Of a DNA stretch of 64,000 bases, positions 1-64,000 are shown one piece after another. Source of the DNA: Rhodocaloribacter litoris (GTDB taxonomy: Bacteria; Bacteroidota; Rhodothermia; Rhodothermales; ISCAR-4553). Position 1 is the first letter of the stretch, and every line of letters starts with the position of its first letter. Position numbers and translations under genes: made by a program. The notes under the pieces were generated by a model, which worked only from the letters and a program-made list of their open reading frames with translations, was not told the origin of the DNA and did not search any database. The stretch is from the NCBI RefSeq assembly GCF_011682235.2, contig NZ_CP076718.1, positions 803,758-867,757 on the forward strand, read 5' to 3'.

Positions 1-356
1 CGTTTCCGCCCGCCTTCCGTGCCAACATGGGCCACCACGACCGCGTCAGCGTCCTGCCCGAAGGCGCCGTCGAGCTCGCCTACAGCGCCACCCAGCCCAA
101 CCAGGCCTTCCGCATGGAAGACCTGCCCATCTACGGCACCCAGTTCCACAGCGAGCTCGACGCCCGCCGCGAACGCGAACGGCTCATCCGCTACCGTGCC
201 TATTACCTGAACGAGATGCCCGACGAGGCGGCCTTCCAGCACGTCCTCGACAGCCTCGCCGAAACCACCGAGGTGGATCACCTCCTGCACGACTTTCTGA
301 CGACCTTCGTCGCCCGCCCCGAAAACCACCCGGCCGGACCGCAACAGCCGACCTAG
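1..356 (+). CDS. Class I glutamine amidotransferase, C-terminal part (5' end outside window)
   Basis: The reading frame is open from base 3 of the window and ends at a TAG at 354-356; the N-terminus, including the expected nucleophilic Cys, lies upstream of the window. The visible part carries the class I (triad) glutaminase C-terminal signature: GTQFHSELD supplies the catalytic His and Glu, preceded by a GHHDRV segment where GMP-synthase-like amidotransferases have the loop facing the active site. The family hydrolyses glutamine to ammonia for a synthase partner. About 70 residues follow the His/Glu motif, ending in a Pro-rich tail. The substrate and partner cannot be told from this fragment; a stand-alone GMP-synthase-like amidotransferase is the likeliest reading. 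Confidence 0.7.
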   Translation, partial: FPPAFRANMGHHDRVSVLPEGAVELAYSATQPNQAFRMEDLPIYGTQFHSELDARRERERLIRYRAYYLNEMPDEAAFQHVLDSLAETTEVDHLLHDFLTTFVARPENHPAGPQQPT

Positions 357-374
357 CCTCCCGCGGCTTGGCCT

Positions 375-1757
375 TCACCACGCCAGCGGCGGCAGCACGT
401 CCTGCTGGAGCCTGCACATCTCGTCCACCAGTTGCACGGCGGCCCGGTACGAGGGGCAGGTGGGGTCGAGCAGGAGAGCCTGGAGCAGCTTGCGCCTCGA
501 CCCCTCCGCGTACGCCTCGACGAGCAACCGGTTGATGCTCACCTGCGCCCGCAGCAGCGCCAGGATGCCTTCCGGGAGCGGTGGCATGGCCTCGGGATGG
601 ACGCCGCCGGCGCCGGCGCGGGCGGGCACCTCTACCACGGCCCCCTCGGGCAGGCCGGGGACGTACCCCGCGTTCGGCACGTTGACGGCGTCGAGTGCCC
701 GCTCCTCGCCGCAGAAGACCCCTTCCAGAATCGGAATAGCCAGCTCGCCCGAAGGCACAATCGCCCCCTCCGCCGCTCCGGAGCGCTCCTCCCGGTCCGG
801 CTTCACGCGCGGCAGCGGGCGCCCGGGAAAGAGCGGCACACCGGTGGGATGCTCGTCCAGGTTGTAGATCCAGGTCGGCACCCGGCCCGTCTCCCACGGA
901 TGGCCCTCCAGCGGATCGTAGAAGAACTGAAGCAGGCTGCTGGCGAGAAAATCGTGCGCCCAGCCCAGGTACTCACCGATGTGGTTGGCACCGGGCGAGG
1001 GATAGAGGCCGAAGACGCGAAACAGGATGCGGCTGAGGGCGATCTCGTCCCACTCCGCCAGCCAGTGCGCCGCCCGTTCCCGCTCCCGGAGCCGGGGGTA
1101 GAGGTCCTCCCCCGTGGTCCGGTGACGAAGCGACTGGAACCAGGTGAAGTGGTTCAGGCCGGAAGCCTTTGCGTCGAGGTCGTGCACGTCGAGTTCGAGC
1201 AGGCGGGCTACCTGCTGCATGCCCTGGAAGACGCCATGACACAGCCCGACGACGCGCACGGACGTCAGCCGCGTGAGGGCCTCACACAGCTTCGTGAGCG
1301 GGTTGGTGTAGTTGAGCAACCAGGCCCCGGGACAGCATTGCTCCATCGCCCGGGCAATCTCGAGCATCGGCCCCATGTTGCGAAGGGCATGAAAAAGCCC
1401 CCCCGGCCCGCCGTTCTCCCCGTACACCTGCCGGAAACCGTACTTGCGAGGGACGTGGAAATCCTGCGCCCAGTAAAAATAGCGGTTGACTTCGATGGCC
1501 GTGACGACGGCATCGGCGCCGTCGAGCGCCTCGCGCAGGTCGGTGGTCCAGCGCACGGACGGGGCCGGGCGCCGCCCGAGCCGGCCAGCCACCGCCTCCG
1601 CATATCGCTGCCGCTCGGGCAACGCATCCGGGCAACGATCCATGAGGACGATCTCGAGGCCGTGCGCGCACAGCACGTCACTCAAAAGCAGGTCGCGGAT
1701 CGTGGCCGGCCCGAACTCCCGGCTCCCGGCTCCGACAAGAACGACTTTCAACGGCAT
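375..1757 (-). CDS. Family 4 glycoside hydrolase (alpha-glucosidase/alpha-galactosidase type)
   Basis: A 460-residue protein of the usual GH4 length. GH4 enzymes use NAD+ and a divalent metal (Mn2+) to cleave glycosides by a redox-elimination mechanism. The N-terminus has the Rossmann motif VGAGS (about residues 8-12). The metal ligands are in place at Cys173-His174 (LCHG) and His203 (GLNHF), the same positions as in known AglA-type enzymes, and NYTNP (149-153) is the family's conserved segment. No signal peptide is seen, so it acts in the cytoplasm. The ATG at 1757 is chosen because it directly starts the Rossmann strand; the open frame runs far upstream but has no family homology there. Substrate (alpha-glucoside, alpha-galactoside or glucuronide) is not decidable by eye. 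Confidence 0.88.
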   Translation of the reverse strand: MPLKVVLVGAGSREFGPATIRDLLLSDVLCAHGLEIVLMDRCPDALPERQRYAEAVAGRLGRRPAPSVRWTTDLREALDGADAVVTAIEVNRYFYWAQDFHVPRKYGFRQVYGENGGPGGLFHALRNMGPMLEIARAMEQCCPGAWLLNYTNPLTKLCEALTRLTSVRVVGLCHGVFQGMQQVARLLELDVHDLDAKASGLNHFTWFQSLRHRTTGEDLYPRLRERERAAHWLAEWDEIALSRILFRVFGLYPSPGANHIGEYLGWAHDFLASSLLQFFYDPLEGHPWETGRVPTWIYNLDEHPTGVPLFPGRPLPRVKPDREERSGAAEGAIVPSGELAIPILEGVFCGEERALDAVNVPNAGYVPGLPEGAVVEVPARAGAGGVHPEAMPPLPEGILALLRAQVSINRLLVEAYAEGSRRKLLQALLLDPTCPSYRAAVQLVDEMCRLQQDVLPPLAW

Positions 1758-1784
1758 GGAAACGTGGTGTTTGCTTTGCGGTGT

Positions 1785-1832
1785 GGGGATTGCGAGCCAA
1801 AGATTAGCGATTGCGGACTGGAAGATTGGCGG
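1785..1832 (-). repeat. Degenerate ATCTTCCA/GCAAT repeat word in the GH4 5' leader
   Basis: On the minus strand, 28-75 bases upstream of the GH4 start, the sequence reads CCAATCTTCCA, then GCAATCGCTAATCTT, then GCAATCCCC. It is AT-richer than its surroundings. It would translate as PPIFQSAIANL, and a related word (PPIFQFAICNL) occurs between nosF and nosY at 9559-9683. It resembles the low-complexity intergenic words found in many bacterial genomes; function unknown. Confidence 0.5.
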
Positions 1833-1880
1833 ATTATTGTAGATTTTTCCCCCGTCGACGACCGTACAGGAAAAGCCGTC

Positions 1881-3038
1881 ATGCCGCTCCCGTTCCGCCT
1901 GTGCCCGGCCCTTCTTGCCTTCGTCCTGCTCACCGGCTGCGACGGGAGCAATCCGGCGCCCCCGGATCCCCCGCCGCCGTCGGTACCGATCTCGGTGCCC
2001 GAGGGGTTTCGCGTGGAGATCGTGGCGGAGGGCCTTGCCCTGCCGACGTCGCTGGCCTTCGCGCCGGACGGCTCGGGCCGGCTCTTCGTCAATGAACTCC
2101 AGACGGGGCGCATCCGCGTCATCCGGGACGACGCCCTGCTGCCGGAACCGTTCGCCGAGGTAGCCACGAACGTCAGCGGCGGCTTTCCCGTGGCCGGCGA
2201 GAACGGCCTCATCGGCCTCGCCTTCGACCCGGATTTCCGGACGAACGGCTTCGTCTACGTCACCTACGCCGTCCGCCTCGACGACGGCACCAACCGGGGC
2301 GCCGTGGCCCGGTTCCGCGAGGTCGACGGCCGCGGCACCGGCTTCACCGTCCTGCTCGACGGCATCCCGGCGGCGCCGGGCCACCAGATCCAGAGCCTGG
2401 CCTTCGGCCCCGACGGCAAGCTCTACGTCTCGGTGGGCGACGCCTACCTGCAGGAAGCCGCGCAGGACACGACCGCCCTCACCGGCAAGATCCTGCGCAT
2501 GAACCCGGACGGCTCCGTCCCGCCGGACAACCCCTTCCCGGGCCGGCTCCCCTATGCCCTCGGCCTCCGCAACGCCTTCGACCTGGCCTTCGACGGCACG
2601 GGCCGACTCTTTGCCCCGGACAACGGCCCCAGCTTCAACGACGAGCTGAACCGCATTGAGGCCGGCGGCAACTACGGCTGGCCCGTTGCCCTCGGCCCCG
2701 CCGGAGATCCCCGCTTCATCGACCCGATCCACACCTGGACCGAGATCGTCTCCCCCAACGGCCTCACGTTCTACCGGGGCACGACCTTCCCACCCCCCTA
2801 CCGGGGCCGCCTCTTCCTCGTCCTCTTCGGCGACACCTTCTCGACCGGCCCCAGCCCCCGCGCCAAACGCATCGTGACCGTCGACACGGGCGCAGAGCCA
2901 CCCGTCATCGAAGACTTCGCCGTCTACGACTTCCCCGGCCAGGGCAACCCGCTCGACGTCGTCGAGGGGCCGGACGGCCACCTTTACTTCACCGACATCT
3001 TCCAGGGCCGCGTCTACCGGATCCGGTACGACGGTTGA
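1881..3038 (+). CDS. PQQ-dependent sugar (glucose/sorbosone-type) dehydrogenase lipoprotein
   Basis: 385 residues. It starts with a lipoprotein signal peptide (hydrophobic stretch ending LLTGC, acylated Cys about residue 20), then a Pro-rich linker and a beta-propeller of the glucose/sorbosone dehydrogenase (GSDH) family. Family hallmarks visible are the repeated blade motifs FAPDG, AFDPDF, FGPDGKLYVSVGD, the ALGLRNAFDLAFD segment and the terminal GPDGHLYFTD. These enzymes oxidise sugars with the cofactor PQQ in the periplasm or at the outer membrane. The start is fixed by the signal peptide; the frame is open upstream but only as a shadow of the divergent GH4 gene. Substrate unknown. It is transcribed divergently from GH4, sharing a 123-bp intergenic region. 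Confidence 0.87.
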   Translation: MPLPFRLCPALLAFVLLTGCDGSNPAPPDPPPPSVPISVPEGFRVEIVAEGLALPTSLAFAPDGSGRLFVNELQTGRIRVIRDDALLPEPFAEVATNVSGGFPVAGENGLIGLAFDPDFRTNGFVYVTYAVRLDDGTNRGAVARFREVDGRGTGFTVLLDGIPAAPGHQIQSLAFGPDGKLYVSVGDAYLQEAAQDTTALTGKILRMNPDGSVPPDNPFPGRLPYALGLRNAFDLAFDGTGRLFAPDNGPSFNDELNRIEAGGNYGWPVALGPAGDPRFIDPIHTWTEIVSPNGLTFYRGTTFPPPYRGRLFLVLFGDTFSTGPSPRAKRIVTVDTGAEPPVIEDFAVYDFPGQGNPLDVVEGPDGHLYFTDIFQGRVYRIRYDG

Positions 3039-3080
3039 AGCCCGGGGCCGGAAGGGGGCTCCGCCGGGCCGCTCGATGCG

Positions 3081-4853
3081 TCACCCCGAATTCGCCAGGC
3101 GGAGGGTGCCCAGGGCACAGGCCAGGGAAAGCCCGACGAGCAGCAGACCGGCGGCCGTGTGACCCAGGACCAGTTGCCCCACCCCCAGCAGGCCCGCATA
3201 GATGAACAGCACGCCGAGGAACCAGCCGAGCCATTTCGCCCCGGCCCCGGTATCCGCCGGCACGTCCGGGCAGCGGGCGGCGACAGGTCCCCACCAGCCG
3301 CCGGGCCGCACCCTGCGATAGAAGGCCACCAGCTTCTCCTCGGAGACGGGCCGGGTGTGCAACGTGACCGTCACCCAGATCAGGGTGCAGACGAGCAGGA
3401 TGACGACGGAGCGGATGAAGTTGTATTCGGCGCCGTAGAAGAGGACCAGCACATCCAGGAGCGGGGCGGGCATCAGGCCGAGGGCGTCCAGTCCCCGGGC
3501 CAGCAGCAGCCCGTTGGCGATGAGGACCGAGCCCACCATGGCGCTGATCTCGGCCCAGGCGTTGACGCGCCACCAGTACCACCGCAGCAGCAGCACCATC
3601 GCCATCCCGGCCGTCAGCTCGATGATGTAGATCCACGCCCGCTCGATGGATTCCATCTGCCAGGCCGCCAGCGCCGCCAGCAGAACCAGCACGAGCACGG
3701 CCAGGCGGGAGGCCAGCACGTAGTGCCGGCTGGAGGCCTCACGCCGGAGGAAGCGCTTGTACACGTCCGTGACCAGGTACGAGGCCCCCCAGCACAGGTG
3801 GGTGTCCATGGTGCTCATGAAGGCCGCCAGAAACGCCGCCACGAGCAGCCCGCGCAGCCCCGTCGGCATCATCTCGGCGATCATCATGGGATAGGCCAGC
3901 TCGGGGTCGGCCGCCAGCGCCGCCTCCGGCCCACCGGGGGGAAAGACCACGAGCGAGCCCAGCCCGGCGACGATCCAGGGCCAGGTCATGAGCGTGCCGG
4001 CGAAGCAGAACCAGAGGGCGGTGAGCGTGGCCTGCCGGTCGTCCCGTGTGGCGAAGAGGCGCTGGGCGATGTAGCCGTCGTGCCCGCTGCGGGTCCAGAG
4101 CACCAGGATCAGGCAGAGGTAGGAAACGAACTCCAGGGGACTGAGGTGGGCGGGGTTCGGTACCAGGTCGAGCGTGCCCGCCGGCGCTTCCGGGAGGGCG
4201 GCGATCTGCCGGGCCATCTCGGCCGGGCCGCCCAGCTCGTAGACGACGATCCCGGCCAGGATGAGCGAGCCGGTGATGCCGGTGACGAACTGGAGCAGGT
4301 CCGTCATCACCACGCCCCAGAGCCCCGAGGCCACGGTGTAGAGCAGGGCCAGCGCCACACACACGCCCAGCGTGAGCACCGGCCCCCAGCCGAGCAGCAC
4401 CTGGCTGAACTTGACCATGGCCAGCATCACCCAGCCCATCACCACGCAGTTGCGCAGGATGCCCTGGTAGACGGCCGTGAAGGCACGCAGCACGGAGGCC
4501 GAAGGCCCGTCATAGCGCAACTCGATGAACTCGGCGTCGGTGATGACCTCGGCGCGCCGCCAGAGGCGGGCGAAGAAGAAGACGAGCAGCATCACGCCGG
4601 CGGCTTCGTACCACCAGAGCCAGTTGCCGTAGATACCCTGCTGCCGCACGAGTGAGGCCGCCGCCAGCGGGGCATCGGAGGCGAACCAGGTGGCGGCGAT
4701 GGAGGTGCCGGCCAGCCACCAGGGCAGCGTCCGCCCGGCCACGAAGTAGTCCTCGATGCTCTGGCCGGCCCGCCGGGTGAACCACAGCCCCAGGGCCACG
4801 GTGATGCCCCCGTAGAGGGCGATGACCACCCAGTCCAGCGGAAGAAGTCGCAT
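3081..4853 (-). CDS. Sodium/solute symporter (SSS family)
   Basis: 590 residues with about 13 hydrophobic segments. The N-terminus shows SSS features: a first membrane helix, then the SIEDYFVAGRTLPWW segment that follows TM1 in many sugar symporters, and STMDTHLCWGASYLVTDVY in the TM8 region, which corresponds to the conserved sodium-binding stretch with hydroxyl residues. The long hydrophilic loop near residues 480-520 and the extra terminal helices fit the SGLT-like branch. It lies 81 bp downstream of the amino-sugar-phosphate deaminase on the same strand, so the likely substrate is a sugar or amino sugar (inference). Na+ coupling is assumed from the family. Confidence 0.88.
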   Translation of the reverse strand: MRLLPLDWVVIALYGGITVALGLWFTRRAGQSIEDYFVAGRTLPWWLAGTSIAATWFASDAPLAAASLVRQQGIYGNWLWWYEAAGVMLLVFFFARLWRRAEVITDAEFIELRYDGPSASVLRAFTAVYQGILRNCVVMGWVMLAMVKFSQVLLGWGPVLTLGVCVALALLYTVASGLWGVVMTDLLQFVTGITGSLILAGIVVYELGGPAEMARQIAALPEAPAGTLDLVPNPAHLSPLEFVSYLCLILVLWTRSGHDGYIAQRLFATRDDRQATLTALWFCFAGTLMTWPWIVAGLGSLVVFPPGGPEAALAADPELAYPMMIAEMMPTGLRGLLVAAFLAAFMSTMDTHLCWGASYLVTDVYKRFLRREASSRHYVLASRLAVLVLVLLAALAAWQMESIERAWIYIIELTAGMAMVLLLRWYWWRVNAWAEISAMVGSVLIANGLLLARGLDALGLMPAPLLDVLVLFYGAEYNFIRSVVILLVCTLIWVTVTLHTRPVSEEKLVAFYRRVRPGGWWGPVAARCPDVPADTGAGAKWLGWFLGVLFIYAGLLGVGQLVLGHTAAGLLLVGLSLACALGTLRLANSG

Positions 4854-4934
4854 GCGCCTGCCGGCCGGTTTGCCGGGACACGGGAGGAAACGGGTCGCCC
4901 GAAGATAGGCAAACCGGTGCCGGCGTGCCAGCGC

Positions 4935-5651
4935 TCAGCGACCGGCTGCGACGTCGAAGAGGCAGGTGGCGTCGGGATGGAGGTGCAGGAAAGAGGCCGG
5001 CAGGTGGGTGGAGACCCGTTCCCGCCGGAGACGCCGGAGCACGGCCTGCTTGTGGGTGCCGGTGACGAGCAGGAGGATGCGGCGGGCCGCCATGATCTCG
5101 CCGAGGCCGAGCGTCCAGCCGTGATCCGGGGGGTCGGGCAGGTGCGCCACCATGCCGTGGCCGCGCGTGGCGGCGCTGAGCACGGCCCGATGGGCTTTCA
5201 GCGGGAGCCAGTTGGCCGGTTCCAGGAAACCGAGATGCCCGTTCAAGCCCAGGCCGAGCAGGCACAGGTCGATGGGGCCTTCTTCGGCCAGCCGCCGCGA
5301 GAGCGCCGCACAGACACCCGCCGGATCGGCCTCCACGCCCTGCCACCCGAGGAAGCGGTCCGGCCCGACGCCGAGCGGATCGAGCAGGGCGCGCCGGAGT
5401 GCGGCGGTGCACGAGGCCGGATGGCCTTCCGGCAGGCCACCCCACTCGTCGAGCTGCACCAGGCGCAGGCGCGCAAAAAGCCCGGGGTCGTGGCGGGCCT
5501 GCTCGGCCAGCAGGGCATACGTGCGGCGGGGCGTTGCCCCGGTGGCCGGGCAAAGGAGCAGGTCCGGCCGGGCTCGCACCGCGGCAACCACCTCGGCGGC
5601 CACGTGCCGGCTCAGCGTCTCGGCATCGGCAAAGCGTTCGAACCGCATCAT
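4935..5651 (-). CDS. Glucosamine-6-phosphate deaminase / galactosamine-6-phosphate isomerase family
   Basis: 238 residues, typical of NagB-like enzymes, which convert amino-sugar 6-phosphate to ketose 6-phosphate plus ammonia. Visible motifs: CPATGATPRRTY (phosphate-binding loop near residue 35), LVQLDEWGGL (the Asp that acts in proton transfer), and LGLGLNGHLGFLEP (the His/Glu pair of the lid). The position equivalent to NagB Asp141 is Asn here (NGH), as in several NagB-like subfamilies, so AgaI-like or NagB-II-like activity is possible. It has no signal peptide. Two ATG codons stand in tandem (5651 and 5648). It forms a likely operon with the downstream Na+/solute symporter. Confidence 0.82.
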   Translation of the reverse strand: MMRFERFADAETLSRHVAAEVVAAVRARPDLLLCPATGATPRRTYALLAEQARHDPGLFARLRLVQLDEWGGLPEGHPASCTAALRRALLDPLGVGPDRFLGWQGVEADPAGVCAALSRRLAEEGPIDLCLLGLGLNGHLGFLEPANWLPLKAHRAVLSAATRGHGMVAHLPDPPDHGWTLGLGEIMAARRILLLVTGTHKQAVLRRLRRERVSTHLPASFLHLHPDATCLFDVAAGR

Positions 5652-5850
5652 ATCGGTAGGGCTGTTGTGCCACCCCCGGTCTCAAGACGGGCCGGCCCGT
5701 CAGAAGTACGGGCTCCGGACCAGCACCTCCTCCACGGGACGAGAGGCCGGACCGACCGCCCACGCCGGCACGGCGGCAGCATCCTCCGAAAAATCCGCCA
5801 GCACCCGCATCTTGTGCAATGGTACGGCAATCTTCCCTGCCCGGCTCGGC

Positions 5851-6678
5851 TCACCCCGGCTGCTTCGCCGTACGCAACGTGAACCGGATCGGGATGGCCA
5901 TGCGCACCCGCACGGGCGTTCCCCGCTGGCGGCCGGGCCTGAAGCGCAGCTTCATGACCGCCGCGATGGCCGCCTCGTCGAGCACCCGGCCGGCCGAACG
6001 GGCCACGGTCGGCTGCGACGGCGTGCCGTCCGGCTCGACGACGATCTGCACGACCACCATCCCTTCCAGGCCGGCCTGCCGGGCGAGCTCCGGATACTCG
6101 AGGTATTCGTAGAGCTTCGCCGTGCCGCCGATGATCTCGGGCATCTCTTCCACCACGACGAAGATCTCCGGCTCTTCCTCTTCGACCGGCGCCTCACCCG
6201 CCGGCGGCGGTGGCGGAGGCGGCATGGCCGTGAGGGGCTCGTCCAGGTCGAGCGTGGCATCCAGATCGAGCTCCATCGTCTCATCGAGCACCACATCGTC
6301 CGGCACCTCGACGGGCACCGGCGGGCGCGGGGGCGGCGGCGGCACGTCCTGCTGCCGGGTCTGCTGGATATCCTCGATCTGCACCACCTCCTGCTCCTGC
6401 AGCTCGATGTCGAGCGCCGGGGACGCCGGCCGCACCGGCAGGCGCACGAGAACGACCAGGATCGCCAGCGACAAGATAAGGCCGAGCTGAATGAAGAGCC
6501 GGTAGTTCCGGTGCAGGTCGGCATGCGGGTACTTGTAGGGCTTGCGCCGCGGCACGGGCGGAGGCACCGGGGCGCTCAGCGACCCCTGCCGCTTCCGGCG
6601 TGCCTCCGCCTCCCGGCGTTCCCGCCCGGACGAGCGGCGCCGGGGACGCCTGACGGTCGGATGCAGGAGCGTTTTCAT
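5851..6678 (-). CDS. TonB family energy transducer
   Basis: 275 residues. Order: a basic, Arg-rich cytoplasmic N-terminus (residues 1-60), one membrane helix (about 62-80, LFIQLGLILSLAILVVLV), a periplasmic linker with poly-Pro and acidic runs, and a C-terminal TonB domain (about 185-275) with YPELARQAGLEGMVVVQIVVEPDG and the final AVMKLRFRPGRQRGTPVRVRM stretch. TonB couples the proton-motive force to outer-membrane receptors. Its ATG is only 7 bases after the stop of the preceding universal stress gene, so the three genes usp-usp-tonB are probably one transcript. An extended N-terminus before the helix is common in Bacteroidota TonB homologues. Confidence 0.9.
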   Translation of the reverse strand: MKTLLHPTVRRPRRRSSGRERREAEARRKRQGSLSAPVPPPVPRRKPYKYPHADLHRNYRLFIQLGLILSLAILVVLVRLPVRPASPALDIELQEQEVVQIEDIQQTRQQDVPPPPPRPPVPVEVPDDVVLDETMELDLDATLDLDEPLTAMPPPPPPPAGEAPVEEEEPEIFVVVEEMPEIIGGTAKLYEYLEYPELARQAGLEGMVVVQIVVEPDGTPSQPTVARSAGRVLDEAAIAAVMKLRFRPGRQRGTPVRVRMAIPIRFTLRTAKQPG

Positions 6679-6685
6679 GGTCCGG

Positions 6686-7624
6686 TCACGTTTTTAGGCG
6701 GTCGAAAAAGGATTCCTGGTATTCGCCTCCGGCGGGAACCTCCAGGAGCGATTTACCAGCAGCCCTGTCCAGAAACACCGGCCAGGGAGCGGCCCGCACG
6801 ACCCGTTCCGCCTCGGTGCCCAGCTGATGGTGTTCGAGCCCTTTCCGGCCGTGGGAGCTCAGCACGATCATGCCCTGATCCAGGCCGGCGGCTTCCTCCA
6901 GGATGACGGCTGCCGGGTCCCCCGTGCGCACGAGGAACGAAGCGGCCGGCGGCTCCCCGCCCGGCGATGCCGCCCACTGCCGGAGTCGCGCCGCAAGCGG
7001 CTCCCGATCCGCCGGCAGCCCCTCCTCGACGACGTGCAGGAAGTGGAGCTGTGCCTCGTAGTGCCCGGCCAGATCCCGTGCATACGCGATCGTGCGCCGG
7101 GCAAAGGGTGAGAAATCCACCGGCACGAGCAGGTGCCGGACCAGCTCGGGCATCCGGCTGCTGCGCGGCCCCACGGTGAACACGGGCCGGTCCGCCAGCT
7201 TGATCACCTGCTCTGCCGTCAACCCGATGAGCCAGTGATCCTCGAGATCACTGAGAAAACGGCTCATGCTGCGGTTGCCGTGCGTGCCCATGACGATCAG
7301 GTCGACATCGTGCTGCCGGCCATAGGCCAGGATCGCCGCCGTGGGCTCGGTGTTGTGCTCCCGAAGACGCCGGATCGTGATCCCGTTCCAGCGCTCCACC
7401 TCCTCCGCCGGCGGCGCCTCCATCGCGGGAACGGCCCGGAGCGATTCCGGCAGATAGTCCCCCCCCGGGAAACGGTCCGCTTCGAAGCCGGGCGGGCCTT
7501 CCACCACATGCAGCAGGTGTACCTCGGCTCCGTAGTGCCGGGCCAGATGGAGCGCGTGCATGAAAGCCCCCTCGGCACAGGTCGAATAGTCCGTCGGAAC
7601 GAGTATTTTCCGGATCACAAGCAT
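6686..7624 (-). CDS. Universal stress protein, two tandem UspA domains
   Basis: 312 residues with two Usp domains (about 1-148 and 155-300). Domain 1 begins MLVIRKILVPTDYS and has VMGTHGNRSMSRFLSDLE, in which the ATP-binding pattern G-x2-G-x9-G-S/T is disrupted. Domain 2 has LSSHGRKGLEHHQLGTEAE, a near-intact version. The open frame extends 42 codons upstream, but the ATG at 7624 is chosen because GGAAGGAGGG sits just before it. It lies 17 bases downstream of the second Usp gene and 7 bases upstream of tonB. Usp proteins act in the cytoplasm in stress and low-oxygen survival; the molecular role here is unknown. Confidence 0.9.
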   Translation of the reverse strand: MLVIRKILVPTDYSTCAEGAFMHALHLARHYGAEVHLLHVVEGPPGFEADRFPGGDYLPESLRAVPAMEAPPAEEVERWNGITIRRLREHNTEPTAAILAYGRQHDVDLIVMGTHGNRSMSRFLSDLEDHWLIGLTAEQVIKLADRPVFTVGPRSSRMPELVRHLLVPVDFSPFARRTIAYARDLAGHYEAQLHFLHVVEEGLPADREPLAARLRQWAASPGGEPPAASFLVRTGDPAAVILEEAAGLDQGMIVLSSHGRKGLEHHQLGTEAERVVRAAPWPVFLDRAAGKSLLEVPAGGEYQESFFDRLKT

Positions 7625-7641
7625 AACGTTTCCCTCCTTCC

Positions 7642-8613
7642 TCACGCTGTGGGATTTCCCGCCATCCGCCGGCCGGAGGCCACGGCCCTCGTCGCCTGCG
7701 TCTCCCGGGATTGCGCCCCGCCGAAGCTCTTCACGGTGAAAACGGGGCACGGCGCCAGGCGCACCACCCGCTCGGCGACGCTGCCAAGGAGCAGGTGGGC
7801 CAGCCCGGTGAGGCCGTGCGTGGCCAGGACGATCAGGTCGCTGCCCCGCTCCCCGGCAAAACGGGCGATCTCGGTGGCGGCGTGCCCGGTGCGGACGTGG
7901 AAGGTGACCCCGCGATCGACCCCGCAGGTCCGGGCGTAAAATTGTTTCAGGTGCCGGTAGGCCTGCCCCTCGATCTCCGGTTCGGCATCGTACACCGAGA
8001 AGACACCGGCATGGTAGAAGGCCGGATACACCGGTTCTTCGATGACATGCAGCACGTCGAGGCAGGCCCCGTACAGGTCGGCCAGCGTCCGGGCATACCG
8101 CAGGGCCTCCTGCGCGTGCCGGGAAAAGTCCACCGGCGCCAGGATCGAACGCACCGGCCCTTCGACCGTCCCCGGCCGCACGGTCAGCACCGGCACGGGC
8201 GAGAGGCGCACCACCTCCTGGGCGACGCTGCCAAGGAGCAGGTGCTTCAACCCGCGCCGCCCGTGCGTCCCCATGACCACGACCTCCACGCCGTGCCCGG
8301 CCACATAGTCCAGGATCTCCGGCGCCGGCGCCACCGCCCGCCGGAGGGCAAAGGTCACCGGCGGCACGGTGCCCGGATCAAGCCCCGCCTGCCCGGCGAC
8401 CGCCTCCAGCCGTTCCCGTAACCGTGCCCGGATCCGCTGCTCGTGCTCGGCCGGCCCGGCAGGCGAACCGAGGGTGTCGTCGTAGAGCACCTGCACGTGA
8501 AGCACGTGCAGCGCCGCACCGGTGCGCCCGGCCAGCTCGAGCGCCCGCACCAGCGCCGCCTCCGAGGACGGCGAAAAATCTTCCGCGACGAGTATGTTTT
8601 TGACGTGCCACAT
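7642..8613 (-). CDS. Universal stress protein, two tandem UspA domains
   Basis: 323 residues, first gene of the usp-usp-tonB unit. Domain 1 (about 1-148) starts MWHVKNILVAEDFS and has VMGTHGRRGLKHLLLGSVAQ; domain 2 (about 155-300) starts VRSILAPVDFS and has LATHGLTGLAHLLLGSVAE. Both keep the G-x2-G-x9-G-S nucleotide-binding pattern, unlike domain 1 of its neighbour. The C-terminal 25 residues are unstructured. It is preceded by the two-box element at 8709-8751 that also precedes the nos operon. In several denitrifiers Usp genes are induced under oxygen limitation, which would fit shared control (inference). Confidence 0.92.
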   Translation of the reverse strand: MWHVKNILVAEDFSPSSEAALVRALELAGRTGAALHVLHVQVLYDDTLGSPAGPAEHEQRIRARLRERLEAVAGQAGLDPGTVPPVTFALRRAVAPAPEILDYVAGHGVEVVVMGTHGRRGLKHLLLGSVAQEVVRLSPVPVLTVRPGTVEGPVRSILAPVDFSRHAQEALRYARTLADLYGACLDVLHVIEEPVYPAFYHAGVFSVYDAEPEIEGQAYRHLKQFYARTCGVDRGVTFHVRTGHAATEIARFAGERGSDLIVLATHGLTGLAHLLLGSVAERVVRLAPCPVFTVKSFGGAQSRETQATRAVASGRRMAGNPTA

Positions 8614-8658
8614 GGCGCCCCCCCGTGTTTCTGATGAACCCCGGCATGATGTTCACCC

Positions 8659-8751
8659 GAAACTTACGGAAGCGCACGGCCGGCCATTGACGGGCAGGAT
8701 CGCACAGACCTGTGGGACGATCCCTACTCATCCTGTAAGGGAATACCCGAC
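8659..8751 (-). promoter_or_regulatory. Putative promoter of the usp operon with two CCTGT boxes 23 bp apart
   Basis: On the plus strand CCTGTGGGACGATCCC begins at 8709 and CCTGTAAGGGAATACCC at 8732, exactly 23 bp apart. Toward the gene, 42 bp away, the minus strand reads TAAGTTTC (8666-8659), close to the Bacteroidota -7 element TAnnTTTG, with the usp ATG 45 bp further. The same arrangement, 31 of 43 box positions identical, precedes the cytochrome c/nosZ operon (15488-15584). No FNR-type TTGAT-N4-ATCAA site is visible. Interpreted as an activator site upstream of a promoter; the regulator is unknown. Confidence 0.5.
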
Positions 8752-8769
8752 GTGCAGGCCGGTGCGACC

Positions 8770-9558
8770 TCAAAAATCTCTACGCACGAAGCAGCGCAGG
8801 CCGGCCAGAAAGGGCGCGATCAGCCAGAGCAGCAACATCCCCGCCGCCACCAGCGGGCCGGCCGTGCCGCCGAAGAAGCGCTGGAAAAGGGCCCCGGTGT
8901 ACCCCATCAGGGCGGCCACATCGAAGCTCATCAGCAGGGCCACCCGGGCCAGGTCCACCGGGTTGAGCAGCATCAGGGCCAGCACGGGCGTCTCCAGGGG
9001 GTAGCCGGCAAACAGGGACAGGAAGAGCAGCACCCCGCCGTCGTAGAGCACCGTGAAGCCCAGCCAGACCAGCACGGCCGCCCCCAGCCCTTTGACCCGG
9101 TCCTCGAAGCCGAGGGCCAGCAGGAACGCCAGGGCCACGAAGATGAACGTGAGGCCGACGCCCAGCGCCAGCAGCAGCGCCAGGGCGGAGCCGGCGGCCC
9201 CGGCCCCGCCCCGCACGGCGAACGGCACCCCGACCCCCACGGCAAAGCCCAGCGCCAGCGGCAGGGCCAGCCCCAGGTACATCCCGCCGAAGAGCGACCG
9301 GCGGTCGACGGGCTGGGCCAGCAACATCTCGATGAACTCGCGGGCGTTGTAGAGGTACATGGCCCCGAAGAGCACCCCCACCAGCGGAATCAGCATGAGC
9401 ACCACGTTGACGAGGCTGAGCAGCGCCTTGGCCTCGCCCCCACCAAACCGGAGCAGCCCTTCGGTGAGCAGGAGGAAAAAGACCCCGTAGAAGGCGACCC
9501 ACTTGCTCCGGACCACGTCGTGGAGCTCGTATTTGATGATCTTGGCGGCCGTGTGCAT
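8770..9558 (-). CDS. nosY: NosY-like ABC transporter permease for N2O reductase maturation
   Basis: 262 residues, with about six membrane helices arranged as in ABC-2 type permeases. NosY pairs with the ATPase NosF and acts with the periplasmic NosD to deliver sulfur for assembly of the CuZ centre of NosZ. The ATG at 9558 (MHTAAKIIKYELHDVV) is chosen because the amphipathic lead-in KYELHDVVRSKW typical of NosY follows at once; the upstream in-frame codons come from the repeat region. It is the last nos gene. Unlike the other nos genes, which overlap or nearly abut, it is separated from nosF by a 125-bp spacer full of repeats. Confidence 0.9.
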   Translation of the reverse strand: MHTAAKIIKYELHDVVRSKWVAFYGVFFLLLTEGLLRFGGGEAKALLSLVNVVLMLIPLVGVLFGAMYLYNAREFIEMLLAQPVDRRSLFGGMYLGLALPLALGFAVGVGVPFAVRGGAGAAGSALALLLALGVGLTFIFVALAFLLALGFEDRVKGLGAAVLVWLGFTVLYDGGVLLFLSLFAGYPLETPVLALMLLNPVDLARVALLMSFDVAALMGYTGALFQRFFGGTAGPLVAAGMLLLWLIAPFLAGLRCFVRRDF

Positions 9559-9683
9559 GGCTCTGGGGTTGAAGATTGCAAATTGCAAATTGGAAGATCG
9601 GGGGTTTGGCGTTCCAGGTTACACGTTTCACGTTGAACGCCGTCGTCCAAAAACCTTGAACGTGTAACCTGGAACGGCGCCCG
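9559..9683. repeat. Repeat-bearing spacer between nosF and nosY, with an 18-bp inverted repeat
   Basis: An AT-richer spacer inside the nos operon. At 9571-9600 GAAGATTGCAAATTGCAAATTGG contains ATTGCAA words repeated in tandem. At 9610-9627 CGTTCCAGGTTACACGTT is matched perfectly by its reverse complement at 9659-9676, with a 31-bp loop that itself contains ACGTTGAACG and CTTGAACG copies. The stem could form a hairpin in the nos transcript just after the nosF stop. No transposase or target duplication is visible. Confidence 0.75.
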
Positions 9684-10448
9684 TCAGGCGGTAGACACCA
9701 GCACGTCAGCCCCGGCGGCTTTCACCACGCGGAGCGTTCCCGCGCGCCCTCCTTCGAGCAGCCGGGCGATGGCCCGCTCCAGCCGCCACTCACCCGTTTG
9801 CTCGATGAGCGCCCGTACCGGCCCCGCGTAGTCGATGCGCCCTTCCAGCAGGAAGATGATGTCGTCGCAGAGCTCTTCGATCTCGCTCATGATGTGCGAG
9901 GTGAGCACCACCGTCTTGCCCGCGTCGCGGGCCGCCAGGATCTTGTCCTTGAGGCGGCTGCTGGCGATGGGGTCGAGGCCGGCGCTGGGCTCGTCGAGGA
10001 TCAGGAGGCGGGGGTCGAAGAGGAAGGCCAGCACGGCGCTCACCTTCTGGCGCGTCCCGCCCGAGAGGGTCCGCATCGGCTTGTCCAGCTCGGGGCCCAG
10101 GTCCAGGTCATGCAGCAGCGTCTCGTCGAGCCGGTCCGGCTGGACGCGCAGGTCCTTGTGGAGGGCGATCAGCTCCCGGGGCATCAGGTTCTCGGGGAAG
10201 CGGGCGGCCTGGGGCATATAGCCGATGTGGGCGCGGTAGGCCCAGTCGCCGTTGAGGGCCTTGCCGTCGATCCGGACCTGCCCGTCGTCGGGCCGGACGA
10301 GCCCCAGCAGGCACTTGATCAGCGTCGTCTTGCCGGCGCCGTTGGGCCCCACCACGGCCGTCACCCGGCCGGGACGGATCTGCGCGGTCACCCCCCGGAG
10401 CACCTCCCGCGTCCCGAAACGTTTTACCAGTCCTCTGATCTCGATCAT
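9684..10448 (-). CDS. nosF: NosF-like ABC transporter ATP-binding protein
   Basis: 254 residues from the chosen ATG. Walker A GPNGAGKT (34-41), Q-loop region with YMPQ, ABC signature LSGGTRQK, Walker B LLILDEPSAGLD and the H-loop TSHIMSEIEELCDD are all intact. It energises the NosDFY maturation system. The ATG at 10448 (MIEIRGLVKRF) has GAGGA close upstream and starts the first beta strand; an alternative ATG at 10487 overlaps the nosD stop as ATGA and would add 13 residues, so a coupled start there cannot be excluded. The C-terminal extension of about 50 residues is normal for NosF. Confidence 0.93.
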   Translation of the reverse strand: MIEIRGLVKRFGTREVLRGVTAQIRPGRVTAVVGPNGAGKTTLIKCLLGLVRPDDGQVRIDGKALNGDWAYRAHIGYMPQAARFPENLMPRELIALHKDLRVQPDRLDETLLHDLDLGPELDKPMRTLSGGTRQKVSAVLAFLFDPRLLILDEPSAGLDPIASSRLKDKILAARDAGKTVVLTSHIMSEIEELCDDIIFLLEGRIDYAGPVRALIEQTGEWRLERAIARLLEGGRAGTLRVVKAAGADVLVSTA

Positions 10449-10483
10449 GACGTCCTCGTCGCTTGCGGTGGTAAAAAGCCGCG

Positions 10484-11743
10484 TCATCGCCCGGCCACGA
10501 GGGGCGACCGGGGGTAGGGCTTCATCTGCGGCGCCTCGTCGAGGAGCGCCTCGGGCGTGAGCACGGGCAGCACCCGCTCGGCGGCGTCGAGCAAGTCGAT
10601 GAAGAAGCTCCGCAAGAGGATCAGCGCCGGCTCGTTCTGCTCCACGATCAGCGAGAACAGCCGCACCGGGCGGAACGGCACATCCCCCACCCCGTCGCGG
10701 TCCAGATCGTAGCCCTCGTAGCGGTCCCAGTAGTTGGCCGTGAAGGTGCTGTAGGAGGCCCGGCTGTTCGTCGCCACGTCGAAGGCATTGCCCACGAAGT
10801 TGTTCTCCCGGAAGCGGTTGTCCAGGCTGTTGGCCAGGATCTTGACGGCCCAGCCATTTTCCACGAAGTCGTTGGCCCGCACGTCGGTGCGGTTCATCCC
10901 CTCGGCATAGAGCCCCACGGTGTTACGCACGAACCGGTTGGCCTCCACCCGGCTGTCGCGGATGTCCTTCATCAGCAGCCCGAACGCGGCGCTGCCCCAG
11001 TTGTCCACGAACCGGTTGCCCGTCATCTCCACGTTACGCGAGTACATCACCGCCACCCCCGCCCGGTTCACCCGGAACGTGTTCCCCTCGTAGCGGCACC
11101 GGTCCGAGAACATGAAGTGGAGGCCGTAGCGCAGGTTCTCGAAGCTCTCGTTGCCCCGCACCACGGTATCCTCGACGAACTCGAAGTAGATCCCGTCGCG
11201 CTGCCCGTGGATCCGGTTGTTCTCGATGACGACGTCTCTGGAATACCAGAGGTGGATGCCGTTGCCCGAGGCCGCCTCGCGCGTATAGTTGCCCCGGATC
11301 TGGTTGCCGGCGACGCGGCACCCGGCCGACCTGGCGATGTAGATGGCGAAGAAGGTGTTCTCGAAGCGGTTGTTTTCGATCACGCAGCGCATCCCGCCGT
11401 CGACCTTCACCCCGGCCCGGTCCTCCACATAGCTGACCCCGACGTTGCGGAACGTGAAGCCGCGGATGGTGACATCATCGGCCGTGACGGTCATGATCTG
11501 CCGCTCGCCCTGCCCGTCGAGGACGACCTCGCCTTCGGCTTCGAGCGTCAGCGGCCTGTCCACCACCAGCGTGGGCTCGCGGTAGATGCCGGCCCGCACC
11601 ACGATCCGCTCGCCGGCGCCGGCCCGGGCCAGTGCCTCCGTGAGCGTCCGCACCGGCCCCTCCGGAGAGACGACCACCTGCCGGGCCGCTGCCGACGCGG
11701 CGAGGCCCAGCACGAGCACGAGCAGGGTCAGCGTCTTTTTCAT
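10484..11743 (-). CDS. nosD: NosD-like periplasmic copper/sulfur maturation protein
   Basis: 419 residues. A Sec signal peptide (MKKTLTLLVLVLGLAASAAA) is followed by a right-handed beta-helix made of CASH/NosD repeats, visible as repeated NNRF, GNxF, ENNRI and GNxI turns between about residues 95 and 330. NosD works with NosF and NosY to mature the CuZ site of N2O reductase in the periplasm. The ATG overlaps the nosL stop (ATGA), so translation is probably coupled, and the nosD stop overlaps an in-frame ATG of nosF. Confidence 0.94.
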   Translation of the reverse strand: MKKTLTLLVLVLGLAASAAARQVVVSPEGPVRTLTEALARAGAGERIVVRAGIYREPTLVVDRPLTLEAEGEVVLDGQGERQIMTVTADDVTIRGFTFRNVGVSYVEDRAGVKVDGGMRCVIENNRFENTFFAIYIARSAGCRVAGNQIRGNYTREAASGNGIHLWYSRDVVIENNRIHGQRDGIYFEFVEDTVVRGNESFENLRYGLHFMFSDRCRYEGNTFRVNRAGVAVMYSRNVEMTGNRFVDNWGSAAFGLLMKDIRDSRVEANRFVRNTVGLYAEGMNRTDVRANDFVENGWAVKILANSLDNRFRENNFVGNAFDVATNSRASYSTFTANYWDRYEGYDLDRDGVGDVPFRPVRLFSLIVEQNEPALILLRSFFIDLLDAAERVLPVLTPEALLDEAPQMKPYPRSPLVAGR

Positions 11744-12228
11744 GGCATGGCGGTGGGATCGTGGGCGGGATGGCCGGGCCGCTCCTGCCGGACGAGCGCG
11801 AGCACCTCGTCCCAGGTGAGCACCTCACCGCCCACCTCGGCACGGACGGCCGCGAGGTCCTCCCGCGTGGCGAGGGCGGCCAGGTTCATCCCCATGGGGC
11901 TGTGCACGTTGGGGCTGTGCAGGAAGTGCGCCTCCTCGGCTCGGATCAGCGTGGGCGGATGCGCGAAGTCGGTCACCCAGAGCGAGTGGACCTCCCCGGC
12001 GGCCACGCGCTCCTCGAGGAGGAAGCCGGCCAGGCATTCGATCGAGTCGAACTTGTAAACCTTGCCTTTCGTGGTCACCAGCTCGGCGCCGAAGCGTTCG
12101 TCGGCGATGTTCATCATGCAGTAGGCCCCGCGCTCCTCCCCGTACCGGATGGGCTCCGGCTTCGGGGTGCAGGCGGACAAGGCCAGCATGCACAGCCCCA
12201 GCACGATATGGAAGCGGATGCGTCGCAT
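11740..12228 (-). CDS. nosL: NosL-like copper chaperone lipoprotein
   Basis: 162 residues. The N-terminus is a lipoprotein signal (FHIVLGLCMLALSAC, acylated Cys20). The mature protein has Cys37-Met38-Met39 (AYCMM), the Cu(I)-binding motif of NosL, followed by the family segment KGKVYKFDSIECLAGFL. NosL delivers copper to NosZ at the membrane. The start at 12228 is chosen because it begins the signal peptide and lies two bases after the stop of the preceding membrane gene; the longer frame (from 12273) would read inside that gene. It overlaps nosD by four bases. Confidence 0.93.
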   Translation of the reverse strand: MRRIRFHIVLGLCMLALSACTPKPEPIRYGEERGAYCMMNIADERFGAELVTTKGKVYKFDSIECLAGFLLEERVAAGEVHSLWVTDFAHPPTLIRAEEAHFLHSPNVHSPMGMNLAALATREDLAAVRAEVGGEVLTWDEVLALVRQERPGHPAHDPTAMP

Positions 12229-12230
12229 GG

Positions 12231-12830
12231 TCAGGCGGCTACCGTGTGGTTCGAGCGTTTGGCCCGACGCCATTCAGCGTACGAGAGGATCACCCCCAGG
12301 CCCAGAGACAGGAAGGCGATCCAGCCTCCCAGCGCGGGCCAGGAGTGGGCCGTGAAGTTGAGCAGCTTCTTGGTGCCGATGACGGGCGGCTGGTAGGCCA
12401 TGCCCGGCACCTTGATGGCCGCCGTGGGGTCCAGGTTGTGGCCGTAGTCGTAGCCCCACAGGTAGAAGTCCACCAGCCCGGCGATGGCGAGCACGAGGAA
12501 GGCGACGGTCCAGGTGTAGAGCATCCAGCGCTTGCCCGAGAGCGCCGCGGCGAGCCCGAACACGACCAGACCCCCGATGAGCCAGGGCATCAGCTTGAGT
12601 TCCGGGATCGACTCGGGCACGATCCGCTTCATGCCGATGTAGTGGTTGAGCCCGTTGATGTTGTTCAGGTCGTTCGGCTTATGGCCGGTGATGGTGTTGA
12701 TCTCGATGTACATCCCGATGCCTTCCGGGTACTGCGGGGCGTCGAGGGAGATGGTCCAGATCGGGAAGACGTACATCAGGACCAGCGACAGCGCGGCCAC
12801 GGCCAGCAGGATGCGGGATCGGGTGGTCAT
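12231..12830 (-). CDS. Four-helix membrane protein of the nos operon (NosB-like position)
   Basis: 199 residues with four predicted membrane helices (about residues 5-22, 85-104, 110-128 and 165-183). The first helix is followed by PIWTISLDAPQYPEGIGMYI, then a periplasmic loop with LNNINGLNHYIGM, which would suit metal or haem interaction but has no known signature. A gene for a small membrane protein directly after nosZ is usual in clade II clusters, where it is called nosB in Wolinella; equivalence is inferred from position. The ATG at 12830 is preferred over 12848 because GAGGTGA stands five bases upstream of it. Confidence 0.75.
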   Translation of the reverse strand: MTTRSRILLAVAALSLVLMYVFPIWTISLDAPQYPEGIGMYIEINTITGHKPNDLNNINGLNHYIGMKRIVPESIPELKLMPWLIGGLVVFGLAAALSGKRWMLYTWTVAFLVLAIAGLVDFYLWGYDYGHNLDPTAAIKVPGMAYQPPVIGTKKLLNFTAHSWPALGGWIAFLSLGLGVILSYAEWRRAKRSNHTVAA

Positions 12831-12922
12831 GAGAATCACCTCATTCATAAAGCATGAGGGCCGGAAGCCGGGGGCGCCGTCGGCATGGGCAGCGCCCCCG
12901 GCCCCTCGCGGCCCTCACTACG

Positions 12923-14878
12923 TCATTGGCCCGTGCTGTAGGCCAGCGGCACGTTGGCCCCGCGCGGCGAGACCCGGATGTAGCCCTGCATCTCCTGGTG
13001 GAGCGCCGAGCAGAAGTCCGTGCAGTAGAAGGGGAAGACGCCGGCCCGCCTGGGCACCCACTTGAGCGTACGCGTCTCACCCGGCATGATGAGCAGCTCC
13101 GCGTTGTTGGCGCCGATGACGGCGAAGCCGTGCGGCACGTCCCAGTCCTGCTCCAGGTTCGTCACGTGGAAGTAGACCTCATCGCCCACCTGGATGCCCT
13201 CGATGTTGTCGGGCGAGAAGTGGGTACGGATGGTGGACATATACACGTGCACCGTGTTGCCGTCGCGTTCCACGCGGGTCTCGGCCTCGCTCTTGACGGC
13301 GTACGGATGCTTGTTGTCCTGCAGCTGGTAGAACTGCACCTGCCGCGGCTTGATGAGGTCGGCGTGGATCCCCTGGGCGTAGTGCGGCTCACCCATCGTC
13401 GGGAAGTCGAGCAGGAGCTTCATCTTGTCGCCCGAGATGTCGATGAGCTGCGCGGCGTGGGCCAGCTCCGGCCCCGTGGGCAGGTAGCGGTCCTTCGTGA
13501 TCTTGTTCAGGGCCACCAGGTATTTACCCCACGGCTTGCGGCTGTCGCCACCGGGGATCATCAGGTGCCCGACCGAATAGTAGACCGGGATGCGGTCGAC
13601 CACCTGCCAGGTGCCCAGCTCCCACTTCACGATTTCGGACGAGATGAAGGCCGTGGTGTAGGCGTAGCCTTTCCCGTCGAACTCGGTATGGAGCGGCCCC
13701 AGACCGGCGTTCTCCACCTCCCCGGCGATGACGGCGTCGTACTGCAGCACCGGGATGCCGTCCACCACCTTCTCGAACTTCTCGTCCTCGATGGCCTGGA
13801 GCATCTTCGAGAACGAGTGCACGGGGATGACCGTGGCCAACTTGCCGCCGGCGACGATGTACTCCCCGCTCGGGTCCACATCGACGCCGTGGGGCGACTT
13901 GGGCGTGGGCAGGAAGTAGACCAGCCCTTCGCAATCGGCGGGCTCAAGCACCGTCACACTCCGCTTCACCTCCGAGACGGCGATGCGGGCTTCGTTGAGG
14001 TGGTTGTGGTAGTACTCGGCCTCCATCTGCCGGGCCTTGCCGTCGGCGATGCACTGCTCGGCCCGCTTCCAGTTGACGGCCGCCACGAAGTCCTTGTCGT
14101 TCTGCGACGCGTTGACCTCCAGCAGCGTGTGGGCCTCCTCGGTGTTGTACGAGGTGAAGAACATCCACCCGTGCGAAGGGCCTTTCCCGGCGTGCGCCAG
14201 GTCGTAGTTGTAGCCCGGCACCAGAATCTGGAAGGCGATGTCCATCTCACCGGGGGTGTCTGCCTTGATGAAGGTCAGCATCCCCTTGAAGTTGCCCTTG
14301 TACTCGTCGATGGACATGTCCCGCTGCGGCACGGGCACGCTGAAGCGCGTCGAGGCGACCAGGTACTCGGTGTTCTGGGTGATGAACGGCGAGCCGTGGT
14401 TCCCGGCCGAGTTGGGGATCTCCACGATCTCCTCGGTCTCGAACGTGCTCAGGTCGATGCGGGCCACGCGCGGGGTGTTGTTTCCGTTGATGAAGATCCA
14501 GCGCCCGTCCGGCACCCCGTCGGTCTGGGAGAGCTCGGGGTGGTGGGCGTCGTCCCACGGGATGAAGCCGTGCGAGGTCATCAGCATCGCCCTGGTCTCC
14601 TCGGTGTACCCGTAGCCGTTCTCGGGGAACTGCGAGAAGACGGGGACGGTCTTGAGCAGGCGCCCCGAAGGCAGCCCGTGGACGGTCAGGTTGCCGCTGA
14701 AGCCGCCCGACATGAAGGCGTAGAACTCGTCGTGCTGCCCCGGCGGGACGTACACTTTCGAGGCGGCGTCGTCGGTGCTGCCGGCCTGCTGCGAGCCCGC
14801 ACAGCTGGCGCCGATCGCGGCGATCAGCACGACGGTTGCCAGCCCGAAGCCGATCTGTTTCATGCGTGTAGGGTTCAT
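12923..14878 (-). CDS. nosZ: Nitrous-oxide reductase, clade II (Sec-dependent)
   Basis: 651 residues. NosZ reduces N2O to N2 in the periplasm. A hydrophobic Sec-type signal with AAIGASC (lipoprotein-like) replaces the twin-arginine signal of clade I, which marks clade II. The seven-bladed propeller carrying CuZ has the expected His-rich segments (QHDEF, TSHGF, DDAHHPE, GNHGSPF, PSHGWMFF). The C-terminal cupredoxin domain holds the CuA ligands Cys619, Cys623, His627 and Met630 (CTDFCSALHQEM) and the upstream VPHGF. The ATG at 14878 has an excellent AAGGAGGTGA ribosome site; a GTG three codons earlier lies within that site. Confidence 0.98.
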   Translation of the reverse strand: MNPTRMKQIGFGLATVVLIAAIGASCAGSQQAGSTDDAASKVYVPPGQHDEFYAFMSGGFSGNLTVHGLPSGRLLKTVPVFSQFPENGYGYTEETRAMLMTSHGFIPWDDAHHPELSQTDGVPDGRWIFINGNNTPRVARIDLSTFETEEIVEIPNSAGNHGSPFITQNTEYLVASTRFSVPVPQRDMSIDEYKGNFKGMLTFIKADTPGEMDIAFQILVPGYNYDLAHAGKGPSHGWMFFTSYNTEEAHTLLEVNASQNDKDFVAAVNWKRAEQCIADGKARQMEAEYYHNHLNEARIAVSEVKRSVTVLEPADCEGLVYFLPTPKSPHGVDVDPSGEYIVAGGKLATVIPVHSFSKMLQAIEDEKFEKVVDGIPVLQYDAVIAGEVENAGLGPLHTEFDGKGYAYTTAFISSEIVKWELGTWQVVDRIPVYYSVGHLMIPGGDSRKPWGKYLVALNKITKDRYLPTGPELAHAAQLIDISGDKMKLLLDFPTMGEPHYAQGIHADLIKPRQVQFYQLQDNKHPYAVKSEAETRVERDGNTVHVYMSTIRTHFSPDNIEGIQVGDEVYFHVTNLEQDWDVPHGFAVIGANNAELLIMPGETRTLKWVPRRAGVFPFYCTDFCSALHQEMQGYIRVSPRGANVPLAYSTGQ

Positions 14879-14933
14879 GGTGGTCACCTCCTTGCAAAGG
14901 CACTGGGGATAAGGATGTCGGGGAAAGGGTGCA

Positions 14934-15419
14934 TCAACCGCCCTGCCCCGGATTGATCTTCCGGAAATACTCCAGGATGGCGCGGGCCTCCTCCTCGGTG
15001 AGGCTCTGGTCGGCCATGGGCGCCAGGTATTCGGCCAGGAGCTGCTTCGCCACCGGGTGCTTCTGCACCATCTCGGTGGGGTTGAGGATCATGTTCATGA
15101 TGAACTCGGGCGAGCGGCGGCTGGTGACGTCGCCGAGCGGCGGGCCGATGTAGCGCTGGTCGAGTTTGTGGCAGGCCGAGCACTTCACCCTGAAGAGCTC
15201 TTCGCCCCGGGCGGCCAGCGCCTCGTCGAGGGGCCCGAGTTCGACGTGGGTGACCGGACCGATGCCCTTTTCGAGTTGCTCCGGCGTCAGGCCGGAGGCA
15301 TCGGCGGCTGCGTTGTTCGGCCCGGCCTGGGGGCCCGGCTCGGTTTGCCGGCCGCCGCATCCGGCCAGCCCGACGGCCAGCACCAGAAGCACGAGGCTGA
15401 GGTATGGCGTTGTCTTCAT
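14934..15419 (-). CDS. Monohaem cytochrome c lipoprotein, probable electron donor to NosZ
   Basis: 161 residues. A lipoprotein signal (LSLVLLVLAVGLAGC, Cys about 21) and a flexible linker lead to a class I cytochrome c domain with the haem-binding CSACH and a likely axial Met in YLAPMADQ. The segment RYIGPPLGDVTSR is typical of small cytochromes of this class. First gene of the nos operon, 55 bp before nosZ. Because no nosR, nosG, nosH or nosC genes are in this cluster, this cytochrome is the best candidate for passing electrons from the quinol/cytochrome chain to CuA (inference). Confidence 0.9.
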   Translation of the reverse strand: MKTTPYLSLVLLVLAVGLAGCGGRQTEPGPQAGPNNAAADASGLTPEQLEKGIGPVTHVELGPLDEALAARGEELFRVKCSACHKLDQRYIGPPLGDVTSRRSPEFIMNMILNPTEMVQKHPVAKQLLAEYLAPMADQSLTEEEARAILEYFRKINPGQGG

Positions 15420-15487
15420 GAAGTCGTCCCTGGACAGGTTGTTTTGAGTTCAGTTTCGGGGCGGGCGCGGAGACCGGCCGACGGGAT

Positions 15488-15584
15488 CCAACTTACACCG
15501 GCCGCCTGTGCCGGTATGCCGGGGCTTTCCCGGCGGCCCCTGTGGTTCCTTCCCGACAGCGCCTGTAGGGGAATCCCCGTCAGG
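15488..15584 (-). promoter_or_regulatory. Putative promoter of the nos operon with two CCTGT boxes and a CCTG-GGGGA-TCCCC-CAGG dyad
   Basis: CCTGT boxes start at 15539 and 15562, 23 bp apart as upstream of the usp operon. The distal box is a clean dyad: CCTG (15562-65), two bases, GGGGA (15568-72), one base, TCCCC (15574-78), two bases, CAGG (15581-84). With a one-base centre it cannot fold as a hairpin, so a dimeric protein site is more likely. On the gene strand TAAGTTGG (15495-15488) is the -7-like box, 43 bp from the proximal box; the cytochrome ATG is 68 bp further. The dyad ends one base before the Rrf2 gene's stop codon. Confidence 0.55.
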
Positions 15585-15585
15585 C

Positions 15586-16038
15586 TTAGCCGGGACCGGA
15601 AGGAGGCACATCCGTGATGCGGAGCCCTTCCGCCCGCAGGCGATGCTCTGCCTCGGCCAGCGTCATGCCGGCAAAGAGGGCGTGGATCCGTGCCCGCACC
15701 GCCCCCCACTGGTCGTGGAGGGGGCAGGGCCTGCGCTCGCCACACCCGGGCAAGCCGATCACACACGCCTCGAACACCCCGCGCCCGTCGATGGCGGCCA
15801 CGATCTCCTCCAGCGAGATCGCCCCGGCGGGCCGGGCCAGCGCCACCCCCCCGTGAGGCCCCCGGAAGGATTGCAGCAGCCCGGCCTGTGTCAGCTGCTG
15901 GAGGATCTTCGCCAGGAAGTAGGGGGAGATCCCCAGCCGTGCTCCGATGGTGTGGATCGGCACGTACACCCCTTCCGGCCGGCCGGCCAGGAAGAGCGCC
16001 GCACGGAGGCCGTATGCACAGCGTCTGGAGAGCAACAC
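15586..16038 (-). CDS. Rrf2 family transcriptional regulator, IscR-like with Fe-S ligands
   Basis: 150 residues. The winged-helix N-terminus (RRCAYGLRAALFLAG, LGISPYFLAKILQQLTQAGLLQSFRGPHGGVALA) is typical of Rrf2 proteins. Cys92, Cys99, Cys105 and His108 form C-x6-C-x5-C-x2-H, almost the C-x5-C-x5-C-x2-H cluster site of IscR, so an Fe-S cluster sensing iron, oxygen or NO is expected. The start is GTG at 16038; TTG 3 bases on is another option. It lies just upstream of the nos operon on the same strand and is the natural candidate for its regulator, although co-transcription is equally possible. Confidence 0.87.
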   Translation of the reverse strand: MLLSRRCAYGLRAALFLAGRPEGVYVPIHTIGARLGISPYFLAKILQQLTQAGLLQSFRGPHGGVALARPAGAISLEEIVAAIDGRGVFEACVIGLPGCGERRPCPLHDQWGAVRARIHALFAGMTLAEAEHRLRAEGLRITDVPPSGPG

Positions 16039-16095
16039 GGTATATTTAGTTTTAAGAGTCTTTTGTCTTTAATATCGACCCGCACAATAACCAGC
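16039..16095 (-). promoter_or_regulatory. AT-rich probable promoter region of the Rrf2 gene
   Basis: The 57 bases before the Rrf2 start are strikingly AT-rich for this genome and on the minus strand contain GATATTAAAGAC, GACTCTTAAAACTAAATATA. They probably hold the promoter and possibly an autoregulatory Rrf2 site, but no clean -33/-7 pair or perfect dyad is seen. Confidence 0.35.
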
Positions 16096-16147
16096 ACAAG
16101 AGGAGGCCCGTCAACTCACACGATCTTGCCCTTCCCCTCACCGCTTC

Positions 16148-16169
16148 TTCACACGCGCTTCACACGCGC
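16148..16169. repeat. Two tandem copies of TTCACACGCGC
   Basis: An 11-bp unit is repeated exactly twice (16148-16158 and 16159-16169) in the leader of the lysA-like gene, about 80 bp before its ATG. Too short to assign a role; could be a regulator site or chance. Confidence 0.4.
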
Positions 16170-16248
16170 TTCCCTCCGCTTTCCGCCCGCAGAGCCGGCA
16201 GGGACTCGTATTTTCCCGTCCCCTATCCTTCTCCTGCTGACCGGCTCC

Positions 16249-17493
16249 ATGAAACAGCCTTTCGAACCCGAACGCCTGCTGCACGTCGCCCGGACGTTCG
16301 GCACCCCCACATACGTCTACAGCGAGGCCGTCGTCCGCCGGCAGATCGACCGGCTCCGCACGCACCTGGCCGGCCTGCCCCTGCGCCTCCTCTACGCCAT
16401 GAAGGCCAACGCCAGCCCGGCGCTCCTGCGGCTCATGCGGGACGAGGGCCTGGGCATCGACGCCGTCTCACCGGGCGAGTTGGAGGTGGCCCTCCGCACC
16501 GGCTTCCCGCCCGACCGCATCCTGTTCTCGGCCAACAACATGACGGACGAGGAGATGCACCTGGCCCACGGAAAGGGCGTGCTCCTGAACATCGGCGAGC
16601 TTTCCCGGCTGGAGCGGTACGGGCGGGCCTACCCGGGGGCCGAGGTGTGTGTGCGCCTGAACCCGCAGGTGGGCGCCGGCCATCACGAGCACGTCATCAC
16701 GGCCGGCGAACGGTCCAAGTTCGGCATCCCCGTCGCCCGGCTCGACGAGGTGCGGGCCGTGGTGGCGCGGCACGGGCTCCGGCTCGTGGGGCTGCACCAG
16801 CACATCGGCAGCGGCATCCTCAGCGCCGAGGTGCTCTGGCAGGCCGTGCGGGTACTCCTCGACGCCGCTCGCTCGTTCTCCGGCCTGCGCTTCCTCAACT
16901 TCGGCGGCGGGCTCGGCATCCCCTACCGTCCCGACGAGGCCCCGCTCGACTTCGACCGGTTCCAGCAGCTCATCGTCGATCCCCTGCGGGCCTATCTCGC
17001 CGAACATCCGTCGAAGGGCATGGCCTGCTGGTTCGAGCCCGGCCGGTTCCTGGTGGCCGAGGCCGGGGTGCTGCTCATGCGGGTGAACACGCTCAAGGAG
17101 GCCAACGGGCGATGGTTCGCCGGCACCGACTCGGGCATGAGCCACCTCGTCCGCCCGGCCATCTACGGCGCCTACCATGCCCTCTTCAACCTGTCGAATC
17201 CGGCGGGACCGCTGCGCACGTACGACGTGGTGGGCAACATCTGCGAGTCCGCCGACCACTTCGCCCGCGACCGGGAGGTCCAGGAGATCCGCGAGGGCGA
17301 CGTGCTGGCCGTGCTCGACGCCGGGGCCTACGGCATGTCGATGGCCTCGCACTACAACCTGCGGGCCCTGCCGGCCGAGGTCTTTCTCCCCGCCGGCCCG
17401 GAGGCGCCGCCGGTGCTCCTCCGCCGGCGCCGGACGCCGCAGGAAGTCGCCGAGGCCTGGCTGGCCGAGACCACCGCCGGCACGGCGCCGTAG
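16249..17493 (+). CDS. lysA: Diaminopimelate decarboxylase-like PLP enzyme
   Basis: 414 residues, the normal length for LysA. It decarboxylates meso-diaminopimelate to lysine, using PLP bound to Lys52 (LLYAMKANAS). Other family features are GIDAVSPGELE, HIGSG, the phosphate-binding FGGGLG, FEPGRF and VGNICESADHFA, where the Cys of the CES motif belongs to the neighbouring subunit's active site. The ATG is set where homology begins (MKQPFEPERLLHVARTFGTPTYVY); the open frame upstream crosses the AT-rich promoter. Fold III decarboxylases for other amino acids look alike, but CESAD favours LysA. Confidence 0.9.
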   Translation: MKQPFEPERLLHVARTFGTPTYVYSEAVVRRQIDRLRTHLAGLPLRLLYAMKANASPALLRLMRDEGLGIDAVSPGELEVALRTGFPPDRILFSANNMTDEEMHLAHGKGVLLNIGELSRLERYGRAYPGAEVCVRLNPQVGAGHHEHVITAGERSKFGIPVARLDEVRAVVARHGLRLVGLHQHIGSGILSAEVLWQAVRVLLDAARSFSGLRFLNFGGGLGIPYRPDEAPLDFDRFQQLIVDPLRAYLAEHPSKGMACWFEPGRFLVAEAGVLLMRVNTLKEANGRWFAGTDSGMSHLVRPAIYGAYHALFNLSNPAGPLRTYDVVGNICESADHFARDREVQEIREGDVLAVLDAGAYGMSMASHYNLRALPAEVFLPAGPEAPPVLLRRRRTPQEVAEAWLAETTAGTAP

Positions 17494-17569
17494 GAGCCGG
17501 TTTCGTATCGCCCGGAGCGCGGCGTCCCCGTCGTCCCGAGAGGGCGCCGGGATGCCGCCCCGCCGCCTG

Positions 17570-18475
17570 TCAGCCGGGTGACGTGCCGCCTTTGAGCTTT
17601 TGCTGGGCCTTCCAGGCTTCCTCTCCGAGCAGCCCCTGTTCTTGCAGAAGCTTTCGGAGGAACGGTTCGAGGCCCATTTCCTGGGCCTTGAGCTGGATAC
17701 GGCCCGTCAGCTCGTCGTAGCTGGCCTGGGAGGGGATGAGGTGGATCTGGTGCGTGAGCAGCCGGGTCGTTTCCTTCAGCTTTTTCGAACGATGGAAGAG
17801 GAGCCAGCCGAGCACCATGAGTGCGGCGATGACGAGGCCGAGGACGATCAGCAGTCCCCGGCCGGTCTCGCCGCCTTCCCCCAGGACGCGGGCCAGTTTG
17901 TCCGCCACGCGGTCGCCCCCGCGGGTGGCGGCACTGTCGACGAGGGCGACCAGGTAGGTGTGGAGGGTGCTGTCGAAGACCGCATCACGGGCCGTACGGA
18001 GCCGCAGGCCGAGCGAATCGCCCGTGGCCGCACGCACCAGCGCGCGCAGGTCTTCCCGGGCAGGCGCGCCGATAAGGTTCGTGCGGACGCCTCCGGCCGA
18101 GCCCTGCAGGCGTACCAGAAAGGCATCCAGGTTGGCGATGAAACGGCGTTCGATGCGCATCAGGGCCGAGTCCGTCTCGGCGCCGGCGATCTCCTCTCGC
18201 ACACGGACGGCCATACGGGCCAGGGCCGTATCCGCCGCCATCGTGAGCGTGTCGAGCAGGCGGTGAAGCCGGGCCTGCGTCGTCGGGTTCAGCAGGCTGT
18301 CCCGGACGCCGGTGGTGAGTTTTTGCCCGACGATGCGCAGGGTGTCCGTGGCTACGAGCAGCGAGTCTGCCCGGTCCAGGGCTTCTCGAACGGAATTGCG
18401 CCCTACATTCTGGAGTGCGTCGCATCCGCCGGCGAGCAGGAGGGTGAGCAGCAGGATCGTGAGGGGAGGCTTCAT
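17570..18475 (-). CDS. Uncharacterised lipoprotein with one membrane helix
   Basis: 301 residues, not recognised. A lipoprotein signal (LTILLLTLLLAGGC, Cys about 18) is followed by a long helical, Arg/Asp/Ala-rich region (20-200), probably coiled coil, with many aliphatic heptads. A membrane helix (about 212-231, LLIVLGLVIAALMVLGWLLF) follows, then a basic cytoplasmic tail with HRSKKLKETTRLLTHQIH. A lipid anchor at one end and a transmembrane helix at the other would hold the protein as a periplasm-spanning tether or membrane-bound loop. The start is fixed by the signal peptide. Confidence 0.7.
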   Translation of the reverse strand: MKPPLTILLLTLLLAGGCDALQNVGRNSVREALDRADSLLVATDTLRIVGQKLTTGVRDSLLNPTTQARLHRLLDTLTMAADTALARMAVRVREEIAGAETDSALMRIERRFIANLDAFLVRLQGSAGGVRTNLIGAPAREDLRALVRAATGDSLGLRLRTARDAVFDSTLHTYLVALVDSAATRGGDRVADKLARVLGEGGETGRGLLIVLGLVIAALMVLGWLLFHRSKKLKETTRLLTHQIHLIPSQASYDELTGRIQLKAQEMGLEPFLRKLLQEQGLLGEEAWKAQQKLKGGTSPG

Positions 18476-18513
18476 GTTGCGTATGGCGTCTTGGGTGAAG
18501 GGGCCCCAACCAC

Positions 18514-18541
18514 GCACTACGCATTACGTACTACGCACTGG
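18514..18541. repeat. ACTACGCA/ATTACG direct-repeat word
   Basis: GCACTACGCATTACG followed by TACTACGCACTGG: ACTACGCA occurs at 18516-18523 and 18530-18537, a 14-bp step. It sits about 40 bp upstream of the lipoprotein gene's start. This is the third low-complexity word found just upstream of a minus-strand gene in this window. Confidence 0.55.
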
Positions 18542-18626
18542 CCTTGCCGTCCGTAAGCTGCCCGGGGCGATCCGTTTAAAATACGAAACCATGAATGGGC
18601 GCTTGACGCGTCCGTATGAAGAGTTT

Positions 18627-19292
18627 TCAGCCGTTCCGCCGCACCTTGACCCGCAGGACCGGGAAGCCGGTGATCTGGGCTTCGAGCACGTCCCCGTCCC
18701 GTACCGGCCCGACGCCGTCCGGTGTGCCCGTGTAGAGGAGGTTCCCCGGCAACAGGGTAAAGATCCGGGAACAGTAGGCGATGAGCCGGGCGACGGAGAA
18801 GACCATGTCCCGGGTGTGTCCCTGTTGCCGGACCTCGCCGTTGACCGTGAGGCGAATCTCGAGGTTCTGGGGATCGCGCACCCGCCGCGCATCGACGAGG
18901 GGCCCCAGCGGGGCAAACGTGTCGAAGCCCTTGGCGACGGTCCACGGCTGGCCTTTGCGCTTGGCCTCGGCCTGCAGGTCCCGGGCCGTCATGTCCAGCC
19001 CGACGGCGTACGCGTCGACGTGTTCGAGGGCTTTCTCCTCCGGGATGTTCTTCCCGCCCCGCCCGATGACGGCCACCAGTTCGACCTCGTGATGGACGTC
19101 CTGCGACTGGGGCGGCAGGATCACCGTCCCGCCATGCCCGACGAGCGCCGTTGAAGGTTTCAAGAAAACGATGGGTTCTTCCGGCACCTCACTCTGCATC
19201 TCCGCGGCGTGTTTCGCATAATTCCTTCCGATACAAAGTATTTTCCCTACGGCCACGTCGCGGCCGTGCGACGGCAACAAAAGCTCTATCAT
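18627..19292 (-). CDS. Fumarylacetoacetate hydrolase (FAH) family protein, FAHD1-like
   Basis: 221 residues. The small single-domain FAH fold is clear: GKILCIGRNYAKHAAEM at residues 16-32, the metal-binding HHEVELVAVIG (two Glu) and AVGLDMTARDLQAEAK (Asp), and the C-terminal LLYTGTPDGVGPVRDGD. Enzymes of this size hydrolyse acylpyruvates or decarboxylate oxaloacetate using Mg2+; the true substrate needs assay. The start codon is 121 bp from rplU, which is divergent, so the two genes share that interval. Confidence 0.9.
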   Translation of the reverse strand: MIELLLPSHGRDVAVGKILCIGRNYAKHAAEMQSEVPEEPIVFLKPSTALVGHGGTVILPPQSQDVHHEVELVAVIGRGGKNIPEEKALEHVDAYAVGLDMTARDLQAEAKRKGQPWTVAKGFDTFAPLGPLVDARRVRDPQNLEIRLTVNGEVRQQGHTRDMVFSVARLIAYCSRIFTLLPGNLLYTGTPDGVGPVRDGDVLEAQITGFPVLRVKVRRNG

Positions 19293-19303
19293 GCGCGTTC
19301 AGA

Positions 19304-19334
19304 TTGCCTTTCAGCCCCAAAACGCCTATTTTTG
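19304..19334 (+). promoter_or_regulatory. Bacteroidota-type promoter of rplU-rpmA
   Basis: TTG at 19304-19306, 20 bases, then TATTTTTG at 19327-19334. This matches the Bacteroidota housekeeping consensus TTG-N19/20-TAnnTTTG. The predicted start site is about 70 bases before the rplU ATG. The leader contains GGCCGGGGGGCCGGCGCCCC and ends in AAGAAGAGG, a good ribosome site. Confidence 0.65.
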
Positions 19335-19413
19335 CGGGCTGTAAGTTCGTTCACAACGGGATTTCACTCTCGCGTCGGCCGGGGGGCCGGCGCCCCAAAG
19401 AAGAGGTAGCACA

Positions 19414-19725
19414 ATGTACGCGATTGTCGAGATAGCAGGCAAACAGTATAAGGTACGGGAACAGGATCGGCTCTACGTACCGCGCCAGCAGGCGGAGGTG
19501 GACGAGACGCTCACGTTCGACCGTGTGCTGCTGGTCTCCAACGACGACGAGGTGCGGGTGGGCACGCCGGTGGTCGAAGGCGCCCGGGTCCAGGCCCGCG
19601 TACTGGACCACGTGAAGGCCGACAAGGTGCTGGTTTTCAAAAAGAAACGCCGCAAGCGCTTCAAGGTGAAGCGGGGTCATCGCCAGCCCTACACCCGGAT
19701 CGAGATCAGCGCGGTCTCGCTCTGA
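19414..19725 (+). CDS. rplU: 50S ribosomal protein L21
   Basis: 103 residues, complete L21. It starts MYAIVEIAGKQYKVREQD and ends in the RNA-binding stretch KKKRRKRFKVKRGHRQPYTRIEI, both diagnostic. L21 binds 23S rRNA with L20. It is the first gene of the conserved rplU-rpmA pair, with 56 bp to rpmA. Confidence 0.98.
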   Translation: MYAIVEIAGKQYKVREQDRLYVPRQQAEVDETLTFDRVLLVSNDDEVRVGTPVVEGARVQARVLDHVKADKVLVFKKKRRKRFKVKRGHRQPYTRIEISAVSL

Positions 19726-19781
19726 CGTCACCGCCCACACGACAGGAACAACCGTAAGACCAAAACGACCGAGAGGGTGTT

Positions 19782-20042
19782 ATGGCTCACAAGAAAGGCA
19801 TGGGGTCCACCAAGAACGGACGGGACTCCAACCCGAAGATGCTCGGCGTCAAGGCCTTCGGCGGCGAATTCGTCAAGGCCGGCAGCATCATCGTCCGCCA
19901 GCGGGGCACGAAGTTTCACCCCGGCCAGAACGTCGGGCGCGGCGGCGACGACACGCTCTTCGCCCTGACGGCCGGCACGGTGCGCTTCTCCCGCGGGCGC
20001 CACAACCGGAGGTTCGTCCACGTGGATCCGGCCGAAGCCTGA
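19782..20042 (+). CDS. rpmA: 50S ribosomal protein L27
   Basis: 86 residues, complete L27. The N-terminus [16 protein letters not shown] begins directly with the mature form reaching toward the peptidyl-transferase centre; there is no cleavable Firmicutes-type extension. [23 protein letters not shown] is diagnostic. Followed after 24 bases by an intrinsic terminator. Confidence 0.98.
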
Positions 20043-20066
20043 AACCGGGTTTCGCAGCAACGAAGA

Positions 20067-20103
20067 AAGGCTTCCCCCTCCCCGGTGGAAGCCTTTTCTT
20101 TTC
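20067..20103 (+). terminator. Intrinsic terminator after rpmA
   Basis: AAGGCTTCC (20067-20075) pairs perfectly with GGAAGCCTT (20087-20095), followed by TTTCTTTTC. It lies between rpmA and the convergent HPt gene and ends the rplU-rpmA operon. Confidence 0.85.
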
Positions 20104-20128
20104 ATCGCCCCGGGCAACCTTGCCCGGT

Positions 20129-20605
20129 TCAGCCGCCCGGTGCGGCCGTGAGTTGCCGGAGCGCCGCACAGGTGCGGGCGTAGAGCACCCGAAGGACGTC
20201 CAACTCGGCCGCCATGTCGAGCGTCTCACCGGCTCGAAGGCGTTTTTCCAGTTGCCGGCAATGCAGGCCCAGCGCAGTGGCGCCCATGTTGAGCCCGGCC
20301 CCCTTCAGGTTATGCACGGCTCCGGTGAGACCGGCCCGGTCGCCGGCGGCACAGGCCCGCTCGACCCGCTCGAAGAGCTCGGCGGCGTGCAGCAGAAACG
20401 CTTCGACCAGCTCGCCCAGAAAAACCCCCTGGCCTTCGTCGAGTTGCCGGAGCTCCTCGATCATTTCGGCCTGCAGGAGCGGGATGGCGGTGCCGTCGCC
20501 GCCGTCCGGCCGGTGCGTCGCGCCGGAGGCCGGCCGGGCGGCCTCCACCTGACGCTCGTGCGGGCGTTGCTGCACCCAGGCTGATTTCGCGGGAAGTGTA
20601 CTCAT
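20129..20605 (-). CDS. HPt (histidine phosphotransfer) domain protein
   Basis: 158 residues. The C-terminal 110 residues form a four-helix HPt domain with the phosphorylatable His98 in AVHNLKGAGLNMGA (consensus H-x-L-K-G-x-x-x-x-x-G). The first 40 residues are low complexity. HPt proteins relay phosphate between hybrid kinases and response regulators; no partner is adjacent, so its pathway is unknown. The ATG at 20605 is chosen as the first well-placed start; upstream ATGs at 20668 and 20629 would only add a disordered tail. Confidence 0.85.
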   Translation of the reverse strand: MSTLPAKSAWVQQRPHERQVEAARPASGATHRPDGGDGTAIPLLQAEMIEELRQLDEGQGVFLGELVEAFLLHAAELFERVERACAAGDRAGLTGAVHNLKGAGLNMGATALGLHCRQLEKRLRAGETLDMAAELDVLRVLYARTCAALRQLTAAPGG

Positions 20606-20691
20606 ACCGCCCCCGTGATTTTCTCGCATCCGTTCCGTCGATACCGGGATCTCCGGCACCGCTCTCATTATCGGGAACGGTTTTTCCGAAC

Positions 20692-22647
20692 TTAACCGGC
20701 CGTGCTGCCTATTTCCCGGTGCCTTGCCGCACCCGCCGCGACAGGCGGCTCTGCAGGCCGGCGATCCGGCTCGCCGGGTTCATACCGGAACAGCCGCATG
20801 AAGTCGGCACAGGCCTGCTCAACGACCCGCACCTCCTCCGGACGAAGCACGCCGGCGTAGGCGCCTACCCGGGCACGGGACACCTGCTTCCCGTAAAGCT
20901 CGGAGAACCGGGGATTCTGCGCCTTCCGTTCGAAGTCGACCGTTCCGGTATCGAGTCGTTCCCCATCGGGCAGCTTCAGTTCGAGGCCGGTAAATTCCTG
21001 TACCTCGTCGAGAATGCCCTCCGGGTTTTGTACCAGATCCTCGTACCGCACGAAGAGCATCCGGTCCCAGAACCGCTCCTCCTGAACGGTCCAGAGCGGC
21101 GCGTAAAACGCCATGAGGTACCGGCAGAGGGCGACGAGATCCCGGCCTCGCGTGGCCTGTGCCACGAAGTCGTTCCGCCCCTGCGCCAGCATCTTCTCCC
21201 CGACTTTCAGGAGCGAGGCGACCACGTCGCGCGGATCGCGTACCATGCAAATGAACCGCGCCGAGGGTAGTAGTTCGTACACCTCCGGGAAGGTTTTCGT
21301 CATCTTCGGATCCTTGAGCACGAGATGAGCCGATCCCCCGACGCGCGCCCGGGTTCGTTCGATAAACTGCTTTACGAGACCCGCATTATACCGGCGGAAA
21401 TCCTCCTCGCTGTCGAAAAATTGCGGCACCTGGTGCTGTATGCTGCCTTTTGCGAGGCGATAAGCCGCCATGAGGCACCGCAGGTAATGCGCCTCAGGCA
21501 GCTTTGGATTGCTCGTCGGGGCCTGACAGAGCAGGGTCTCCATAAGCGTCGTCCCGGAACGCGCCGCCCCCCCGACGAAGACGACCTCCTCTCCGACCGC
21601 CTCGTCCGGCGTCCCAACCTTGCGGGTACGCACAGCCATGGCACCCTGCTGGTCACCGGCCAGCATCGCCGCCCCGGTCTCCGAAAGCATGGCGACGAAT
21701 TCCGGGGGTAGTTCGTCCCGGTGGACCTTCAGGTAGTCCAGCACCTGGTGGGCCTCACCCGTTGCCGGGCAAAGGTCGGTCTCGATGAGCAGCCCGGCCA
21801 CGACCGCCGCTACCTGCCGCCCCAGACCGTAGCTCTGCTGCAGCACGTTGCCCCGGTTGAGGAGGATTCGAACCAGTTGCGCCCGGTTCAGCACACCGGC
21901 GTGCTCCAGGTAGAACCCCCCAACGACCATGGCAACCAGGTGCATGAGTGCTTTTTCCGAGCTAAAGTGCTGGCGGTACGAGAGCGAGCCGGCGTGAATG
22001 CGCCGCATATACCGTCCGGTCTCCGTTACATAAACCCGGCGATCGGGATAGCGGGCACAGAGCCTCACTATTAACATAAAGTCTTCAGCAAATTTGAAAA
22101 AAGGCTCTGGAAGGACAGACACTACATCGTCCCTGCGAAACACAGCACCAGCTCCGAAAACTTGCATCTCACCGGTTAAAATCATCCGCGTCAAGACTTC
22201 TATACCCTTTTTTCCATGTATGGACCTACGATTGTACTGTAGCCTCACGTCACTATCAATTATTGCATACATCTCTGGAACCATAACCATAACAGCATCT
22301 GATTTCGCATTCCATACATCTAGAGCCTCACACAAAAAGACATCTCTATCATCTAAGTAGTCATCATCATCTACACGCACAAAAAATGTGGTTTTCGCAT
22401 TTATTACTCCTGTCCCTAATGCAGCCGCCACACCTTGGTTATTATCGTGACGATGTATCTCAAAACCGTGTTTATTCGCAATAATATTTAGTTGTCCCGC
22501 GATTTCAGGAGACGATCCATCATCTACCAGAGTCAGGGAAACTTTATTCCAAAGACCAGCTTCAACATGTCGGGAAAAGTATTCAGGACGGTTAAAAGTC
22601 GGGATGACAACCGTCACATCGCGTGCGGGATCAAAGACTTCGTTCAT
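20692..22647 (-). CDS. Fused glycosyltransferase family 2 + sulfotransferase
   Basis: 651 residues with two enzymes in one chain. Residues 1-240 form a GT-A glycosyltransferase: VTVVIPTFNRPEY, LTLVDDGSS, the DxD-like VDDDDYLDD near 93-100. Residues about 350-610 form a PAPS-dependent sulfotransferase: 5'-phosphosulfate loop ARSGTTLME (362-370) and 3'-phosphate motif MVRDPRDVVASLL near 465. The middle (240-340) is helical. The base composition changes inside the gene: 22060-22640, coding for the glycosyltransferase, is about 37-40% G+C in places, while the sulfotransferase part is above 70%. Likely to decorate a surface glycan or the flagellin with a sulfated sugar (inference). Confidence 0.85.
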   Translation of the reverse strand: MNEVFDPARDVTVVIPTFNRPEYFSRHVEAGLWNKVSLTLVDDGSSPEIAGQLNIIANKHGFEIHRHDNNQGVAAALGTGVINAKTTFFVRVDDDDYLDDRDVFLCEALDVWNAKSDAVMVMVPEMYAIIDSDVRLQYNRRSIHGKKGIEVLTRMILTGEMQVFGAGAVFRRDDVVSVLPEPFFKFAEDFMLIVRLCARYPDRRVYVTETGRYMRRIHAGSLSYRQHFSSEKALMHLVAMVVGGFYLEHAGVLNRAQLVRILLNRGNVLQQSYGLGRQVAAVVAGLLIETDLCPATGEAHQVLDYLKVHRDELPPEFVAMLSETGAAMLAGDQQGAMAVRTRKVGTPDEAVGEEVVFVGGAARSGTTLMETLLCQAPTSNPKLPEAHYLRCLMAAYRLAKGSIQHQVPQFFDSEEDFRRYNAGLVKQFIERTRARVGGSAHLVLKDPKMTKTFPEVYELLPSARFICMVRDPRDVVASLLKVGEKMLAQGRNDFVAQATRGRDLVALCRYLMAFYAPLWTVQEERFWDRMLFVRYEDLVQNPEGILDEVQEFTGLELKLPDGERLDTGTVDFERKAQNPRFSELYGKQVSRARVGAYAGVLRPEEVRVVEQACADFMRLFRYEPGEPDRRPAEPPVAAGAARHREIGSTAG

Positions 22648-22682
22648 GTCAACTGGGGTCTGGGGGGTGCAGAAACGAGGAA

Positions 22683-24092
22683 TCAGGTGTGCCCGGCCAC
22701 CCGGATGGCAGGTCCGGCAGGGCGAGGGGTCAAAACACCGGGCGCACCGTTCGTGAGGCGTGCGAGTAGCGCCCGTATCCGCGCCACTTGTTTCTCGAGC
22801 GCGTAGTGTCCCTCAATGAAGGCCCGGTAGAGCCGGGAGTCGTACTCGTCGGAGGTAATCATCTCGACGGCCTCGTCGACGGTGTTGAAGAGCATCTCCT
22901 CGGCCCACGTCTCATAGGCAAAGGGGAAGTTGTGTACGACGGGCTTGATTCCCCGGGCCATGGCTTCGGCTATGGCATAGCCGAAACTCTCGTGGATGCT
23001 GGTTGAAAGAAAATAATCCTTGTCTTCGAGCCAGGAAGCTATGTCGTCCTGCCACCCGTCAAAATGTATGTTCCTTTCCAAACCCATTTCACGGATCATG
23101 TAGTGCATATACATTTCGAGAAGCGGATCCTGAAACGTTCCGGCAATGAAAAGTTGATAGCGCGGATCTCGCTGTACCAGGCGCTGCATAATCTGGAGCA
23201 TCATCATATGGTTCTTCGCAAGGCGAAGATACCCAACAGAGGCAATACGGTATCCGGTCGAGCGTTCCCGAAAAGCGTATCGTTCCAGATCGACACCGTT
23301 GCGTATCACGTCAACGATACATCCCTCCACCGCCAAAGAAACGGAGGCTTCTACAAGGCGCCGTACATAGTCTGCCACGAAAATCAGGGCATCAACGGTC
23401 TTCCAGTTCACCTGAGACGGATAGTCCGAGAACGCCTCGTAGCGATGTAGGCGGCAGATGATCTTTTTCTCACGGGCCAGCGGATGGCGGCTGGCGTAGA
23501 CGAGCGGGTCGTTGCACCACTCGAACCAGCAGACGTCCCCCCAACGCAGGGCTTCCTCGACACCGGAAGTGCTATTCACCACGAACTTGCGGACCTCGTA
23601 ATCCGCTACCAGTTCGCGGGGAATGTCGTCAAGAAACTGATCCAGGCCTTCGCGAACGATGAAAGCGAGCTTCACGGGAGAGACGGGGTCGGTGAAGCCG
23701 GCCTCACGCAGGCGTTCCCAGTAGGGTGCCAGCTGTTGGAGTTCGTTCTCGCCGGCCACCCGGCGCGCACGGGTATACAGCCGGGCTGCCCGCTCTTGAT
23801 GCCCCTGCTCCAGGTAAAGATTCCCGAGCATCAGGAGACAACCGAAGTGGTCGGGGTTACGCACGAGGGCAGCCGCCAGCGTCCGCTCGGCGCCGCGACG
23901 ATCCCCTTCGCCCAGATAGACCGCGGCCTCGACGGACGGCAGGTCTTCGTCATCGGGAAAGCGGGCGCGGTGCCGGGCGATAGCCTCCCGGGTTGCCCCG
24001 ACGTCACCGGCTTCCAGACGTTCGAAAATGGCCATGAGACCGGCTACCCGATCACGGTCGTGGATGGGGGCTCCCCCCTCTGTGGCGCTCAT
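22683..24092 (-). CDS. TPR-containing glycosyltransferase (GT4-like)
   Basis: 469 residues. Residues 15-130 are tetratricopeptide-like helices (FERLEAGDVGATREAIARHRARFP, LGNLYLEQGHQERAARLYTRARRV). The rest is a GT-B glycosyltransferase: acceptor-side half with WCNDPLVY and a nucleotide-sugar half with SVGYLRLAKNH, FIAGTFQDP and the conserved STSIHESFGYAIAEAMARGIKPV (EX7E motif). It is 35 bp upstream of the GT2-sulfotransferase on the same strand, so the two probably act in one glycan pathway. TPR-glycosyltransferases often act on proteins, including flagellins. The C-terminal half shows reduced GC. Confidence 0.85.
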   Translation of the reverse strand: MSATEGGAPIHDRDRVAGLMAIFERLEAGDVGATREAIARHRARFPDDEDLPSVEAAVYLGEGDRRGAERTLAAALVRNPDHFGCLLMLGNLYLEQGHQERAARLYTRARRVAGENELQQLAPYWERLREAGFTDPVSPVKLAFIVREGLDQFLDDIPRELVADYEVRKFVVNSTSGVEEALRWGDVCWFEWCNDPLVYASRHPLAREKKIICRLHRYEAFSDYPSQVNWKTVDALIFVADYVRRLVEASVSLAVEGCIVDVIRNGVDLERYAFRERSTGYRIASVGYLRLAKNHMMMLQIMQRLVQRDPRYQLFIAGTFQDPLLEMYMHYMIREMGLERNIHFDGWQDDIASWLEDKDYFLSTSIHESFGYAIAEAMARGIKPVVHNFPFAYETWAEEMLFNTVDEAVEMITSDEYDSRLYRAFIEGHYALEKQVARIRALLARLTNGAPGVLTPRPAGPAIRVAGHT

Positions 24093-24410
24093 ACCAACAA
24101 AGCTCCCTGTCTTGGTTCAATAGCGGCCTGTGTCGACCCCGTTCCGTCATGGGCCAATTGGTGGCTCTCTCTCCGCTCGCTCACGACTTTCAGAACCCGT
24201 CCAGGGCTCCGAACCCAAAACGCGGCAAGACCACAGTCTGCTGCCACAAAATGCAGCTCTGCTCATTTGCGAAGGCAGGTGCCGTGCCAAAATACCAGAG
24301 CCCCTGTTTTTCTTAACGGAACCCCTCCATTAACCACCGGAGAAGTGAAGCAGAATGCTCACGAGCGGTCTGATTTGCCGGACGGGGCAAAATCTTCTCC
24401 CTGCGGGCAC
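24093..24410. other. Intergenic region between mtfA-like gene and glycosyltransferase operon
   Basis: 318 bp without a credible gene. It is AT-richer than its surroundings, and must carry the promoter of the glycosyltransferase operon (reading left). No -33/-7 pair, repeat or terminator stands out; short ORFs here lack ribosome sites. Confidence 0.6.
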
Positions 24411-25298
24411 TCAGGCAACCGGGTCTTCCTCGCCCACCGGCAGGCGGGGATCGTAGTTGAAGAAGGCCTTGAGGGCCTCGAAGAGCTCGGGGTGGCGATG
24501 GGCCATGGCGCGCGGCCGTTCGAAAAAGTTCTCGACCGCCACGGCGAAGAATTCGGCCGGGTTGGTGGCGGCGTAGCGGCGCAGCATCGACCGGCCCAGA
24601 CGGGCCTTGCGCATCTCGCGCCGGACGAGGCGGGCCCAGGCCGGTGCCGAAGCCGGATCCATGAGGGAAGGGACACCGTCGGCGAAGGCGTTGTCGAAGT
24701 CGAAAAGGTGGGCCAGTTCATGGAGGACGACGTTGTCGCCGTTGCCGGGATGTTCCCAGCCTTCCTCGACGGCTTTGACGGACAGGATGATGGGCCCCTG
24801 CGGGTGCACCATGCCGTCGTAGTCGGCCGCGTAGGTCTCGAAGTAGTCCTCGTCGAAGCGGTCCGGGTAGAAGAGGATGGTGCGGGTGGTGTTCAGCTCC
24901 CAGTCGGGGCGGCCATGGACGAGCAGGGCGGCCCCGGCCGCCACGGCCAGCCGGAGCGTATCCGTCAGTTCGACCCCCTCGACGGCCTCGAACGTCATCT
25001 CGTCCATGAAGAAGCGTACGTCGCGTTCGAAGCGGGCACGGGCCGTCTCGTCGAGATGGCGGTAGAGCGGGACGTGGCCGGCGAGCCACCGGCGCCAGGC
25101 TTCGGGCAGGGGCCGGCGGGCCACCCGCCACCGCCGGAAGGCACGGCGCAGGCCCCAGCCGTAGACCACCACCGGGGCCAGCAGGCCGAGCCAGGGCCCC
25201 AGCGGGGTGGCCTGCGCCCCGATGACCGCCAGCGCCACGCCGGTCAGCAGCGCAACGCTCGAGAGGAAAAAAAAGGTGGAACGACGGAGGATGCGCAT
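24411..25298 (-). CDS. MtfA-like zinc peptidase (M90 family) with N-terminal membrane helices
   Basis: 295 residues. Two hydrophobic segments (about 7-50) precede the M90 domain, which E. coli MtfA lacks. The catalytic zinc motif is VVLHELAHLFDF (HExxH) and the downstream Glu is in NPAEFFAVAVENFFERP, both at the spacing of MtfA. The domain also has YPDRF and the FYPD/DGMVHPQGPIILS stretch of the family. In E. coli, MtfA is an aminopeptidase that also titrates the glucose repressor Mlc. Membrane attachment suggests a different role here. The ATG at 25298 begins the first helix. Confidence 0.88.
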   Translation of the reverse strand: MRILRRSTFFFLSSVALLTGVALAVIGAQATPLGPWLGLLAPVVVYGWGLRRAFRRWRVARRPLPEAWRRWLAGHVPLYRHLDETARARFERDVRFFMDEMTFEAVEGVELTDTLRLAVAAGAALLVHGRPDWELNTTRTILFYPDRFDEDYFETYAADYDGMVHPQGPIILSVKAVEEGWEHPGNGDNVVLHELAHLFDFDNAFADGVPSLMDPASAPAWARLVRREMRKARLGRSMLRRYAATNPAEFFAVAVENFFERPRAMAHRHPELFEALKAFFNYDPRLPVGEEDPVA

Positions 25299-25567
25299 GC
25301 GGTCGCTTTGCGGTGTGGACGTACGGGCTCCGGCGTAACGTGCGCGGGCCGGGAGGTGCACAAGGCCGAAGGACGAGCGGTCGAACGCCCGGGGCACCCC
25401 CCACTTCCACCCGCCTACCCGGGGTCTTGATCGGCCGGACCGCAGGGAAGGTTCCGCCGCTCCGGCACGCGCCGTCGCTGGAAAATATGCCCGGGATTCA
25501 GGGAAAAATATGCCCCGGCGCCGCCCCGCCCCGGCACGGCACGGGGGCTTTTGCCCGCCGCATCGCC

Positions 25568-25584
25568 TTGGCAGATGGTTTGTA
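25568..25584 (+). promoter_or_regulatory. Weak sigma-54-like site before flgF
   Basis: TTGGCAGATGGTTTGTA: the -24 GG at 25570-25571 is followed by 10 bases and then GT (25582-25583) where GC is expected. TTGGCA and TTTG fit the consensus otherwise. It lies 33 bp before the flgF ATG. Confidence 0.35.
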
Positions 25585-25616
25585 GGCCCCTGCCGTGCCA
25601 CCAGACCGCACGAGCC

Positions 25617-26342
25617 ATGCTGCTACGACTTCGCAACAGCGTTGATGCCATGACCCGGATGATGCGCCAGCAAGAGCGCATCGCCAACAACCTGGCCAAC
25701 GCCAACACCGTCGGCTACAAGCAGGATCGGACGTTCACCGAGATCCTTAACGAGGAGATCAACGTGGAGGGGGCGCCGCAGAGCATCAAGCGCATGGAAC
25801 AATGGGCGGACCTCTCGGCGGGCGACCTGGAGCAGACCGGCAACCCGCTCGACGTGGCGATCGAGGGTGAGGGCTTCTTCGTGCTGACGGACGAAACCAC
25901 GGGAACGCCGCGCTACACACGGGCCGGGCGTTTCGTCCTCGATGCCGAGGGGACGCTGCGCGATGCGCAGGGACACCTCGTCGAGGGAGAAGCCGGACCG
26001 ATCCAGCTCCCCACCGCCGACGGCGGCCCGGTCGTGATCGACCGTGACGGGACCGTACGCGTCGACGGCAAAGAGGTGGGGCGCCTGCGCATCGTCACCT
26101 TCGACAACCCGGCCGCCCTCCGCCGCCTCGACGGCGCCGCCTTCGACGCCGGCGGCATGGAACCCGTCGACGTGGAGCATCCGAACCTGCACCAGGGCTA
26201 CCTCGAACAGAGCAACGTGGATCCGCTCCGCGCCCTGACGGAGATGATCGAACAGCACCGGCTCTTCGAGTCCCAGCAGCGCAGCCTCCGCACCGACGAC
26301 GAACTGCTCGGGCGGGTCACCCGTGAACTGGGCCGCTTCTAG
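25617..26342 (+). CDS. flgF: Flagellar proximal rod protein FlgF
   Basis: 241 residues. The N-terminal rod signature RIANNLANANTVGYKQD and the C-terminal region QGYLEQSNVDPLRALTEMIEQHRLFESQQR are the two helices that form the rod/hook D0 domain; between them is a short D1 insert with GNPLDVAIEGEGFFVL. FlgF sits at the distal end of the inner rod. Start ATG 25617 is set because family homology begins there. First gene of the flgF-G-A-H-I-J-N-K-L run; 36 bp from flgG. Confidence 0.92.
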   Translation: MLLRLRNSVDAMTRMMRQQERIANNLANANTVGYKQDRTFTEILNEEINVEGAPQSIKRMEQWADLSAGDLEQTGNPLDVAIEGEGFFVLTDETTGTPRYTRAGRFVLDAEGTLRDAQGHLVEGEAGPIQLPTADGGPVVIDRDGTVRVDGKEVGRLRIVTFDNPAALRRLDGAAFDAGGMEPVDVEHPNLHQGYLEQSNVDPLRALTEMIEQHRLFESQQRSLRTDDELLGRVTRELGRF

Positions 26343-26378
26343 CCTTTTCGCTTCCTTTCACCAGAGACCGAGACGGAC

Positions 26379-27164
26379 ATGCTTCGTGCCATCCGCACCG
26401 CCGCCACCGGCATGAGCGCCCAGCAAGCGGGCGTCGACAACATCGCCAACAACCTGGCCAATGCCAACACCGTCGGCTACAAGCAGTCGAAAATCGTCTT
26501 TCATGACCTGCTATACCAGACCATCCAGGCCGGCAGCGAGGGAGAGGCCCAGGGCGTACAGCCGGCCACGATGCAGATGGGGCACGGCGCCACCGCCATC
26601 GCCACCGTGCGCAACTTCACCCAGGGCAGCCTCATCGAGACCGGCAACGCGCTGGACGTGGCCATCAACGGCGACGGCTTCCTGCAGGTGCGGCGCCCGG
26701 ACGGCACGGTGGCCTACACGCGCGACGGCACCCTGACCCGCAACGCCGAAGGCATGCTCGTGACCCAGTCGGGCCTGCCCCTCGAACCGGACATTGCCAT
26801 TCCGGAGAACACCGTCGAGATACACATCAGCCAGGACGGGCTCGTCTCGGTGCGCCTGCAGAACGAGCCCGACATGGTCGAGGTCGGCCAGCTCGAACTG
26901 GCCCGCTTCGTCAACCCGGCCGGGCTCAACCCGATCGGTGGTAACCTGTACGAACAGACACAGGCCAGCGGCGAACCGACCATCGGCACCCCCGGCCAGG
27001 ACGGGCTCGGCACCCTCATGCAGGGCTACCTGGAAGCCGCCAACGTGGATGTGGTACAGGAGATGGTCAACCTCATCACCGCCCAGCGGACGTACGAGCT
27101 CAACTCCAAGATGGTAACCACCGGCGAGGAGATGCTGCAGATCGCCAACAACATGAAGCGCTAG
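26379..27164 (+). CDS. flgG: Flagellar distal rod protein FlgG
   Basis: 261 residues, full length. N-terminal MLRAIRTAATGMSAQQAGVDNIANNLANANTVGYKQS and C-terminal GYLEAANVDVVQEMVNLITAQRTYELNSKMV are textbook FlgG. FlgG forms the distal rod that crosses the periplasm through the P and L rings, exported by the flagellar type III system without a cleaved signal. It is longer than FlgF in the D1 domain, as expected. Confidence 0.97.
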   Translation: MLRAIRTAATGMSAQQAGVDNIANNLANANTVGYKQSKIVFHDLLYQTIQAGSEGEAQGVQPATMQMGHGATAIATVRNFTQGSLIETGNALDVAINGDGFLQVRRPDGTVAYTRDGTLTRNAEGMLVTQSGLPLEPDIAIPENTVEIHISQDGLVSVRLQNEPDMVEVGQLELARFVNPAGLNPIGGNLYEQTQASGEPTIGTPGQDGLGTLMQGYLEAANVDVVQEMVNLITAQRTYELNSKMVTTGEEMLQIANNMKR

Positions 27165-27193
27165 GCCCCTCGCCGCGCCAGCCCATCGACGTG

Positions 27194-27916
27194 ATGTACG
27201 GGTTGTTTCTCACCATACTGTTGCTGCTCGGTCCGATGCCGGGGCAGGTCGCCGCCGGCGAACCGGATACGCTGCGCGAGCGCCTGCAGGCCGCCGCCGA
27301 GACCCTGCTGGCGGACCGCTTTCCCGAAGACGCTCCGCGCCTGCGCGTCCGCGTCCTGCGAACCGGCGGCGAGATCGACCCGGAAGCTGCCCTCCGGTTG
27401 CGGCTGCCTGCGGGCGACGGCCTGCCCCGCGCGCACATCCAGGTGGACGTGCTCGGCACCGAAAACGGGCAGGGCGGGCTTAAGACCGGCTGGGCGCTGC
27501 TCTACATAGCCCACTTCGACTCGGTCGTCGTGGCCCGCCACGACCTGGAGGCCGGCGCCCCGGTCACCCCCGGCGACGTGAGTACCGCATGGATGGAGGT
27601 GACCCGCTTCCGGGGCGAACCGCTCCGGGCCCGCGACTTCCGCGCCCTCGCCCGTGACGGGGCATTCGCCGCCCGGATGCTGCGCGCCGGCCGGGCGCTC
27701 CGGAAAGACGACCTCCGCCCGCCCCTGGCCGCCGACACCGGCGAGGCCGTGCTCATGCACTACCGCCGCGGGTCCATCTCCCTTCGCCTGACGTGCAAGG
27801 CCCGCGAACCCGGCCTCGTCGGCGACATCATCCGCCTCTACTTCCCCGACGCCGAGGTCACGTACCGGGCCCGGCTCACCGGTCCCGGTACGGCGGAGTG
27901 GATCGAAACCCTTTAA
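27194..27916 (+). CDS. flgA: Flagella basal-body P-ring assembly protein FlgA
   Basis: 240 residues. A Sec signal peptide (MYGLFLTILLLLGPMPGQVAA) is followed by an N-terminal domain and a C-terminal SAF-like/beta-clip domain with VVARHDLEAGAPVTPGDVSTAWMEV, RAGRALRKDDLRPPLAAD and DIIRLYFPDAEVTYRARL. FlgA is the periplasmic chaperone that lets FlgI polymerise into the P ring. GTG at 27191 is directly before the ATG at 27194; the ATG is used. The C-terminus reads ...VIRL where most FlgA have DxIxVxN. Confidence 0.85.
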   Translation: MYGLFLTILLLLGPMPGQVAAGEPDTLRERLQAAAETLLADRFPEDAPRLRVRVLRTGGEIDPEAALRLRLPAGDGLPRAHIQVDVLGTENGQGGLKTGWALLYIAHFDSVVVARHDLEAGAPVTPGDVSTAWMEVTRFRGEPLRARDFRALARDGAFAARMLRAGRALRKDDLRPPLAADTGEAVLMHYRRGSISLRLTCKAREPGLVGDIIRLYFPDAEVTYRARLTGPGTAEWIETL

Positions 27917-27928
27917 CGGAGTATCGCC

Positions 27929-28573
27929 ATGCCTGCCTTCTTCCATGCCCTGCACCGCACACCCCGGGCCGTTCTCCACGGAACCGGGCGGTCCCTGCTT
28001 TTGCTCGCCGCAATGGCCGCCCTGGCCTTCCCGGTCCATGCCCAGCACTCGATGTTTGCCGACTTCAAAGCGCGCGGTGCGGGCGACGTCATCACGATCA
28101 TCCTGGCCGAGCGGACGGCGGCCCAGCGCGAGAGCGGATGGGCCAACAAGGCGGACGCCCGGATCGGCGGTACGGCCAGCCTCTCCGCCGGCTCCGGCCT
28201 CTCCGGTGCCTTTGCTGCTGACGCCCGGTTCAACAAGAGCGCCCTCCACGAGAACGAGTCCGTGCAGAGCGACCTGCTCAGCGGCACGATGACCGCCACC
28301 ATCGTCCGCCGGGACGAGGCGGGCAACCTGCACGTGCAGGGAGAACGACGCCTGAGCGTCAACGGCGAGACGCACATCATGCGGGTCTCCGGCCTCGTGC
28401 GTCCCTACGACGTCCGGACCGACAACACCGTCCTCTCCTACCAGATCGCCAATGCGGCCATCGAATACCACCGGGAGGGCGGCATCACCCGGAGCCTCTT
28501 CAAACCCGGCCGGATGGTGCGCCTGGGACTGCTCGCCGTGCTGGCCGGTGCCGTCGTGTACGCAACCCAGTAG
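27929..28573 (+). CDS. flgH: Flagellar L-ring protein FlgH (non-lipoprotein form)
   Basis: 214 residues. FlgH forms the outer-membrane L ring. Family features: SMFADFKARGAGDVITIILAERTAA, SDLLSGTMTATIVRRDEAGNLHVQGERRLSVNGETHIMRVSGLVRPYDV. The N-terminus is a long Sec signal ending PVHAQ, cleaved by signal peptidase I by appearance; there is no lipobox Cys, whereas enteric FlgH is a lipoprotein. The C-terminus ends in a 17-residue hydrophobic stretch (VRLGLLAVLAGAVVYAT), which is unusual. CGGAG serves as ribosome site; 12 bp from flgA. Confidence 0.93.
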   Translation: MPAFFHALHRTPRAVLHGTGRSLLLLAAMAALAFPVHAQHSMFADFKARGAGDVITIILAERTAAQRESGWANKADARIGGTASLSAGSGLSGAFAADARFNKSALHENESVQSDLLSGTMTATIVRRDEAGNLHVQGERRLSVNGETHIMRVSGLVRPYDVRTDNTVLSYQIANAAIEYHREGGITRSLFKPGRMVRLGLLAVLAGAVVYATQ

Positions 28574-28647
28574 GTGATCCCGTTCGGGATGAGGCCGGTC
28601 CCCCCGTCCCACACCGCGTTTCCGCAACCCTCTTCGACACTGACCCC

Positions 28648-29781
28648 ATGCGCCTTCCCCTTCGCATCACGTTCCTGCTGCCGGTCGTCCTGGTCCTCGT
28701 GAGCGCCGCCGGTCCGGTTCAGGCCCAGGAACGCACCGCCTCCCGCCTGAAGGACCTCGTACAGATCGAGGGCGCCGTGCCGTTGCAGCTGACCGGCTAC
28801 GGCCTCGTCGTGGGCCTCGACGGCACGGGGGATCGCGTCCGGGGGCGCCGGGGCGCCCCGCATACCGTGCAGAGCATTGCCAACATGCTCCAGCACTTCG
28901 GCATCACGGTGGATCCGGCCCTGATCACCGCCCGGAACGCGGCCGCCGTCATGGTGACGGCAACGGTCGACCCGTTTGCGGCGGCCGGCAGCCGGCTCGA
29001 CGTGACGCTCTCCTCCCTGGGCGACGCCCGCTCCCTCTCCGGCGGCCTGCTCCTGCAGACGCCCCTGCTCGACCCCAACACGGGCACGGTCTACGCGATG
29101 GCGCAGGGACCGGTCTCGACCGGCGCGGTGCTGGCCTCCTCCTTCGGCTCGAGCGTCCAGGTCAACCACACGAACACCGGGCGCATCCCCGGCGGGGCCT
29201 TCCTCACGAAGACGCCCCCGTTCGACCTGAGCGCCGTCTCGGACCTGGGCCTCGTCCTGAAACGCCCCGACTTCACGAACGCCGTGCGGGTCGCCGAGGT
29301 CATCAATGCCCGCTTCCCCGGCGCCGCCGAGGTGGCCCACGCGGGCCTGGTCCGCGTGCGGGCCGGTACCCATCCGGACGGCATCCCGGGCCTCATGGCC
29401 GAGCTCGAAGCCATGAGGATCGATGTAGACCTGCCCGCCCGGATCGTGATCAACGAACGGACGGGCACCATCGTGGCCGGCGGCAACGTGCGCATCGGCG
29501 AGGTGATGGTGACCTACGGCAGCCTCGTCATCGCCACCCAGGCCGACCCGTTCGTTTCCCAGCCGCCGCCCTTCTCGCCCGGTGAGACCGTGACGGGAGC
29601 CGCCGGCACGGCCACCATCGAGCAGGAGGGCACCCGCTCGATCATCCTGCCGCCCAACACCGATGTGAACCAGCTCGCGGCTGCCCTCAACGACCTGGGG
29701 CTGACCGCCCGGGACATTATCGCCATCCTGCAGGCCATCGACCGCACCGGAGCCCTGCAAGGTGAACTCGTCATCCTCTGA
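28648..29781 (+). CDS. flgI: Flagellar P-ring protein FlgI
   Basis: 377 residues. A Sec signal peptide ends VQAQE. Diagnostic stretches are RLKDLVQIEG, LTGYGLVVGLDGTGD, SIANMLQHFGI, AAVMVTATVDPFA and the C-terminal AAALNDLGLTARDIIAILQAIDRTGALQGELVIL. FlgI builds the ring in the peptidoglycan layer that supports the distal rod. Its presence with FlgH confirms a two-membrane envelope. Ten bases separate it from the next gene. Confidence 0.97.
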   Translation: MRLPLRITFLLPVVLVLVSAAGPVQAQERTASRLKDLVQIEGAVPLQLTGYGLVVGLDGTGDRVRGRRGAPHTVQSIANMLQHFGITVDPALITARNAAAVMVTATVDPFAAAGSRLDVTLSSLGDARSLSGGLLLQTPLLDPNTGTVYAMAQGPVSTGAVLASSFGSSVQVNHTNTGRIPGGAFLTKTPPFDLSAVSDLGLVLKRPDFTNAVRVAEVINARFPGAAEVAHAGLVRVRAGTHPDGIPGLMAELEAMRIDVDLPARIVINERTGTIVAGGNVRIGEVMVTYGSLVIATQADPFVSQPPPFSPGETVTGAAGTATIEQEGTRSIILPPNTDVNQLAAALNDLGLTARDIIAILQAIDRTGALQGELVIL

Positions 29782-29790
29782 CGCCGCGTC

Positions 29791-30147
29791 ATGAAGATCC
29801 ACGACCCGCTCCCACCCCTGCCCGGCTTCCCGGGTGCGAACCCGCGTCGCCCTTCCACCCCGGAAGAGGCCGCACGCCAGTTCGAACACCTGCTGGCACG
29901 GCAGCTCGCGCACGCCATGACCGACGGCCTGTTCAAGACCGGCCTGGCCGGTGAAAACGGCCCCGGCTGGATGGCAAGCTACCAGCAGACGCAGCGCGAC
30001 GTGCTGACGGACGTGCTGGCCAAACACCTGGTGGAGCAGGGCGCCCTCCGCCTCACCGACCTGCTCACCCGCCGCTGGAACCTTCGCGGCGCAACCGATC
30101 CCGCCGCTCCGGAGACAACCACGAACCACAACGCGGACACGCCCTGA
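29791..30147 (+). CDS. flgJ: FlgJ-type rod-binding protein, N-terminal domain only
   Basis: 118 residues. It keeps the rod-cap domain (EEAARQFEHLLARQLAHAMTDGLFKTG, YQQTQRDVLTDVLAKHLVEQG) but stops before the muramidase domain found in enteric FlgJ. Single-domain FlgJ is common outside Gammaproteobacteria; a separate peptidoglycan hydrolase must then act with it and is not seen in this window. Two bases separate it from flgN. Confidence 0.87.
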   Translation: MKIHDPLPPLPGFPGANPRRPSTPEEAARQFEHLLARQLAHAMTDGLFKTGLAGENGPGWMASYQQTQRDVLTDVLAKHLVEQGALRLTDLLTRRWNLRGATDPAAPETTTNHNADTP

Positions 30148-30149
30148 CG

Positions 30150-30707
30150 ATGAACACCCCGCCCGACACCCCCCGGCTTCAGGGAATCAAGGGAATTGCC
30201 GATAACCTGCTGGAAACCCTGCGTCAGGAAGCGGCAACCCTGGACCGGCTGCACGCGTGCTTCGAGGCGCAGCACGAAGCCCTGCGCCGGCGCGAGCACG
30301 CGGCCCTCGACGAGCGGACCGTGGAGGTCAACGAGCTCGTCCACGCCCTGGAGCAGCTCCGGCAGGCCCGCCTGCGACAGGCCCGCCTGCTGGGCCGGCT
30401 GCTGCAACTGGACGAGGCGCCGGACTCGCTCGCCCCGCTCGTCGACGCCCTGGCCGCCCGGCCCGAGACGGCCGAGACGGCCCAGCGGCTGCAGGCCGCC
30501 CGCGAGCGGATCCGCGAACAGGCCCGGCACACCCGCCAGCGGTGCGAGGCGTACGAATTCGCCCTCCGGTACGCCGTCCGCCTGAGCGATGAGATGCTCC
30601 AGGCCCTGCGCGACCTCGACGTCCCGCCGCCGGCGAAAGTCTACACGGCCACCGGCGCAACCTCCCAGACCTCGACCCGGCGCTCGGTCGTGAACAAAGT
30701 AGGCTAG
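30150..30707 (+). CDS. flgN: FlgN-like flagellar export chaperone
   Basis: 185 residues of long alpha helix with charged heptads, strongly coiled-coil (about 5-150): LLETLRQEAATLDRLHACFEAQHEALRRREHAALDERTVEVNELVHALEQLRQARLRQARLLGRLL has the LxxLL/Exxx spacing of the FlgN family in abbreviated form. FlgN keeps FlgK and FlgL soluble before export. Assignment is supported by position directly before flgK (4 bases apart), since sequence identity in this family is low. Confidence 0.75.
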   Translation: MNTPPDTPRLQGIKGIADNLLETLRQEAATLDRLHACFEAQHEALRRREHAALDERTVEVNELVHALEQLRQARLRQARLLGRLLQLDEAPDSLAPLVDALAARPETAETAQRLQAARERIREQARHTRQRCEAYEFALRYAVRLSDEMLQALRDLDVPPPAKVYTATGATSQTSTRRSVVNKVG

Positions 30708-30711
30708 CAGC

Positions 30712-32103
30712 ATGAGCATCAACCAGCTTTTTCAACTCAGCCGTCGCTCGTTCCAGACGATCGATGCCGCGATGAACGTCGCCGGGCAGAACGTCGCGAA
30801 CGCAGAGACGGAAGGCTACCACCGCCGCCGGGTGACCCTCAACCCGGTCGACTTCGTGGGGGGCGGGATCTGGAGCCGGGCCCTGCGCCCCGGCGTCCAC
30901 GGCTACGGCGTCGAGATCGGTGCCTACGAACGGGTGCGCGACAGCCTGGTGGCCCGCGCCGGCCGGGAGGCCCGCAGCGGTCTCGGATACGCCGAAGAAA
31001 AACACCGCGTTCTGAGCGCCCTCGAGGCCCTCTTCCCCACCGGCACGGGTTCGCTGCAAGACCAGCTCAACGATTTCTGGAACGCCTGGAGCGACCTGGC
31101 CGACAACCCGCTCGGCACGGCCGAACGCCTTGCCCTTCGCAGCCGCGCCGAAGCCCTTACCGGCACCCTCAACCGGCTCGACCAGGACATCGCCTCCCTG
31201 CAGCGCGAAACCGAGACGGCCCTCTCCGGCGGCGTCGACGAGGTCAACGACCTGCTCCGGCAGATCGCCGGCCTGAACAAGGCGATCGTCCAGGCCCGGA
31301 ACCAGGGCACACCGGACTTTGCCGCCGAAGACATGCGCGACCGGCTGGTGGACGAACTGGCGACCTTCGGCCCGATCCGGATCAACGAATCGGCACAGGG
31401 AAGCTACACGATCACGCTCCACGGCATGGCCCTCGTGCAGGACGAACACGTGCTGCCGCTGAAGCTGGACCTCAGCGGCGGCACCCCGGCCCTCACCTTC
31501 GGCGATACCGGCGTCGCGTACCCGTCCGGCGGCAGCCCGGACGGCCGGCTCGGCGCCTGGCTCGGCACCCTGACCGGCGACCTCCCGGCGGCCCGGGCCG
31601 CCCTCGACGAACTCGCCGCCACCCTGGTGACCGAGGTCAACGCCCTCCACAGCACCGGCTACGGACTCGGCGGCACCACCGGCCTGAACTTCTTCGACCC
31701 GGCCGGGATTACGGCCGCCACCATCCGCCTCTCGGCCGACGTGCTGGCCGACGCCAATGTGATCGCCGCCTCGGGCGACCCCGCAGCCGCCGGCGACAAC
31801 ACGGTGGCGCTGGCCCTGGCCGACCTGCGTAATGCAAAGCTGTTCAACGGCGGGCAGGATACTGCCGAAGCCTTCGTCATCGGCCTGGTCTCCGGCATCG
31901 GCGGCGACGTCTCCCGGCAGGCCGCACAGGCCGAAAGCCAGTCGCAGGTACTCGACTACCTCGACGGCCTCGCACGCGGCGTCTCGGGCGTCTCCATCGA
32001 CGAAGAGATGACCCGCATGATCGAGCTACAACAGGCCTACGCCGCCACCGCCCGCGTCCTGGACACGGCACAGCGCATGATGGACACGCTGCTGGCTCTG
32101 TGA
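30712..32103 (+). CDS. flgK: Flagellar hook-associated protein 1 (FlgK)
   Basis: 463 residues. N-terminal MSINQLFQLSRRSFQTIDAAMNVAGQNVANAETEGYHRRRVTL and C-terminal GVSGVSIDEEMTRMIELQQAYAATARVLDTAQRMMDTLLAL are the paired D0 helices of HAP1. The central part has GSLQDQLNDFWNAWSDLADNP and DDEVNDLL-type helices. It is shorter than enteric FlgK (about 547), with a reduced outer domain. It forms the hook-filament junction with FlgL. Confidence 0.96.
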   Translation: MSINQLFQLSRRSFQTIDAAMNVAGQNVANAETEGYHRRRVTLNPVDFVGGGIWSRALRPGVHGYGVEIGAYERVRDSLVARAGREARSGLGYAEEKHRVLSALEALFPTGTGSLQDQLNDFWNAWSDLADNPLGTAERLALRSRAEALTGTLNRLDQDIASLQRETETALSGGVDEVNDLLRQIAGLNKAIVQARNQGTPDFAAEDMRDRLVDELATFGPIRINESAQGSYTITLHGMALVQDEHVLPLKLDLSGGTPALTFGDTGVAYPSGGSPDGRLGAWLGTLTGDLPAARAALDELAATLVTEVNALHSTGYGLGGTTGLNFFDPAGITAATIRLSADVLADANVIAASGDPAAAGDNTVALALADLRNAKLFNGGQDTAEAFVIGLVSGIGGDVSRQAAQAESQSQVLDYLDGLARGVSGVSIDEEMTRMIELQQAYAATARVLDTAQRMMDTLLAL

Positions 32104-32137
32104 CCGGCCCAACCTGCAACCAACACGACCCGAATCG

Positions 32138-33064
32138 ATGATGCGTTCGATCAGCCTGGCCCGTCAGATGAGCCTGAGCAAAGGCTCCCTGCCCTATACC
32201 CTGCAGGTGCACCGGCGCGACCTGTCCCGCCTGCAGGAGCAACTGGCCACCGGCCGCCGCGTCAACCGGGCCTCGGACGACGCCGGCGCCTACGCACAGG
32301 CCCGCCGCCTGGAAGTGCTCATCGACCGGTACGACCAGTATGAGCGCAGCCTCACCACCGCGCAGGCCTGGGTCGTCGCCACGCAGGATGCCCTGGACGA
32401 CCTGGCCGAGCTGTTCACCACGGCCCAGGAGGAAGGCATACAGGCCGCCAACGACTCCCTGAGCGACGAGGACCGGGACGCCCTGGCCGCCTCCCTGGAA
32501 AACATGTTCCAGGAAGTGCTGGACCGGCTCAACACGCGCCTGGGCGAGGAGTATCTCTTCGCCGGCACCAACACGACCGTCCGGCCCTTCGAACAGGACT
32601 TCTCCGGCACGGCCGACGGGGCGGGGGTCACGTACTACGGCAACGGGGGAGCCCGCCTCCGGGCCGTCGGCCCCGACCTCGACGTGGGGGTGAACCTCAC
32701 CGGCCAGCGCGTGCTCGATACCGGCCAGGGCTTCACCATCACCGAAGCGTTTCAGGGCCTGATCGACGCCATCCGAACCCACGACAGCGCTCAGATTCAG
32801 ACGGCCCTGGACAACGTGATCACGGCCCGGGACCACCTCCTGGACATGGGCACGGAAGCCGGCAACCTCGCCAACCGGCTCGACCGTGCCGGAGAGTACC
32901 TCCGGGACGCCCGCTTCGAGTTCGAACGCCGGCGTTCCGCCCATGAGGACGCCGACCTCGCCGAGACCATCACGGAACTCCAGCGCACGCAGACGAACCT
33001 GCAGGCCACGCTCCAGGTGATGGCCTCCCTGAACCAGACCACCCTGCTCGACTTCCTCCGCTAA
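32138..33064 (+). CDS. flgL: Flagellar hook-associated protein 3 (FlgL)
   Basis: 308 residues. The flagellin-like N-terminus LHRRDLSRLQEQLATGRRVNRASDDAGAYAQARRLEVLIDRYDQYERSL and C-terminus AETITELQRTQTNLQATLQVMASLNQTTLLDFL identify FlgL; the intervening LGEEYLFAGTNTTVRPF is its typical D1 strand. Tandem ATG codons (32138, 32141) make the exact start uncertain by one residue. Forms the second junction layer beneath the filament. Confidence 0.95.
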   Translation: MMRSISLARQMSLSKGSLPYTLQVHRRDLSRLQEQLATGRRVNRASDDAGAYAQARRLEVLIDRYDQYERSLTTAQAWVVATQDALDDLAELFTTAQEEGIQAANDSLSDEDRDALAASLENMFQEVLDRLNTRLGEEYLFAGTNTTVRPFEQDFSGTADGAGVTYYGNGGARLRAVGPDLDVGVNLTGQRVLDTGQGFTITEAFQGLIDAIRTHDSAQIQTALDNVITARDHLLDMGTEAGNLANRLDRAGEYLRDARFEFERRRSAHEDADLAETITELQRTQTNLQATLQVMASLNQTTLLDFLR

Positions 33065-33082
33065 TCAACCCCCCCGAGAGCT

Positions 33083-33922
33083 ATGCTGCGCAAAGTCGAT
33101 ACCACCGAGTCCCAGGGGTTCCTGGCGCACTATCGCATCCCGCCCCTGTCCTTCGTGCCGCACGCCCGGCTTCCCCGCGTCATCCGGCCGGTCTGGGAGG
33201 CGCTGAATGCAGGCAACCCGGCGATGGCGATCATGCGCGCCCGCCACATCCTGCTGACGCACCAGCCGGCCACGCAGAGCGAGCGGGCCGCGCTCAAGGT
33301 GGGGCTGGCGGCCGCCGAGCTCTACAGCGGCGCCTCCGACGGTGCCAGGCGGCTGGCCGGGCACGCCCTGGACCTGTACCCCGGCCAGTGGTCCGCCCAC
33401 CGGATCATCCTGACGATCCTGACGGCACAGCGTGCCTACAAGGCCGCCTACATGCACCTGGTCAGCCTGGCTCCCGCCGGGCCGGTTCCCCTCTGGGATG
33501 AACCCCTTTCGGAGCAGGAACGCCACCTGGCGCTGGCCTCATGGGCCTGGCACCTGGCCGAATGGGAAACGGTGGCCCACCACCTGCAGGCCGCCTACCC
33601 GCAGGGCCTCGAAACCCTGCCGCCGGCGTTGCTGGAAGACTGGTTCCGGCTGTCCTTCTACCGCAACCAGCCGGAAGAAGCCGCTGCGGCCGCAGCCCTG
33701 CTCATCGCCGAACGGCCGGCCCAGAGCGCCGACGAGGTGCTGCAAACCCTGGTCCAGTGCGGATGGACGAAAGAGGCCCTTCCCCTCTACCGCACCGCCT
33801 TTGCCCGGGAACCCCGTAGCGAGCTGCTCCGGCGCCGTCTCGTGGCCCTCTGTATCCGCGAAGGCAAGCTGGACGAAGCCCGTGCGTTGACCCAGCCCGG
33901 CGCGCTGAGCCTGGCCGCCTGA
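33083..33922 (+). CDS. TPR-like helical repeat protein, function unknown
   Basis: 279 residues, all-helical, with repeats resembling tetratricopeptides: ALNAGNPAMAIMRARHILLTHQP, AAELYSGASDGARRLAGHALDLYPGQWSAHRIILTILTAQRAYKAAYMHLVSL, AWHLAEWETVAHHLQAAYP, LVQCGWTKEALPLYRTAFAREPRSELLRRRLVALCIREGKLDEARALTQPG. No signal peptide or membrane helix; Trp-rich. It lies 18 bp after flgL and 24 bp before the HDOD gene, so it is probably part of the same transcript and may scaffold a flagellar or signalling complex (inference). Confidence 0.75.
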   Translation: MLRKVDTTESQGFLAHYRIPPLSFVPHARLPRVIRPVWEALNAGNPAMAIMRARHILLTHQPATQSERAALKVGLAAAELYSGASDGARRLAGHALDLYPGQWSAHRIILTILTAQRAYKAAYMHLVSLAPAGPVPLWDEPLSEQERHLALASWAWHLAEWETVAHHLQAAYPQGLETLPPALLEDWFRLSFYRNQPEEAAAAAALLIAERPAQSADEVLQTLVQCGWTKEALPLYRTAFAREPRSELLRRRLVALCIREGKLDEARALTQPGALSLAA

Positions 33923-33946
33923 GCCGCCTCTCCCGAGTGATGCCGC

Positions 33947-34969
33947 ATGCAGCCCAACGGGACATCCAGACCGGCTTTTCGTTCCACGCTGAGCCAGCTC
34001 GAGCTGCGGAGCCCCCCGCTGCCCCACACGCTGCTCGAAGCCATGGAGCTCATCGACCGGCCGGACCAGCTCGAGGTGGAACCGGTCATCGAAATGGTGC
34101 AGCGCGACCCGATCGTCGTGGCCCGCCTGCTCCAGATTGTCAACTCGGCCTACTACGGGTTGCAGCGCTCCATCGACAGCGTCGACCGGGCCGTGGTGCT
34201 GCTCGGCCCTGTGGCCGTGACGGGCATCGTGCTCGGCATGAACATGCTCAAGCTGCGCTCGGCCCTCGAAGGCCCGGCCTCCCACTGCTTCATCCGGCTG
34301 ATCCGGCACAGCATCGCCACGGCGTTCCTCACACGCCACCTCATGGAGGGCCCGCCACGCCTCGGCACCCCGCACAACCGCGTGCGTCGCACGGGCACCA
34401 GCTTCACGGCCGGGTTGCTCCACGACTTCGGCAAGATCATTCTCGTGTACAACTTCCCCCGCGAGGCCGTCGAACTCTACGAACAACGCGTCTATGAAGA
34501 ACAGATACGGGCCGACGACATCCGGTCACTCGAACAGCTTCTCTTCGGCTACGACCACACCGAAGCCGGCGAGTACGTGGCCCGTAAGCTCGGCTTTCCC
34601 GAGGTCCTCGTGAACGTGATTCGCCTGCATCACGAACCCGTGCCCGGCACGGGCGACGCCGAGACCGATCATCTCATCCGGACCACCGTCGCCGCCGACC
34701 TGACGGCGAAGGCGCTCGGCTATCCGTTCCACGATCGCGTCTCCCGGGAACAATGCCTCGCACACCCCGTCTGGCGGGAAGTGTGCACCGGCACTTCCGC
34801 TCGCCCCGCGCCCGAAGCCCTCTCGCAAGAGCTGCAGGCGGTGCGCGAACACCTCGACGCCTACGTCCGGCACATGACGGCCTCGCTGTCTTCCCCCCCT
34901 TCCGCCGAAGACAGGGCCCGCAAGCGCAACTTCCGGGGCCTGCCCGGGTCCAACGTCCCCCGTTCCTGA
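33947..34969 (+). CDS. HDOD domain signalling protein
   Basis: 340 residues. The HDOD domain spans about 12-215: LPHTLLEAMELIDRP, VVARLLQIVNSAYYGLQRSIDSVDRAVVLLGPVAVTGIVLG, and GLLHDFGKIIL. Unlike many HDOD proteins it keeps an HDxGK motif and further His residues (IRHSIATAF, GYDHTEAG, RLHHEP), so metal binding is conceivable. HDOD proteins act in motility, biofilm and cyclic-nucleotide signalling without a single known biochemical role. The tail after residue 300 is disordered and basic. It sits between a TPR gene and a degenerate receiver in the tail of the flgF-flgL operon. Confidence 0.87.
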   Translation: MQPNGTSRPAFRSTLSQLELRSPPLPHTLLEAMELIDRPDQLEVEPVIEMVQRDPIVVARLLQIVNSAYYGLQRSIDSVDRAVVLLGPVAVTGIVLGMNMLKLRSALEGPASHCFIRLIRHSIATAFLTRHLMEGPPRLGTPHNRVRRTGTSFTAGLLHDFGKIILVYNFPREAVELYEQRVYEEQIRADDIRSLEQLLFGYDHTEAGEYVARKLGFPEVLVNVIRLHHEPVPGTGDAETDHLIRTTVAADLTAKALGYPFHDRVSREQCLAHPVWREVCTGTSARPAPEALSQELQAVREHLDAYVRHMTASLSSPPSAEDRARKRNFRGLPGSNVPRS

Positions 34970-34985
34970 GCAACCCTGACATGCC

Positions 34986-35426
34986 ATGACGATCCTGGTC
35001 GTCGAGCCTTCGGCCACCACGAGACGCCTCATCAGCAACACGCTCATCCGGGCCGGCCTCCCGGCGATCGAAGAAGCCGCGAGCGGCGAAGAGGCCCTCG
35101 ACGTGGCGGAGCGTGCCTATCCTCTGGTCGTCATCCTGGGGTATGACCTGGGCGACATGCGCGGGATCGAGCTGACCGCCCGGCTTCGCAAAACCAGCCG
35201 CCACAGCCAGACCCCGGTGCTCCTCGTCTCGGAACGCTGCACCCACGAAGACGTGCTGTATGCCGTGGAAGCCGGCGTCGATCACTACGTGCTCATCCCG
35301 TTCGAGTCGGACGGCTTCCTCCAGAAGGTCCGGGCTGCCATCCAGAAGGCAACCCACCATGCGGCCGACCATGCCGCACGCGTCATACCGCTCAAGAAGC
35401 GCTACATCTCACGGCGGATGCGTTGA
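34986..35426 (+). CDS. CheY-like receiver domain lacking the phosphoacceptor Asp
   Basis: 146 residues: one receiver domain (1-120) and a basic tail (ARVIPLKKRYISRRMR). The fold is clear from ILVVEPSATTRRLISNTLIRAGL, EEAASGEEALDVA, MRGIELTARLRKTSRHSQTPVLLVSE and VEAGVDHYVLIPFE. Key residues are altered: the acidic pair is Val6-Glu7, the phosphorylated Asp is Gly52 (VVILGY; Asp54 is two positions off), and the switch Lys before Pro-Phe is Ile. The conserved Ser/Thr is kept (LLVSE). It cannot be phosphorylated in the normal way and is a pseudo-receiver. It follows the HDOD gene by 16 bp. Confidence 0.85.
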   Translation: MTILVVEPSATTRRLISNTLIRAGLPAIEEAASGEEALDVAERAYPLVVILGYDLGDMRGIELTARLRKTSRHSQTPVLLVSERCTHEDVLYAVEAGVDHYVLIPFESDGFLQKVRAAIQKATHHAADHAARVIPLKKRYISRRMR

Positions 35427-35444
35427 TTTCTCGGCCATGCAACC

Positions 35445-35481
35445 GGCCGGCCCCGCAGCATACGAATCGACGGGGTCGGCC
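35445..35481 (+). terminator. Stem-loop after the pseudo-receiver gene
   Basis: GGCCGGCCCCG (35445-35455) pairs with CGGGGTCGGCC (35471-35481), 11 bp with one G-U, loop 15 bases. There is no T-tract, so termination would need a factor; it may end the flgF operon. Confidence 0.35.
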
Positions 35482-35655
35482 CGTTATGCAGGCGGTTGCG
35501 ACCGGCAACCCGGCACGTTTTTTTCAACGTGTCGTGGTGTCTTTCAAAAGCCTGTTTTTCTGCCATATTGGCGGATCTGGACGTATCGAGGAATCATCCG
35601 GCGGGTGTGACCGTCCAGAGAACGGCACACCCTGCAAAAACGAAGGAACAACGAC

Positions 35656-37212
35656 ATGCGCCTATCCAAGATCTCCATCGGCATTCTGGTCCTTGCCGCT
35701 TTTCTGGCCGGCATCCTCTTCACCTCGGCGGGCAGCAACCTGTTCGATTCAAAGTCCCTGACCGAGGAGAGCCGTGCCGCCGACAGGACCTTCGAGCCGG
35801 GCCGCACCGTCCCGCCCTCACCGGCGCTGGCGGCGGCCCGAGACTTCGAGAACGTCTTCATCCAGGTAGCCGAGCTCGTCAACCCCACCGTGGTACAGAT
35901 CCACTCCGAGAAGGTGGTGGCGCGCCGGTTCGCGAATCCCTTCGAAGGCACGCCGTGGGAGGATTTCTTCAACATGCCCGGCTGGGATCGGGAGCAGCGG
36001 TTCCGGTCCCAGGCGCTGGGCTCCGGCGTCATCATCCGGTCCGACGGGTACATCATCACGAACAACCACGTGATCGACGGAGCGGACGCGCTGGAGGTGA
36101 AGCTCTTCAACGGCGACGTCTACAAGGCCGAGGTCGTCGGGGCGGACGCGGCCAGCGACCTGGCCGTCATCAAGATCGACGCCGAGGACCTGCCCCACAT
36201 CGCCTTCGGTAACATCGACGAGGTGCGGGTCGGGCAATGGGTGATGGCCTTCGGCTCGCCGCTGGCCGAGGAGCTGAGCAACACCGTCACGTCCGGCATC
36301 ATCAGCGCCATCAACCGGACGAGCGCTACCCTGAGACAGCTCAACCAGTTCGCGGCCTTCATCCAGACCGATGCGGCCATCAACCCCGGCAACTCGGGCG
36401 GCCCGCTCGTGGACCTGCAGGGCCGGCTCATCGGCATCAACTCGGCCATCTACTCCCGCTCGGGCGGCTATCAGGGGATCGGCTTCGCCATCCCGGTGGA
36501 CGTGGTCGAGAACGTCGTGACCCAGTTGATCGAGCACGGCAGCGTGGACCGCGGGTACCTGGGTGTGTACTTCGGCGGGGTGAGCCCGGCGCTGGCCGAG
36601 GCGCTGAAGGTGCCCCGCGGCGCCGCACAGATCACCTCCGTCGAACCCGGCACCCCGGCCGAAAAGGCCGGCCTCCGCGAAGGGGACATCATCATCGCCG
36701 TCGACGGCCAGGAACTCCGCGACAACCAGCAACTGGCCACCATCATCGGCAACAAACGGCCCGGTGACCGGGCGGAGATCACCGTCATACGCGACGGCGA
36801 GCGCCTAACCTTCACCGTCACCCTCTCGAAACGCCCGGACGACCTGGCGGCGGCCGACCAGAACGGGCGAGAAGGCCGGGGGCAACAACGAGACATGGAA
36901 GAAGCCCTGGGCCTGCGCCTGCAGAACCTGACTCCCGCCCTTACCGAACGACTCGGCATCAGCGGGCAGAACATCACGGGCGTGCTCATCGCCGACATCG
37001 ACGCGGACAGCCACGCCTTCCGGGAGGCCGAGCTGCGCCGGTATGACATCATCACGGAGGTCGATCGCAAACCGGTCCGCAACGAAGCCGAATTCTGGAA
37101 GGTGTTCGACCGGGTCGAGCCGGGCAAGTCCGTCATCGTCAAGGTGATCCGCGTGGTGCAGGGACAACCCCAGACCTTCTTCACGGCCCTGACGAAACCG
37201 GCATCCGAGTGA
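35656..37212 (+). CDS. HtrA/DegP family periplasmic serine protease
   Basis: 518 residues. An N-terminal signal or anchor (ISIGILVLAAFLAGILFTSAG) precedes the trypsin-like domain (about 70-290) with the catalytic triad His in ITNNHVIDGAD, Asp in ASDLAVIKID and Ser in NPGNSGGPL. Two PDZ domains follow (about 300-390, with GYLGVYFGGVSPALAEAL, and 420-515). These degrade or refold misfolded periplasmic proteins. A small AAGGA ribosome site lies before the ATG. The 229-bp leader includes an AT-rich tract (35517-35570, with TTTTTTTCAACG and CTGTTTTTCTGCC). It is followed by a strong terminator. Confidence 0.94.
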   Translation: MRLSKISIGILVLAAFLAGILFTSAGSNLFDSKSLTEESRAADRTFEPGRTVPPSPALAAARDFENVFIQVAELVNPTVVQIHSEKVVARRFANPFEGTPWEDFFNMPGWDREQRFRSQALGSGVIIRSDGYIITNNHVIDGADALEVKLFNGDVYKAEVVGADAASDLAVIKIDAEDLPHIAFGNIDEVRVGQWVMAFGSPLAEELSNTVTSGIISAINRTSATLRQLNQFAAFIQTDAAINPGNSGGPLVDLQGRLIGINSAIYSRSGGYQGIGFAIPVDVVENVVTQLIEHGSVDRGYLGVYFGGVSPALAEALKVPRGAAQITSVEPGTPAEKAGLREGDIIIAVDGQELRDNQQLATIIGNKRPGDRAEITVIRDGERLTFTVTLSKRPDDLAAADQNGREGRGQQRDMEEALGLRLQNLTPALTERLGISGQNITGVLIADIDADSHAFREAELRRYDIITEVDRKPVRNEAEFWKVFDRVEPGKSVIVKVIRVVQGQPQTFFTALTKPASE

Positions 37213-37248
37213 TGCAGGCCGGGCCGGAGACGTCCTACCGGCTCAAGG

Positions 37249-37282
37249 AAAGGCCGTGCCCACCCGGGGCATGGCCTTTTCA
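37249..37282 (+). terminator. Intrinsic terminator after htrA
   Basis: AAAGGCCGTGCCC (37249-37261) pairs with GGGCATGGCCTTT (37267-37279) over 13 bp with one G-U, loop ACCCG, then TTTTC. Ends the htrA transcript. Confidence 0.85.
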
Positions 37283-37386
37283 TGTTTCCTCCGGCATTTG
37301 ACGGACCCGGATAGTAGAGGGAAACCGTCGAATTTGGTAAGTTGCTTTTTCCCTGCCCCCCTTTCTTTTCCTGCAAGCCTTCTATC

Positions 37387-37812
37387 ATGACCGACATTCG
37401 CCGTCTTGTCGAACGCGTGGCGGCCGCCATGGGACCGGAGGCCCGCCCGGAGCAGGTGGAGGCCGTGGCCCAGGCCGTCCTGGACGAAGTGCTCGGCGAC
37501 CGGATACCCCCGTCCCCGCCCTACGACTCGCCCGAACCCGGCGAGCGGGCCATCCTGACCGCCTATGGTCTGGACCGCCCCGGTATCCTGGCCGCCATCA
37601 CGAACGTCGTCTCCGAGGCCGGGTGCAACATCCTCGACGTCTCGCAAAAGATCCTCCAGGGCTACTTCACGCTCATCATGCTGACCGACATCACCGACCT
37701 GAAAGGTACGCTGCGTGCCCTTCAGGACCGGTTGACCGAGGTCGGTCATCGGATGCAGGTGCGCGTCATCCTGCAACACGAGGATCTTTTCAACGCCATG
37801 CACCGGCCCTAG
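37387..37812 (+). CDS. ACT domain protein (UPF0237-like)
   Basis: 141 residues. A helical N-terminus (MTDIRRLVERVAAAMG) is followed by an ACT domain (about 55-135) with ILTAYGLDRPGILAAITNVVSEAGCNILDVSQKILQGYFTLIMLTDI. ACT domains bind amino acids. The UPF0237 ACT protein is very often encoded directly before a UPF0210 protein, as here (32 bp apart), which supports a joint role. The extra 50 N-terminal residues are longer than in the 90-residue version found in Streptococcus. The ATG at 37387 is preferred to the longer frame start at 37342, which would lack homology. Confidence 0.86.
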   Translation: MTDIRRLVERVAAAMGPEARPEQVEAVAQAVLDEVLGDRIPPSPPYDSPEPGERAILTAYGLDRPGILAAITNVVSEAGCNILDVSQKILQGYFTLIMLTDITDLKGTLRALQDRLTEVGHRMQVRVILQHEDLFNAMHRP

Positions 37813-37844
37813 CGCCGCCCCCCCCGCCCTTTGCTCTCGGCACC

Positions 37845-39227
37845 ATGCACTACGACATCCGCGAGGTCATCGACACGGTGCAGATGCTCGAAGTCGAGCA
37901 CTTCGACATCCGCACGATCACGCTCGGGATCTCACTGCGCGACTGCAGCAGCCGCCTGCCCCAGACGGTCCGGGCCCGCGTCTACGACAAGATACGGCGC
38001 ACGGCCGCCCATCACGTCCGTGTGACCGAGGAGATCGAATCGCTCTTCGGGGTGCGGATCACCAACAAGCGCATCGCCGTCACCCCCATCGCCCTGGTAG
38101 CCGACGGGGCCGGGCGCGACGTGTTCATCGACCTGGCCCGCGTGCTGGAAGCGGCTGCCGCCGACGTGGGCGTCGACTACATCGCCGGGTTTTCGGCCCT
38201 CGTCGAAAAGGGAATGACTGCCGGAGACCGGGCGCTCATCGACGCCCTGCCCGAGGCCCTGGCTGGAACGGAGCGGGTCTGCGGCTCGGTCAACTGCGGC
38301 TCGACGGCGGCCGGTATCAACGCCGATGCCGTGCTGGCGATGGCCCGGGCCGTGAAGGAGACGGCCCGCCTGACGGCAGACCGGAACTCCATCGGATGTG
38401 CTCGCCTCGTGGCCTTCTGCAACGCCGTCCAGGACAACCCCTTCGTGGCCGGCGCTTTCCACGGCCCGAGTGAGCCGGAGGCAACCATCAACGTGGGCAT
38501 CTCTGGGCCGGGCGTCATCCTGCGTGCCGTCAATGAGGTCGGTCCCGATGCCGACTTCGGTACGCTGGCCGACGCCATCAAGCGCACGGCATTCAAGATC
38601 ACCCGGGCGGGCGAGCTGATCGGCCACCGGTGTGCCGAACAACTCAGCCGGAAAACCGGCACCCCCATCTCGTTCGGCATCGTCGACATCTCCCTGGCGC
38701 CGACCCCGGCCGAAGGCGACTCGATCGCCGAGATCCTGACGGCCATGGGACTCGAAGACGTCGGCGCGCCCGGCACCACGGCGGCCCTGGCCCTCCTGAA
38801 CGAATCCGTCAAAAAGGGGGGGCTCATGGCGGCCCGGTACGTCGGCGGCCTCAGCGGGGCCTTCATCCCGGTGGCCGAAGACGAGGCCATGGTGCGGGCG
38901 GCCCTGCGAGGCCATATCAGCCTGGAAAAGCTCGAAGCCATGACCGCCATCTGCTCCGTCGGCCTCGACATGATCGCCCTGCCCGGCGACACGCCGGTGG
39001 AGACGATCGCCGGGATCATGCTCGACGAGTTCGCCATCGGCATGGTGAACAACAAGACCACCTCGTGCCGCCTCATCCCGGTCGCCGGCAAGCAGGTCGG
39101 GGACGTGGTGGACTACGGCGGGCTGCTGGGACGCGCGCCGATCATGCCCGTCTCGGCCCTCTCGAGCGTACCATTCGCCCGGCGGGGCGGTCGCCTCCCC
39201 GCCCCGATCCGCAGCCTGACGAACTGA
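37845..39227 (+). CDS. UPF0210 (PFL/DUF711) family protein
   Basis: 460 residues, the family's normal length (about 450). Characteristic are TVQMLEVEHFDIRTITLGISLRDC, VCGSVNCGSTAAGINADAV, GISGPGVILRAVNEVG, ISFGIVDISLAPTPAEGDSIAEIL and GMVNNKTTSCRLIPV. The family is related to formate C-acetyltransferase-like folds by structural comparison, but its reaction is not established. It is paired with the upstream ACT domain gene, suggesting amino-acid-responsive regulation (inference). No signal peptide. Confidence 0.93.
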   Translation: MHYDIREVIDTVQMLEVEHFDIRTITLGISLRDCSSRLPQTVRARVYDKIRRTAAHHVRVTEEIESLFGVRITNKRIAVTPIALVADGAGRDVFIDLARVLEAAAADVGVDYIAGFSALVEKGMTAGDRALIDALPEALAGTERVCGSVNCGSTAAGINADAVLAMARAVKETARLTADRNSIGCARLVAFCNAVQDNPFVAGAFHGPSEPEATINVGISGPGVILRAVNEVGPDADFGTLADAIKRTAFKITRAGELIGHRCAEQLSRKTGTPISFGIVDISLAPTPAEGDSIAEILTAMGLEDVGAPGTTAALALLNESVKKGGLMAARYVGGLSGAFIPVAEDEAMVRAALRGHISLEKLEAMTAICSVGLDMIALPGDTPVETIAGIMLDEFAIGMVNNKTTSCRLIPVAGKQVGDVVDYGGLLGRAPIMPVSALSSVPFARRGGRLPAPIRSLTN

Positions 39228-39245
39228 CTCCCGCCCGGCGCCGCG

Positions 39246-40271
39246 ATGAAACTCACCGTTCAAACGCTCACGCTGCGGCTGCACACCCCCTTCCGGATTG
39301 CACACGGCACCAGCACCGAACGCCAGAACGTGCTCGTCCGGCTGGGGGAGGGACTGGGCGAAGGGGCCCTGCCGCCTTACTACGGCCATGCCCTGCGGGA
39401 GGTCGTCGCCTACGTGCAGGGGCTGGACGCAGACGCCCTGCTGGCAACCGACCCGCCCCCCCTCACCCATTTGCTCGACGACCTGCCGCCCGGTCCCGCA
39501 CCGGCCCGCGCCGCCGTCGACATCGCCCTGCACGACCACTGGGCCCGCCGCCTCGGCCAGCCGCTCTACCGCCTCTGGGGGCTCGACCCGCACCGCATGC
39601 CGCCCAGCGCACGCACACTCGGCATCCCGGAGCATCCGGCCGAGTTGCAACGCACCCTTGCTCCCCTCACCGACCCGCCCCTGCTCAAGCTCAAACTGGG
39701 CACCGGCGATCCGGCCCGCGACCTCGCCCTCGTACGCCGCGTCCGCGCCGAAACCACCGCCCCGCTCTGCGTGGACGCCAACGGCGCCTGGTCCCTTCGC
39801 GAAGCCGCCGCGTTGATCCCGAAACTGGCCGAGCACGAACCGGTTTTCATCGAACAGCCCATCCCGGCCGAGGAGGCCGACGCGTGGCACCTGCTCCGCC
39901 GCCTCCTCCCGCGCGGGATGCCGCCCCTGATTGCGGACGAGAGCGCCCGCACCGCCGACGACGTGATCCTGCTGGCCGGCGCCGCCGACGGCGTCAACGT
40001 CAAGCTCTCGAAGGCCGGCGGGCTGGCCGAAGCCCGGCGCATGATCACCCTGGCCCGGGCGCTCGACATGAAGGTGCTCCTGGGATGTATGATCGAGAGC
40101 TCCGTCGGCCTTACCGCCGCCGCCCACCTGGCTCCCCTGGCCGACTTCCTCGACCTCGACGGAACCCTGTTCCTGGCCGATGACCCCTTCGACGGCCTGA
40201 CCTTCGACAACGGCCGCATCACCCTCCCCGACCGCCCCGGCCACGGCGCCATCCCCCGGCGCTCCTCCTGA
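39246..40271 (+). CDS. Dipeptide epimerase (enolase superfamily, muconate-lactonising type)
   Basis: 341 residues. The C-terminal barrel has the catalytic Lys of KLKLGTGD, the metal ligands Asp in CVDANGAW, Glu in IEQPI and Asp in IADES, and the second Lys in VKLSKAGG. This is the L-Ala-D/L-Glu epimerase group that recycles peptidoglycan dipeptides; specificity is judged from overall resemblance only. Starts 19 bp after the UPF0210 gene and ends 27 bp before the zinc-ribbon gene. Confidence 0.86.
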   Translation: MKLTVQTLTLRLHTPFRIAHGTSTERQNVLVRLGEGLGEGALPPYYGHALREVVAYVQGLDADALLATDPPPLTHLLDDLPPGPAPARAAVDIALHDHWARRLGQPLYRLWGLDPHRMPPSARTLGIPEHPAELQRTLAPLTDPPLLKLKLGTGDPARDLALVRRVRAETTAPLCVDANGAWSLREAAALIPKLAEHEPVFIEQPIPAEEADAWHLLRRLLPRGMPPLIADESARTADDVILLAGAADGVNVKLSKAGGLAEARRMITLARALDMKVLLGCMIESSVGLTAAAHLAPLADFLDLDGTLFLADDPFDGLTFDNGRITLPDRPGHGAIPRRSS

Positions 40272-40297
40272 CCCCGAACACCGAAAGCGCCTCCCCC

Positions 40298-40546
40298 ATG
40301 CGCATCGCCTGCCCGAAATGTGAATACGAACCCCGCCGGGACGACCGCTGGCAGTGCACCTGTGGGACGTGCTGGAACACGTTCGAGACGCAGGGCCGCT
40401 GCCCCGGCTGCGGCAAGGTGTGGCGCCGGACGTGCTGCCCCCGCTGCTTCCGGTGGTCGCCGCACCACGACTGGTACCGGGATCTCCCGCCGGTCGATGC
40501 CCTGCTGCACCGGGCGGACGAGCCCGCCTCCTCCCGTACCGGTTAA
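40298..40546 (+). CDS. Small zinc-ribbon protein
   Basis: 82 residues with four CxxC-type pairs: CPKC, CTCGTC, CPGC, CCPRC. The order CPKCEYEPRRDDRWQCTCGTCWNTFETQGRCPGCGKVWRRTCCPRC and a following WSPHHDWY resembles a small protein family common in Bacteroidota, of unknown function. The pattern suits one or two zinc ribbons. The gene overlaps the 3' end of the convergent quinone oxidoreductase gene by four bases. Confidence 0.8.
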   Translation: MRIACPKCEYEPRRDDRWQCTCGTCWNTFETQGRCPGCGKVWRRTCCPRCFRWSPHHDWYRDLPPVDALLHRADEPASSRTG

Positions 40547-41529
40547 TCGCGGGTGATGCGCAGGACGATCTTCCCCGCATTGCGGTTGGCCTCCATGCGC
40601 CGGTGGGCGTCGGCCACGTTGACCCAGTTGTAGACCGTGTCGATGACGGGCCGGACGCGCCCCTCCTGCAGCAGGTAGTTCAGCAGCGACGCCACTTCCT
40701 TCGTCAGCCGGATCTTGTAGTCCAGTTCCCGGTCGCGCAGGGTCGAAGCGATCATCCGGGCGCGTTTCTGGAAGAGCAGGCGGAGGTCGAGCCGGTCGAG
40801 GCGGCTGCCGCCCAGGGTGGCCAGCAGCACCAGCCGGCCATCGCGGGCCAGGGCTTGCAGGTTGCGTTCCAGGTACGGCGCCCCGATGAAGTCGAGGATG
40901 AGGTCCACACCCCGTCCCTTCGTCGCCTTGCGGACGCGCTCGGCGAAGTCCTCCTCGTGGTAGTTGATCGTCAGCTCGGCGCCCAGCTCCCGGCAGAGGC
41001 CATGCTTCGAGGGGGAAGCCGTGATGAACGCATGGGCTCCGGCCGCACGCACGATCTGTATGGCCGCCGTCCCCACGCCACTGCCGCCGGCGTGGATCAG
41101 GACGCGCTCGCCGGCCCGGAGCTGGCCGAGCCAGTAGAGCGCCTGAAAAGCCGTCAGAAACGCCTCGGGGAGGGCCGCCGCCTCCTCGAAAGAGAGGTTG
41201 TCCGGGATGCGCATGGCCATGTCCTGGTGAATGACGGCATATTCGGCATAGCCGCCGCCGGCCAGCAGGCCGAAGACCCGATCCCCCGCCTTCCACGCCG
41301 TGACATCCTTACCCACCTGCTCGACGACACCGGCCATCTCCAGCCCCAGGATTTCCGGCGCCCCTTTCGGGGGCGGATACCGGCCCTCCCGCTGCAGCAG
41401 ATCCGCCCGGTTCAGGGCCGTCGCCTCCACCCGGACGAGCAGTTCGTCTTTCTTCGGGCGTGGCCTGCGGCACGTGCCGATATAGAGTTGGTCGGGACCA
41501 CCAGGGCGTTTGAGCAGAACGGCTTTCAT
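40543..41529 (-). CDS. NAD(P)H:quinone oxidoreductase (zinc-independent MDR superfamily, PIG3-like)
   Basis: 328 residues. The N-terminal MKAVLLKRPGGPDQLYIG and LLVRVEATALNRADLLQREGRYPPPKGAPEILGLEMAGVVEQVG are typical of the quinone oxidoreductase branch, which lacks the zinc ligands of alcohol dehydrogenases. The NADPH-binding motif is LIHAGGSGVGTAAIQI, and VDLILDFIGAPYLERNL follows. Reduces quinones or related carbonyls in the cytoplasm. ATG 41529 starts the family homology; the frame open to 41598 gives an unlikely extension. Confidence 0.9.
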   Translation of the reverse strand: MKAVLLKRPGGPDQLYIGTCRRPRPKKDELLVRVEATALNRADLLQREGRYPPPKGAPEILGLEMAGVVEQVGKDVTAWKAGDRVFGLLAGGGYAEYAVIHQDMAMRIPDNLSFEEAAALPEAFLTAFQALYWLGQLRAGERVLIHAGGSGVGTAAIQIVRAAGAHAFITASPSKHGLCRELGAELTINYHEEDFAERVRKATKGRGVDLILDFIGAPYLERNLQALARDGRLVLLATLGGSRLDRLDLRLLFQKRARMIASTLRDRELDYKIRLTKEVASLLNYLLQEGRVRPVIDTVYNWVNVADAHRRMEANRNAGKIVLRITRD

Positions 41530-41659
41530 GAGGCGGGAAAGGATCGACGGGTGTTTTCGATGCGCCCCAAGGTAAACCGTGCGACCGGTCTCCATCAACC
41601 CACCCGGCCCGGTCCGTGAAAAGCGGAATCGCCGGCGAGGGAGCCGCCGAAAAAATGTT

Positions 41660-41685
41660 TAAGGTCCCCCGAAAAGCGACGATAA
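41660..41685 (+). promoter_or_regulatory. Sigma-28-like promoter of the first flagellin gene
   Basis: TTTAAG with TAAG at 41660-41663, 14 bases, then GACGATAA (41678-41685), one mismatch from the GCCGATAA -10 consensus. The flagellin ATG is 61 bases downstream. Confidence 0.6.
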
Positions 41686-41746
41686 ACGAGGCAGCAACCG
41701 CCAGTTGCTTGCCAGTCCAGAACCGTTCACCAATCCCACGAGAACC

Positions 41747-42589
41747 ATGGGAGCTTTCGGAGACTTTTCCCGGATCAACACGAACATCCAGGCGCTCGAT
41801 GCGCTGCGTCGCTTCCAGCTCACCAACCAGAACCTGGGTGACCGCCAGCTGCGCCTGGCCACCGGCAAGCGGATCAACCGCGCCGAAGACGACTCGGCCG
41901 GCTTCCACATCGCAAAAAAGCTGGAAGCGCGCGTGCGCGGCCAGGCCCAGGCCCTCGCCAACATCGGCGACGCCAAGAGCATGCTGACGGTGGCCGAAGG
42001 CAGTCTGGGGACCATCATGGAGATCCTTCAGACGATGAAGGAGAAGGTCGTCCAGGCCGCCAACGACACGATGGGCACCGACGAGCGAACCGCCATCAAG
42101 AACCAGCTGGACGCCCTCTCGGCAGAAATCGATGAAATCGTCGGCGACACCACCTTCAACGGCACGTCGCTCTTTTCCGCAAGCGCACAGACGAGCTTCA
42201 CGTTCCAGGTCAATGCCGAGCAGGGCGACACGTTCTCGGTCACCCTCGCCACGTTGTCGGCCTCGAATCTCAGTGTGGCTATCGGCGATCTCACTGTCGC
42301 CAGTGCGGCAAGTGCCGGTGCCACCCTCGCTCGGATTGACACGGCCATCACCACGATCGCGAACGTGCTGGCCAACATCGGTGATAGCCAGAAGCGGCTG
42401 ACCTTCAAGCAGGACGCCCTCTCGACCGCCATCACGAACTACGAGGCCGCCCGCAGCCGCATCGAGGACGCCGACTTCGCCAAGGAGCAGATGGAGATCG
42501 TCAAGCTGCAGATCCTGCAGCAGACCGGGATCGCCTCGCTCGCACAGGCCAATTCCGGGCCGCAGGCCATCCTCCAGCTGCTCCAGTAA
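41747..42589 (+). CDS. Flagellin (copy 1)
   Basis: 280 residues, with only the conserved D0 and D1 parts, as in compact flagellins. N-terminus DFSRINTNIQALDALRRFQLTNQNLGDRQLRLATGKRINRAEDDSAGFHIAKKLEARVRG and C-terminus AARSRIEDADFAKEQMEIVKLQILQQTGIASLAQANSGPQAILQLLQ. No domain 2/3, so the filament surface is small. Most of the central and C-terminal coding sequence is base-for-base identical to copy 2 at 42806-43642. Unlike copy 2 it has no strong ribosome site, so it may be the minor filament subunit (inference). The ATG at 41747 is the family start. Confidence 0.95.
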   Translation: MGAFGDFSRINTNIQALDALRRFQLTNQNLGDRQLRLATGKRINRAEDDSAGFHIAKKLEARVRGQAQALANIGDAKSMLTVAEGSLGTIMEILQTMKEKVVQAANDTMGTDERTAIKNQLDALSAEIDEIVGDTTFNGTSLFSASAQTSFTFQVNAEQGDTFSVTLATLSASNLSVAIGDLTVASAASAGATLARIDTAITTIANVLANIGDSQKRLTFKQDALSTAITNYEAARSRIEDADFAKEQMEIVKLQILQQTGIASLAQANSGPQAILQLLQ

Positions 42590-42631
42590 CCGGCTCCGGC
42601 GCGGTTTCTGACCAAAATTTTCCGGAAAGCT

Positions 42632-42658
42632 TAAGAAAGCTTTTCATTCTGCCGAAAA
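42632..42658 (+). promoter_or_regulatory. Sigma-28-like promoter of the second flagellin gene
   Basis: TTAAG with TAAG at 42632-42635, 15 bases, then GCCGAAAA (42651-42658), which differs from GCCGATAA at one position. The flagellin ATG is 147 bases downstream, leaving a long untranslated leader. Confidence 0.65.
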
Positions 42659-42665
42659 AAGAGAC

Positions 42666-42745
42666 TGTGCTCGCCGGCATGTCTTCAGGCTGCCGGCAGG
42701 CACAAAAAAGAGGCGCGGAACCGTGCTGCCACACCGTCCCGCGCC
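42666..42745 (+). promoter_or_regulatory. Structured 5' leader of the second flagellin mRNA
   Basis: Hairpin 1: TGTGCTCGCCGGCA (42666-42679) pairs with TGCCGGCAGGCACA (42691-42704) over 14 positions with one mismatch and one G-U; it would begin at about +1 of the sigma-28 transcript. Hairpin 2: GGCGCGG (42712-42718) pairs with CCGCGCC (42739-42745), with an inner GTG/CAC. The ribosome site AAGGAGGAA follows in a single-stranded AT-rich part. A 5' stem-loop of this kind could stabilise an abundant mRNA (inference). Confidence 0.5.
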
Positions 42746-42805
42746 AGAGATCCCCCTCAGTGCCTGTTTGAAACCCTACACCAGACTACCCAAGGAGGAA
42801 ATATT

Positions 42806-43642
42806 ATGGCTTTTGGAGATCTGACCCGGATCAACACGAACATCCAGGCCATGGACTCGCTGCGTCAGTTTCAGCTGACGAACGAGCACCTGGGCCTGCG
42901 CCAGCTGCGCCTGGCTACGGGCAAGCGCATAAATCGTGCCGAAGACGACTCGGCCGGGTACAACATCGCCCGGAAACTGGAGGCCCGCATCCGCGGCCAG
43001 GCCCAGGCCCTCGCCAACATCGGCGACGCCAAGAGCATGCTGACGGTGGCCGAAGGCAGCCTGGGCAGCATCATGAATATCCTTCAGACGATGAAGGAAA
43101 AGACGGTCCAGGCCGCCAATGACTCGATGGGCACCGACGAGCGAACCGCCATCAAGAACCAGCTGGACGCCCTCTCGGCAGAAATCACCGACATCCTCGG
43201 CGACACCACCTTCAACGGCACGTCGCTCTTTTCCGCAAGCGCACAGACGAGCTTCACGTTCCAGGTCAATGCCGAGCAGGGCGACACGTTCTCGGTCACC
43301 CTCGCCACGTTGTCGGCCTCGAATCTCAGTGTGGGTAGCAGCGATCTCACTGTCGCCAGTGCGGCAAGTGCCGGTGCCACCCTCGCTCGGATTGACACGG
43401 CCATCACCACGATCGCGAACGTGCTGGCCAACATCGGTGATAGCCAGAAGCGGCTGACCTTCAAGCAGGACGCCCTCTCGACCGCCATCACGAACTACGA
43501 GTCGGCCCGCAGCCGCATCGAGGACGCCGACTTCGCCAAGGAGCAGATGGAGATCGTCAAGCTGCAGATCCTGCAGCAGACCGGGATCGCCTCGCTCGCG
43601 CAGGCCAACGCCGCGCCGCAGTCGGTGCTGTCGCTGTTCTAA
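42806..43642 (+). CDS. Flagellin (copy 2)
   Basis: 278 residues, again only D0/D1. Starts MAFGDLTRINTNIQAMDSLRQFQLTNEHLG and ends EIVKLQILQQTGIASLAQANAAPQSVLSLF. The ribosome site AAGGAGGAAATATT just before the ATG is the strongest in the window, so this is likely the main filament protein. Its N-terminal third differs from copy 1 at synonymous positions, while 43196-43610 is almost identical in DNA. The codons in the shared segment (AGT, ACT, GCT, GTC mixed) are more T-rich than in neighbouring genes. A sigma-28-like promoter and a structured leader precede it. Confidence 0.96.
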   Translation: MAFGDLTRINTNIQAMDSLRQFQLTNEHLGLRQLRLATGKRINRAEDDSAGYNIARKLEARIRGQAQALANIGDAKSMLTVAEGSLGSIMNILQTMKEKTVQAANDSMGTDERTAIKNQLDALSAEITDILGDTTFNGTSLFSASAQTSFTFQVNAEQGDTFSVTLATLSASNLSVGSSDLTVASAASAGATLARIDTAITTIANVLANIGDSQKRLTFKQDALSTAITNYESARSRIEDADFAKEQMEIVKLQILQQTGIASLAQANAAPQSVLSLF

Positions 43643-43652
43643 GGCAACAAAA

Positions 43653-43779
43653 AACCCACGCCATGGGAACGGTTCTGGCATAGCTCCCGTGGGGTCAGGA
43701 AGGAAGTGGCGAGCCTTCCGGCAACAGCCTCTCCGCAGCGGCGGGGAGGCTGTTTGCTTTCCCCCCCATGGCGTGGGTT
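43653..43779. terminator. Large inverted-repeat structure between flagellin 2 and the convergent glycosyltransferase
   Basis: Outer arms AACCCACGCCATGGG (43653-43667) and CCCATGGCGTGGGTT (43765-43779) are perfect 15-bp complements. Inside are GGAAGG/CCTTCC (about 43698-43719) and a strong hairpin, AACAGCCTC-T-CCGC (43723-43736) with GCGG-G-GAGGCTGTT (43741-43754), loop AGCG, followed by TGCTTT. On the minus strand the outer stem is followed by TTTTTTG, so the element can stop transcription from both sides. Confidence 0.7.
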
Positions 43780-43814
43780 AATGGGCACAAAAGTCGCAAA
43801 GCCCGCCCGTATGA

Positions 43815-44996
43815 TCAGGCGGCCCCGCGTCGCTCCGCATAGACGATGCCCAGCTTCAGGGAAGCGATCAGGGCCTTGATGGCCTTCGCTCCGTATTCTT
43901 TCTTTTCCCGCAGCGCCTGGAAGGCCCGTGCATGGTCCCCCAGGCCGCTCCGGGCACACAGCACCCCCAGGATGCGCAGCAACTCGTCCGGGTTCAACAC
44001 GAAGCGTACGGCGGTTCCGGCGGCCTCGTTCAGGTTATAGGCTTCGAGCAGCATCAGCATGCCGTCGCCGGGTTTTTGTGCAGCCAGCAACGCCAGCCCG
44101 GTGGTGTAGTAGGCGATCGGCTCCCGGCGGTCGAGTGTGAGCATCTCGTTGGCATGCACCAGAGCCGCCGGGATGTTGTTCAGCTTGAGGGCGGCCTGGG
44201 CCGCCAGGAGATGGGTGTAAAAGGCATTCTGAGGCAATAGCAGGCGGTAATCCAGCTCTCCGGTGATGTCGACGACATCCTGGTATTGCTTGAGAATGAA
44301 ATAGGCCACGGCAAGCTGGTAGCCGTAGTAAGCCCGATATTTTGCCGAGCGCGGCCGCGTGTACTCCGCCTTGAGTAGTTCGATCCGCGGCGTATACTTC
44401 TGCACCATTCCTTCCGCCGAAAGGGCATAGCCGGTGTGGATGATTTCGGCCTCGACGCGGACGAGCTTCCGGCCGGTGCGCTCCATGTAGGCGAGGAGCT
44501 TCTCCTGTACCTGATGGTGCACGCGCCCTTCGTAGCGGATCTGTGGGTCGTTGCGGAAGATGCGCTCCTGCCACACCCGGTCGGCCGCCATGATCTGCCC
44601 CTCGGGCAGCAGGTTACGCACCAGCAGTTGTGCCGCGGCAACCTCCGGATGGCGGATGATTTTTCGTATACGCTGCCAGTGACGATCGTCCGGCAGGTAC
44701 TCGTCGCCGTCGAGGACCAGGATGAAGTCCCCGCCGGCCTTGTCGAAGGTATAGTTGCGGGCGACGGCGAAGGAACCGGGCCATTCGATCTCCTCGAAAA
44801 CGTCTGCATAGCGCCGGGCGATCTCCTGCGTTCCGTCGGTCGAGCCGGTGTCGATGACCACGATCTCGTCCACATGAGGCCGGGCGAGGGAGAGACACCG
44901 CTCCAGGTTCTCCGCCTCGTTCTTGACCATCATACTGAGGGAAAGGGACGGCTCTCGTTTGCGCCTGCGGGCGATCTTTCTTGCTGCTCGGGCCAT
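43815..44996 (-). CDS. Glycosyltransferase family 2 with TPR-like C-terminus; candidate flagellin glycosyltransferase
   Basis: 393 residues. The GT-A domain (15-230) has LSLSMMVKNEAENLERCLSLARPHVDEIVVIDTGSTDGTQEIARRYADVF, the metal site FILVLDGDEYL and RNYTFDKAGGDF, as in the SunS-like/TPR family of peptide and protein glycosyltransferases. The C-terminal 160 residues are TPR-like helices (AYYGYQLAVAYFILKQYQDVVDI, AAQAALKLNNIPAALVHANEML). It starts next to fliS and ends against the flagellins. Position and architecture suggest O-glycosylation of flagellin Ser/Thr; this is inference. Confidence 0.82.
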   Translation of the reverse strand: MARAARKIARRRKREPSLSLSMMVKNEAENLERCLSLARPHVDEIVVIDTGSTDGTQEIARRYADVFEEIEWPGSFAVARNYTFDKAGGDFILVLDGDEYLPDDRHWQRIRKIIRHPEVAAAQLLVRNLLPEGQIMAADRVWQERIFRNDPQIRYEGRVHHQVQEKLLAYMERTGRKLVRVEAEIIHTGYALSAEGMVQKYTPRIELLKAEYTRPRSAKYRAYYGYQLAVAYFILKQYQDVVDITGELDYRLLLPQNAFYTHLLAAQAALKLNNIPAALVHANEMLTLDRREPIAYYTTGLALLAAQKPGDGMLMLLEAYNLNEAAGTAVRFVLNPDELLRILGVLCARSGLGDHARAFQALREKKEYGAKAIKALIASLKLGIVYAERRGAA

Positions 44997-45417
44997 GGGT
45001 CTTCATTCGCTGTCGCACCTGCGATGGACGACTGCCCGGGAAAACGCGTACCGGCGTTCGAACGAACGGGCAGCCGCCGGAGGGCGAGGGCAATGCTTCG
45101 GTTCAGCCCGGACCTGCCGGAAACATGCCAATCCGAACGGCCGGCTGCGCCTCGTTGCGGCCGGCGGGTTCCCCGGAGACGCTTGCCGGGTACCGCCGGT
45201 GCATTTTTCGGGGCTTAAGACCGGATCCGGCCCTGCCGATACAAGGGGCGTACCCTGTTTCACCCCGACACTCCGGTGCCGGAAAAGGTGTCCTTCCCCG
45301 GAAAATCCTTCCATCCGGGCCACGTCCCGGGCGGCAGGGGCTACCGGGTTGCCCGCCTGCTTTCGGCACGTCCCTTGTCTCCCCGCCTTCTCAACCATCC
45401 AAGCGAGAGTAACAGCC
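44997..45417. other. Intergenic region between glycosyltransferase and fliS
   Basis: 421 bp with no credible gene; the ORFs in it lack ribosome sites and homology. It has GC-rich, Gly/Pro/Arg-type sequence. It must hold the glycosyltransferase promoter (minus strand), and contains the sigma-28-like promoter at 45216-45242 for fliS, with an untranslated leader of about 170 bases. GTAACAGCC ending in AGCGAGAG precedes the fliS ATG. Confidence 0.6.
45216..45242 (+). promoter_or_regulatory. Sigma-28-like promoter of fliS-fliD
   Basis: TTAAG with TAAG at 45216-45219, exactly 15 bases, then GCCGATAC (45235-45242), seven of eight matches to GCCGATAA. Same spacing as the second flagellin promoter. 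The best match of the four in the window. Confidence 0.65.
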
Positions 45418-45738
45418 ATGCACACCGCGCTCCGCATGCGTCAGTACCAGCAGCAGGCCATCATGACGGCATCGCCGGAACAGCTCATTGCGAAACTGTA
45501 TGACCTGGGCATTGCAGCCTGCCACCGGCAGGATCGGGCCAAGCTGCGGGCGGTCCTCAAGGAACTGATCGGGAGCCTGAACTTCGAGAAGGGCGGCGAC
45601 ATCGCACAGGGACTCTACAACATCTACGAATTCTGCCTCCGTGAGAGCATCAGCGGAGACCTCAACCTGATTCAGGAACTGCTCGACGAACTGCGCACCG
45701 TCTGGAAAGAGGCCGTGATCGGCCGGCAGGCAGCCTGA
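45418..45738 (+). CDS. fliS: Flagellin export chaperone FliS
   Basis: 106 residues. RMRQYQQQAIMTASPEQLIAKLYDLGIAACHRQDR is the N-terminal part that forms the flagellin groove, and LIGSLNFEKGGDIAQGLYNIYEFCLRESISGDLNLIQELLDELRTVWKEAV completes the FliS bundle. FliS binds unfolded flagellin and takes it to the export gate. The ATG at 45418 is chosen; the open frame upstream is unrelated. 53 bp from fliD. Confidence 0.92.
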   Translation: MHTALRMRQYQQQAIMTASPEQLIAKLYDLGIAACHRQDRAKLRAVLKELIGSLNFEKGGDIAQGLYNIYEFCLRESISGDLNLIQELLDELRTVWKEAVIGRQAA

Positions 45739-45791
45739 CGTTCTGCGGTCCGGCGTGGCACGTTTTCCTTCACCCCAACCGGTTCTACCCC

Positions 45792-47273
45792 ATGGTCAGC
45801 GCGCTGTTTGAAAGCCTCAAGGCGAACGATCCGTACGAGCTGCTCATCAGCCAGATCTTGCAGATCGAGAGCCAGCCCAGGCGTGACCTCGAGCTCAAGC
45901 GCTCGACGCAGGAGCGCATGAAAAAGGCGCTCGACGATCTGGACAGCAACGTTTCCGCGCTGCACACGCTGCTGACTTCCTTCACGGACACGCTCTCGAA
46001 TCCGTTCGGGGCCCGCACGGCAACGCTCCCGGACACGACCTCCTTCACCGTCACCGCGAGCGACGACGCCCCGCCCGGAAGCCACACGTTGCAGGTGCAT
46101 CGCCTGGCCTCGACCGACACGCGCCTGAGCAAGCAGTTCACCAGCAGCGGTACGTCCCTGCGGAGCTTCTTCGACACCTATGGCGCGCAGACCTTCGAGA
46201 TCAGCGTTGCCAGCCCGACCGACGCCGACCCCAACAACCGGGTCGCCATCTCTGTGATGGTCAATCCGACCGGCACGACCGATGACGACATCCTCGACGA
46301 GATTGCCACAGCCATCAAAACGGCGATGGATGACGCGGTCGACAGCGGCCTCATCAAGTCTACGGAGGCCGGCAGCGCCTCCGTCGTCAAGGAAACCAGC
46401 GATACGTCGCGCCTGACGCTGCGCAGCGGGCAAACCGGCTACGCCAACCGCCTCGAGTTCACGGACTCGGCCGACGGGCTCCTGACCCTCCTCGAAGTCA
46501 ACAAGAACGAGGTGGCCTCGGGCACCGGGGGGGGCCAGGTAACCCGCGTCGGTACCGGCGAAACCGACTCGGACCTCAACGCCAAGTTCACGCTGGACGG
46601 GCTGACCCTCTACCGGAGCACCAACCAGGTCACCGACGCACTCGACGGCCTGACCCTCACCCTGAAGCAGGCCGGCGACCCGGTCGACTTCTCGGTCGGA
46701 TCGGACACCGAGGGCATCAAAGGCCAGATCAAGGACTTCATTGCCAAGTACAACGCCGTCCTGAACCTCATCAACAGCAAAACCCAGGTCGACGGCGACC
46801 TGGACATCCGCGCCGACTTCGCGGGGGACTCCCTGCTGACCGGCCTGCGTTTCGGGATGCGGAGCGAGATCGCCCGCCAGGTCTCGGGCCAGCCGGCCGG
46901 CGCTCCTACCCTGCTGGCCCAGATCGGCATCGAGACGAACGAGGATGGCACGCTCGTTCTGAAAGACGAGGAGAAGCTCACCGAAGCTCTCGAAGAGAAT
47001 CCCGAGGCCGTCCAGAACCTCTTCGCCGGCAGCGACGGCGTGGCGACGCGCCTCAAGACCCGCCTGGATGCCTACCTGGGAGCCGACGGGCTCATCGACA
47101 ACCGGATCGACTCCATCGAGCAACGGATCCTCCGCCTCGACGGCCAGATCAAGGACTTCGACGAGCGGCTGGCCCTGCGGGAACAGCAGCTGCGCGAACA
47201 GTTTGCCAAGCTGCAGGAAGCCATTGCCCTCTTCCAGGGACAGCAGCAATTCCTCGGCGGCCTCTTCGGCTAA
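45792..47273 (+). CDS. fliD: Flagellar filament cap protein FliD
   Basis: 493 residues. N-terminal SALFESLKANDPYELLISQILQIESQPRRDLELKR and the strand-rich FTVTASDDAPPGSHTLQVHRLASTDTRLSKQF are characteristic of FliD domain 1, and the C-terminal QIKDFDERLALREQQLREQFAKLQEAIALFQGQQQFLGGLFG is its D0 helix with the final LxxLF-type motif. FliD caps the filament and folds flagellin at the tip. Middle length (about 280 residues of D2/D3) is normal. Confidence 0.94.
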   Translation: MVSALFESLKANDPYELLISQILQIESQPRRDLELKRSTQERMKKALDDLDSNVSALHTLLTSFTDTLSNPFGARTATLPDTTSFTVTASDDAPPGSHTLQVHRLASTDTRLSKQFTSSGTSLRSFFDTYGAQTFEISVASPTDADPNNRVAISVMVNPTGTTDDDILDEIATAIKTAMDDAVDSGLIKSTEAGSASVVKETSDTSRLTLRSGQTGYANRLEFTDSADGLLTLLEVNKNEVASGTGGGQVTRVGTGETDSDLNAKFTLDGLTLYRSTNQVTDALDGLTLTLKQAGDPVDFSVGSDTEGIKGQIKDFIAKYNAVLNLINSKTQVDGDLDIRADFAGDSLLTGLRFGMRSEIARQVSGQPAGAPTLLAQIGIETNEDGTLVLKDEEKLTEALEENPEAVQNLFAGSDGVATRLKTRLDAYLGADGLIDNRIDSIEQRILRLDGQIKDFDERLALREQQLREQFAKLQEAIALFQGQQQFLGGLFG

Positions 47274-47333
47274 TCCACCCGTGCAGTGTGGCACGGCATT
47301 TGAGCCGTTCCCCCACAAACCCGTGCCATCGCC

Positions 47334-47669
47334 ATGCAAACCGACTTGCTCCACGCCATCTATGCAACGGGAGACCGGATGTACCAGGCCCTCCAGGACG
47401 ACGACCTGGAGGCCTTCTACACCCTGCTGGCGGAGCGAGCCGGCCTGATCGAACAACTGGCGGCGGCCCCCCGACCCGTAAACCCGACCCGGGACCGACT
47501 GGCCGAGGCCTTCAAACAACAGCAACGTCGCCTCGAGGCCGCCCTCGCCCGGGAAGAAAACCGGCTCCGGGAAGCCCTCGGCGAAGTAACCCGGAGCCGC
47601 CAGGCACACCGGCAGTACCGCCAGCAGCCGGTCGTGCGCTCCCTCCTGAACAAAAACCTGCAGGGCTAG
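47334..47669 (+). CDS. FliT-like flagellar chaperone
   Basis: 111 residues of nearly continuous helix. It has MYQALQDDDLEAFYTLLAERAGLIEQLAAA and KQQQRRLEAALAREENRLREALGEVTRSRQAHRQYRQQP, a layout like FliT, the chaperone of the cap protein FliD. Identity in the FliT family is low, so the assignment rests on size, helicity and position just after fliD (60 bp). An imperfect sigma-54-like string (TGGCACG-N4-TTGAG) lies at 47288-47304 but lacks the -12 GC. Confidence 0.6.
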   Translation: MQTDLLHAIYATGDRMYQALQDDDLEAFYTLLAERAGLIEQLAAAPRPVNPTRDRLAEAFKQQQRRLEAALAREENRLREALGEVTRSRQAHRQYRQQPVVRSLLNKNLQG

Positions 47670-47771
47670 TTTGTATGGCTATCACGCCGCCCTGCACACC
47701 GCTGCCCGTCGAAACCATGGCCTACATCAGCCGTCGAGCCGCGTAACCGGTAGCACCAACCTGATCCCACG

Positions 47772-48173
47772 ATGGACATCCGCAACGCCACCCCGGGCCT
47801 GAACGGTACCACGCCCCTGCAGCCCGCTTCCCCCCACGAAACGGGAAAGCCGGAACCGAACGTGCGCCCCGCACCGCTCGACCGCGCCTCCACCGCCTCC
47901 CCCGGCGACCGGCTGGACCTCTCCCCCGAGGTACAGGCACGCCTGGAGGTGCAGCGCAACCCCGAGACCCTCTTCGCGCGCAAGGCCCTCAACGAACTGC
48001 CGGGGCTGAGCCAGGAACGCCTGGAAACCATCAAAAGCCGCCTGGAAGAAGGGTATTACAGCCTCCCGAAGGTGCTGTCCGTCATCGCCGACCGGGTAGC
48101 CGATGAGCTGTCGGGCGACCTGCACGCCAAGGCCGGGCTACACACCGGCTCTCCCGGTGAGCACGACGGCTAG
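47772..48173 (+). CDS. flgM: FlgM-like anti-sigma-28 factor
   Basis: 133 residues. The disordered N-terminal half is Pro/Gly-rich; the C-terminal half has DRLDLSPEVQ and, about residues 75-115, LNELPGLSQERLETIKSRLEEGYYSLPKVLSVIADRVADEL, which matches the FlgM helical region that binds sigma-28. FlgM holds FliA inactive until the hook is finished and it is exported. Its stop codon overlaps that of the convergent regulator gene (CTAG). Its presence supports the sigma-28 promoters found nearby. Confidence 0.8.
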   Translation: MDIRNATPGLNGTTPLQPASPHETGKPEPNVRPAPLDRASTASPGDRLDLSPEVQARLEVQRNPETLFARKALNELPGLSQERLETIKSRLEEGYYSLPKVLSVIADRVADELSGDLHAKAGLHTGSPGEHDG

Positions 48174-49549
48174 ATGTACCCCTCCTCCCGGTACTTACGG
48201 AGCTTGTTACGAATGGTGCGGGCACTGATGCCCAGCCGCTCCGCCGCCATCTGCTGGTTGTTGCCCGTCTCCGAGAGCGTCTGCAGAATCATATAACGCT
48301 CCATATCCTCGATCGTCTGCAGCGTATCCGGCGGCCGCTCTCCCGCCCCGGCCTCAAGGTTCTCCGAGAAGAACTCGTCGAAGACGTGCTCCACCGCAAT
48401 CGTCTCCTCGTCACCGCTGAGCACCACACCCCGGTGCACCAGGTTCTCCAGCTGCCGCACGTTGCCGGGCCAGTGATAAGCCTTGAAACGATCGAGCAAC
48501 TCCTTTGAAAGGGTCTTCTCCGGCAGTTCGTAGATCTCGCAGTATTTTTTGACGAAGTGCCGTGCCAGCAGCGGGACGTCGCTGCTACGCTCCCGCAACG
48601 GCGGCACCGAGAGGGGAAAAACGGCGAGGCGATGGTACAGGTCTTCCCGGAAGACGCCTTCGCTGATGGCCTCGCTCAGGTCCCGGTTGCTCGTGGCGAT
48701 GACCCGCACGTCCACCTTTTGCGTCTCGGTGGAACCCACCTTCTGGAACTCGTGCTCTTGCAGCACCCGCAGCAGCTTGGCCTGCACGGGCAGGTCGATC
48801 TCGGTGATTTCGTCGAGCAGGAGGGTGCCGCCGTCGGCGCGCTCGAAGGCTCCCGTCATGTCGTCGATGGCGCCGGTAAAGGCTCCCTTGCGATGGCCGA
48901 AGAGGTGGCTTTCGACCAGCTCGCGCGGCAGGTTGGCACAGTTGATGGTCACGTAGGGCCCGCCGGCCCGGTCGCTGATCTGGTGGATCAGGCGTGCGAG
49001 CACTTCCTTGCCGGTACCACTTTCGCCCTGGATGAAGACGGGGGCTCGGTTCCGGGCCACCCGGGGCAGCATGGCTTTGAGCCGTTTGATGCTCGGGGCC
49101 TCGCCAATGTACTCCACGGTCGCCCCTTTCGCCCGGCCTGCCGGCTTCGCCCGGGGCCGCTTCGTCTCGGGAGCAGGCACCGGCGCCGCCAGGGAGGCCT
49201 TCACCCGTTCGACCAGGTCGGCCGTGGTGAAAGGCTTCGGGATGTAGTCGAAGGCGCCGTGTTGCATGGTGCGCACGGCATGCTGCACGTTGGCATGCGC
49301 CGTGATCATGATGACCCGGGTCGAAGGATACTCCTGGCGGATGTGGGCCAGCAGCTCCAGCCCGTCCATGTCCGGCATCATGAAGTCGGTCACCACCAGA
49401 TCGAACGCCTGCTCCTTGAGCAGTTCCATGGCCTGCAGGGCGTTGGAACAACTGACCACCTGCATGCCGTGCCGGGCAAAAAGACGCTCAAAAAGGTTGT
49501 GGAGAAGCTGCTCGTCGTCGACGAAGAGGATGCGCGGTTGCCGATCCAT
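48170..49549 (-). CDS. Sigma-54-dependent response regulator (NtrC family), probable flagellar activator
   Basis: 459 residues in three domains. Receiver (1-125) with the phospho-Asp55 (LVVTDFMMP), Asp11-Asp12 and Lys in PKPF. AAA+ sigma-54 activation domain (about 155-390): Walker A GESGTGKEV, GAFTGA loop, Walker B TLLLDEITEID. Fis-type helix-turn-helix (about 425-459) with QQMAAERLGISARTIRNKLRKYR. The GAFTGA motif shows it contacts sigma-54. Next to the kinase gene and flanked by flagellar operons with -24/-12 promoters, it is likely the FlgR/FleR-type master regulator. The ATG at 49549 is chosen over a frame that extends 58 codons upstream. Confidence 0.9.
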   Translation of the reverse strand: MDRQPRILFVDDEQLLHNLFERLFARHGMQVVSCSNALQAMELLKEQAFDLVVTDFMMPDMDGLELLAHIRQEYPSTRVIMITAHANVQHAVRTMQHGAFDYIPKPFTTADLVERVKASLAAPVPAPETKRPRAKPAGRAKGATVEYIGEAPSIKRLKAMLPRVARNRAPVFIQGESGTGKEVLARLIHQISDRAGGPYVTINCANLPRELVESHLFGHRKGAFTGAIDDMTGAFERADGGTLLLDEITEIDLPVQAKLLRVLQEHEFQKVGSTETQKVDVRVIATSNRDLSEAISEGVFREDLYHRLAVFPLSVPPLRERSSDVPLLARHFVKKYCEIYELPEKTLSKELLDRFKAYHWPGNVRQLENLVHRGVVLSGDEETIAVEHVFDEFFSENLEAGAGERPPDTLQTIEDMERYMILQTLSETGNNQQMAAERLGISARTIRNKLRKYREEGYI

Positions 49550-49667
49550 GGGGCTTGCGTGGATACGTCCGAACGATCGTGGCGCGACGCCGGGGTCGCA
49601 GCCTAAATATAAGACGTAATCCGGCCTCTGCCACGCCTGCCGTCCCTGCCCCGGTTCAATTTCCCGA

Positions 49668-50423
49668 TCACGCACTTCCCGGACGAAGCCCGGACCGGTT
49701 GCCTTCCGTTCCAGGACCGGCAAGCGGCAGCGTCAGCACGAAGCAGATGCCGGACTCGGCACCGTTGGCAGCCAGCTCCAGCCGTCCCCCGTGCGCTTCG
49801 GCGATCCGGCGCCCGATGCAAAGCCCGACCCCCAGGTTGTGTGCCTTGGTCGTGAAAAAGGGCATGAACACCTTGCTTTCGGCTTCCTCTTCGTCGATCC
49901 GGCCGTCATTGTGGACCTCGAACCGGATCACCTCGTTCGGCGGGTCCGGTATGACCCGAAAGCGCACGTCGCCGCCGCTGCGGGTGGCATCGAGGGCGTT
50001 CTGGAGCAACACGAGCAGGGCCTGGCGCAACAGAACGGGATCGGCCATGAAGAACAGGTGGCCGTGCGGTGGCACCTCGAAGCGAATCCGTTCCAGATCG
50101 GCCTCGTCGACGGCCGCGAGCAGGTTCTCCAGCACGTCACGCAACCCCACGCGGGAGAACACGGGTTCGACCGGCTCGCTGTAACGCTGCAAGTCGGCCA
50201 GGATCCGTTCGATCCGGACGGTGCTCTCGAGGATACGGAACGCCAGATCGCGCTGCTCGCGGGTGGGCAGCGAATCGATCAGCAGGTCGGTATAGCCTTC
50301 GATGCCGGCGACCAGGCCCCGCAGGCGATGGGCCAGCACGAGCGCCAGGTGACCCAGCGAGGCCTCCTCGTCGACGCGGTGCACCGGCCGGGATACCCCC
50401 GCCCGGTCGAACCGCTCGGGCAT
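49668..50423 (-). CDS. Sensor histidine kinase, cytosolic, with an altered H-box
   Basis: 251 residues. It has no membrane segment and almost no sensor domain. HisKA: LALVLAHRLRGLVAGIEGYTDLL, where the phosphorylated His is followed by Arg rather than the usual Glu/Asp, and the NPL triad is replaced by GLV. ATP-binding domain: N box LLVLLQNALDAT, G1 VHNDGRID, F box FMPFFTTK, G2 NLGVGLCIGRRIAEAHGG. It is 118 bp upstream of the regulator on the same strand. The start is uncertain: GTG at 50498 would add 25 residues. Similar to FlgS in layout; sensing a flagellar export state is conceivable. Confidence 0.82.
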   Translation of the reverse strand: MPERFDRAGVSRPVHRVDEEASLGHLALVLAHRLRGLVAGIEGYTDLLIDSLPTREQRDLAFRILESTVRIERILADLQRYSEPVEPVFSRVGLRDVLENLLAAVDEADLERIRFEVPPHGHLFFMADPVLLRQALLVLLQNALDATRSGGDVRFRVIPDPPNEVIRFEVHNDGRIDEEEAESKVFMPFFTTKAHNLGVGLCIGRRIAEAHGGRLELAANGAESGICFVLTLPLAGPGTEGNRSGLRPGSA

Positions 50424-50865
50424 GAAACGTTCTGTCACAGGGTCCACGCTGCCCTCCACCTTGAGAGATACGGCCGGCAGGGAGCCGCCGGCCCGCACGT
50501 GCCCCTCCGTGGATCAAACGACATGCCGCCCTCAGCCCCCGCAGCCGGCGCGTGGACAGCCCGGAACGCCCTCTCCGAAACCGGCAAGAATTTCCCGGAT
50601 GCGGCGCATTTTCCCGCCCCGCCCGTCCGGGTCGTCCGGGACACGCCCGCGCCTCTCCTCGCTCTTTCACAGGGACCCAATCCAGGGCGTATCGGCTACA
50701 CAGGGCCGTGCTTAAACGACGGCCCGTTGCTTTTCCGGGCCGGTCCGGGGAGGTCCTCGCGCAACACCCCCCGCACGACCGCCCCCCCTCCGGCATCCCC
50801 CGGCTTCGGGCACAGAGGTTGCACAGGCCGGAGGCAGACAAGCAAACGAATGCCTTTCGCGAGAC
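50424..50865. other. Intergenic region between the kinase gene and flgB
   Basis: 442 bp with no credible gene; the frames there lack ribosome sites. It should carry the kinase promoter (minus) and the flgB promoter (plus); the sigma-54-like element at 50806-50823 is in it. The sequence is Pro/Arg-type GC-rich with no repeats. Confidence 0.6.
50806..50823 (+). promoter_or_regulatory. Sigma-54-type -24/-12 promoter of the flgB operon
   Basis: TTCGGGCACAGAGGTTGCAC: -24 GG at 50809-50810, exactly 10 bases, -12 GC at 50821-50822; GGCAC-N5-TTGCA matches the consensus GGCAC-N5-TTGCA apart from the base before GG. The flgB ATG is 43 bases after the -12. The nearby regulator at 48170 has the sigma-54-contacting GAFTGA motif. 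Confidence 0.65.
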
Positions 50866-51204
50866 ATGGAGACGCCGAAGCTCAAACTGCTCTCCCGCGC
50901 CATGCAGGCCTACACCTGGCGCATGCAGGCGCTGGCCGGCAACATCGCCAACCTGGATACGCCGGGCTACGACCGGATCGCGGTCTCCTTCGAGGAAACC
51001 CTGCAGGAGATGCGCCACCAGGTACCGAGCCTGCGCGACGTCACAGACGTGGAGCCGCGCGTGAGCGTGGAGGAGCGTCCCCCCGTTCTGGAAGAGGAGA
51101 TGATGGAGCTGGCCGACACCCAGATGCGCACCCAGTTTGCCACCCGGGCCCTGCACGACCACTTCGGGATGCTGCGCATGGGCATCACCGGCCGCACCGG
51201 CTGA
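50866..51204 (+). CDS. flgB: Flagellar proximal rod protein FlgB
   Basis: 112 residues. It opens METPKLKLLSRAMQAYTWRMQALAGNIANLDTPGYDRIAVSFEE, the rod signature ANNIAN-xx-TPGY in its FlgB version, and ends MMELADTQMRTQFATRALHDHFGMLRMGITGR. First gene of a 13-gene basal-body operon; 36 bp before flgC. Confidence 0.92.
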   Translation: METPKLKLLSRAMQAYTWRMQALAGNIANLDTPGYDRIAVSFEETLQEMRHQVPSLRDVTDVEPRVSVEERPPVLEEEMMELADTQMRTQFATRALHDHFGMLRMGITGRTG

Positions 51205-51240
51205 TCCCCCATCACACGACCGTCGTAACCTGCTCCCGTC

Positions 51241-51741
51241 ATGCTGATCAACAACCGCTTCTTTCGGGTTTTTCGGGCTTCGGCCCGCGGGCTGCACGCC
51301 CAGCGCGTGGCGCTCGGGACGGCCGCCGAGAACATCGCGAACGCCGGTACCACCCGCACCGAGAACGGTACCCCCTACGCCATCAAGCGCGCGGTGCACC
51401 AGGTCGCCGAAGCAGACTACCGGCGCTTCAGCGACCTGCTGGACCGCATCGAGGGCGAGATGGCGGTCCGGGATGCGCGGCACCTGGAGGGCCTCTCGCT
51501 CCGGCGTCGCCTGCCCGACATCGAGATCGGCCCGGAAACGGAGGTCGCCGAGGCCGTGCGGCTGCGCCGGGAATACGACCCCACGCACCCCCACGCCGAC
51601 GCCGACGGCTACGTCCACTACCCCGACGTCAACATCGTCGAGGAGATGGCCATGATGATCTCGGCCAGCCGCATCTACGAGGCCAACCTGAGCGCCGTGC
51701 AGACGGCCAAAGACATGATCAAGCGAACCCTGGAGATCTGA
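51241..51741 (+). CDS. flgC: Flagellar rod protein FlgC
   Basis: 166 residues. N-terminal FRVFRASARGLHAQRVALGTAAENIANAGTTRTENGTPYAIKR and C-terminal HYPDVNIVEEMAMMISASRIYEANLSAVQTAKDMIKRTLEI are diagnostic for FlgC. The 64 bp to the next gene contain no promoter. Confidence 0.93.
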   Translation: MLINNRFFRVFRASARGLHAQRVALGTAAENIANAGTTRTENGTPYAIKRAVHQVAEADYRRFSDLLDRIEGEMAVRDARHLEGLSLRRRLPDIEIGPETEVAEAVRLRREYDPTHPHADADGYVHYPDVNIVEEMAMMISASRIYEANLSAVQTAKDMIKRTLEI

Positions 51742-51805
51742 CCCCGGCCCACCCGAGGCAACGCGTACGCGCCGCAACCCCTTTCGCCCCAGCCGTGCAC
51801 CACGT

Positions 51806-52099
51806 ATGAGCAACCGTATTAACCCGTACCGCTCCCCCCTGCTCCAGCCGCACCAGCGCACGGAGCCCCTGCGGGAAACGCCCCGGGCCCCACAGGCCGC
51901 TGCGCTGGCCCCGGCGCGGCAGCACACGGCAGCCCGCCCGGCGCTCGAGCAGATCCCGCTCTCGGCCGAAGAGCAGCAGATGATCGACCGGGAGTTCCCG
52001 CCCCGCCCCGCCCTCACCCTCCGGCTCTACGGGCCGGGACGGCAGGGACAGACCGTCAACCCCGCCGCCCTGGGGACCCGCCTGGACGTCCGTGGATAG
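51806..52099 (+). CDS. Conserved-looking unknown protein between flgC and fliE
   Basis: 97 residues, not recognised. The N-terminal 50 residues are Pro/Arg/Ala/Gln-rich and disordered. The C-terminal part has QIPLSAEEQQMIDREFPPRPALTLRLYGPGRQGQ and ends VNPAALGTRLDVRG, a compact block that looks selected (LRLYG followed by VNP..LG). It lies 64 bp after flgC and 15 bp before fliE, inside the basal-body operon, so it is probably co-translated. No signal peptide or membrane segment. A small cytoplasmic factor in rod or MS-ring export is conceivable but unsupported. Confidence 0.7.
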   Translation: MSNRINPYRSPLLQPHQRTEPLRETPRAPQAAALAPARQHTAARPALEQIPLSAEEQQMIDREFPPRPALTLRLYGPGRQGQTVNPAALGTRLDVRG

Positions 52100-52114
52100 C
52101 TCTCGAAAGACGCC

Positions 52115-52435
52115 ATGACCATCGCAGAACTGCAACGCATGCGTGCCGTAGGCCCGGCCGGCCCCGACGACCCGCGCGGCCTGCCCCGCCCCCGCAGCCG
52201 CGAGGGACCCGACGGCATCAGCTTCGGAAAGGCCCTGCAGGAAGCCGTCGAGAGCGTGGATGCCGCACAGAAAGCAGCCGACGAACAGGTCACGGCTTTC
52301 ATCTCCGGCGAGCAGGAGAACGTGCACGAGGTCATGATCGCGATGAATCAGGCCCAGCTCTCCTTTCAACTCATGACGGAGGTTCGCAACCGCATGCTGG
52401 AAACGTACCAGGAACTGATGCGCATGCAGGTTTGA
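52115..52435 (+). CDS. fliE: Flagellar hook-basal body protein FliE
   Basis: 106 residues. The conserved core is GISFGKALQEAVESVDAAQKAADEQVTAFISGEQENVHEVMIAMNQAQLSFQLMTEVRNRMLETYQELMRMQV, which is the FliE motif that joins the MS ring to the rod. Ends 71 bp before fliF. Confidence 0.93.
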   Translation: MTIAELQRMRAVGPAGPDDPRGLPRPRSREGPDGISFGKALQEAVESVDAAQKAADEQVTAFISGEQENVHEVMIAMNQAQLSFQLMTEVRNRMLETYQELMRMQV

Positions 52436-52506
52436 CCTCCGCTCTCCGATTCAGCCCGCGGCTTTTCAACGGCACCCGCCTCCGGGCCGCCTGACCATCC
52501 CGCTGC

Positions 52507-54129
52507 ATGAACAATTTCTTCGAACAGATCGCAGACTTTCTGGGCCGGCTCCCCCTCCGGCAGAAGCTGGCCCTGGGCCTCGTCGTGCTGGGCAGCATCG
52601 CCGTGCTGGCCGGCGTCGCCTACTGGGCCAACCGGCCCACCTACGGGCTGCTATTCAGCAACCTGGAGGCAACCGAAGCCGGCCGCGTCGTCGAAGCGCT
52701 CAACGAGCAGGGCGTGAAGTACGAGCTGAAAAACGGCGGAACGGCGATCTACGTCCCCCAGGATCAGGTCTACGCCCTCCGCCTGCACCTGATGGGGGAA
52801 GGGGTCATCTCGGACGGCCCCCTGGGCGACAAGATCTTCGACCAGGGCACGCTGGGCATGACCAACTTCATGCAGAAGGTCAACCTGCGGCGGGCGCTCG
52901 AAGGCGAGCTGGCCCGCACCATCGCCAGCCTGAGCCAGGTGGAGATGGCCCGCGTACACCTGGTCCTGCCCGAGAAGCGCCCCTTCGCCCAGGCGCAGAG
53001 CCCCCCGACGGCCTCCGTCGTGCTCCACCTGGCCGGCGGGGCCCGCCTGACCGAGACGCAGATCATGGGCATCACGGCGCTGGTGGCCGGCGCCGTCGAA
53101 GGCATGACCCCCGACGAGGTCACCCTGCTCGACACCCGCGGCAACCTGCTCTCCAACCCCCACAAAGGCGATCCGAACGTCATCCTGACGGCCACCCAGC
53201 TTCAGATGCAGCGCGACGTCGAAGCCCACCTGACCGCAAAGGGCCAGTCCATGCTCGACCAGGTCCTCGGCCAGGGCAACGCCATCGTGCGCGTCTCGGC
53301 CACGCTCGACTTCACCCGCTCGGTCGTCGAATCCAAAAATATCGACCCCGAGAGTGCCACCGTCATCAGCGAAGAACGGCTCGAAGAAAACTCCGAGGCC
53401 AACACCGCCAACTCGTCGGTGCGCAACTACGAGGTCAGCGAACGGCGCGAGCGTTCCGAGAAAAGCGCCGGCGAGATCTCCTACCTGACCGTCTCGGTCA
53501 TCCTCAACCAGAAAAAAAGACCGGCCGCCGACGCCCCGGAGACGGAACCCCGGCCCTATGCACCCGAGGAACTCACCGAGATCGAAAACCTGGTCAAGAA
53601 CGCGGTCGGTTTCAAGGCCGAGCGCGGCGACCGGTTCGCCATCCATCAGACCGTCTTCGACACGAGCGTCGACGAGCGGCTGAACGAGGAGGTACAGGCC
53701 TACGAACGGAACCAGCAGTTGCAGCTCTATCTCCGCTACGGGTTGATGGCGCTGGCCATCGTGCTGGCGCTCTGGCTCCTGCGCTCCGCCTCGCGCCGCG
53801 CCACCTCCCTGACGACCCCCGAACCGAAGCAGGTCGCCACGGGTCCGGCCTCACGGGCGCTCGAACCGGGCCAGGCGCCGCAACAGCTCTCTGAAGGAGA
53901 CACGCCTTCCGAGCGCCGCCTCGCCGCCCCTCAGGAGGAGCCCGACATCAACGTGGACGACATCTACGCCAGCAAGCTGTCGGCGGAAGCCAAAGCCCGC
54001 TTGAAGGCCAAGCACAAGATGCTCGACGAGATCAAGAACCAGATCAAGAAAAACCCGGAAGAAACCGCCGAGCTGATCCGGTCCTGGCTGGCCATGGATA
54101 TGGAACAGCAGGCCGAAGTGCCCGGCTGA
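52507..54129 (+). CDS. fliF: Flagellar MS-ring protein FliF
   Basis: 540 residues. Two membrane helices (about 24-44 and 410-425) with a large periplasmic part between. Family stretches are YGLLFSNLEATEAGRVVEALNEQGVKYEL, LGMTNFMQKVNLRRALEGELARTIASLSQVEMARVHLVLPEKRPF and the YLTVSVILNQKK region. FliF forms the ring in the inner membrane that seats the export gate; the cytoplasmic tail (last about 115 residues) with PDINVDDIYASKLSAEAKARLKAKHKML binds FliG. Confidence 0.96.
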   Translation: MNNFFEQIADFLGRLPLRQKLALGLVVLGSIAVLAGVAYWANRPTYGLLFSNLEATEAGRVVEALNEQGVKYELKNGGTAIYVPQDQVYALRLHLMGEGVISDGPLGDKIFDQGTLGMTNFMQKVNLRRALEGELARTIASLSQVEMARVHLVLPEKRPFAQAQSPPTASVVLHLAGGARLTETQIMGITALVAGAVEGMTPDEVTLLDTRGNLLSNPHKGDPNVILTATQLQMQRDVEAHLTAKGQSMLDQVLGQGNAIVRVSATLDFTRSVVESKNIDPESATVISEERLEENSEANTANSSVRNYEVSERRERSEKSAGEISYLTVSVILNQKKRPAADAPETEPRPYAPEELTEIENLVKNAVGFKAERGDRFAIHQTVFDTSVDERLNEEVQAYERNQQLQLYLRYGLMALAIVLALWLLRSASRRATSLTTPEPKQVATGPASRALEPGQAPQQLSEGDTPSERRLAAPQEEPDINVDDIYASKLSAEAKARLKAKHKMLDEIKNQIKKNPEETAELIRSWLAMDMEQQAEVPG

Positions 54130-54177
54130 CCCCGTCCGCCCCCGGCTTCAAACACGCAACCTGCCTTCCCGTCTTCC

Positions 54178-55245
54178 ATGCTTGCACAAACCGTCCTTCA
54201 GAAAACAGGTGCTGCCGCCGTGGCAAGCCGCCTCGCCGACGACGAGACGGACGACGAGGTCAGCGGCGCCCGCAAGGCGGCCATCCTGCTCGTGGCCGTC
54301 GGCACCGAGGTCGCCAGCGAGGTGCTCCGCACGCTGCACGACAGTGAGGTGGAGCGGATCTCCATCGAGATTGCCAAGCTGCGCAACGTTTCGAGCGAGC
54401 TCGTCGAGTCGGTGCTGCTCGAGTACCGGGACATGGCGATGGCGCACGATTACATCACCCAGGGCGGCATCTCGTTCGCCCGTCGCGCGCTCGAGAACGC
54501 CCTCGGCCCCCGCCGGGCCGAAGAGATCATCATGAAGATCGAGGCCGCCATGCAGGTCTCGGCCTTCCACCTGCTGCAGACGGTCGAAACCAGCCAGCTC
54601 TCCAACTTCCTGCAGAACGAGCACCCGCAGACGGCGGCGCTCATCCTGGCGCATCTGAACCCGCGTAAGGCCGCCGACATCATCAGCAACCTGAACCAGG
54701 AGCTGCAAAACGAGATCATGTTCCGCCTGGCCACCATGGGAAAGACCTCCCCCGAACTGCTGCGCGACATCGAGGAGGTCATCCGCGACCAGATCGGCTC
54801 GGTCATCGGCACCGAACTCAGCGCCACGGGTGGGGTCGAGAAGGTGGCCGAAATCCTGAACAACACGAGCCGCACCTCCGAGCGTTCCATCATGGAAGGC
54901 ATCCGCGAACGGGACCCCGAGCTGGCCACCAACATCAAGAGCCTCATGTTCGTCTTCGACGACCTGGTCAACATCAACGACCGCGACCTGCAGCGCCTGC
55001 TCGTGGAGGTGGACCAGAAGGATCTGGTGCTGGCCCTCAAGGGATCCTCGCCCGACCTGCAGGAGAAGCTGCTCCGGAACGTGAGCGAGCGAGCCGCCGC
55101 CATGATCAAGGAAGAGCTCGAGCTGATGGGCCAGGTACGGGTGCGCGACGTCGAAGAAGCCCAGCGCCGCATCCTGGAGGTGGCGCATGCCCTGGAAGAG
55201 CAGGAAGAGATTGCGCTCACCCGCACGAACGACGCGTACCTGTAG
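54178..55245 (+). CDS. fliG: Flagellar motor switch protein FliG
   Basis: 355 residues, full length. N-terminal domain with GARKAAILLVAVGTEVASEVLRTLHDSEVERI; middle domain with the EHPQTAALILAHLNP motif (about residue 150) and the MG/C-terminal domain with LMFVFDDLVNINDRDLQRLLVEVDQKDLVLALKGSSPDLQEKLLRNVSERAAAMIKEELELMGQVRVRDVEEAQRRI, which contacts the stator. The charged residues (Lys, Glu, Arg, Asp) needed for torque are present in this stretch. Confidence 0.97.
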   Translation: MLAQTVLQKTGAAAVASRLADDETDDEVSGARKAAILLVAVGTEVASEVLRTLHDSEVERISIEIAKLRNVSSELVESVLLEYRDMAMAHDYITQGGISFARRALENALGPRRAEEIIMKIEAAMQVSAFHLLQTVETSQLSNFLQNEHPQTAALILAHLNPRKAADIISNLNQELQNEIMFRLATMGKTSPELLRDIEEVIRDQIGSVIGTELSATGGVEKVAEILNNTSRTSERSIMEGIRERDPELATNIKSLMFVFDDLVNINDRDLQRLLVEVDQKDLVLALKGSSPDLQEKLLRNVSERAAAMIKEELELMGQVRVRDVEEAQRRILEVAHALEEQEEIALTRTNDAYL

Positions 55246-55263
55246 GCCGGACCCCCGCTTGCC

Positions 55264-56127
55264 ATGTCCCCGTTGCCCCGCGTGCTCAAAAAAGGCCGGA
55301 CGCCGGCATCGCCTTCTCCCGCGGAAGAGGCCGGTCCCGTGCCCCGCCGCATCCCGGCCGCACAGGTCCTTGACCGGGCGCTACCGCCTCCCGGCGCAAC
55401 GGGACCTCCTCCCCGTATCATCCGGCGCGAGGCGGCCCGGCGCCTGGCCGAGCCCTTCGAGGTGCCCCTGCTCACGGCCGAGCCCGCCTTTCCCCTGCCG
55501 CAACCGGAGGAGCCGGCCGCAGACGACCTCCCGGCCAGCACCGAAGCCCTCGAAGCACTCCGGGCCCGGTGGGAAGCCGAGCAGGAAGAAGCCTTTGCCC
55601 GGCGCCTGGCCGAGGCGGTGGAACGGGCACGCGCCGAAGGGTACGACGCCGGCTACCGGGAAGCCGAGCAAGCCCTCCGGCGCGAGTTCGAGGCCTCGCG
55701 CGCCGCGCTGCGGGAAGACGTGGCCCGCCTCAAGGCGTGCTGGCAATCCTTTCTCGAAAAGGTGGAGCCCCTGCTGGCTCACCTGGCCTTCACCATCGCC
55801 CAGACCATCCTGGACGCCCCGCTGCCCACCGAGTTGAAGGATGCCGGCACCCGTTCGCTCTCGGCGGCCATCGACCGCCTTGCCGGCGAGGCCCCCCTGG
55901 CGGTCCGGCTCCATCCGGTGGACCTGCTGCGCCTGCGCGAATCCGGGTTGCTCGACGAGGTAGCCGCCGCACACCCCGGTCTCACCTGGGACTCGGACGA
56001 GGCGCTCCAGGAAGGCGACTGGATCGTCGAGTCGCCGGCCGCCATGATCCGCCACGTCAAAGCCGAGTTGCTGGAGACGCTCCGCCGGCGGATGGGCCTC
56101 GACGATCCGGGCGACGACCGGTCCTGA
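55264..56127 (+). CDS. fliH: Flagellar assembly protein FliH
   Basis: 287 residues. A Pro-rich N-terminus (1-90), then a coiled-coil region with ALRARWEAEQEEAFARRLAEAVERARAEGYDAGYREAEQALRREFEASRAALREDVARL, and a C-terminal domain with VEPLLAHLAFTIAQTILDAPL that binds FliI. FliH holds FliI at the export gate. It lies 18 bp after fliG. The repeats of acidic and basic residues are typical of FliH/YscL. Confidence 0.88.
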   Translation: MSPLPRVLKKGRTPASPSPAEEAGPVPRRIPAAQVLDRALPPPGATGPPPRIIRREAARRLAEPFEVPLLTAEPAFPLPQPEEPAADDLPASTEALEALRARWEAEQEEAFARRLAEAVERARAEGYDAGYREAEQALRREFEASRAALREDVARLKACWQSFLEKVEPLLAHLAFTIAQTILDAPLPTELKDAGTRSLSAAIDRLAGEAPLAVRLHPVDLLRLRESGLLDEVAAAHPGLTWDSDEALQEGDWIVESPAAMIRHVKAELLETLRRRMGLDDPGDDRS

Positions 56128-56197
56128 CGGGTGCCGCTTCCGGCCGATGCGGCCGGCCGTTTCCGCATACGGCCCCTTCCAACAACGCCCCATTCCG

Positions 56198-57523
56198 ATG
56201 CAACATCTTTCCCAGTACCTGGAAGACGTGCTGGCCCGCCCGGTCCACACGTTGCACTTCGGCAAGGTGCAGACCGTCGTGGGCCTGCTGGTGGAAGCCC
56301 GGGACGTGCACGCCGCCGTCGGGGAACTGTGCTACATCTACGAGGGGGACGTGCGGGGCGGCCGGCGTGTGGCGGCCGAAGTCGTGGGGGTACGCGGGCG
56401 CACGACCGTGCTCATGCCGCTCGAACAGACGGCGGGCCTGCGGGCCGGCTGTCTCGTCCAGCGTGCGGCCCTGCCGCTGACGGTCCGTGTCGGCGATGCC
56501 CTCCTCGGCCGCGTGATCGACGGGCATGGCCGTCCCCTCGACGGAAAGGGCCCGCTCGCGCTGCCGGACGAGCAACCCGTCAATGCCGAGCCTCCCTCCC
56601 CGCTGGAACGCCGGATGATCACCGAACCCCTCCGAACCGGCATCCGGGCCATCGATGCCTTCCTGACGCTCGGGAAAGGACAGCGCATCGGCATCTTCGC
56701 CGGCTCCGGCGTCGGCAAGAGCACCCTGCTCGGGATGATCGCCCGCCGTGCCCAGGCCGACGTGAACGTCATCGCCCTGATCGGCGAGCGGGGCCGGGAA
56801 GTGCAGGAGTTCATCGTGGACAACCTGGGCGCGGAAGGCCTGCGCCGCTCGGTCGTCGTGGCCGTCACCGGCGACCAGGCCGCCATGAGCCGCGTCAAAG
56901 GCGCCAGCGTCGCCCTCGCCATCGCCGAGTACTTCCGGGATCGCGGGCTGGACGTGCTGCTGATGATGGACTCGGTCACCCGCGTGGCCATGGCGCAGCG
57001 TGAGATCGGCCTGGCCGTCGGCGAGCCCCCCACCACGCGCGGCTACACCCCGAGCGTCTTCGCCCTGCTGCCGCGCCTGCTCGAACGCGCCGGTCCCGGC
57101 GCCCGCGGCACCATCACGGGCATCTTCACGGTCCTCGTCGACGGGGACGACCTGAACGAGCCGATCGGGGACGCCGTGCGGGGCATCCTCGACGGCCACA
57201 TCGTGCTCTCACGCCGGCTGGCACATGCCAACCACTTCCCCGCCATCGACGTGCTGCAAAGCGTCAGCCGCGTGATGCCCCGCGTGGCACCGGAAGAAGC
57301 CCGCGAAGCCGCCCACCGGGCGCGCCGCCTCCTGGCCGCCTACCGCGACGCCGAGGACCTGATCCGCATCGGCGCCTACCAGGCCGGCACCAGCCCCGAC
57401 ACCGACGCCGCCATCGCCGCACACGAACCGCTGAAGGCTTTTCTGCAGCAGCGCACCAGCGAAGCGGCCGATCCCGACGCCGCCCGCACCCTCATCGCGC
57501 TGATGCAACGGCTCGACGGTTGA
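56198..57523 (+). CDS. fliI: Flagellum-specific ATPase FliI
   Basis: 441 residues. Walker A [9 protein letters not shown] (near residue 168), Walker B [9 protein letters not shown], and the family stretches [72 protein letters not shown] and [21 protein letters not shown] match FliI closely. It energises protein export with FliH and FliJ. The ATG at 56198 ([12 protein letters not shown]) is preferred to 56147, whose extra 17 residues overlap the leader. Confidence 0.96.
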   Translation: [441 protein letters not shown]

Positions 57524-57551
57524 AAAAACGGTCCCGCCCACCCACGGCAGT

Positions 57552-57569
57552 TTGGCCGGGCATTTGCAA
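57552..57569 (+). promoter_or_regulatory. Sigma-54-type promoter before fliJ
   Basis: TTGGCCGGGCATTTGCA: -24 GG at 57554-57555, exactly 10 bases, -12 GC at 57566-57567. The TTGC core and TGG are perfect; the middle CCG replaces CAC. It would provide an internal promoter for fliJ-motE-fliK-flgD-flgE, 50 bases before the fliJ ATG. Confidence 0.5.
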
Positions 57570-57618
57570 AGTCACCGCATCCCGAACGTTACGCTCCATC
57601 GCCGAGAAAATTGCTGCC

Positions 57619-58077
57619 ATGGCCGGAAAGAAGTTCCAGTTCTCCCTGCAAAGCGTCCTGAAGCTCCGGCGGCACGAGTCCGACACGGCCCGCCAGGCGC
57701 TGGCCCGCACGATGGAAGCCCGCAAAACCCAGGAGGAGCGTCTCGCCGAGATCGAGGCCCGGCTGCACGAAGCCGCCGAGCGGGAGCTCCAGGCCCGGCG
57801 CACCGCACCCCAGGACTTCCGGCGGCTGGCGGCCTACCGGCTCGAACTCCAGCAGGCCCGCGACCGCGAACGCCGCAGCCTGGAACAGAAACGTCTCGAA
57901 GAAGAACGGGCCCGGCACCGGCTGCTCGCCCGCCGCCGCGCCGAAGAAACCCTCCAGACCCTCCACGATGAACAAAAAATGCAGCACGAGCAGGCCCTCC
58001 AGCGGGCCGAGACCGACCTCCTCGACGAACAGGCCCTGATGACCCATCTGCGAACCCATTCTTCCGCCGGCTCATGA
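57619..58077 (+). CDS. fliJ: Flagellar export protein FliJ
   Basis: 152 residues of coiled coil: MAGKKFQFSLQSVLKLRRHESDTARQALARTMEARKTQEERLAEIEARL and a regular series of Arg/Glu/Gln/Ala heptads through the C-terminus. FliJ is the soluble central stalk of the FliI ATPase. The ATG at 57619 is chosen because FQFSLQSVLKLRR is the usual FliJ beginning. Its stop overlaps the next start (ATGA). Confidence 0.85.
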   Translation: MAGKKFQFSLQSVLKLRRHESDTARQALARTMEARKTQEERLAEIEARLHEAAERELQARRTAPQDFRRLAAYRLELQQARDRERRSLEQKRLEEERARHRLLARRRAEETLQTLHDEQKMQHEQALQRAETDLLDEQALMTHLRTHSSAGS

Positions 58078-58763
58078 GTATGAGTAAGGTCTTCGCCATC
58101 GTCGGTACCGTTCTCGCAGCCTTCGTCATTGGCTTCTCCGCCATCTTTTTCGCCATGCCATACGTAGCCCCGGAACGGTACGAGAAGACGCAGCACATGC
58201 TGGACAGCCTGCGTGCCCAGCGCGAGTTGCGAGCACTCGGCGACAGCACCCTCAAAGTGCTGGAACATCACGCCATCGGCATCCTCGCGGACTCGCTGGG
58301 CGCCTCCGTGACACGCCTCGACTCCATCCTGAACCGCATCCTCCGGCAACACCAGACCGACCTGGCCACCCTTCGCGATTCGCTGAAGATGGCCCATGCC
58401 CGCCTGCACGGGGCCGAACAGACGAACGCCACCCTGAAGAACCGTCTCGACGAACTCAACACCCGGGTCGAGAGCCTGGAAGCCCAGCGGATCGAGATCC
58501 GCGACCTGAGCGCGGTGTTGCCCAAGATGGAAAACAAGGAACTCGGCCCGATCCTGGCCCAGCTCGAACTGCCCGTGCTGCGCCTGCTGTTTGCCGAATC
58601 CACCGCCCGCAACCGCACCAAACTGCTTCAGGCGCTTCCCCCGGACCGCGCCGCCCGCCTCGTCAACTTTCTCGTGAACGACAACGCGGCAGACACCAGC
58701 CGGGTACCGCTTCCCGGCATGGCCTCACCCGGATCGGCTGCCGCCCCGGCAGGTTCCTCGTAG
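58074..58763 (+). CDS. MotE-like flagellar chaperone (YlxF family)
   Basis: 229 residues. One N-terminal membrane helix (6-28, FAIVGTVLAAFVIGFSAIFFAMP), a long coiled-coil (60-160), then a C-terminal MgtE_N/MotE-like domain: IRDLSAVLPKMENKELGPILAQLELPVLRLLFAESTARNRTKLLQALPPDRAARLVNFLVND. MotE-type proteins are chaperones for the stator MotC in other bacteria. The gene overlaps fliJ by four bases and is followed by fliK. Confidence 0.8.
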   Translation: MSMSKVFAIVGTVLAAFVIGFSAIFFAMPYVAPERYEKTQHMLDSLRAQRELRALGDSTLKVLEHHAIGILADSLGASVTRLDSILNRILRQHQTDLATLRDSLKMAHARLHGAEQTNATLKNRLDELNTRVESLEAQRIEIRDLSAVLPKMENKELGPILAQLELPVLRLLFAESTARNRTKLLQALPPDRAARLVNFLVNDNAADTSRVPLPGMASPGSAAAPAGSS

Positions 58764-58795
58764 CCCCGGTCTTCCCGCACCCTGACAGGACGCAC

Positions 58796-60739
58796 ATGCA
58801 GCTGCTTTCCCTTTTCACCACCGCGCCGGCACCCGTCGCCCCTGCCGAAGAAGGGGGGACGCCGGCGGGACACGCGCCCACCGGCCTGTTCGGGGCGTTG
58901 CTTTCCCGCCTGCGCGGCCTGCCGGCTCCGGAAGAACCGGCGCCGGAAGCATCCGGCACGGCCTTCGGTGCAGTCCACGAGCACGACGTGACGCTCGTTG
59001 CCGGCACCCTACCGTCCGAATCGGTCCCGGTAACCGGTAAGGAGCGACTGCCCGAACAGGCGGTGTCCACACACCCCGAGGAAGCCGGCGCGACCGGGGC
59101 GGTCGCACCGCCGCAAGAGACCTCCCGGCCCGCTCCGGTCGTCGAGGCCGGCACCGGGGCCCCGTCTCCGGACGCCGGCGAAGCATCGGACCACACCCCA
59201 CCGGGCCCTTCTTCCGACGATGCCGCACCGCCACAAGCCCTCCCGCCCGTCCGGGAGCCCCTGTTGCCGGTGCACGCCACCGGCATCAGGGACACCGGGC
59301 CCTCCCCGGACGGAAGCACCCGCCCGGCGCGGACCGGGCCCTCCGTGCAGGGCACAGCAGGTACCCCCGCCGCATCGGACAGCGACCCCGCCCCGCTGCC
59401 ACCCCGGACAGACGGAAAACCCGCCCCACTGCCACCCCGGACAGACGGGAAACCCGCCCCACTGCCACCCCGAATCGAAGAGCACCCTGCCCCGCTGCCA
59501 CCCCGAACGGACGAAACGCCTGCCCCGCTGCCGCCCCGGACACACGGAAAACCCGCCCCGCTGCCGCCGCAGGCAGAAAAAACTTTCTCCTCGTTGCGGC
59601 CGCAAGCGGAGGGCAACCCGGCACCGACCGGCAATGCCCCGATCCCGGCCGGACCGGCTTCCATCGAAGGCGCGCTCCCTGCCGGCTTCACCATCGTGAC
59701 AAAGCCCAACGGCACCCCGGCCTCGGAGACCACTTTGCCCGCGGAAACCCGGTTTTCGGGGATGCCGGAGGCAACAACCCACGGCCGGCCGGACCCGGCC
59801 GGATCGGCGCCGGTCATCGACGAGGCGGTGAGCGTCTCCGGGCCCCGGAACGATCCGCCGGCCCCGGAGACCGTCCCGGTTGCAGCGGAGACGGACCGGA
59901 TCCACGCCTCCGAACAGGATCCGGATACCCCCCCTCCTTCCACCCGGATGCCCCGGTCGGCGTCCGGTGAAAACGCACCGGGTACGGACGATGGGCGTCC
60001 CTTCCATGCGGCCGGTTCTCCCGCGGACGACCGGCAGACCGGGGACCGGCCGGGCGAGCGGGCACCGCGCAGTCCGGCAGCCGCCCGGCGGGAGAACACC
60101 CCGGAGAAGCCCCCGGCGCCCGCCGCACCCGAAGGACAGGGCACCGCAACGCCGGCGCCGGCCGTTCCCGAGGATGCGGCGCCCGAAATGCCGGCCGAAC
60201 CGCTCCCGGACCCGGCCCCCGAACCGGTTCGGGACACCGGAGATCGTCCACTCAAGCTGCTCGAAACGACGCTGGGCGAGGTTGTTCGTTCGTTGCGTGA
60301 GCCGGGACGACCGGCGCCGCGCGGGCCCGTCTCCGCCGCCTGGCTCCGCACCGTATACCTGCAATCGACCCGTGGCCAGACGACGGATGACGGGTGGAAG
60401 ATGCTCGAACTGCGACTCGACGATGGCGACGGCACCATGACCATCAAGGCCCGCCGGGACGCCGAGCGGGTGATCGTCGCCGTCAGCTTCAGCGATCCGC
60501 ACCTGCGCCTTCTGGCAAGTGAGAACGCAGACCGGTTGCAGGAAGCCCTCCGCCAGCAATATGACGCCTCTGTCGATCTGTCGCTTGCGGGCGAGGATGC
60601 CGGCGCCTCATCCCGGCACCATGAAAACGGCCAGGATTCTCCGGCATCCTTCGCCCGGGTATCCCGGGTTCACGACCGGGAAGCCGGTGCCGGTCCGGTG
60701 CTCCGCCGGGCCGGGGCCCGGCACGTATGGGTCGGTTAG
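58796..60739 (+). CDS. fliK: Flagellar hook-length control protein FliK
   Basis: 647 residues, very Pro/Ala/Arg/Glu-rich and low complexity for about 500 residues, as expected of the long disordered molecular ruler. Repeats of [11 protein letters not shown] occupy 59387-59584. The C-terminal domain (about 540-640) has [94 protein letters not shown], the FliK C-terminal structural domain that switches export from hook to filament. The assignment is aided by its position before flgD and flgE. Confidence 0.85.
59387..59584 (+). repeat. Six tandem 33-bp repeats in fliK
   Basis: Six copies of an 11-residue unit, consensus [11 protein letters not shown], encoded by 33-bp units starting at 59387. 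Units 1 and 2 are nearly identical in DNA (ACTGCCACCCCGGACAGACGG), others drift. Such repeats in a ruler protein could change hook length by recombination between units. Confidence 0.9.
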
Positions 60740-60771
60740 TCCCCTTTCATTCCCCAGATCAACCCACTGCC

Positions 60772-61455
60772 ATGGAAATCCAGTCCAGCCTGCTCCCGAC
60801 CGCCCCGGAGACCGGCAGTCCCTCCGGCCCTGCCGGGACCGGCTCGCAGGTCCTCGGGAAAGACGAGTTCCTCCGGCTGCTCGTCACCCAGCTGAGCCAC
60901 CAGGACCCGCTCAACCCGCTCGACGGCCAGGAATTCGCCGCGCAGCTGGCCCAGTTCTCGAGTGTCGAGCAGTTGATCAACATCGAACAGCGCCTGTCAG
61001 ACAATACGGCGGCCATCGACGTGCTTTCGCAGAGCACCAACGCGGGCATTGCCGCCGGGCTGATCGGCAAGTCGGTCGAGGCCGAAGGCAACCAGATCGC
61101 CTGGACGGGTGAGGGAGAACGCACGCTGGCCTTCGACCTGGACGAGGCGGCCGATCAGGTGACCGTCACCATCCGGGATGCCGCCGGTAACGTGGTTCGC
61201 ACCCTGGAGCTGGGTGCCCGGGAGGCGGGCCTCAACGAGGTCGTCTGGAACGGCGAAGGAGATGCCGGCGCCACCGTGGCGACAGGCACCTATACGTTCG
61301 AGGTACAGGCGACGCGTGCGAACGGCGACGCGGTGGAGGCCGTCGAGATGATCACCGGCCCGGTAGCCCGCGTCACATTCGGTCCCGAAGGTATCCTCCT
61401 CTGGATCGGCGGCGTTGCCGTGTCCATGGCCAACGTCGCGAGCGTGAAGACCTGA
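60772..61455 (+). CDS. flgD: Flagellar hook assembly protein FlgD
   Basis: 227 residues. [49 protein letters not shown] is diagnostic of FlgD; the remaining beta-rich part (110-227) has [55 protein letters not shown], the Ig-like domain that caps the growing hook. The ATG at 60772 starts the family homology. Confidence 0.95.
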
Positions 61456-61520
61456 CGCACCCTCCACACCCGCTTCCATTTTTTGCCCCATTCGCTTCCA
61501 TCAACCCACGGTAGATCACC

Positions 61521-62798
61521 ATGATTCGCTCCTTACGCACCGCCATCTCGGGCCTGAAGAGTCACCAGACCCGCATGGACGTGATCGGCAACAACATCGC
61601 CAACGTGAACACCACCGCCTTCAAACGCGGCCGGGCCGCCTTCAACGAATTGCTCGGCCAGACGCTGCTCGGGGTGGGCCGCACCGCCGGCGGAAGCGGC
61701 ATCAACCCGTCCTACGTGGGCCTGGGGGTGTCGGTCGGCTCCATCGACGTCAACTTTGCCCAGGGGTCCCTCGAAAACACCGGCGTGGCCACCGACCTGG
61801 GCCTCACCGGCGACGGCTTCTTCGTCGTCCGCGCGGGCGAGCGGGTCCTGCTGACCCGGGCCGGCAACTTCTCCATCAACAACGCGGGGGAACTGGTCTC
61901 GAACAGCGGCCTGCAGGTGCAGGGCTGGGCGCTCGACGAAAACGGCCAGGTGCAGTCGGCCGGACTCGAAGACATTCGCATCCCCCTGAACGCCACTGCC
62001 CCGCCCCAGCTGACGAGCAACCTGTTCCTCCGGGGCAACCTCAACGCCGAAGCGGCGATCGGCGACACCACGAGCCTCTCGACCATCGTCTACGACCAGC
62101 AGGGACGCGCCCTGACGATCGTGGTTCAGTTCGAGAAGACCAACGACAACGAGTGGACCTGGCGTATCCAGGACTCCTCCGGTAACCCGATCACGGATAC
62201 CGGCGGCACCCCGCAAACCGGTGTGATCACCTTCAACAACGACGGCACCGTCGACATCGACGGCGACCCGGCCACGGGCCCGGACAGCGGGCCGCTGGAC
62301 CAGACCTTCAACTGGGACATCAACGGGGACGGCACGGACGAAACCTTCACGCTCAACTTTGCCGACGACACGGGCGGCATCACCCAGCTGGCCGGCTCCA
62401 ACACGGTGGCCGTGCGCGATCAGGACGGGAGCCCGCCGGGCATCCTCACCGGCTTCAGCATCAACCAGGCAGGTTTCGTGGAGCTGAACTTCTCCAACGG
62501 CAACCAGCGCAAGATCTACCAGATCGCCCTGGGCAACGTCAGCAACCCGAACGGGTTGCAGCAGGAGGGGGACAACCTCTGGAGCCTGACCAGCTCCTCC
62601 GGCAGCCTGAGCCTCGGGCGGGCCGGTGTCGAACTCAGCCGCACGGCCATCGTCGCCGGCACACTGGAGATGAGCAACGTAGACCTGGCCACCGAATTCA
62701 CCGACATGATTGTCACCCAGCGTGGCTACCAGGCTTCGGCCCGGGTCATCACCACCTCCGACGAGCTGCTTCAGGAAACCGTCAACCTGAAACGGTAA
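61521..62798 (+). CDS. flgE: Flagellar hook protein FlgE
   Basis: 425 residues. N-terminal MIRSLRTAISGLKSHQTRMDVIGNNIANVNTTAFKRGRAAFNELLGQTL and C-terminal VELSRTAIVAGTLEMSNVDLATEFTDMIVTQRGYQASARVITTSDELLQETVNLKR are the D0 helices. The central D1/D2 region has Asn/Thr/Gly/Asp-rich beta strands and GPLDQTFNWDINGDG, an EF-hand-like Asp/Asn loop. Last gene of the flgB operon, followed by a strong terminator. Confidence 0.95.
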   Translation: MIRSLRTAISGLKSHQTRMDVIGNNIANVNTTAFKRGRAAFNELLGQTLLGVGRTAGGSGINPSYVGLGVSVGSIDVNFAQGSLENTGVATDLGLTGDGFFVVRAGERVLLTRAGNFSINNAGELVSNSGLQVQGWALDENGQVQSAGLEDIRIPLNATAPPQLTSNLFLRGNLNAEAAIGDTTSLSTIVYDQQGRALTIVVQFEKTNDNEWTWRIQDSSGNPITDTGGTPQTGVITFNNDGTVDIDGDPATGPDSGPLDQTFNWDINGDGTDETFTLNFADDTGGITQLAGSNTVAVRDQDGSPPGILTGFSINQAGFVELNFSNGNQRKIYQIALGNVSNPNGLQQEGDNLWSLTSSSGSLSLGRAGVELSRTAIVAGTLEMSNVDLATEFTDMIVTQRGYQASARVITTSDELLQETVNLKR

Positions 62799-62843
62799 GC
62801 CGGCAACCCGGTCACGTAGCCGGAAAAGGGAACCTCTTCCCCG

Positions 62844-62884
62844 GAAGCCCCGCACCCCGCCGGTGCGGGGCTTCGTCATTTTTT
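62844..62884 (+). terminator. Intrinsic terminator after flgE
   Basis: GAAGCCCCGCACC (62844-62856) pairs perfectly with GGTGCGGGGCTTC (62862-62874), loop CCGCC, then GTCATTTTTT. The strongest terminator in the window; it ends the long basal-body operon. Confidence 0.92.
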
Positions 62885-62906
62885 GCCGGGGACCGGCCCG
62901 CCCTTT

Positions 62907-62932
62907 TAAGAGATCCTCCGTTAGGTCGATAT
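62907..62932 (+). promoter_or_regulatory. Sigma-28-like promoter of cheW
   Basis: TTTTAAG with TAAG at 62907-62910, 14 bases, GTCGATAT (62925-62932), six of eight matches to GCCGATAA. The cheW ATG is 38 bases downstream. The TTAAG-N14 form is the same as before flagellin 1. Confidence 0.5.
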
Positions 62933-62970
62933 GATAGACGTCCACGCGAGCAACGTTTTGGCGACCAACC

Positions 62971-63462
62971 ATGAACCAGTACGCAACCCACAGCGACGAC
63001 CTGCTGCAACTGGTCAGCTTCGTCATTGAAAACGAGGAGTTTGGCATCGACATCCTGAACGTCCAGGAGATCATCCGGCCCGTGGCCATCACCCGCGTCC
63101 CGAATGCGCCCTCCTTTGTGGAAGGGGTTATCAACCTGCGGGGACGCATCGTGCCGGTGGTGGACCTGCGCAAGCGGTTCAACCTGCCGCCGCGCCCGGC
63201 GGACAAGAACACCCGGATCGTCGTCGTAGAGCTCGACGGCAAGGTGATCGGCTTCATGATGGATGCCGTGAAGGAAGTCCTCCGCGTCCACCGGAACGTG
63301 ATCGAGCCGCCGCCGGAACTGACCATCGGGATCGACACGCACTACATCAGCGGGGTCGCCAAGCTGGAAGACCGGCTGCTGATCCTGCTGGAGCTCGAAG
63401 AGGTGCTCTCGGCCGAAGAGTTGCAGGCGGCCCATCAGACCCAGCAGGCGGCCGCCGCCTGA
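62971..63462 (+). CDS. cheW: Chemotaxis coupling protein CheW
   Basis: 163 residues. LLQLVSFVIENEEFGIDILNVQEIIRPVAITRVPNAPSFVEGVINLRGRIVPVVDLRKRFNL is the SH3-like CheW domain that links receptors to CheA; EDRLLILLELEEVLSAEELQ closes the second half. The extra C-terminal Ala/Gln tail is short. The ATG at 62971 (MNQYATHSDD) lies after the putative sigma-28 promoter. Next gene begins 109 bp away on the same strand. Confidence 0.95.
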   Translation: MNQYATHSDDLLQLVSFVIENEEFGIDILNVQEIIRPVAITRVPNAPSFVEGVINLRGRIVPVVDLRKRFNLPPRPADKNTRIVVVELDGKVIGFMMDAVKEVLRVHRNVIEPPPELTIGIDTHYISGVAKLEDRLLILLELEEVLSAEELQAAHQTQQAAAA

Positions 63463-63571
63463 CCCGAACGTCGCCGCGCCGGATCCGCGGGACCGCACCG
63501 GCTCCGGAACACGCCGGCCTTCCCTTCCGGCCGGCCTCTCTCACGTCGACAGATCGTTCAACGGAACAGCC

Positions 63572-64000
63572 ATGTACCAGAGCGCGCCCTATCCCGAACT
63601 TTTCGATCCGGACCCCGCCGTCCGGACTGCGTGTCTTGAACGGCTGGACGCCGGCGACGCCGTCGAAGCCGCGGCCACCCTGCTGGCCGACCCCGACGCC
63701 GGCGTCCGTGAGACCGCCGCCCAGATCCTGCTGGCGTGCGGCACCGAGGAAGCGGCCCGCCTCACGGTGCGCCACATCACCAGCGACAACATCACCGTCC
63801 GCAACCGGGCCGGCGAGTTGCTGGCCCAGATGGGCGAGGCGGCCGTGGCGGCCCTGGTTCCCTACGTCGACGACGAGGACCACGACGTGCGCAAGTTCGC
63901 CATCGACGTGCTGGCCCTGCTACCGGCCCGGCACGTGGCCCACCACATCGCCCGCCGCCTCGACGACGAGGATGCCAACGTGCGGGTTGCCGCCGTGGAC
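63572..64000 (+). CDS. HEAT-repeat protein (3' end outside window)
   Basis: 143 residues to the window edge, no stop yet. Repeats are clear: PAVRTACLERLDAGDAVEAAATLLADPDAGVRETAAQILLACG, TEEAARLTVRHITSDNITVRNRAGELLAQMGEAAVAALVPYVDDEDHDVRKFAIDVLALLPARHVAHHIARRLDDEDANVRVAAVD, i.e. HEAT helices of about 31 residues with D-x-V-R at the second helix. HEAT-repeat proteins are protein-binding scaffolds. It follows cheW and may belong to the chemotaxis array or a CheA-like cluster downstream. ATG at 63572. Confidence 0.75.
   Translation, partial: MYQSAPYPELFDPDPAVRTACLERLDAGDAVEAAATLLADPDAGVRETAAQILLACGTEEAARLTVRHITSDNITVRNRAGELLAQMGEAAVAALVPYVDDEDHDVRKFAIDVLALLPARHVAHHIARRLDDEDANVRVAAVD

Follow-up and report, generated by a model that had tools for sequence, protein, structure and literature searches.

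Two kinds of described systems come closest to the locus analyzed here. FlmG of Caulobacter crescentus binds flagellins through its TPR part, and a GT-B-like domain of the protein O-glycosylates them (PMC7591256). In Enterobacteriaceae and Geobacillus, flagellin glycosylation islands carry glycosyltransferase genes within flagellar loci, have a G+C content below that of the genome and are patchily present (PMC4875605, PMC5109656). The same islands encode decorating enzymes, and some of their glycosyltransferases contain methyltransferase domains (PMC4875605, PMC5109656).

A comparable locus is present in Rhodocaloribacter litoris, whose genome consists of one contig of 4.50 Mb. A stretch of 64,000 nucleotides of this contig was analyzed (the window), in which the following features surround a fused glycosyltransferase-sulfotransferase gene:

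20129..20668 (-): protein with an Hpt domain, encoded downstream of the fusion (Pfam)
20692..22647 (-): GT2-sulfotransferase fusion gene, 651 amino acids (open frame, Pfam)
22683..24092 (-): TPR-GT4 glycosyltransferase, partner conserved near flagellar genes (Pfam, order search)
24411..25601 (-): M90 peptidase homologue, start probably later (Pfam)
25551..26342 (+): flgF-type rod gene, start probably 25617 (Pfam)
26379..29781 (+): flgG-type rod gene, flgA, flgH, flgI (Pfam)
41705..43642 (+): two flagellins, 41705-42589 and 42806-43642, likely glycan acceptors (Pfam)
43815..44996 (-): further GT2 beside the flagellins (Pfam)

The fusion gene follows the TPR-GT4 gene on the same strand, and the flgF-flgG-flgA-flgH-flgI run is divergent and lies beyond the GT4 and M90 genes; which rod gene is flgF and which is flgG we presume from gene order. 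The flagellins, the further GT2 and FliD are located at 41.7-47.3 kb of the window. The second halves of the tandem flagellins are nearly identical.

The likeness of the 22683-24092 product to FlmG rests on layout, namely a TPR N-terminus, a GT4-type C-terminal domain and a position near flagellar genes, whereas FlmG is described without a fused GT2 or sulfotransferase. With the islands the locus shares glycosyltransferase genes among flagellar genes and co-occurring with them, and patchy content. As to base composition, low G+C is seen in one 600-bp stretch and as a mild dip in part of the neighboring gene, and the rest of the fusion gene has 63-66% G+C against a mean of 66.9%. It differs from them in position, as the window genes lie near flgF and the known islands between flagellin and neighboring fli/fla genes, and in the predicted decoration, which here is sulfate; the main text of both island reports contains no word starting with 'sulf' (PMC4875605, PMC5109656). 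Overall, the locus has the look of a site of flagellar glycosylation genes that undergoes recombination.

We tentatively propose that the fusion protein is a two-step decorating enzyme of this locus, which extends a glycan on flagellin and then sulfates it, and give this proposal close to an even chance. The TPR-GT4 protein would add the first sugar, probably after recognizing flagellin via its TPR repeats, the GT2 module would extend the glycan, and the fused PAPS-dependent sulfotransferase would sulfate it in the cytoplasm, before export. The sulfotransferase may have been joined later to the C-terminus of an order-level GT module, perhaps from outside the order, and the AT-rich 620 bp may have been imported by recombination, as part of an AT-rich piece of DNA that encoded the GT-A core of a gene from the same family. 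If this is true, a strongly charged substituent would be added to the known set on bacterial flagellin glycans, and sugar addition and sulfation would be combined in a one-protein system. Haloarchaeal archaella carry sulfated N-glycans. They share with the proposed system a swimming filament with sulfated glycans, but these are N-linked and the filament is unrelated, and a bacterial cytoplasmic route is suggested here. Among the open-licence papers listed by literature searches, none described sulfate on a flagellin glycan of bacteria, and no paper on GT-sulfotransferase fusions or on Rhodothermales flagellar glycosyltransferases was found.

Domain architecture of the fusion protein

The gene is a single ATG-started frame without internal stop. 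Its product harbors a GT2 domain at residues 12-173 (PF00535, 2.9e-12, 47.3 bits versus a cut-off of 23.3) and a Sulfotransfer_3 domain at residues 356-557 (PF13469, 5.2e-29, 102.5 bits versus a cut-off of 27). A reading made earlier from the sequence only had placed a glycosyltransferase and a sulfotransferase in one frame, which the open frame and the two Pfam domains bear out; the gene is a true GT2-sulfotransferase fusion. It is composed of four parts:

22027..22647 (-): GT-A catalytic core, residues 1-207, AT-rich (43.5% G+C, GC3 0.37) (composition, invariant columns, predicted fold)
21658..22026 (-): helical C-terminal part of the GT module, residues 208-330, GC3 about 0.8, homologous in relatives (composition, alignment, predicted fold)
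21583..21657 (-): linker between GT module and sulfotransferase, residues 331-355 (Pfam, match limits, composition)
20788..21582 (-): sulfotransferase domain, residues 356-620 (Pfam, invariant residues, fold)

Besides its score above the curated cut-off, the GT2 domain contains the Asp-rich D94-D95-D96, a motif that is metal-binding in GT2 enzymes. D43, D94-D96, D189 and R215 are invariant in alignment A1 with six relatives. According to the AlphaFold model (pLDDT 89.8), the last strand of the module spans residues 212-217 and helices reach from 230 to 330. The nearest solved folds are the GT-A enzymes TarP, AvpGT, WrtF and Leptospira 6p61, with 12-21% identity; full-length superpositions give 7-10 Å rmsd and the core-only match to 6p61 about 3.5 Å. 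The sulfotransferase domain likewise combines a score above the cut-off with conserved RSGTT (363-367) and RDPR (470-473), which we take to be PAPS-binding motifs, and further contains E385, K445 and YED (535-537). Invariant in the sulfotransferase alignment A3 are R363, S364, G365, E385, K445, R470, D471, R473 and Y535-D537. The model of this half is of moderate quality (pLDDT 74.7). An APS kinase, an enzyme that contributes to PAPS supply, is encoded in the genome. We also considered whether the linker might be left over from a TPR and rejected this, because in four comparisons the score was equalled by 4, 28, 202 and 136 of 500 shuffles.

The best Foldseek matches of the sulfotransferase half are TPST2 and TPST1 (TM, normalized to the target, 0.61-0.72), and a profile search of the family against TPST1 gave 1.6e-32 with RSGTT and the E and K positions aligned. 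These similarities would suit an enzyme that acts on protein and sulfates tyrosines of flagellin or of another protein. However, TPST is the best solved match for the whole family profile, so the window protein is not singled out by it, and unlike TPST1 and TPST2 this protein is bacterial and fused to a GT2. The fused glycosyltransferase argues for a sugar as the acceptor. In addition, the two flagellins contain just 1 and 2 tyrosines but 50 and 53 serines plus threonines, which makes sulfate more likely to be placed on an O-glycan than on tyrosine. Sulfation of protein is therefore regarded as very improbable.

Base composition of the fusion gene

The region 22051-22650 has a G+C content of 43.3%, which corresponds to a z of -4.8 relative to the mean of 15,054 overlapping 600-bp windows taken from 464 kb of the R. 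litoris genome. Only 0.18% of these windows are equally AT-rich or more so, and the 464 kb contain seven other stretches below 50% G+C, two of which fall below 22051-22650. The base counts reported in the sequence-only reading (24 of 60 G+C in 22321-22380, 22 of 60 in 22441-22500 and 44 of 60 in 20701-20760) are exact. At third codon positions the G+C content (GC3) is 0.33 for residues 1-100 and 0.41 for residues 101-200, whereas the same amino acids encoded as in nine flagellar genes of this stretch would give 0.88. In 50-codon windows across residues 26-150 it is 0.26-0.34. The difference from the expected value indicates that the shift is synonymous. The remainder of the gene, with a GC3 of 0.76-0.79, is also under this expectation.

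The best single change point of GC3 is located after residue 207 (support 187-218), with a 2dlnL of 98.7 compared to 29-35 if it is put at residues 330-355, and its statistic was reached by none of 200 permutations. It coincides with the end of the GT-A core in the predicted fold and is separated from the sulfotransferase start by about 140-170 codons. Matches to the GT module extend to residues 320-330 where the relative is complete, and in blastp to 339 (G102) and 350 (G029); the sulfotransferase profile begins at 356. As homology and helices continue to about residue 330, the break parts the GT-A core from the helical tail and does not mark the fusion joint. The composition break is thus inside the GT module, and not nearly at the domain boundary as had been thought.

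The break had further been explained as the scar left when a foreign glycosyltransferase was joined to a resident sulfotransferase. An AT-rich GT-A core and a remainder nearer to the host, if still under the expected GC3, are in agreement with this explanation. However, the position of the break within the GT module is not, and the GC-rich helical tail belongs to the same GT family as the core.

A three-segment fit yields GC3 values of 0.32, 0.47 and 0.77, so the transition is partly graded. This gradation would suit an AT-rich stretch that reflects relaxed or local selection on codon use without any import, as would the GC3 of the GT4 gene, which is lowered by more than 0.10 in 9 of 13 genomes (see below). 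General relaxation should, however, lower the whole gene, while residues 26-150 are far under the rest of it, and the failure of all permutations to reach the change-point statistic also speaks against this explanation, which we judge improbable. Import of the AT-rich segment is preferred, and the description of the fusion gene as a recombination-like composition mosaic is supported. Since trees of the core and of the helical tail show no supported conflict, we infer recombination from composition only. The neighboring gene 22683-24092 had been described as partly AT-rich as well. It does show a milder dip (GC3 0.56-0.60 at residues 226-375), but a single change point is not significant (59 of 200 permutations).

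Distribution of the glycosyltransferases in the order

A search of 114 genomes of the order Rhodothermales with the full-length query gave matches in nine, one of them R. litoris itself; the other eight match only within residues 8-330. All nine are FlgI-positive, as are 36 of the 114 genomes (hypergeometric 1.5e-5, not corrected for kinship). The GT2 gene is situated near flgF/flgG in five of them, the window, G009, G021, G027 and G030. No flagellar gene was found in the 19.9 kb around the fused GT gene of G029 and G103, whose flgI is about 340 kb away and on another contig, respectively, and the GT2 contigs of G001 and G102 are too short to judge the flagellar neighborhood. Relatives of both GT2 and TPR-GT4 form one protein in G029, G102 and G103. 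The AT-rich part (residues 9-207) clusters with the copies from other genomes of the order, closest to that of the one further genome belonging to its family (45-46% identity; support only 74/84). As judged from this distribution, the GT module is probably an older, order-level resident of the flagellar locus. In genus g4 one of seven FlgI-positive genomes (G027) has the GT2, as part of an AT-rich five-gene insert between GT4 and M90 that is missing in G037 and G051. The insert (L015:8607-12903) encodes a methyltransferase, the GT2, a HAD-like, an ATP-grasp-like and one more protein, HAD and ATP-grasp being named by eye.

In a phylum sample of 394 genomes, four matched the full query, all from the order; at most three candidates per genome were scored among the matches listed, and weaker sulfotransferase matches could be missed. 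No second copy of the GT2-sulfotransferase fusion was found in the 114 genomes of the order and this phylum sample. A fused protein of uniform G+C in sister genomes, which would have spoken against the origin proposed in the sequence-only reading, was thus not encountered, although the GT module of G001, the sole same-family genome, is cut by the contig end, and a fused copy is possible there. An alignment scan returned 49 loci, of which only L046 and L047, by length the contigs of G001 and G030 (3666 and 19767 bases), are family members by identity and coverage; the other 47, which match at 22-38% identity and in most cases along a portion of the core, were not used. No relative was detected in viral contigs, none in a single-protein search of genome contigs, and no donor of the AT-rich segment was found.

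Relatives of the TPR-GT4 partner (E<=1e-40) are present in 18 of the 114 genomes including R. litoris, all of them FlgI-positive (hypergeometric 2.3e-11, not corrected for kinship). Thirteen of these genomes, belonging to six families, have TPR-GT4 together with flgF or flgG in one fetched stretch: G000 (R. litoris), G002, G003, G008, G017, G021, G027, G030, G037, G043, G044, G051 and G091, the last with TPR-GT4 on the far side of flgL. The gene is at a contig end in G009 and G057, and the stretches of G029, G102 and G103 do not show this arrangement. The M90 gene lies between the GT genes and flgF also in G027, G037, G044 and G051.

Origin of the sulfotransferase half

At E<=1e-5, relatives of the sulfotransferase half (residues 340-651) are present in 18 other Rhodothermales genomes, with 23-37% identity and a best E of 2.5e-10; its own genome has no second match. 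The family profile finds four further sulfotransferase stretches there, the best with 20% identity and 50 bits in pairwise blastp. Three of the four are located in an AT-rich region at 1.037-1.045 Mb. The stretch L102 that contains three sulfotransferase matches (G000:C1:1030001-1050000) has 58% G+C and is perhaps a surface polysaccharide cluster. In the phylum of a Sphingomonas locus, 3 of 398 genomes match the sulfotransferase half at E<=1e-12, with a best E of 2.8e-23; by pairwise blastp the best of these scores 105 bits at 28% identity versus 73 bits at 27% for the best of the order. Plasmids contain a single weak sulfotransferase match (26%). As the pairwise gap is modest, it gives no more than a hint of an origin outside the order.

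The sulfotransferase is probably the less resident half, a newcomer that was joined to the GT module, as its sequence relatives suggest. The earlier assignment of a foreign glycosyltransferase and a resident sulfotransferase is therefore unsupported and probably reversed, given that the GT family occurs in 9 of 114 genomes and that the sulfotransferase kin in genome and order are distant. Although GT2 genes of this family do move, as the insert of G027 demonstrates, we consider that assignment improbable.

Among the relatives found, the one closest to the sulfotransferase half is situated in a polysaccharide-like cluster with GT61, DegT aminotransferase, FdtA and an ABC-2 transporter. Together with the location of three of the four other sulfotransferases of R. 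litoris in the AT-rich region and of the GT protein of G029 and G103 away from flagellar genes, this would be consistent with a fusion protein that decorates another surface polymer (capsule, O-chain or exopolysaccharide), the flagellar site being a tolerated insertion place. Against this, all genomes found with either GT gene are FlgI-positive (9 of 9 and 18 of 18), and the flgF/flgG site recurs in six families. Decoration of another polymer is accordingly thought unlikely, and the locus evidence favors the flagellum over other surface polymers. A sulfated flagellar glycan, as predicted from the genes, appears to be a sound idea.

Sulfotransferases and composition switches at related loci

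Sulfotransferases accompany the GT genes in three other genomes. In G001 a Sulfotransfer_3 protein (3.5e-12) is encoded directly upstream of GT2; the contig, 3.7 kb long, has no flagellar genes. G030 harbors a GT4-TPR-GT2-TPR-Sulfotransfer_1 protein of 1390 amino acids (5e-9; L019:10217-14389) that adjoins the GT2/GT4 pair near flgF. In G044 a TPR-Sulfotransfer_3 protein (4.5e-8; L145:5751-6953) is located between M90 and GT4 near flgF, and over its first 113 residues it shares 57% identity with the TPR of the TPR-GT4 protein of its genus-mate G027. The window sulfotransferase matches those of G001 and G044 with E 0.003-0.02 and the G030 protein with E 0.009, outside the sulfotransferase domain of the latter; the remaining comparisons gave E 0.03 (G044 with G001), 0.9 (G044 with G030) and 9 (G001 with G030). 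The mutual dissimilarity of the four sulfotransferases indicates that sulfation has not been conserved by descent. A sulfotransferase profile scan of 18 loci detected G000, G044 and, weakly, G001, but missed G030, which Pfam detects; in this non-exhaustive scan, 14 of the 18 TPR-GT4 genomes had no sulfotransferase in the stretches covered. Two further stretches, L151 and L152, contained none.

Intragenic AT-rich switches recur at this type of locus. In 9 of 13 genomes GT4 has a GC3 lower than that of flgG/flgI by more than 0.10, and GT2 is AT-rich relative to flgG/flgI in two of five (G000, G027); G001, G029, G057, G102 and G103 were excluded from this comparison, as was the G009 copy of GT4, located on a different contig. 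Permutations were run for 15 genes. Strong switches occur in two relatives. That of G027 follows residue 243 and lies within the GT4 part, away from the end of the TPR; in the TPR-GT4-methyltransferase gene of G091 (L148:8275-10902) GC3 falls sharply from 0.85 to 0.42 after residue 117, the end of the TPR part. Thus, the switches of G091 and the window lie at a module boundary, but this does not hold for all. Weaker switches at residues 239 (G003) and 225 (G017), each with 0 of 200 permutations, probably share their history with that of G027. Permutation counts of at least 50 of 200, i.e. no switch, were obtained for G037, G051, the GT4 of G044, G002, G043, G030 and the window GT4. Switches in G008 (residue 68, before the homologous part) and G021 (residue 27, near the edge) were not counted.

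These observations invite a wider proposal, possible but clearly more doubtful than that for the fusion protein itself. Rhodothermales flagella might carry sulfated glycans, with sulfotransferases recruited several times separately, by fusion to a chain-extending GT2 in the window and behind a flagellar-type TPR in G044. The locus would keep its docking parts and swap catalytic parts within genes, leaving composition switches behind; it also offers a testable case of catalytic-part exchange inside genes.

Change points were calculated in the window for the fusion gene and 25 other frames, the neighboring GT4 and 24 more. Two frames with large values were set aside. In 37623-39227 the switch is at residue 60 and the Pfam match starts at residue 87, and the start is probably over-extended; 49791-51809 has no Pfam match, and a rod-type flagellar gene and a kinase are located there in other frames.

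Follow-up and report, generated by a model that had tools for sequence, protein, structure and literature searches.

The window analyzed here, the whole stretch of 64,000 nucleotides from the Rhodocaloribacter litoris genome, carries three closely spaced genes at the end of a hook-filament operon:

32138..33064, + strand: flgL, the last gene of flgH-flgI-flgJ-flgN-flgK-flgL, directly upstream of the trio
33083..33922, + strand: TPR-superhelix protein of 279 amino acids, retained more widely than the other two members of the module (34 distinct related loci)
33947..34969, + strand: HDOD protein of 340 amino acids, with a Pfam HDOD match, a structure model and potential metal ligands
34986..35426, + strand: pseudo-receiver of 146 amino acids, aspartate-less and CheY-derived, with Glu7-Pro8, Gly52 and Ile104
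35511..35534, + strand: terminator-like hairpin after the trio; the number of such sites is within chance expectation

The TPR gene starts 18 bp after the flgL stop codon. The order TPR, HDOD and receiver after flgK-flgL and the gaps given in the preliminary description (24 bp between TPR and HDOD and 16 bp between HDOD and the receiver) are confirmed, with all three open reading frames on the + strand. No sigma-70 promoter was found within the trio.

We searched 100 genomes of the class and a genome collection with a TPR alignment, together with a non-exhaustive contig scan that used one peptide pattern. Many of the searched genomes are metagenome-assembled (MAGs), and gene starts outside the window are estimates. 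The trio was found in the same order in nine loci, namely the window, L105 (a Rhodothermales MAG, whose TPR protein is 71% identical) and seven loci of one genus-level group (Rhodothermus-type). Six of the seven Rhodothermus-type loci have an HDOD stop that overlaps the start of the receiver gene, suggesting that the two are translationally coupled; this overlap and the shared order in nine loci indicate that the order of the trio goes beyond chance. In one relative of this type (L097:11317-12650, genome G006), about 1.3 kb separates HDOD and pseudo-receiver, which may reflect a mobile-element insertion. Conservation of the trio next to flgL is thus evident, but the full trio is limited to the window, L105 and the Rhodothermus type.

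The wider unit is TPR-HDOD, or TPR alone, rather than the full trio. We identified 34 distinct TPR loci (33 distinct TPR proteins plus the truncated L125), of which 16 have flgL as the immediate upstream neighbor and 17 are located beside flrC and fliA, and in one (L109) the contig is too short to tell. Linkage to either flgL or flrC-fliA was therefore seen in 33 of the 33 readable loci, a count that treats related genomes separately and does not represent independent events; three different arrangements support the TPR linkage. We use the term cassette for a locus in which a sigma-28 gene and an NtrC-type regulator occur within about 6 kb of each other and no structural flagellar gene was found. 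HDOD accompanies TPR in 12 of the 17 cassettes and is absent from the other five and from three flgL-linked TPR loci. HDOD is also found after flgL without TPR (f6 and f13). Since each occurs without the other, TPR and HDOD are separable. In the two f14 clusters (L073:6937-16679 and L074:6216-15839), flgL is followed by TPR, a glycosyltransferase gene, cheW, HDOD, cheR, cheA, cheB, cheY and a CheZ-like gene, and in one of the two an FlrC relative follows the CheZ-like gene. Roughly half of the TPR loci are not near structural flagellar genes, which would speak against a flagellar association, but each readable one of these adjoins flagellar regulators. No report of a TPR-HDOD-receiver module, or of regulator retention after flagellum loss, was found among open-access papers.

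The Pfam match of the TPR protein is weak (TPR_19, 24.9 bits against a cut-off of 25). Its AlphaFold model (21 sequences, mean pLDDT 89) is a TPR superhelix, the helical superhelix expected of a TPR repeat protein, and a fold search returned only generic TPR arrays as the nearest solved folds. The HDOD protein belongs to the HDOD family (PF08668, E=2.9e-37, covering profile positions 2-196 of 196), carries the reported HDxGK motif as HDFGK, and its structure model (pLDDT 81) matches MmoQ, SadB and Cj0248. It has six potential metal ligands, His121, His159, Asp160, His204, His228 and His229, which are kept in 14-15 of 15 HDOD copies linked to flagellar or chemotaxis genes (13 flgL-linked and the two che-linked f14 copies). 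The earlier characterization of this protein as non-catalytic is therefore not supported, and a hydrolase or ligand-binding function is possible in flagellates, where the candidate ligands are kept. In the non-flagellate HDOD copies, most of the potential ligands have been lost. A second HDOD protein in the same genome (G000:C1:2110157-2111065; L032, L077) is 45% identical and lies away from the flagellar genes found here.

The 146-residue receiver is recognized by Pfam Response_reg (E=5.2e-17). It was claimed to carry Gly52 in place of the phosphorylated Asp, Val-Glu for the acidic pair and Ile for the switch Lys. Gly52 and Ile104 are as claimed, and alignment to canonical CheY proteins of related genomes places the acidic pair at Glu7-Pro8, one residue away from the position given. 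Among the nine orthologous receivers, Gly replaces Asp in all nine, and Ile, Met or Val replaces Lys in all nine. The acidic pair, phospho-Asp and Lys that characterize CheY are therefore not present together, and the protein fits the definition of an aspartate-less receiver (ALR), a receiver fold without the phospho-Asp that is conserved in orthologues. We also checked Asp54 as a substitute acceptor. Only the receivers of the window and L105 carry it, and the other seven orthologues have Thr, His, Asn or Tyr, so that Asp54 is ruled out as a general feature and phosphorylation is not rescued in general. These results support the earlier view that the receiver is unable to signal by normal phosphorylation. 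In a maximum-likelihood tree, the nine pseudo-receivers form one clade (100/98) that groups with flagellar CheY (95/91); the order within the clade is unsure because of long branches, for which the tree program issued a warning. Judged from alignment and tree, the pseudo-receiver is a CheY-related protein kept without its phosphorylation site, and it is a lineage-specific addition of the window and Rhodothermus types. Another flagellar CheY-like protein (L131, G073:C5:29338-29673), from a flagellate genome with no CheA match, also lacks the Asp (ITGWNMP) and the Lys (VVRPF) and falls outside the pseudo-receiver clade.

TPR, with or without HDOD, stays with FlrC and FliA where the flagellum has been lost. 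FlhA is absent from 14 of the 17 cassette genomes; FlgI is absent from all nine that were tested among those 14 (95-100% complete), and the CheA dimerisation domain is missing from all 14. The three cassette genomes with FlhA (L106, L111 and L124) have TPR beside flrC-fliA and next to a FlgM-like gene, so that loss of the flagellum does not by itself account for the split from the structural genes. One flagellate (G032) has TPR-HDOD and no CheA match. Taken together, these observations speak against TPR-HDOD acting in the motor, in export or in chemotaxis and favor a function in transcription control. This persistence, which lies outside the segment originally noted, is the most interesting part of the analysis.

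Counterparts of the cassette regulators are present in the window, where they have been named from domain content and position:

47772..48173, + strand: FlgM-like anti-sigma-28 protein, convergent with flrC (weak Pfam match, E=0.014; shared C-terminal motif; conserved position)
48170..49549, - strand: FlrC-like sigma-54 activator of the NtrC type, orthologue of the cassette regulator (66-72% identical)
49668..50498, - strand: FlrB-like histidine kinase with HisKA and HATPase only and no sensor domain; its start codon is uncertain

A genome-wide FlgM profile search of the window genome missed the FlgM-like protein, which was recognized only from its position, its motif and a weak match of the single protein. 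The usual cassette orders are TPR-HDOD-flrB-flrC-mem-fliA and TPR-flgM (convergent) flrC-mem-fliA, and in HDOD-bearing cassettes TPR and HDOD lie directly upstream of flrB. The gene designated mem encodes about 100 amino acids without a Pfam match and precedes fliA in most cassettes (L083-L093, L108-L125). In the window genome it is found outside the window (G000:C1:890075; L137:5076), again before fliA (G000:C1:890459-891217, 75% identical). Its product is probably a membrane protein and is an unrecognised companion of sigma-28.

This gene set resembles the FlrBC, FleSR and FlgSR two-component systems with sigma-54 and FlgM-FliA in having an NtrC-type regulator with a sigma-54 domain, a soluble kinase, FliA and a FlgM-like protein in the flagellar region. 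PAS or coiled-coil input regions have been predicted in FlrB, FleS and FlgS elsewhere (PMC7064773), whereas no such region was found in FlrB here. It also differs from those systems in that TPR and HDOD genes accompany the circuit and that the circuit is kept without FlhA. Because FlrB has no recognisable input region and both genes are directly upstream of flrB in HDOD-bearing cassettes, TPR and HDOD are the best candidates for the FlrB input.

We then consider promoter sites. In the 17 cassette loci (270 kb), 11 sigma-54-type sites that match the consensus at 11 or more of 12 positions were seen, versus 1.8 expected under a first-order model, the loci with strong sites being related to one another. 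Ten of these 11 sites are located at most 120 bp upstream of TPR or mem-fliA on the same strand. In six non-flagellates, a stricter pattern occurs only one to three times per genome; seven of the ten occurrences are in the cassette, and the rest do not exceed the reversed-pattern control. Because cassette sites were used to define this pattern, what counts is how rarely it occurs in the rest of the genome. No sigma-54-type site was found in several cassettes, including L083 and L108. Sigma-54 control is thus supported, as a prediction, for part of the cassettes. In the window genome, mem-fliA and flgB have sites with nine and ten matches, respectively, which carry little weight because a window this large should contain sites of that quality by chance, and nothing convincing was found before the window's own operon genes. 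The flgB site is as follows:

50808..50823, + strand: possible sigma-54 site 42 bp upstream of flgB, with 10 of 12 matches (chance level for the window size)

Considering gene content and gene order together, we think it fairly probable that TPR and HDOD are cytoplasmic parts of the Rhodothermota flagellar transcription-control circuit and not structural or motor parts. Membership of TPR-HDOD in the sigma-54/FlrBC-FlgM-FliA arm is well supported, and we infer the biochemical step of its action as follows. The circuit would run from sigma-54 with FlrB and FlrC to FlgM and sigma-28/FliA. TPR-HDOD follow flgL in flagellates and therefore would be made at the hook-filament junction stage, a stage that they could report back to the circuit. 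The pair would most likely give FlrB its input in trans through protein contact, and altered FlrC phosphorylation would change fliA and flagellin expression, the direction of this effect being presumed. In the window and Rhodothermus types, a CheY-derived receiver that has lost normal phosphorylation has been added, probably as a constitutive docking subunit on HDOD. Such docking is probable because receiver-HDOD fusions exist, one of them in the Rhodothermus-type genome G003, and aspartate-less receivers are enriched with HDOD effector (output) domains (PMC4395418). The separate pseudo-receiver and HDOD could then be a split version of these fusions; they share with ALRs the loss of the phospho-Asp, here across the whole clade, but are encoded by separate adjacent genes, and the receiver is CheY-derived. 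As a more tentative proposal, for which the chances are somewhat below even, FlrBC, FlgM (in some genomes) and FliA may form a checkpoint circuit with TPR-HDOD input, in which TPR is the conserved trans-acting sensor, the circuit is reused after flagellum loss, and a dead CheY tunes it in some flagellates. Of the checkpoint or localisation complex suggested in the preliminary description, flagellar regulation is retained, with the checkpoint being the better half, but localisation is not supported.

Two other roles for the signalling proteins were weighed against the transcription-control reading. The sister relationship of the pseudo-receiver to flagellar CheY, the position of HDOD between cheW and cheR in f14, and the resemblance of overexpression of the HDOD protein PSPTO_4229 to cheY loss (PMC11813219) would all fit a trio acting on chemotaxis or the motor, with a dead CheY relative competing with CheY-P at the switch or CheA and with HDOD and TPR as partners. 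We regard this as unlikely, given that TPR-HDOD are kept without FlhA and CheA as well as in the CheA-less flagellate. A general chemotaxis role of TPR-HDOD is rejected on the same ground, CheA being missing where the pair persists; an effect on chemotaxis or the motor is possible for the pseudo-receiver alone. It is similarly improbable that HDOD, as an HD-type enzyme that is active or binds a ligand such as cyclic di-GMP, senses a nucleotide signal for flagellar genes, with TPR and the receiver in accessory roles. The six potential ligands in flagellum-linked or che-linked copies and the binding of cyclic di-GMP by SadB, an HDOD protein (PMC6543031), are consistent with this explanation, but most ligands have been lost from the non-flagellate copies that remain in the cassette, and HDOD has been reported to lack HD-GYP phosphodiesterase activity (PMC6543031).

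TPR could also serve the hook-junction or filament proteins as a scaffold or as a chaperone in their export, its linkage to regulators being operon history only. TPR folds often bind peptides, and the TPR gene comes after flgN-flgK-flgL, both of which count in favor of such a role. We nevertheless consider it very unlikely, since TPR is kept in 14 genomes that lack the export gate FlhA, with no structural flagellar gene nearby. Finally, replacement of FliW-CsrA was discarded as a candidate function: FliW is absent in 11 of the 12 genomes tested and is present only in G084 (after flgL), and it shows no tie to TPR-HDOD.

In the transcription-control reading, a sensorless kinase that travels with the TPR-HDOD pair offers directly testable input candidates, the signal of flagellar sigma-54 kinases being open (PMC7064773). 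HDOD proteins alter motility in other bacteria, including GsmR in Xanthomonas, Cj0248 in Campylobacter, and SadB and PSPTO_4229 in Pseudomonas (PMC11004494, PMC6543031, PMC11813219), and the fixed linkage to flrB-flrC and fliA provides a concrete target for testing how they may do so. The protein described here shares the HDOD domain with them, and Cj0248 and SadB are among its best structural matches, but it differs in its linkage to TPR and to either flgL or flrBC-fliA, and it contains neither a YbaK domain nor a fused receiver. That the circuit survives where the flagellum has been lost also raises the question of what else the flagellar sigma-28 system controls. Elsewhere in the window, glycosyltransferases are encoded on the minus strand (43815-44996 and 20692-24092), close to the flagellins and on the upstream side of the flagellar operon. 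One of them is fused to a sulfotransferase domain, and a function in flagellin modification is possible for these proteins.
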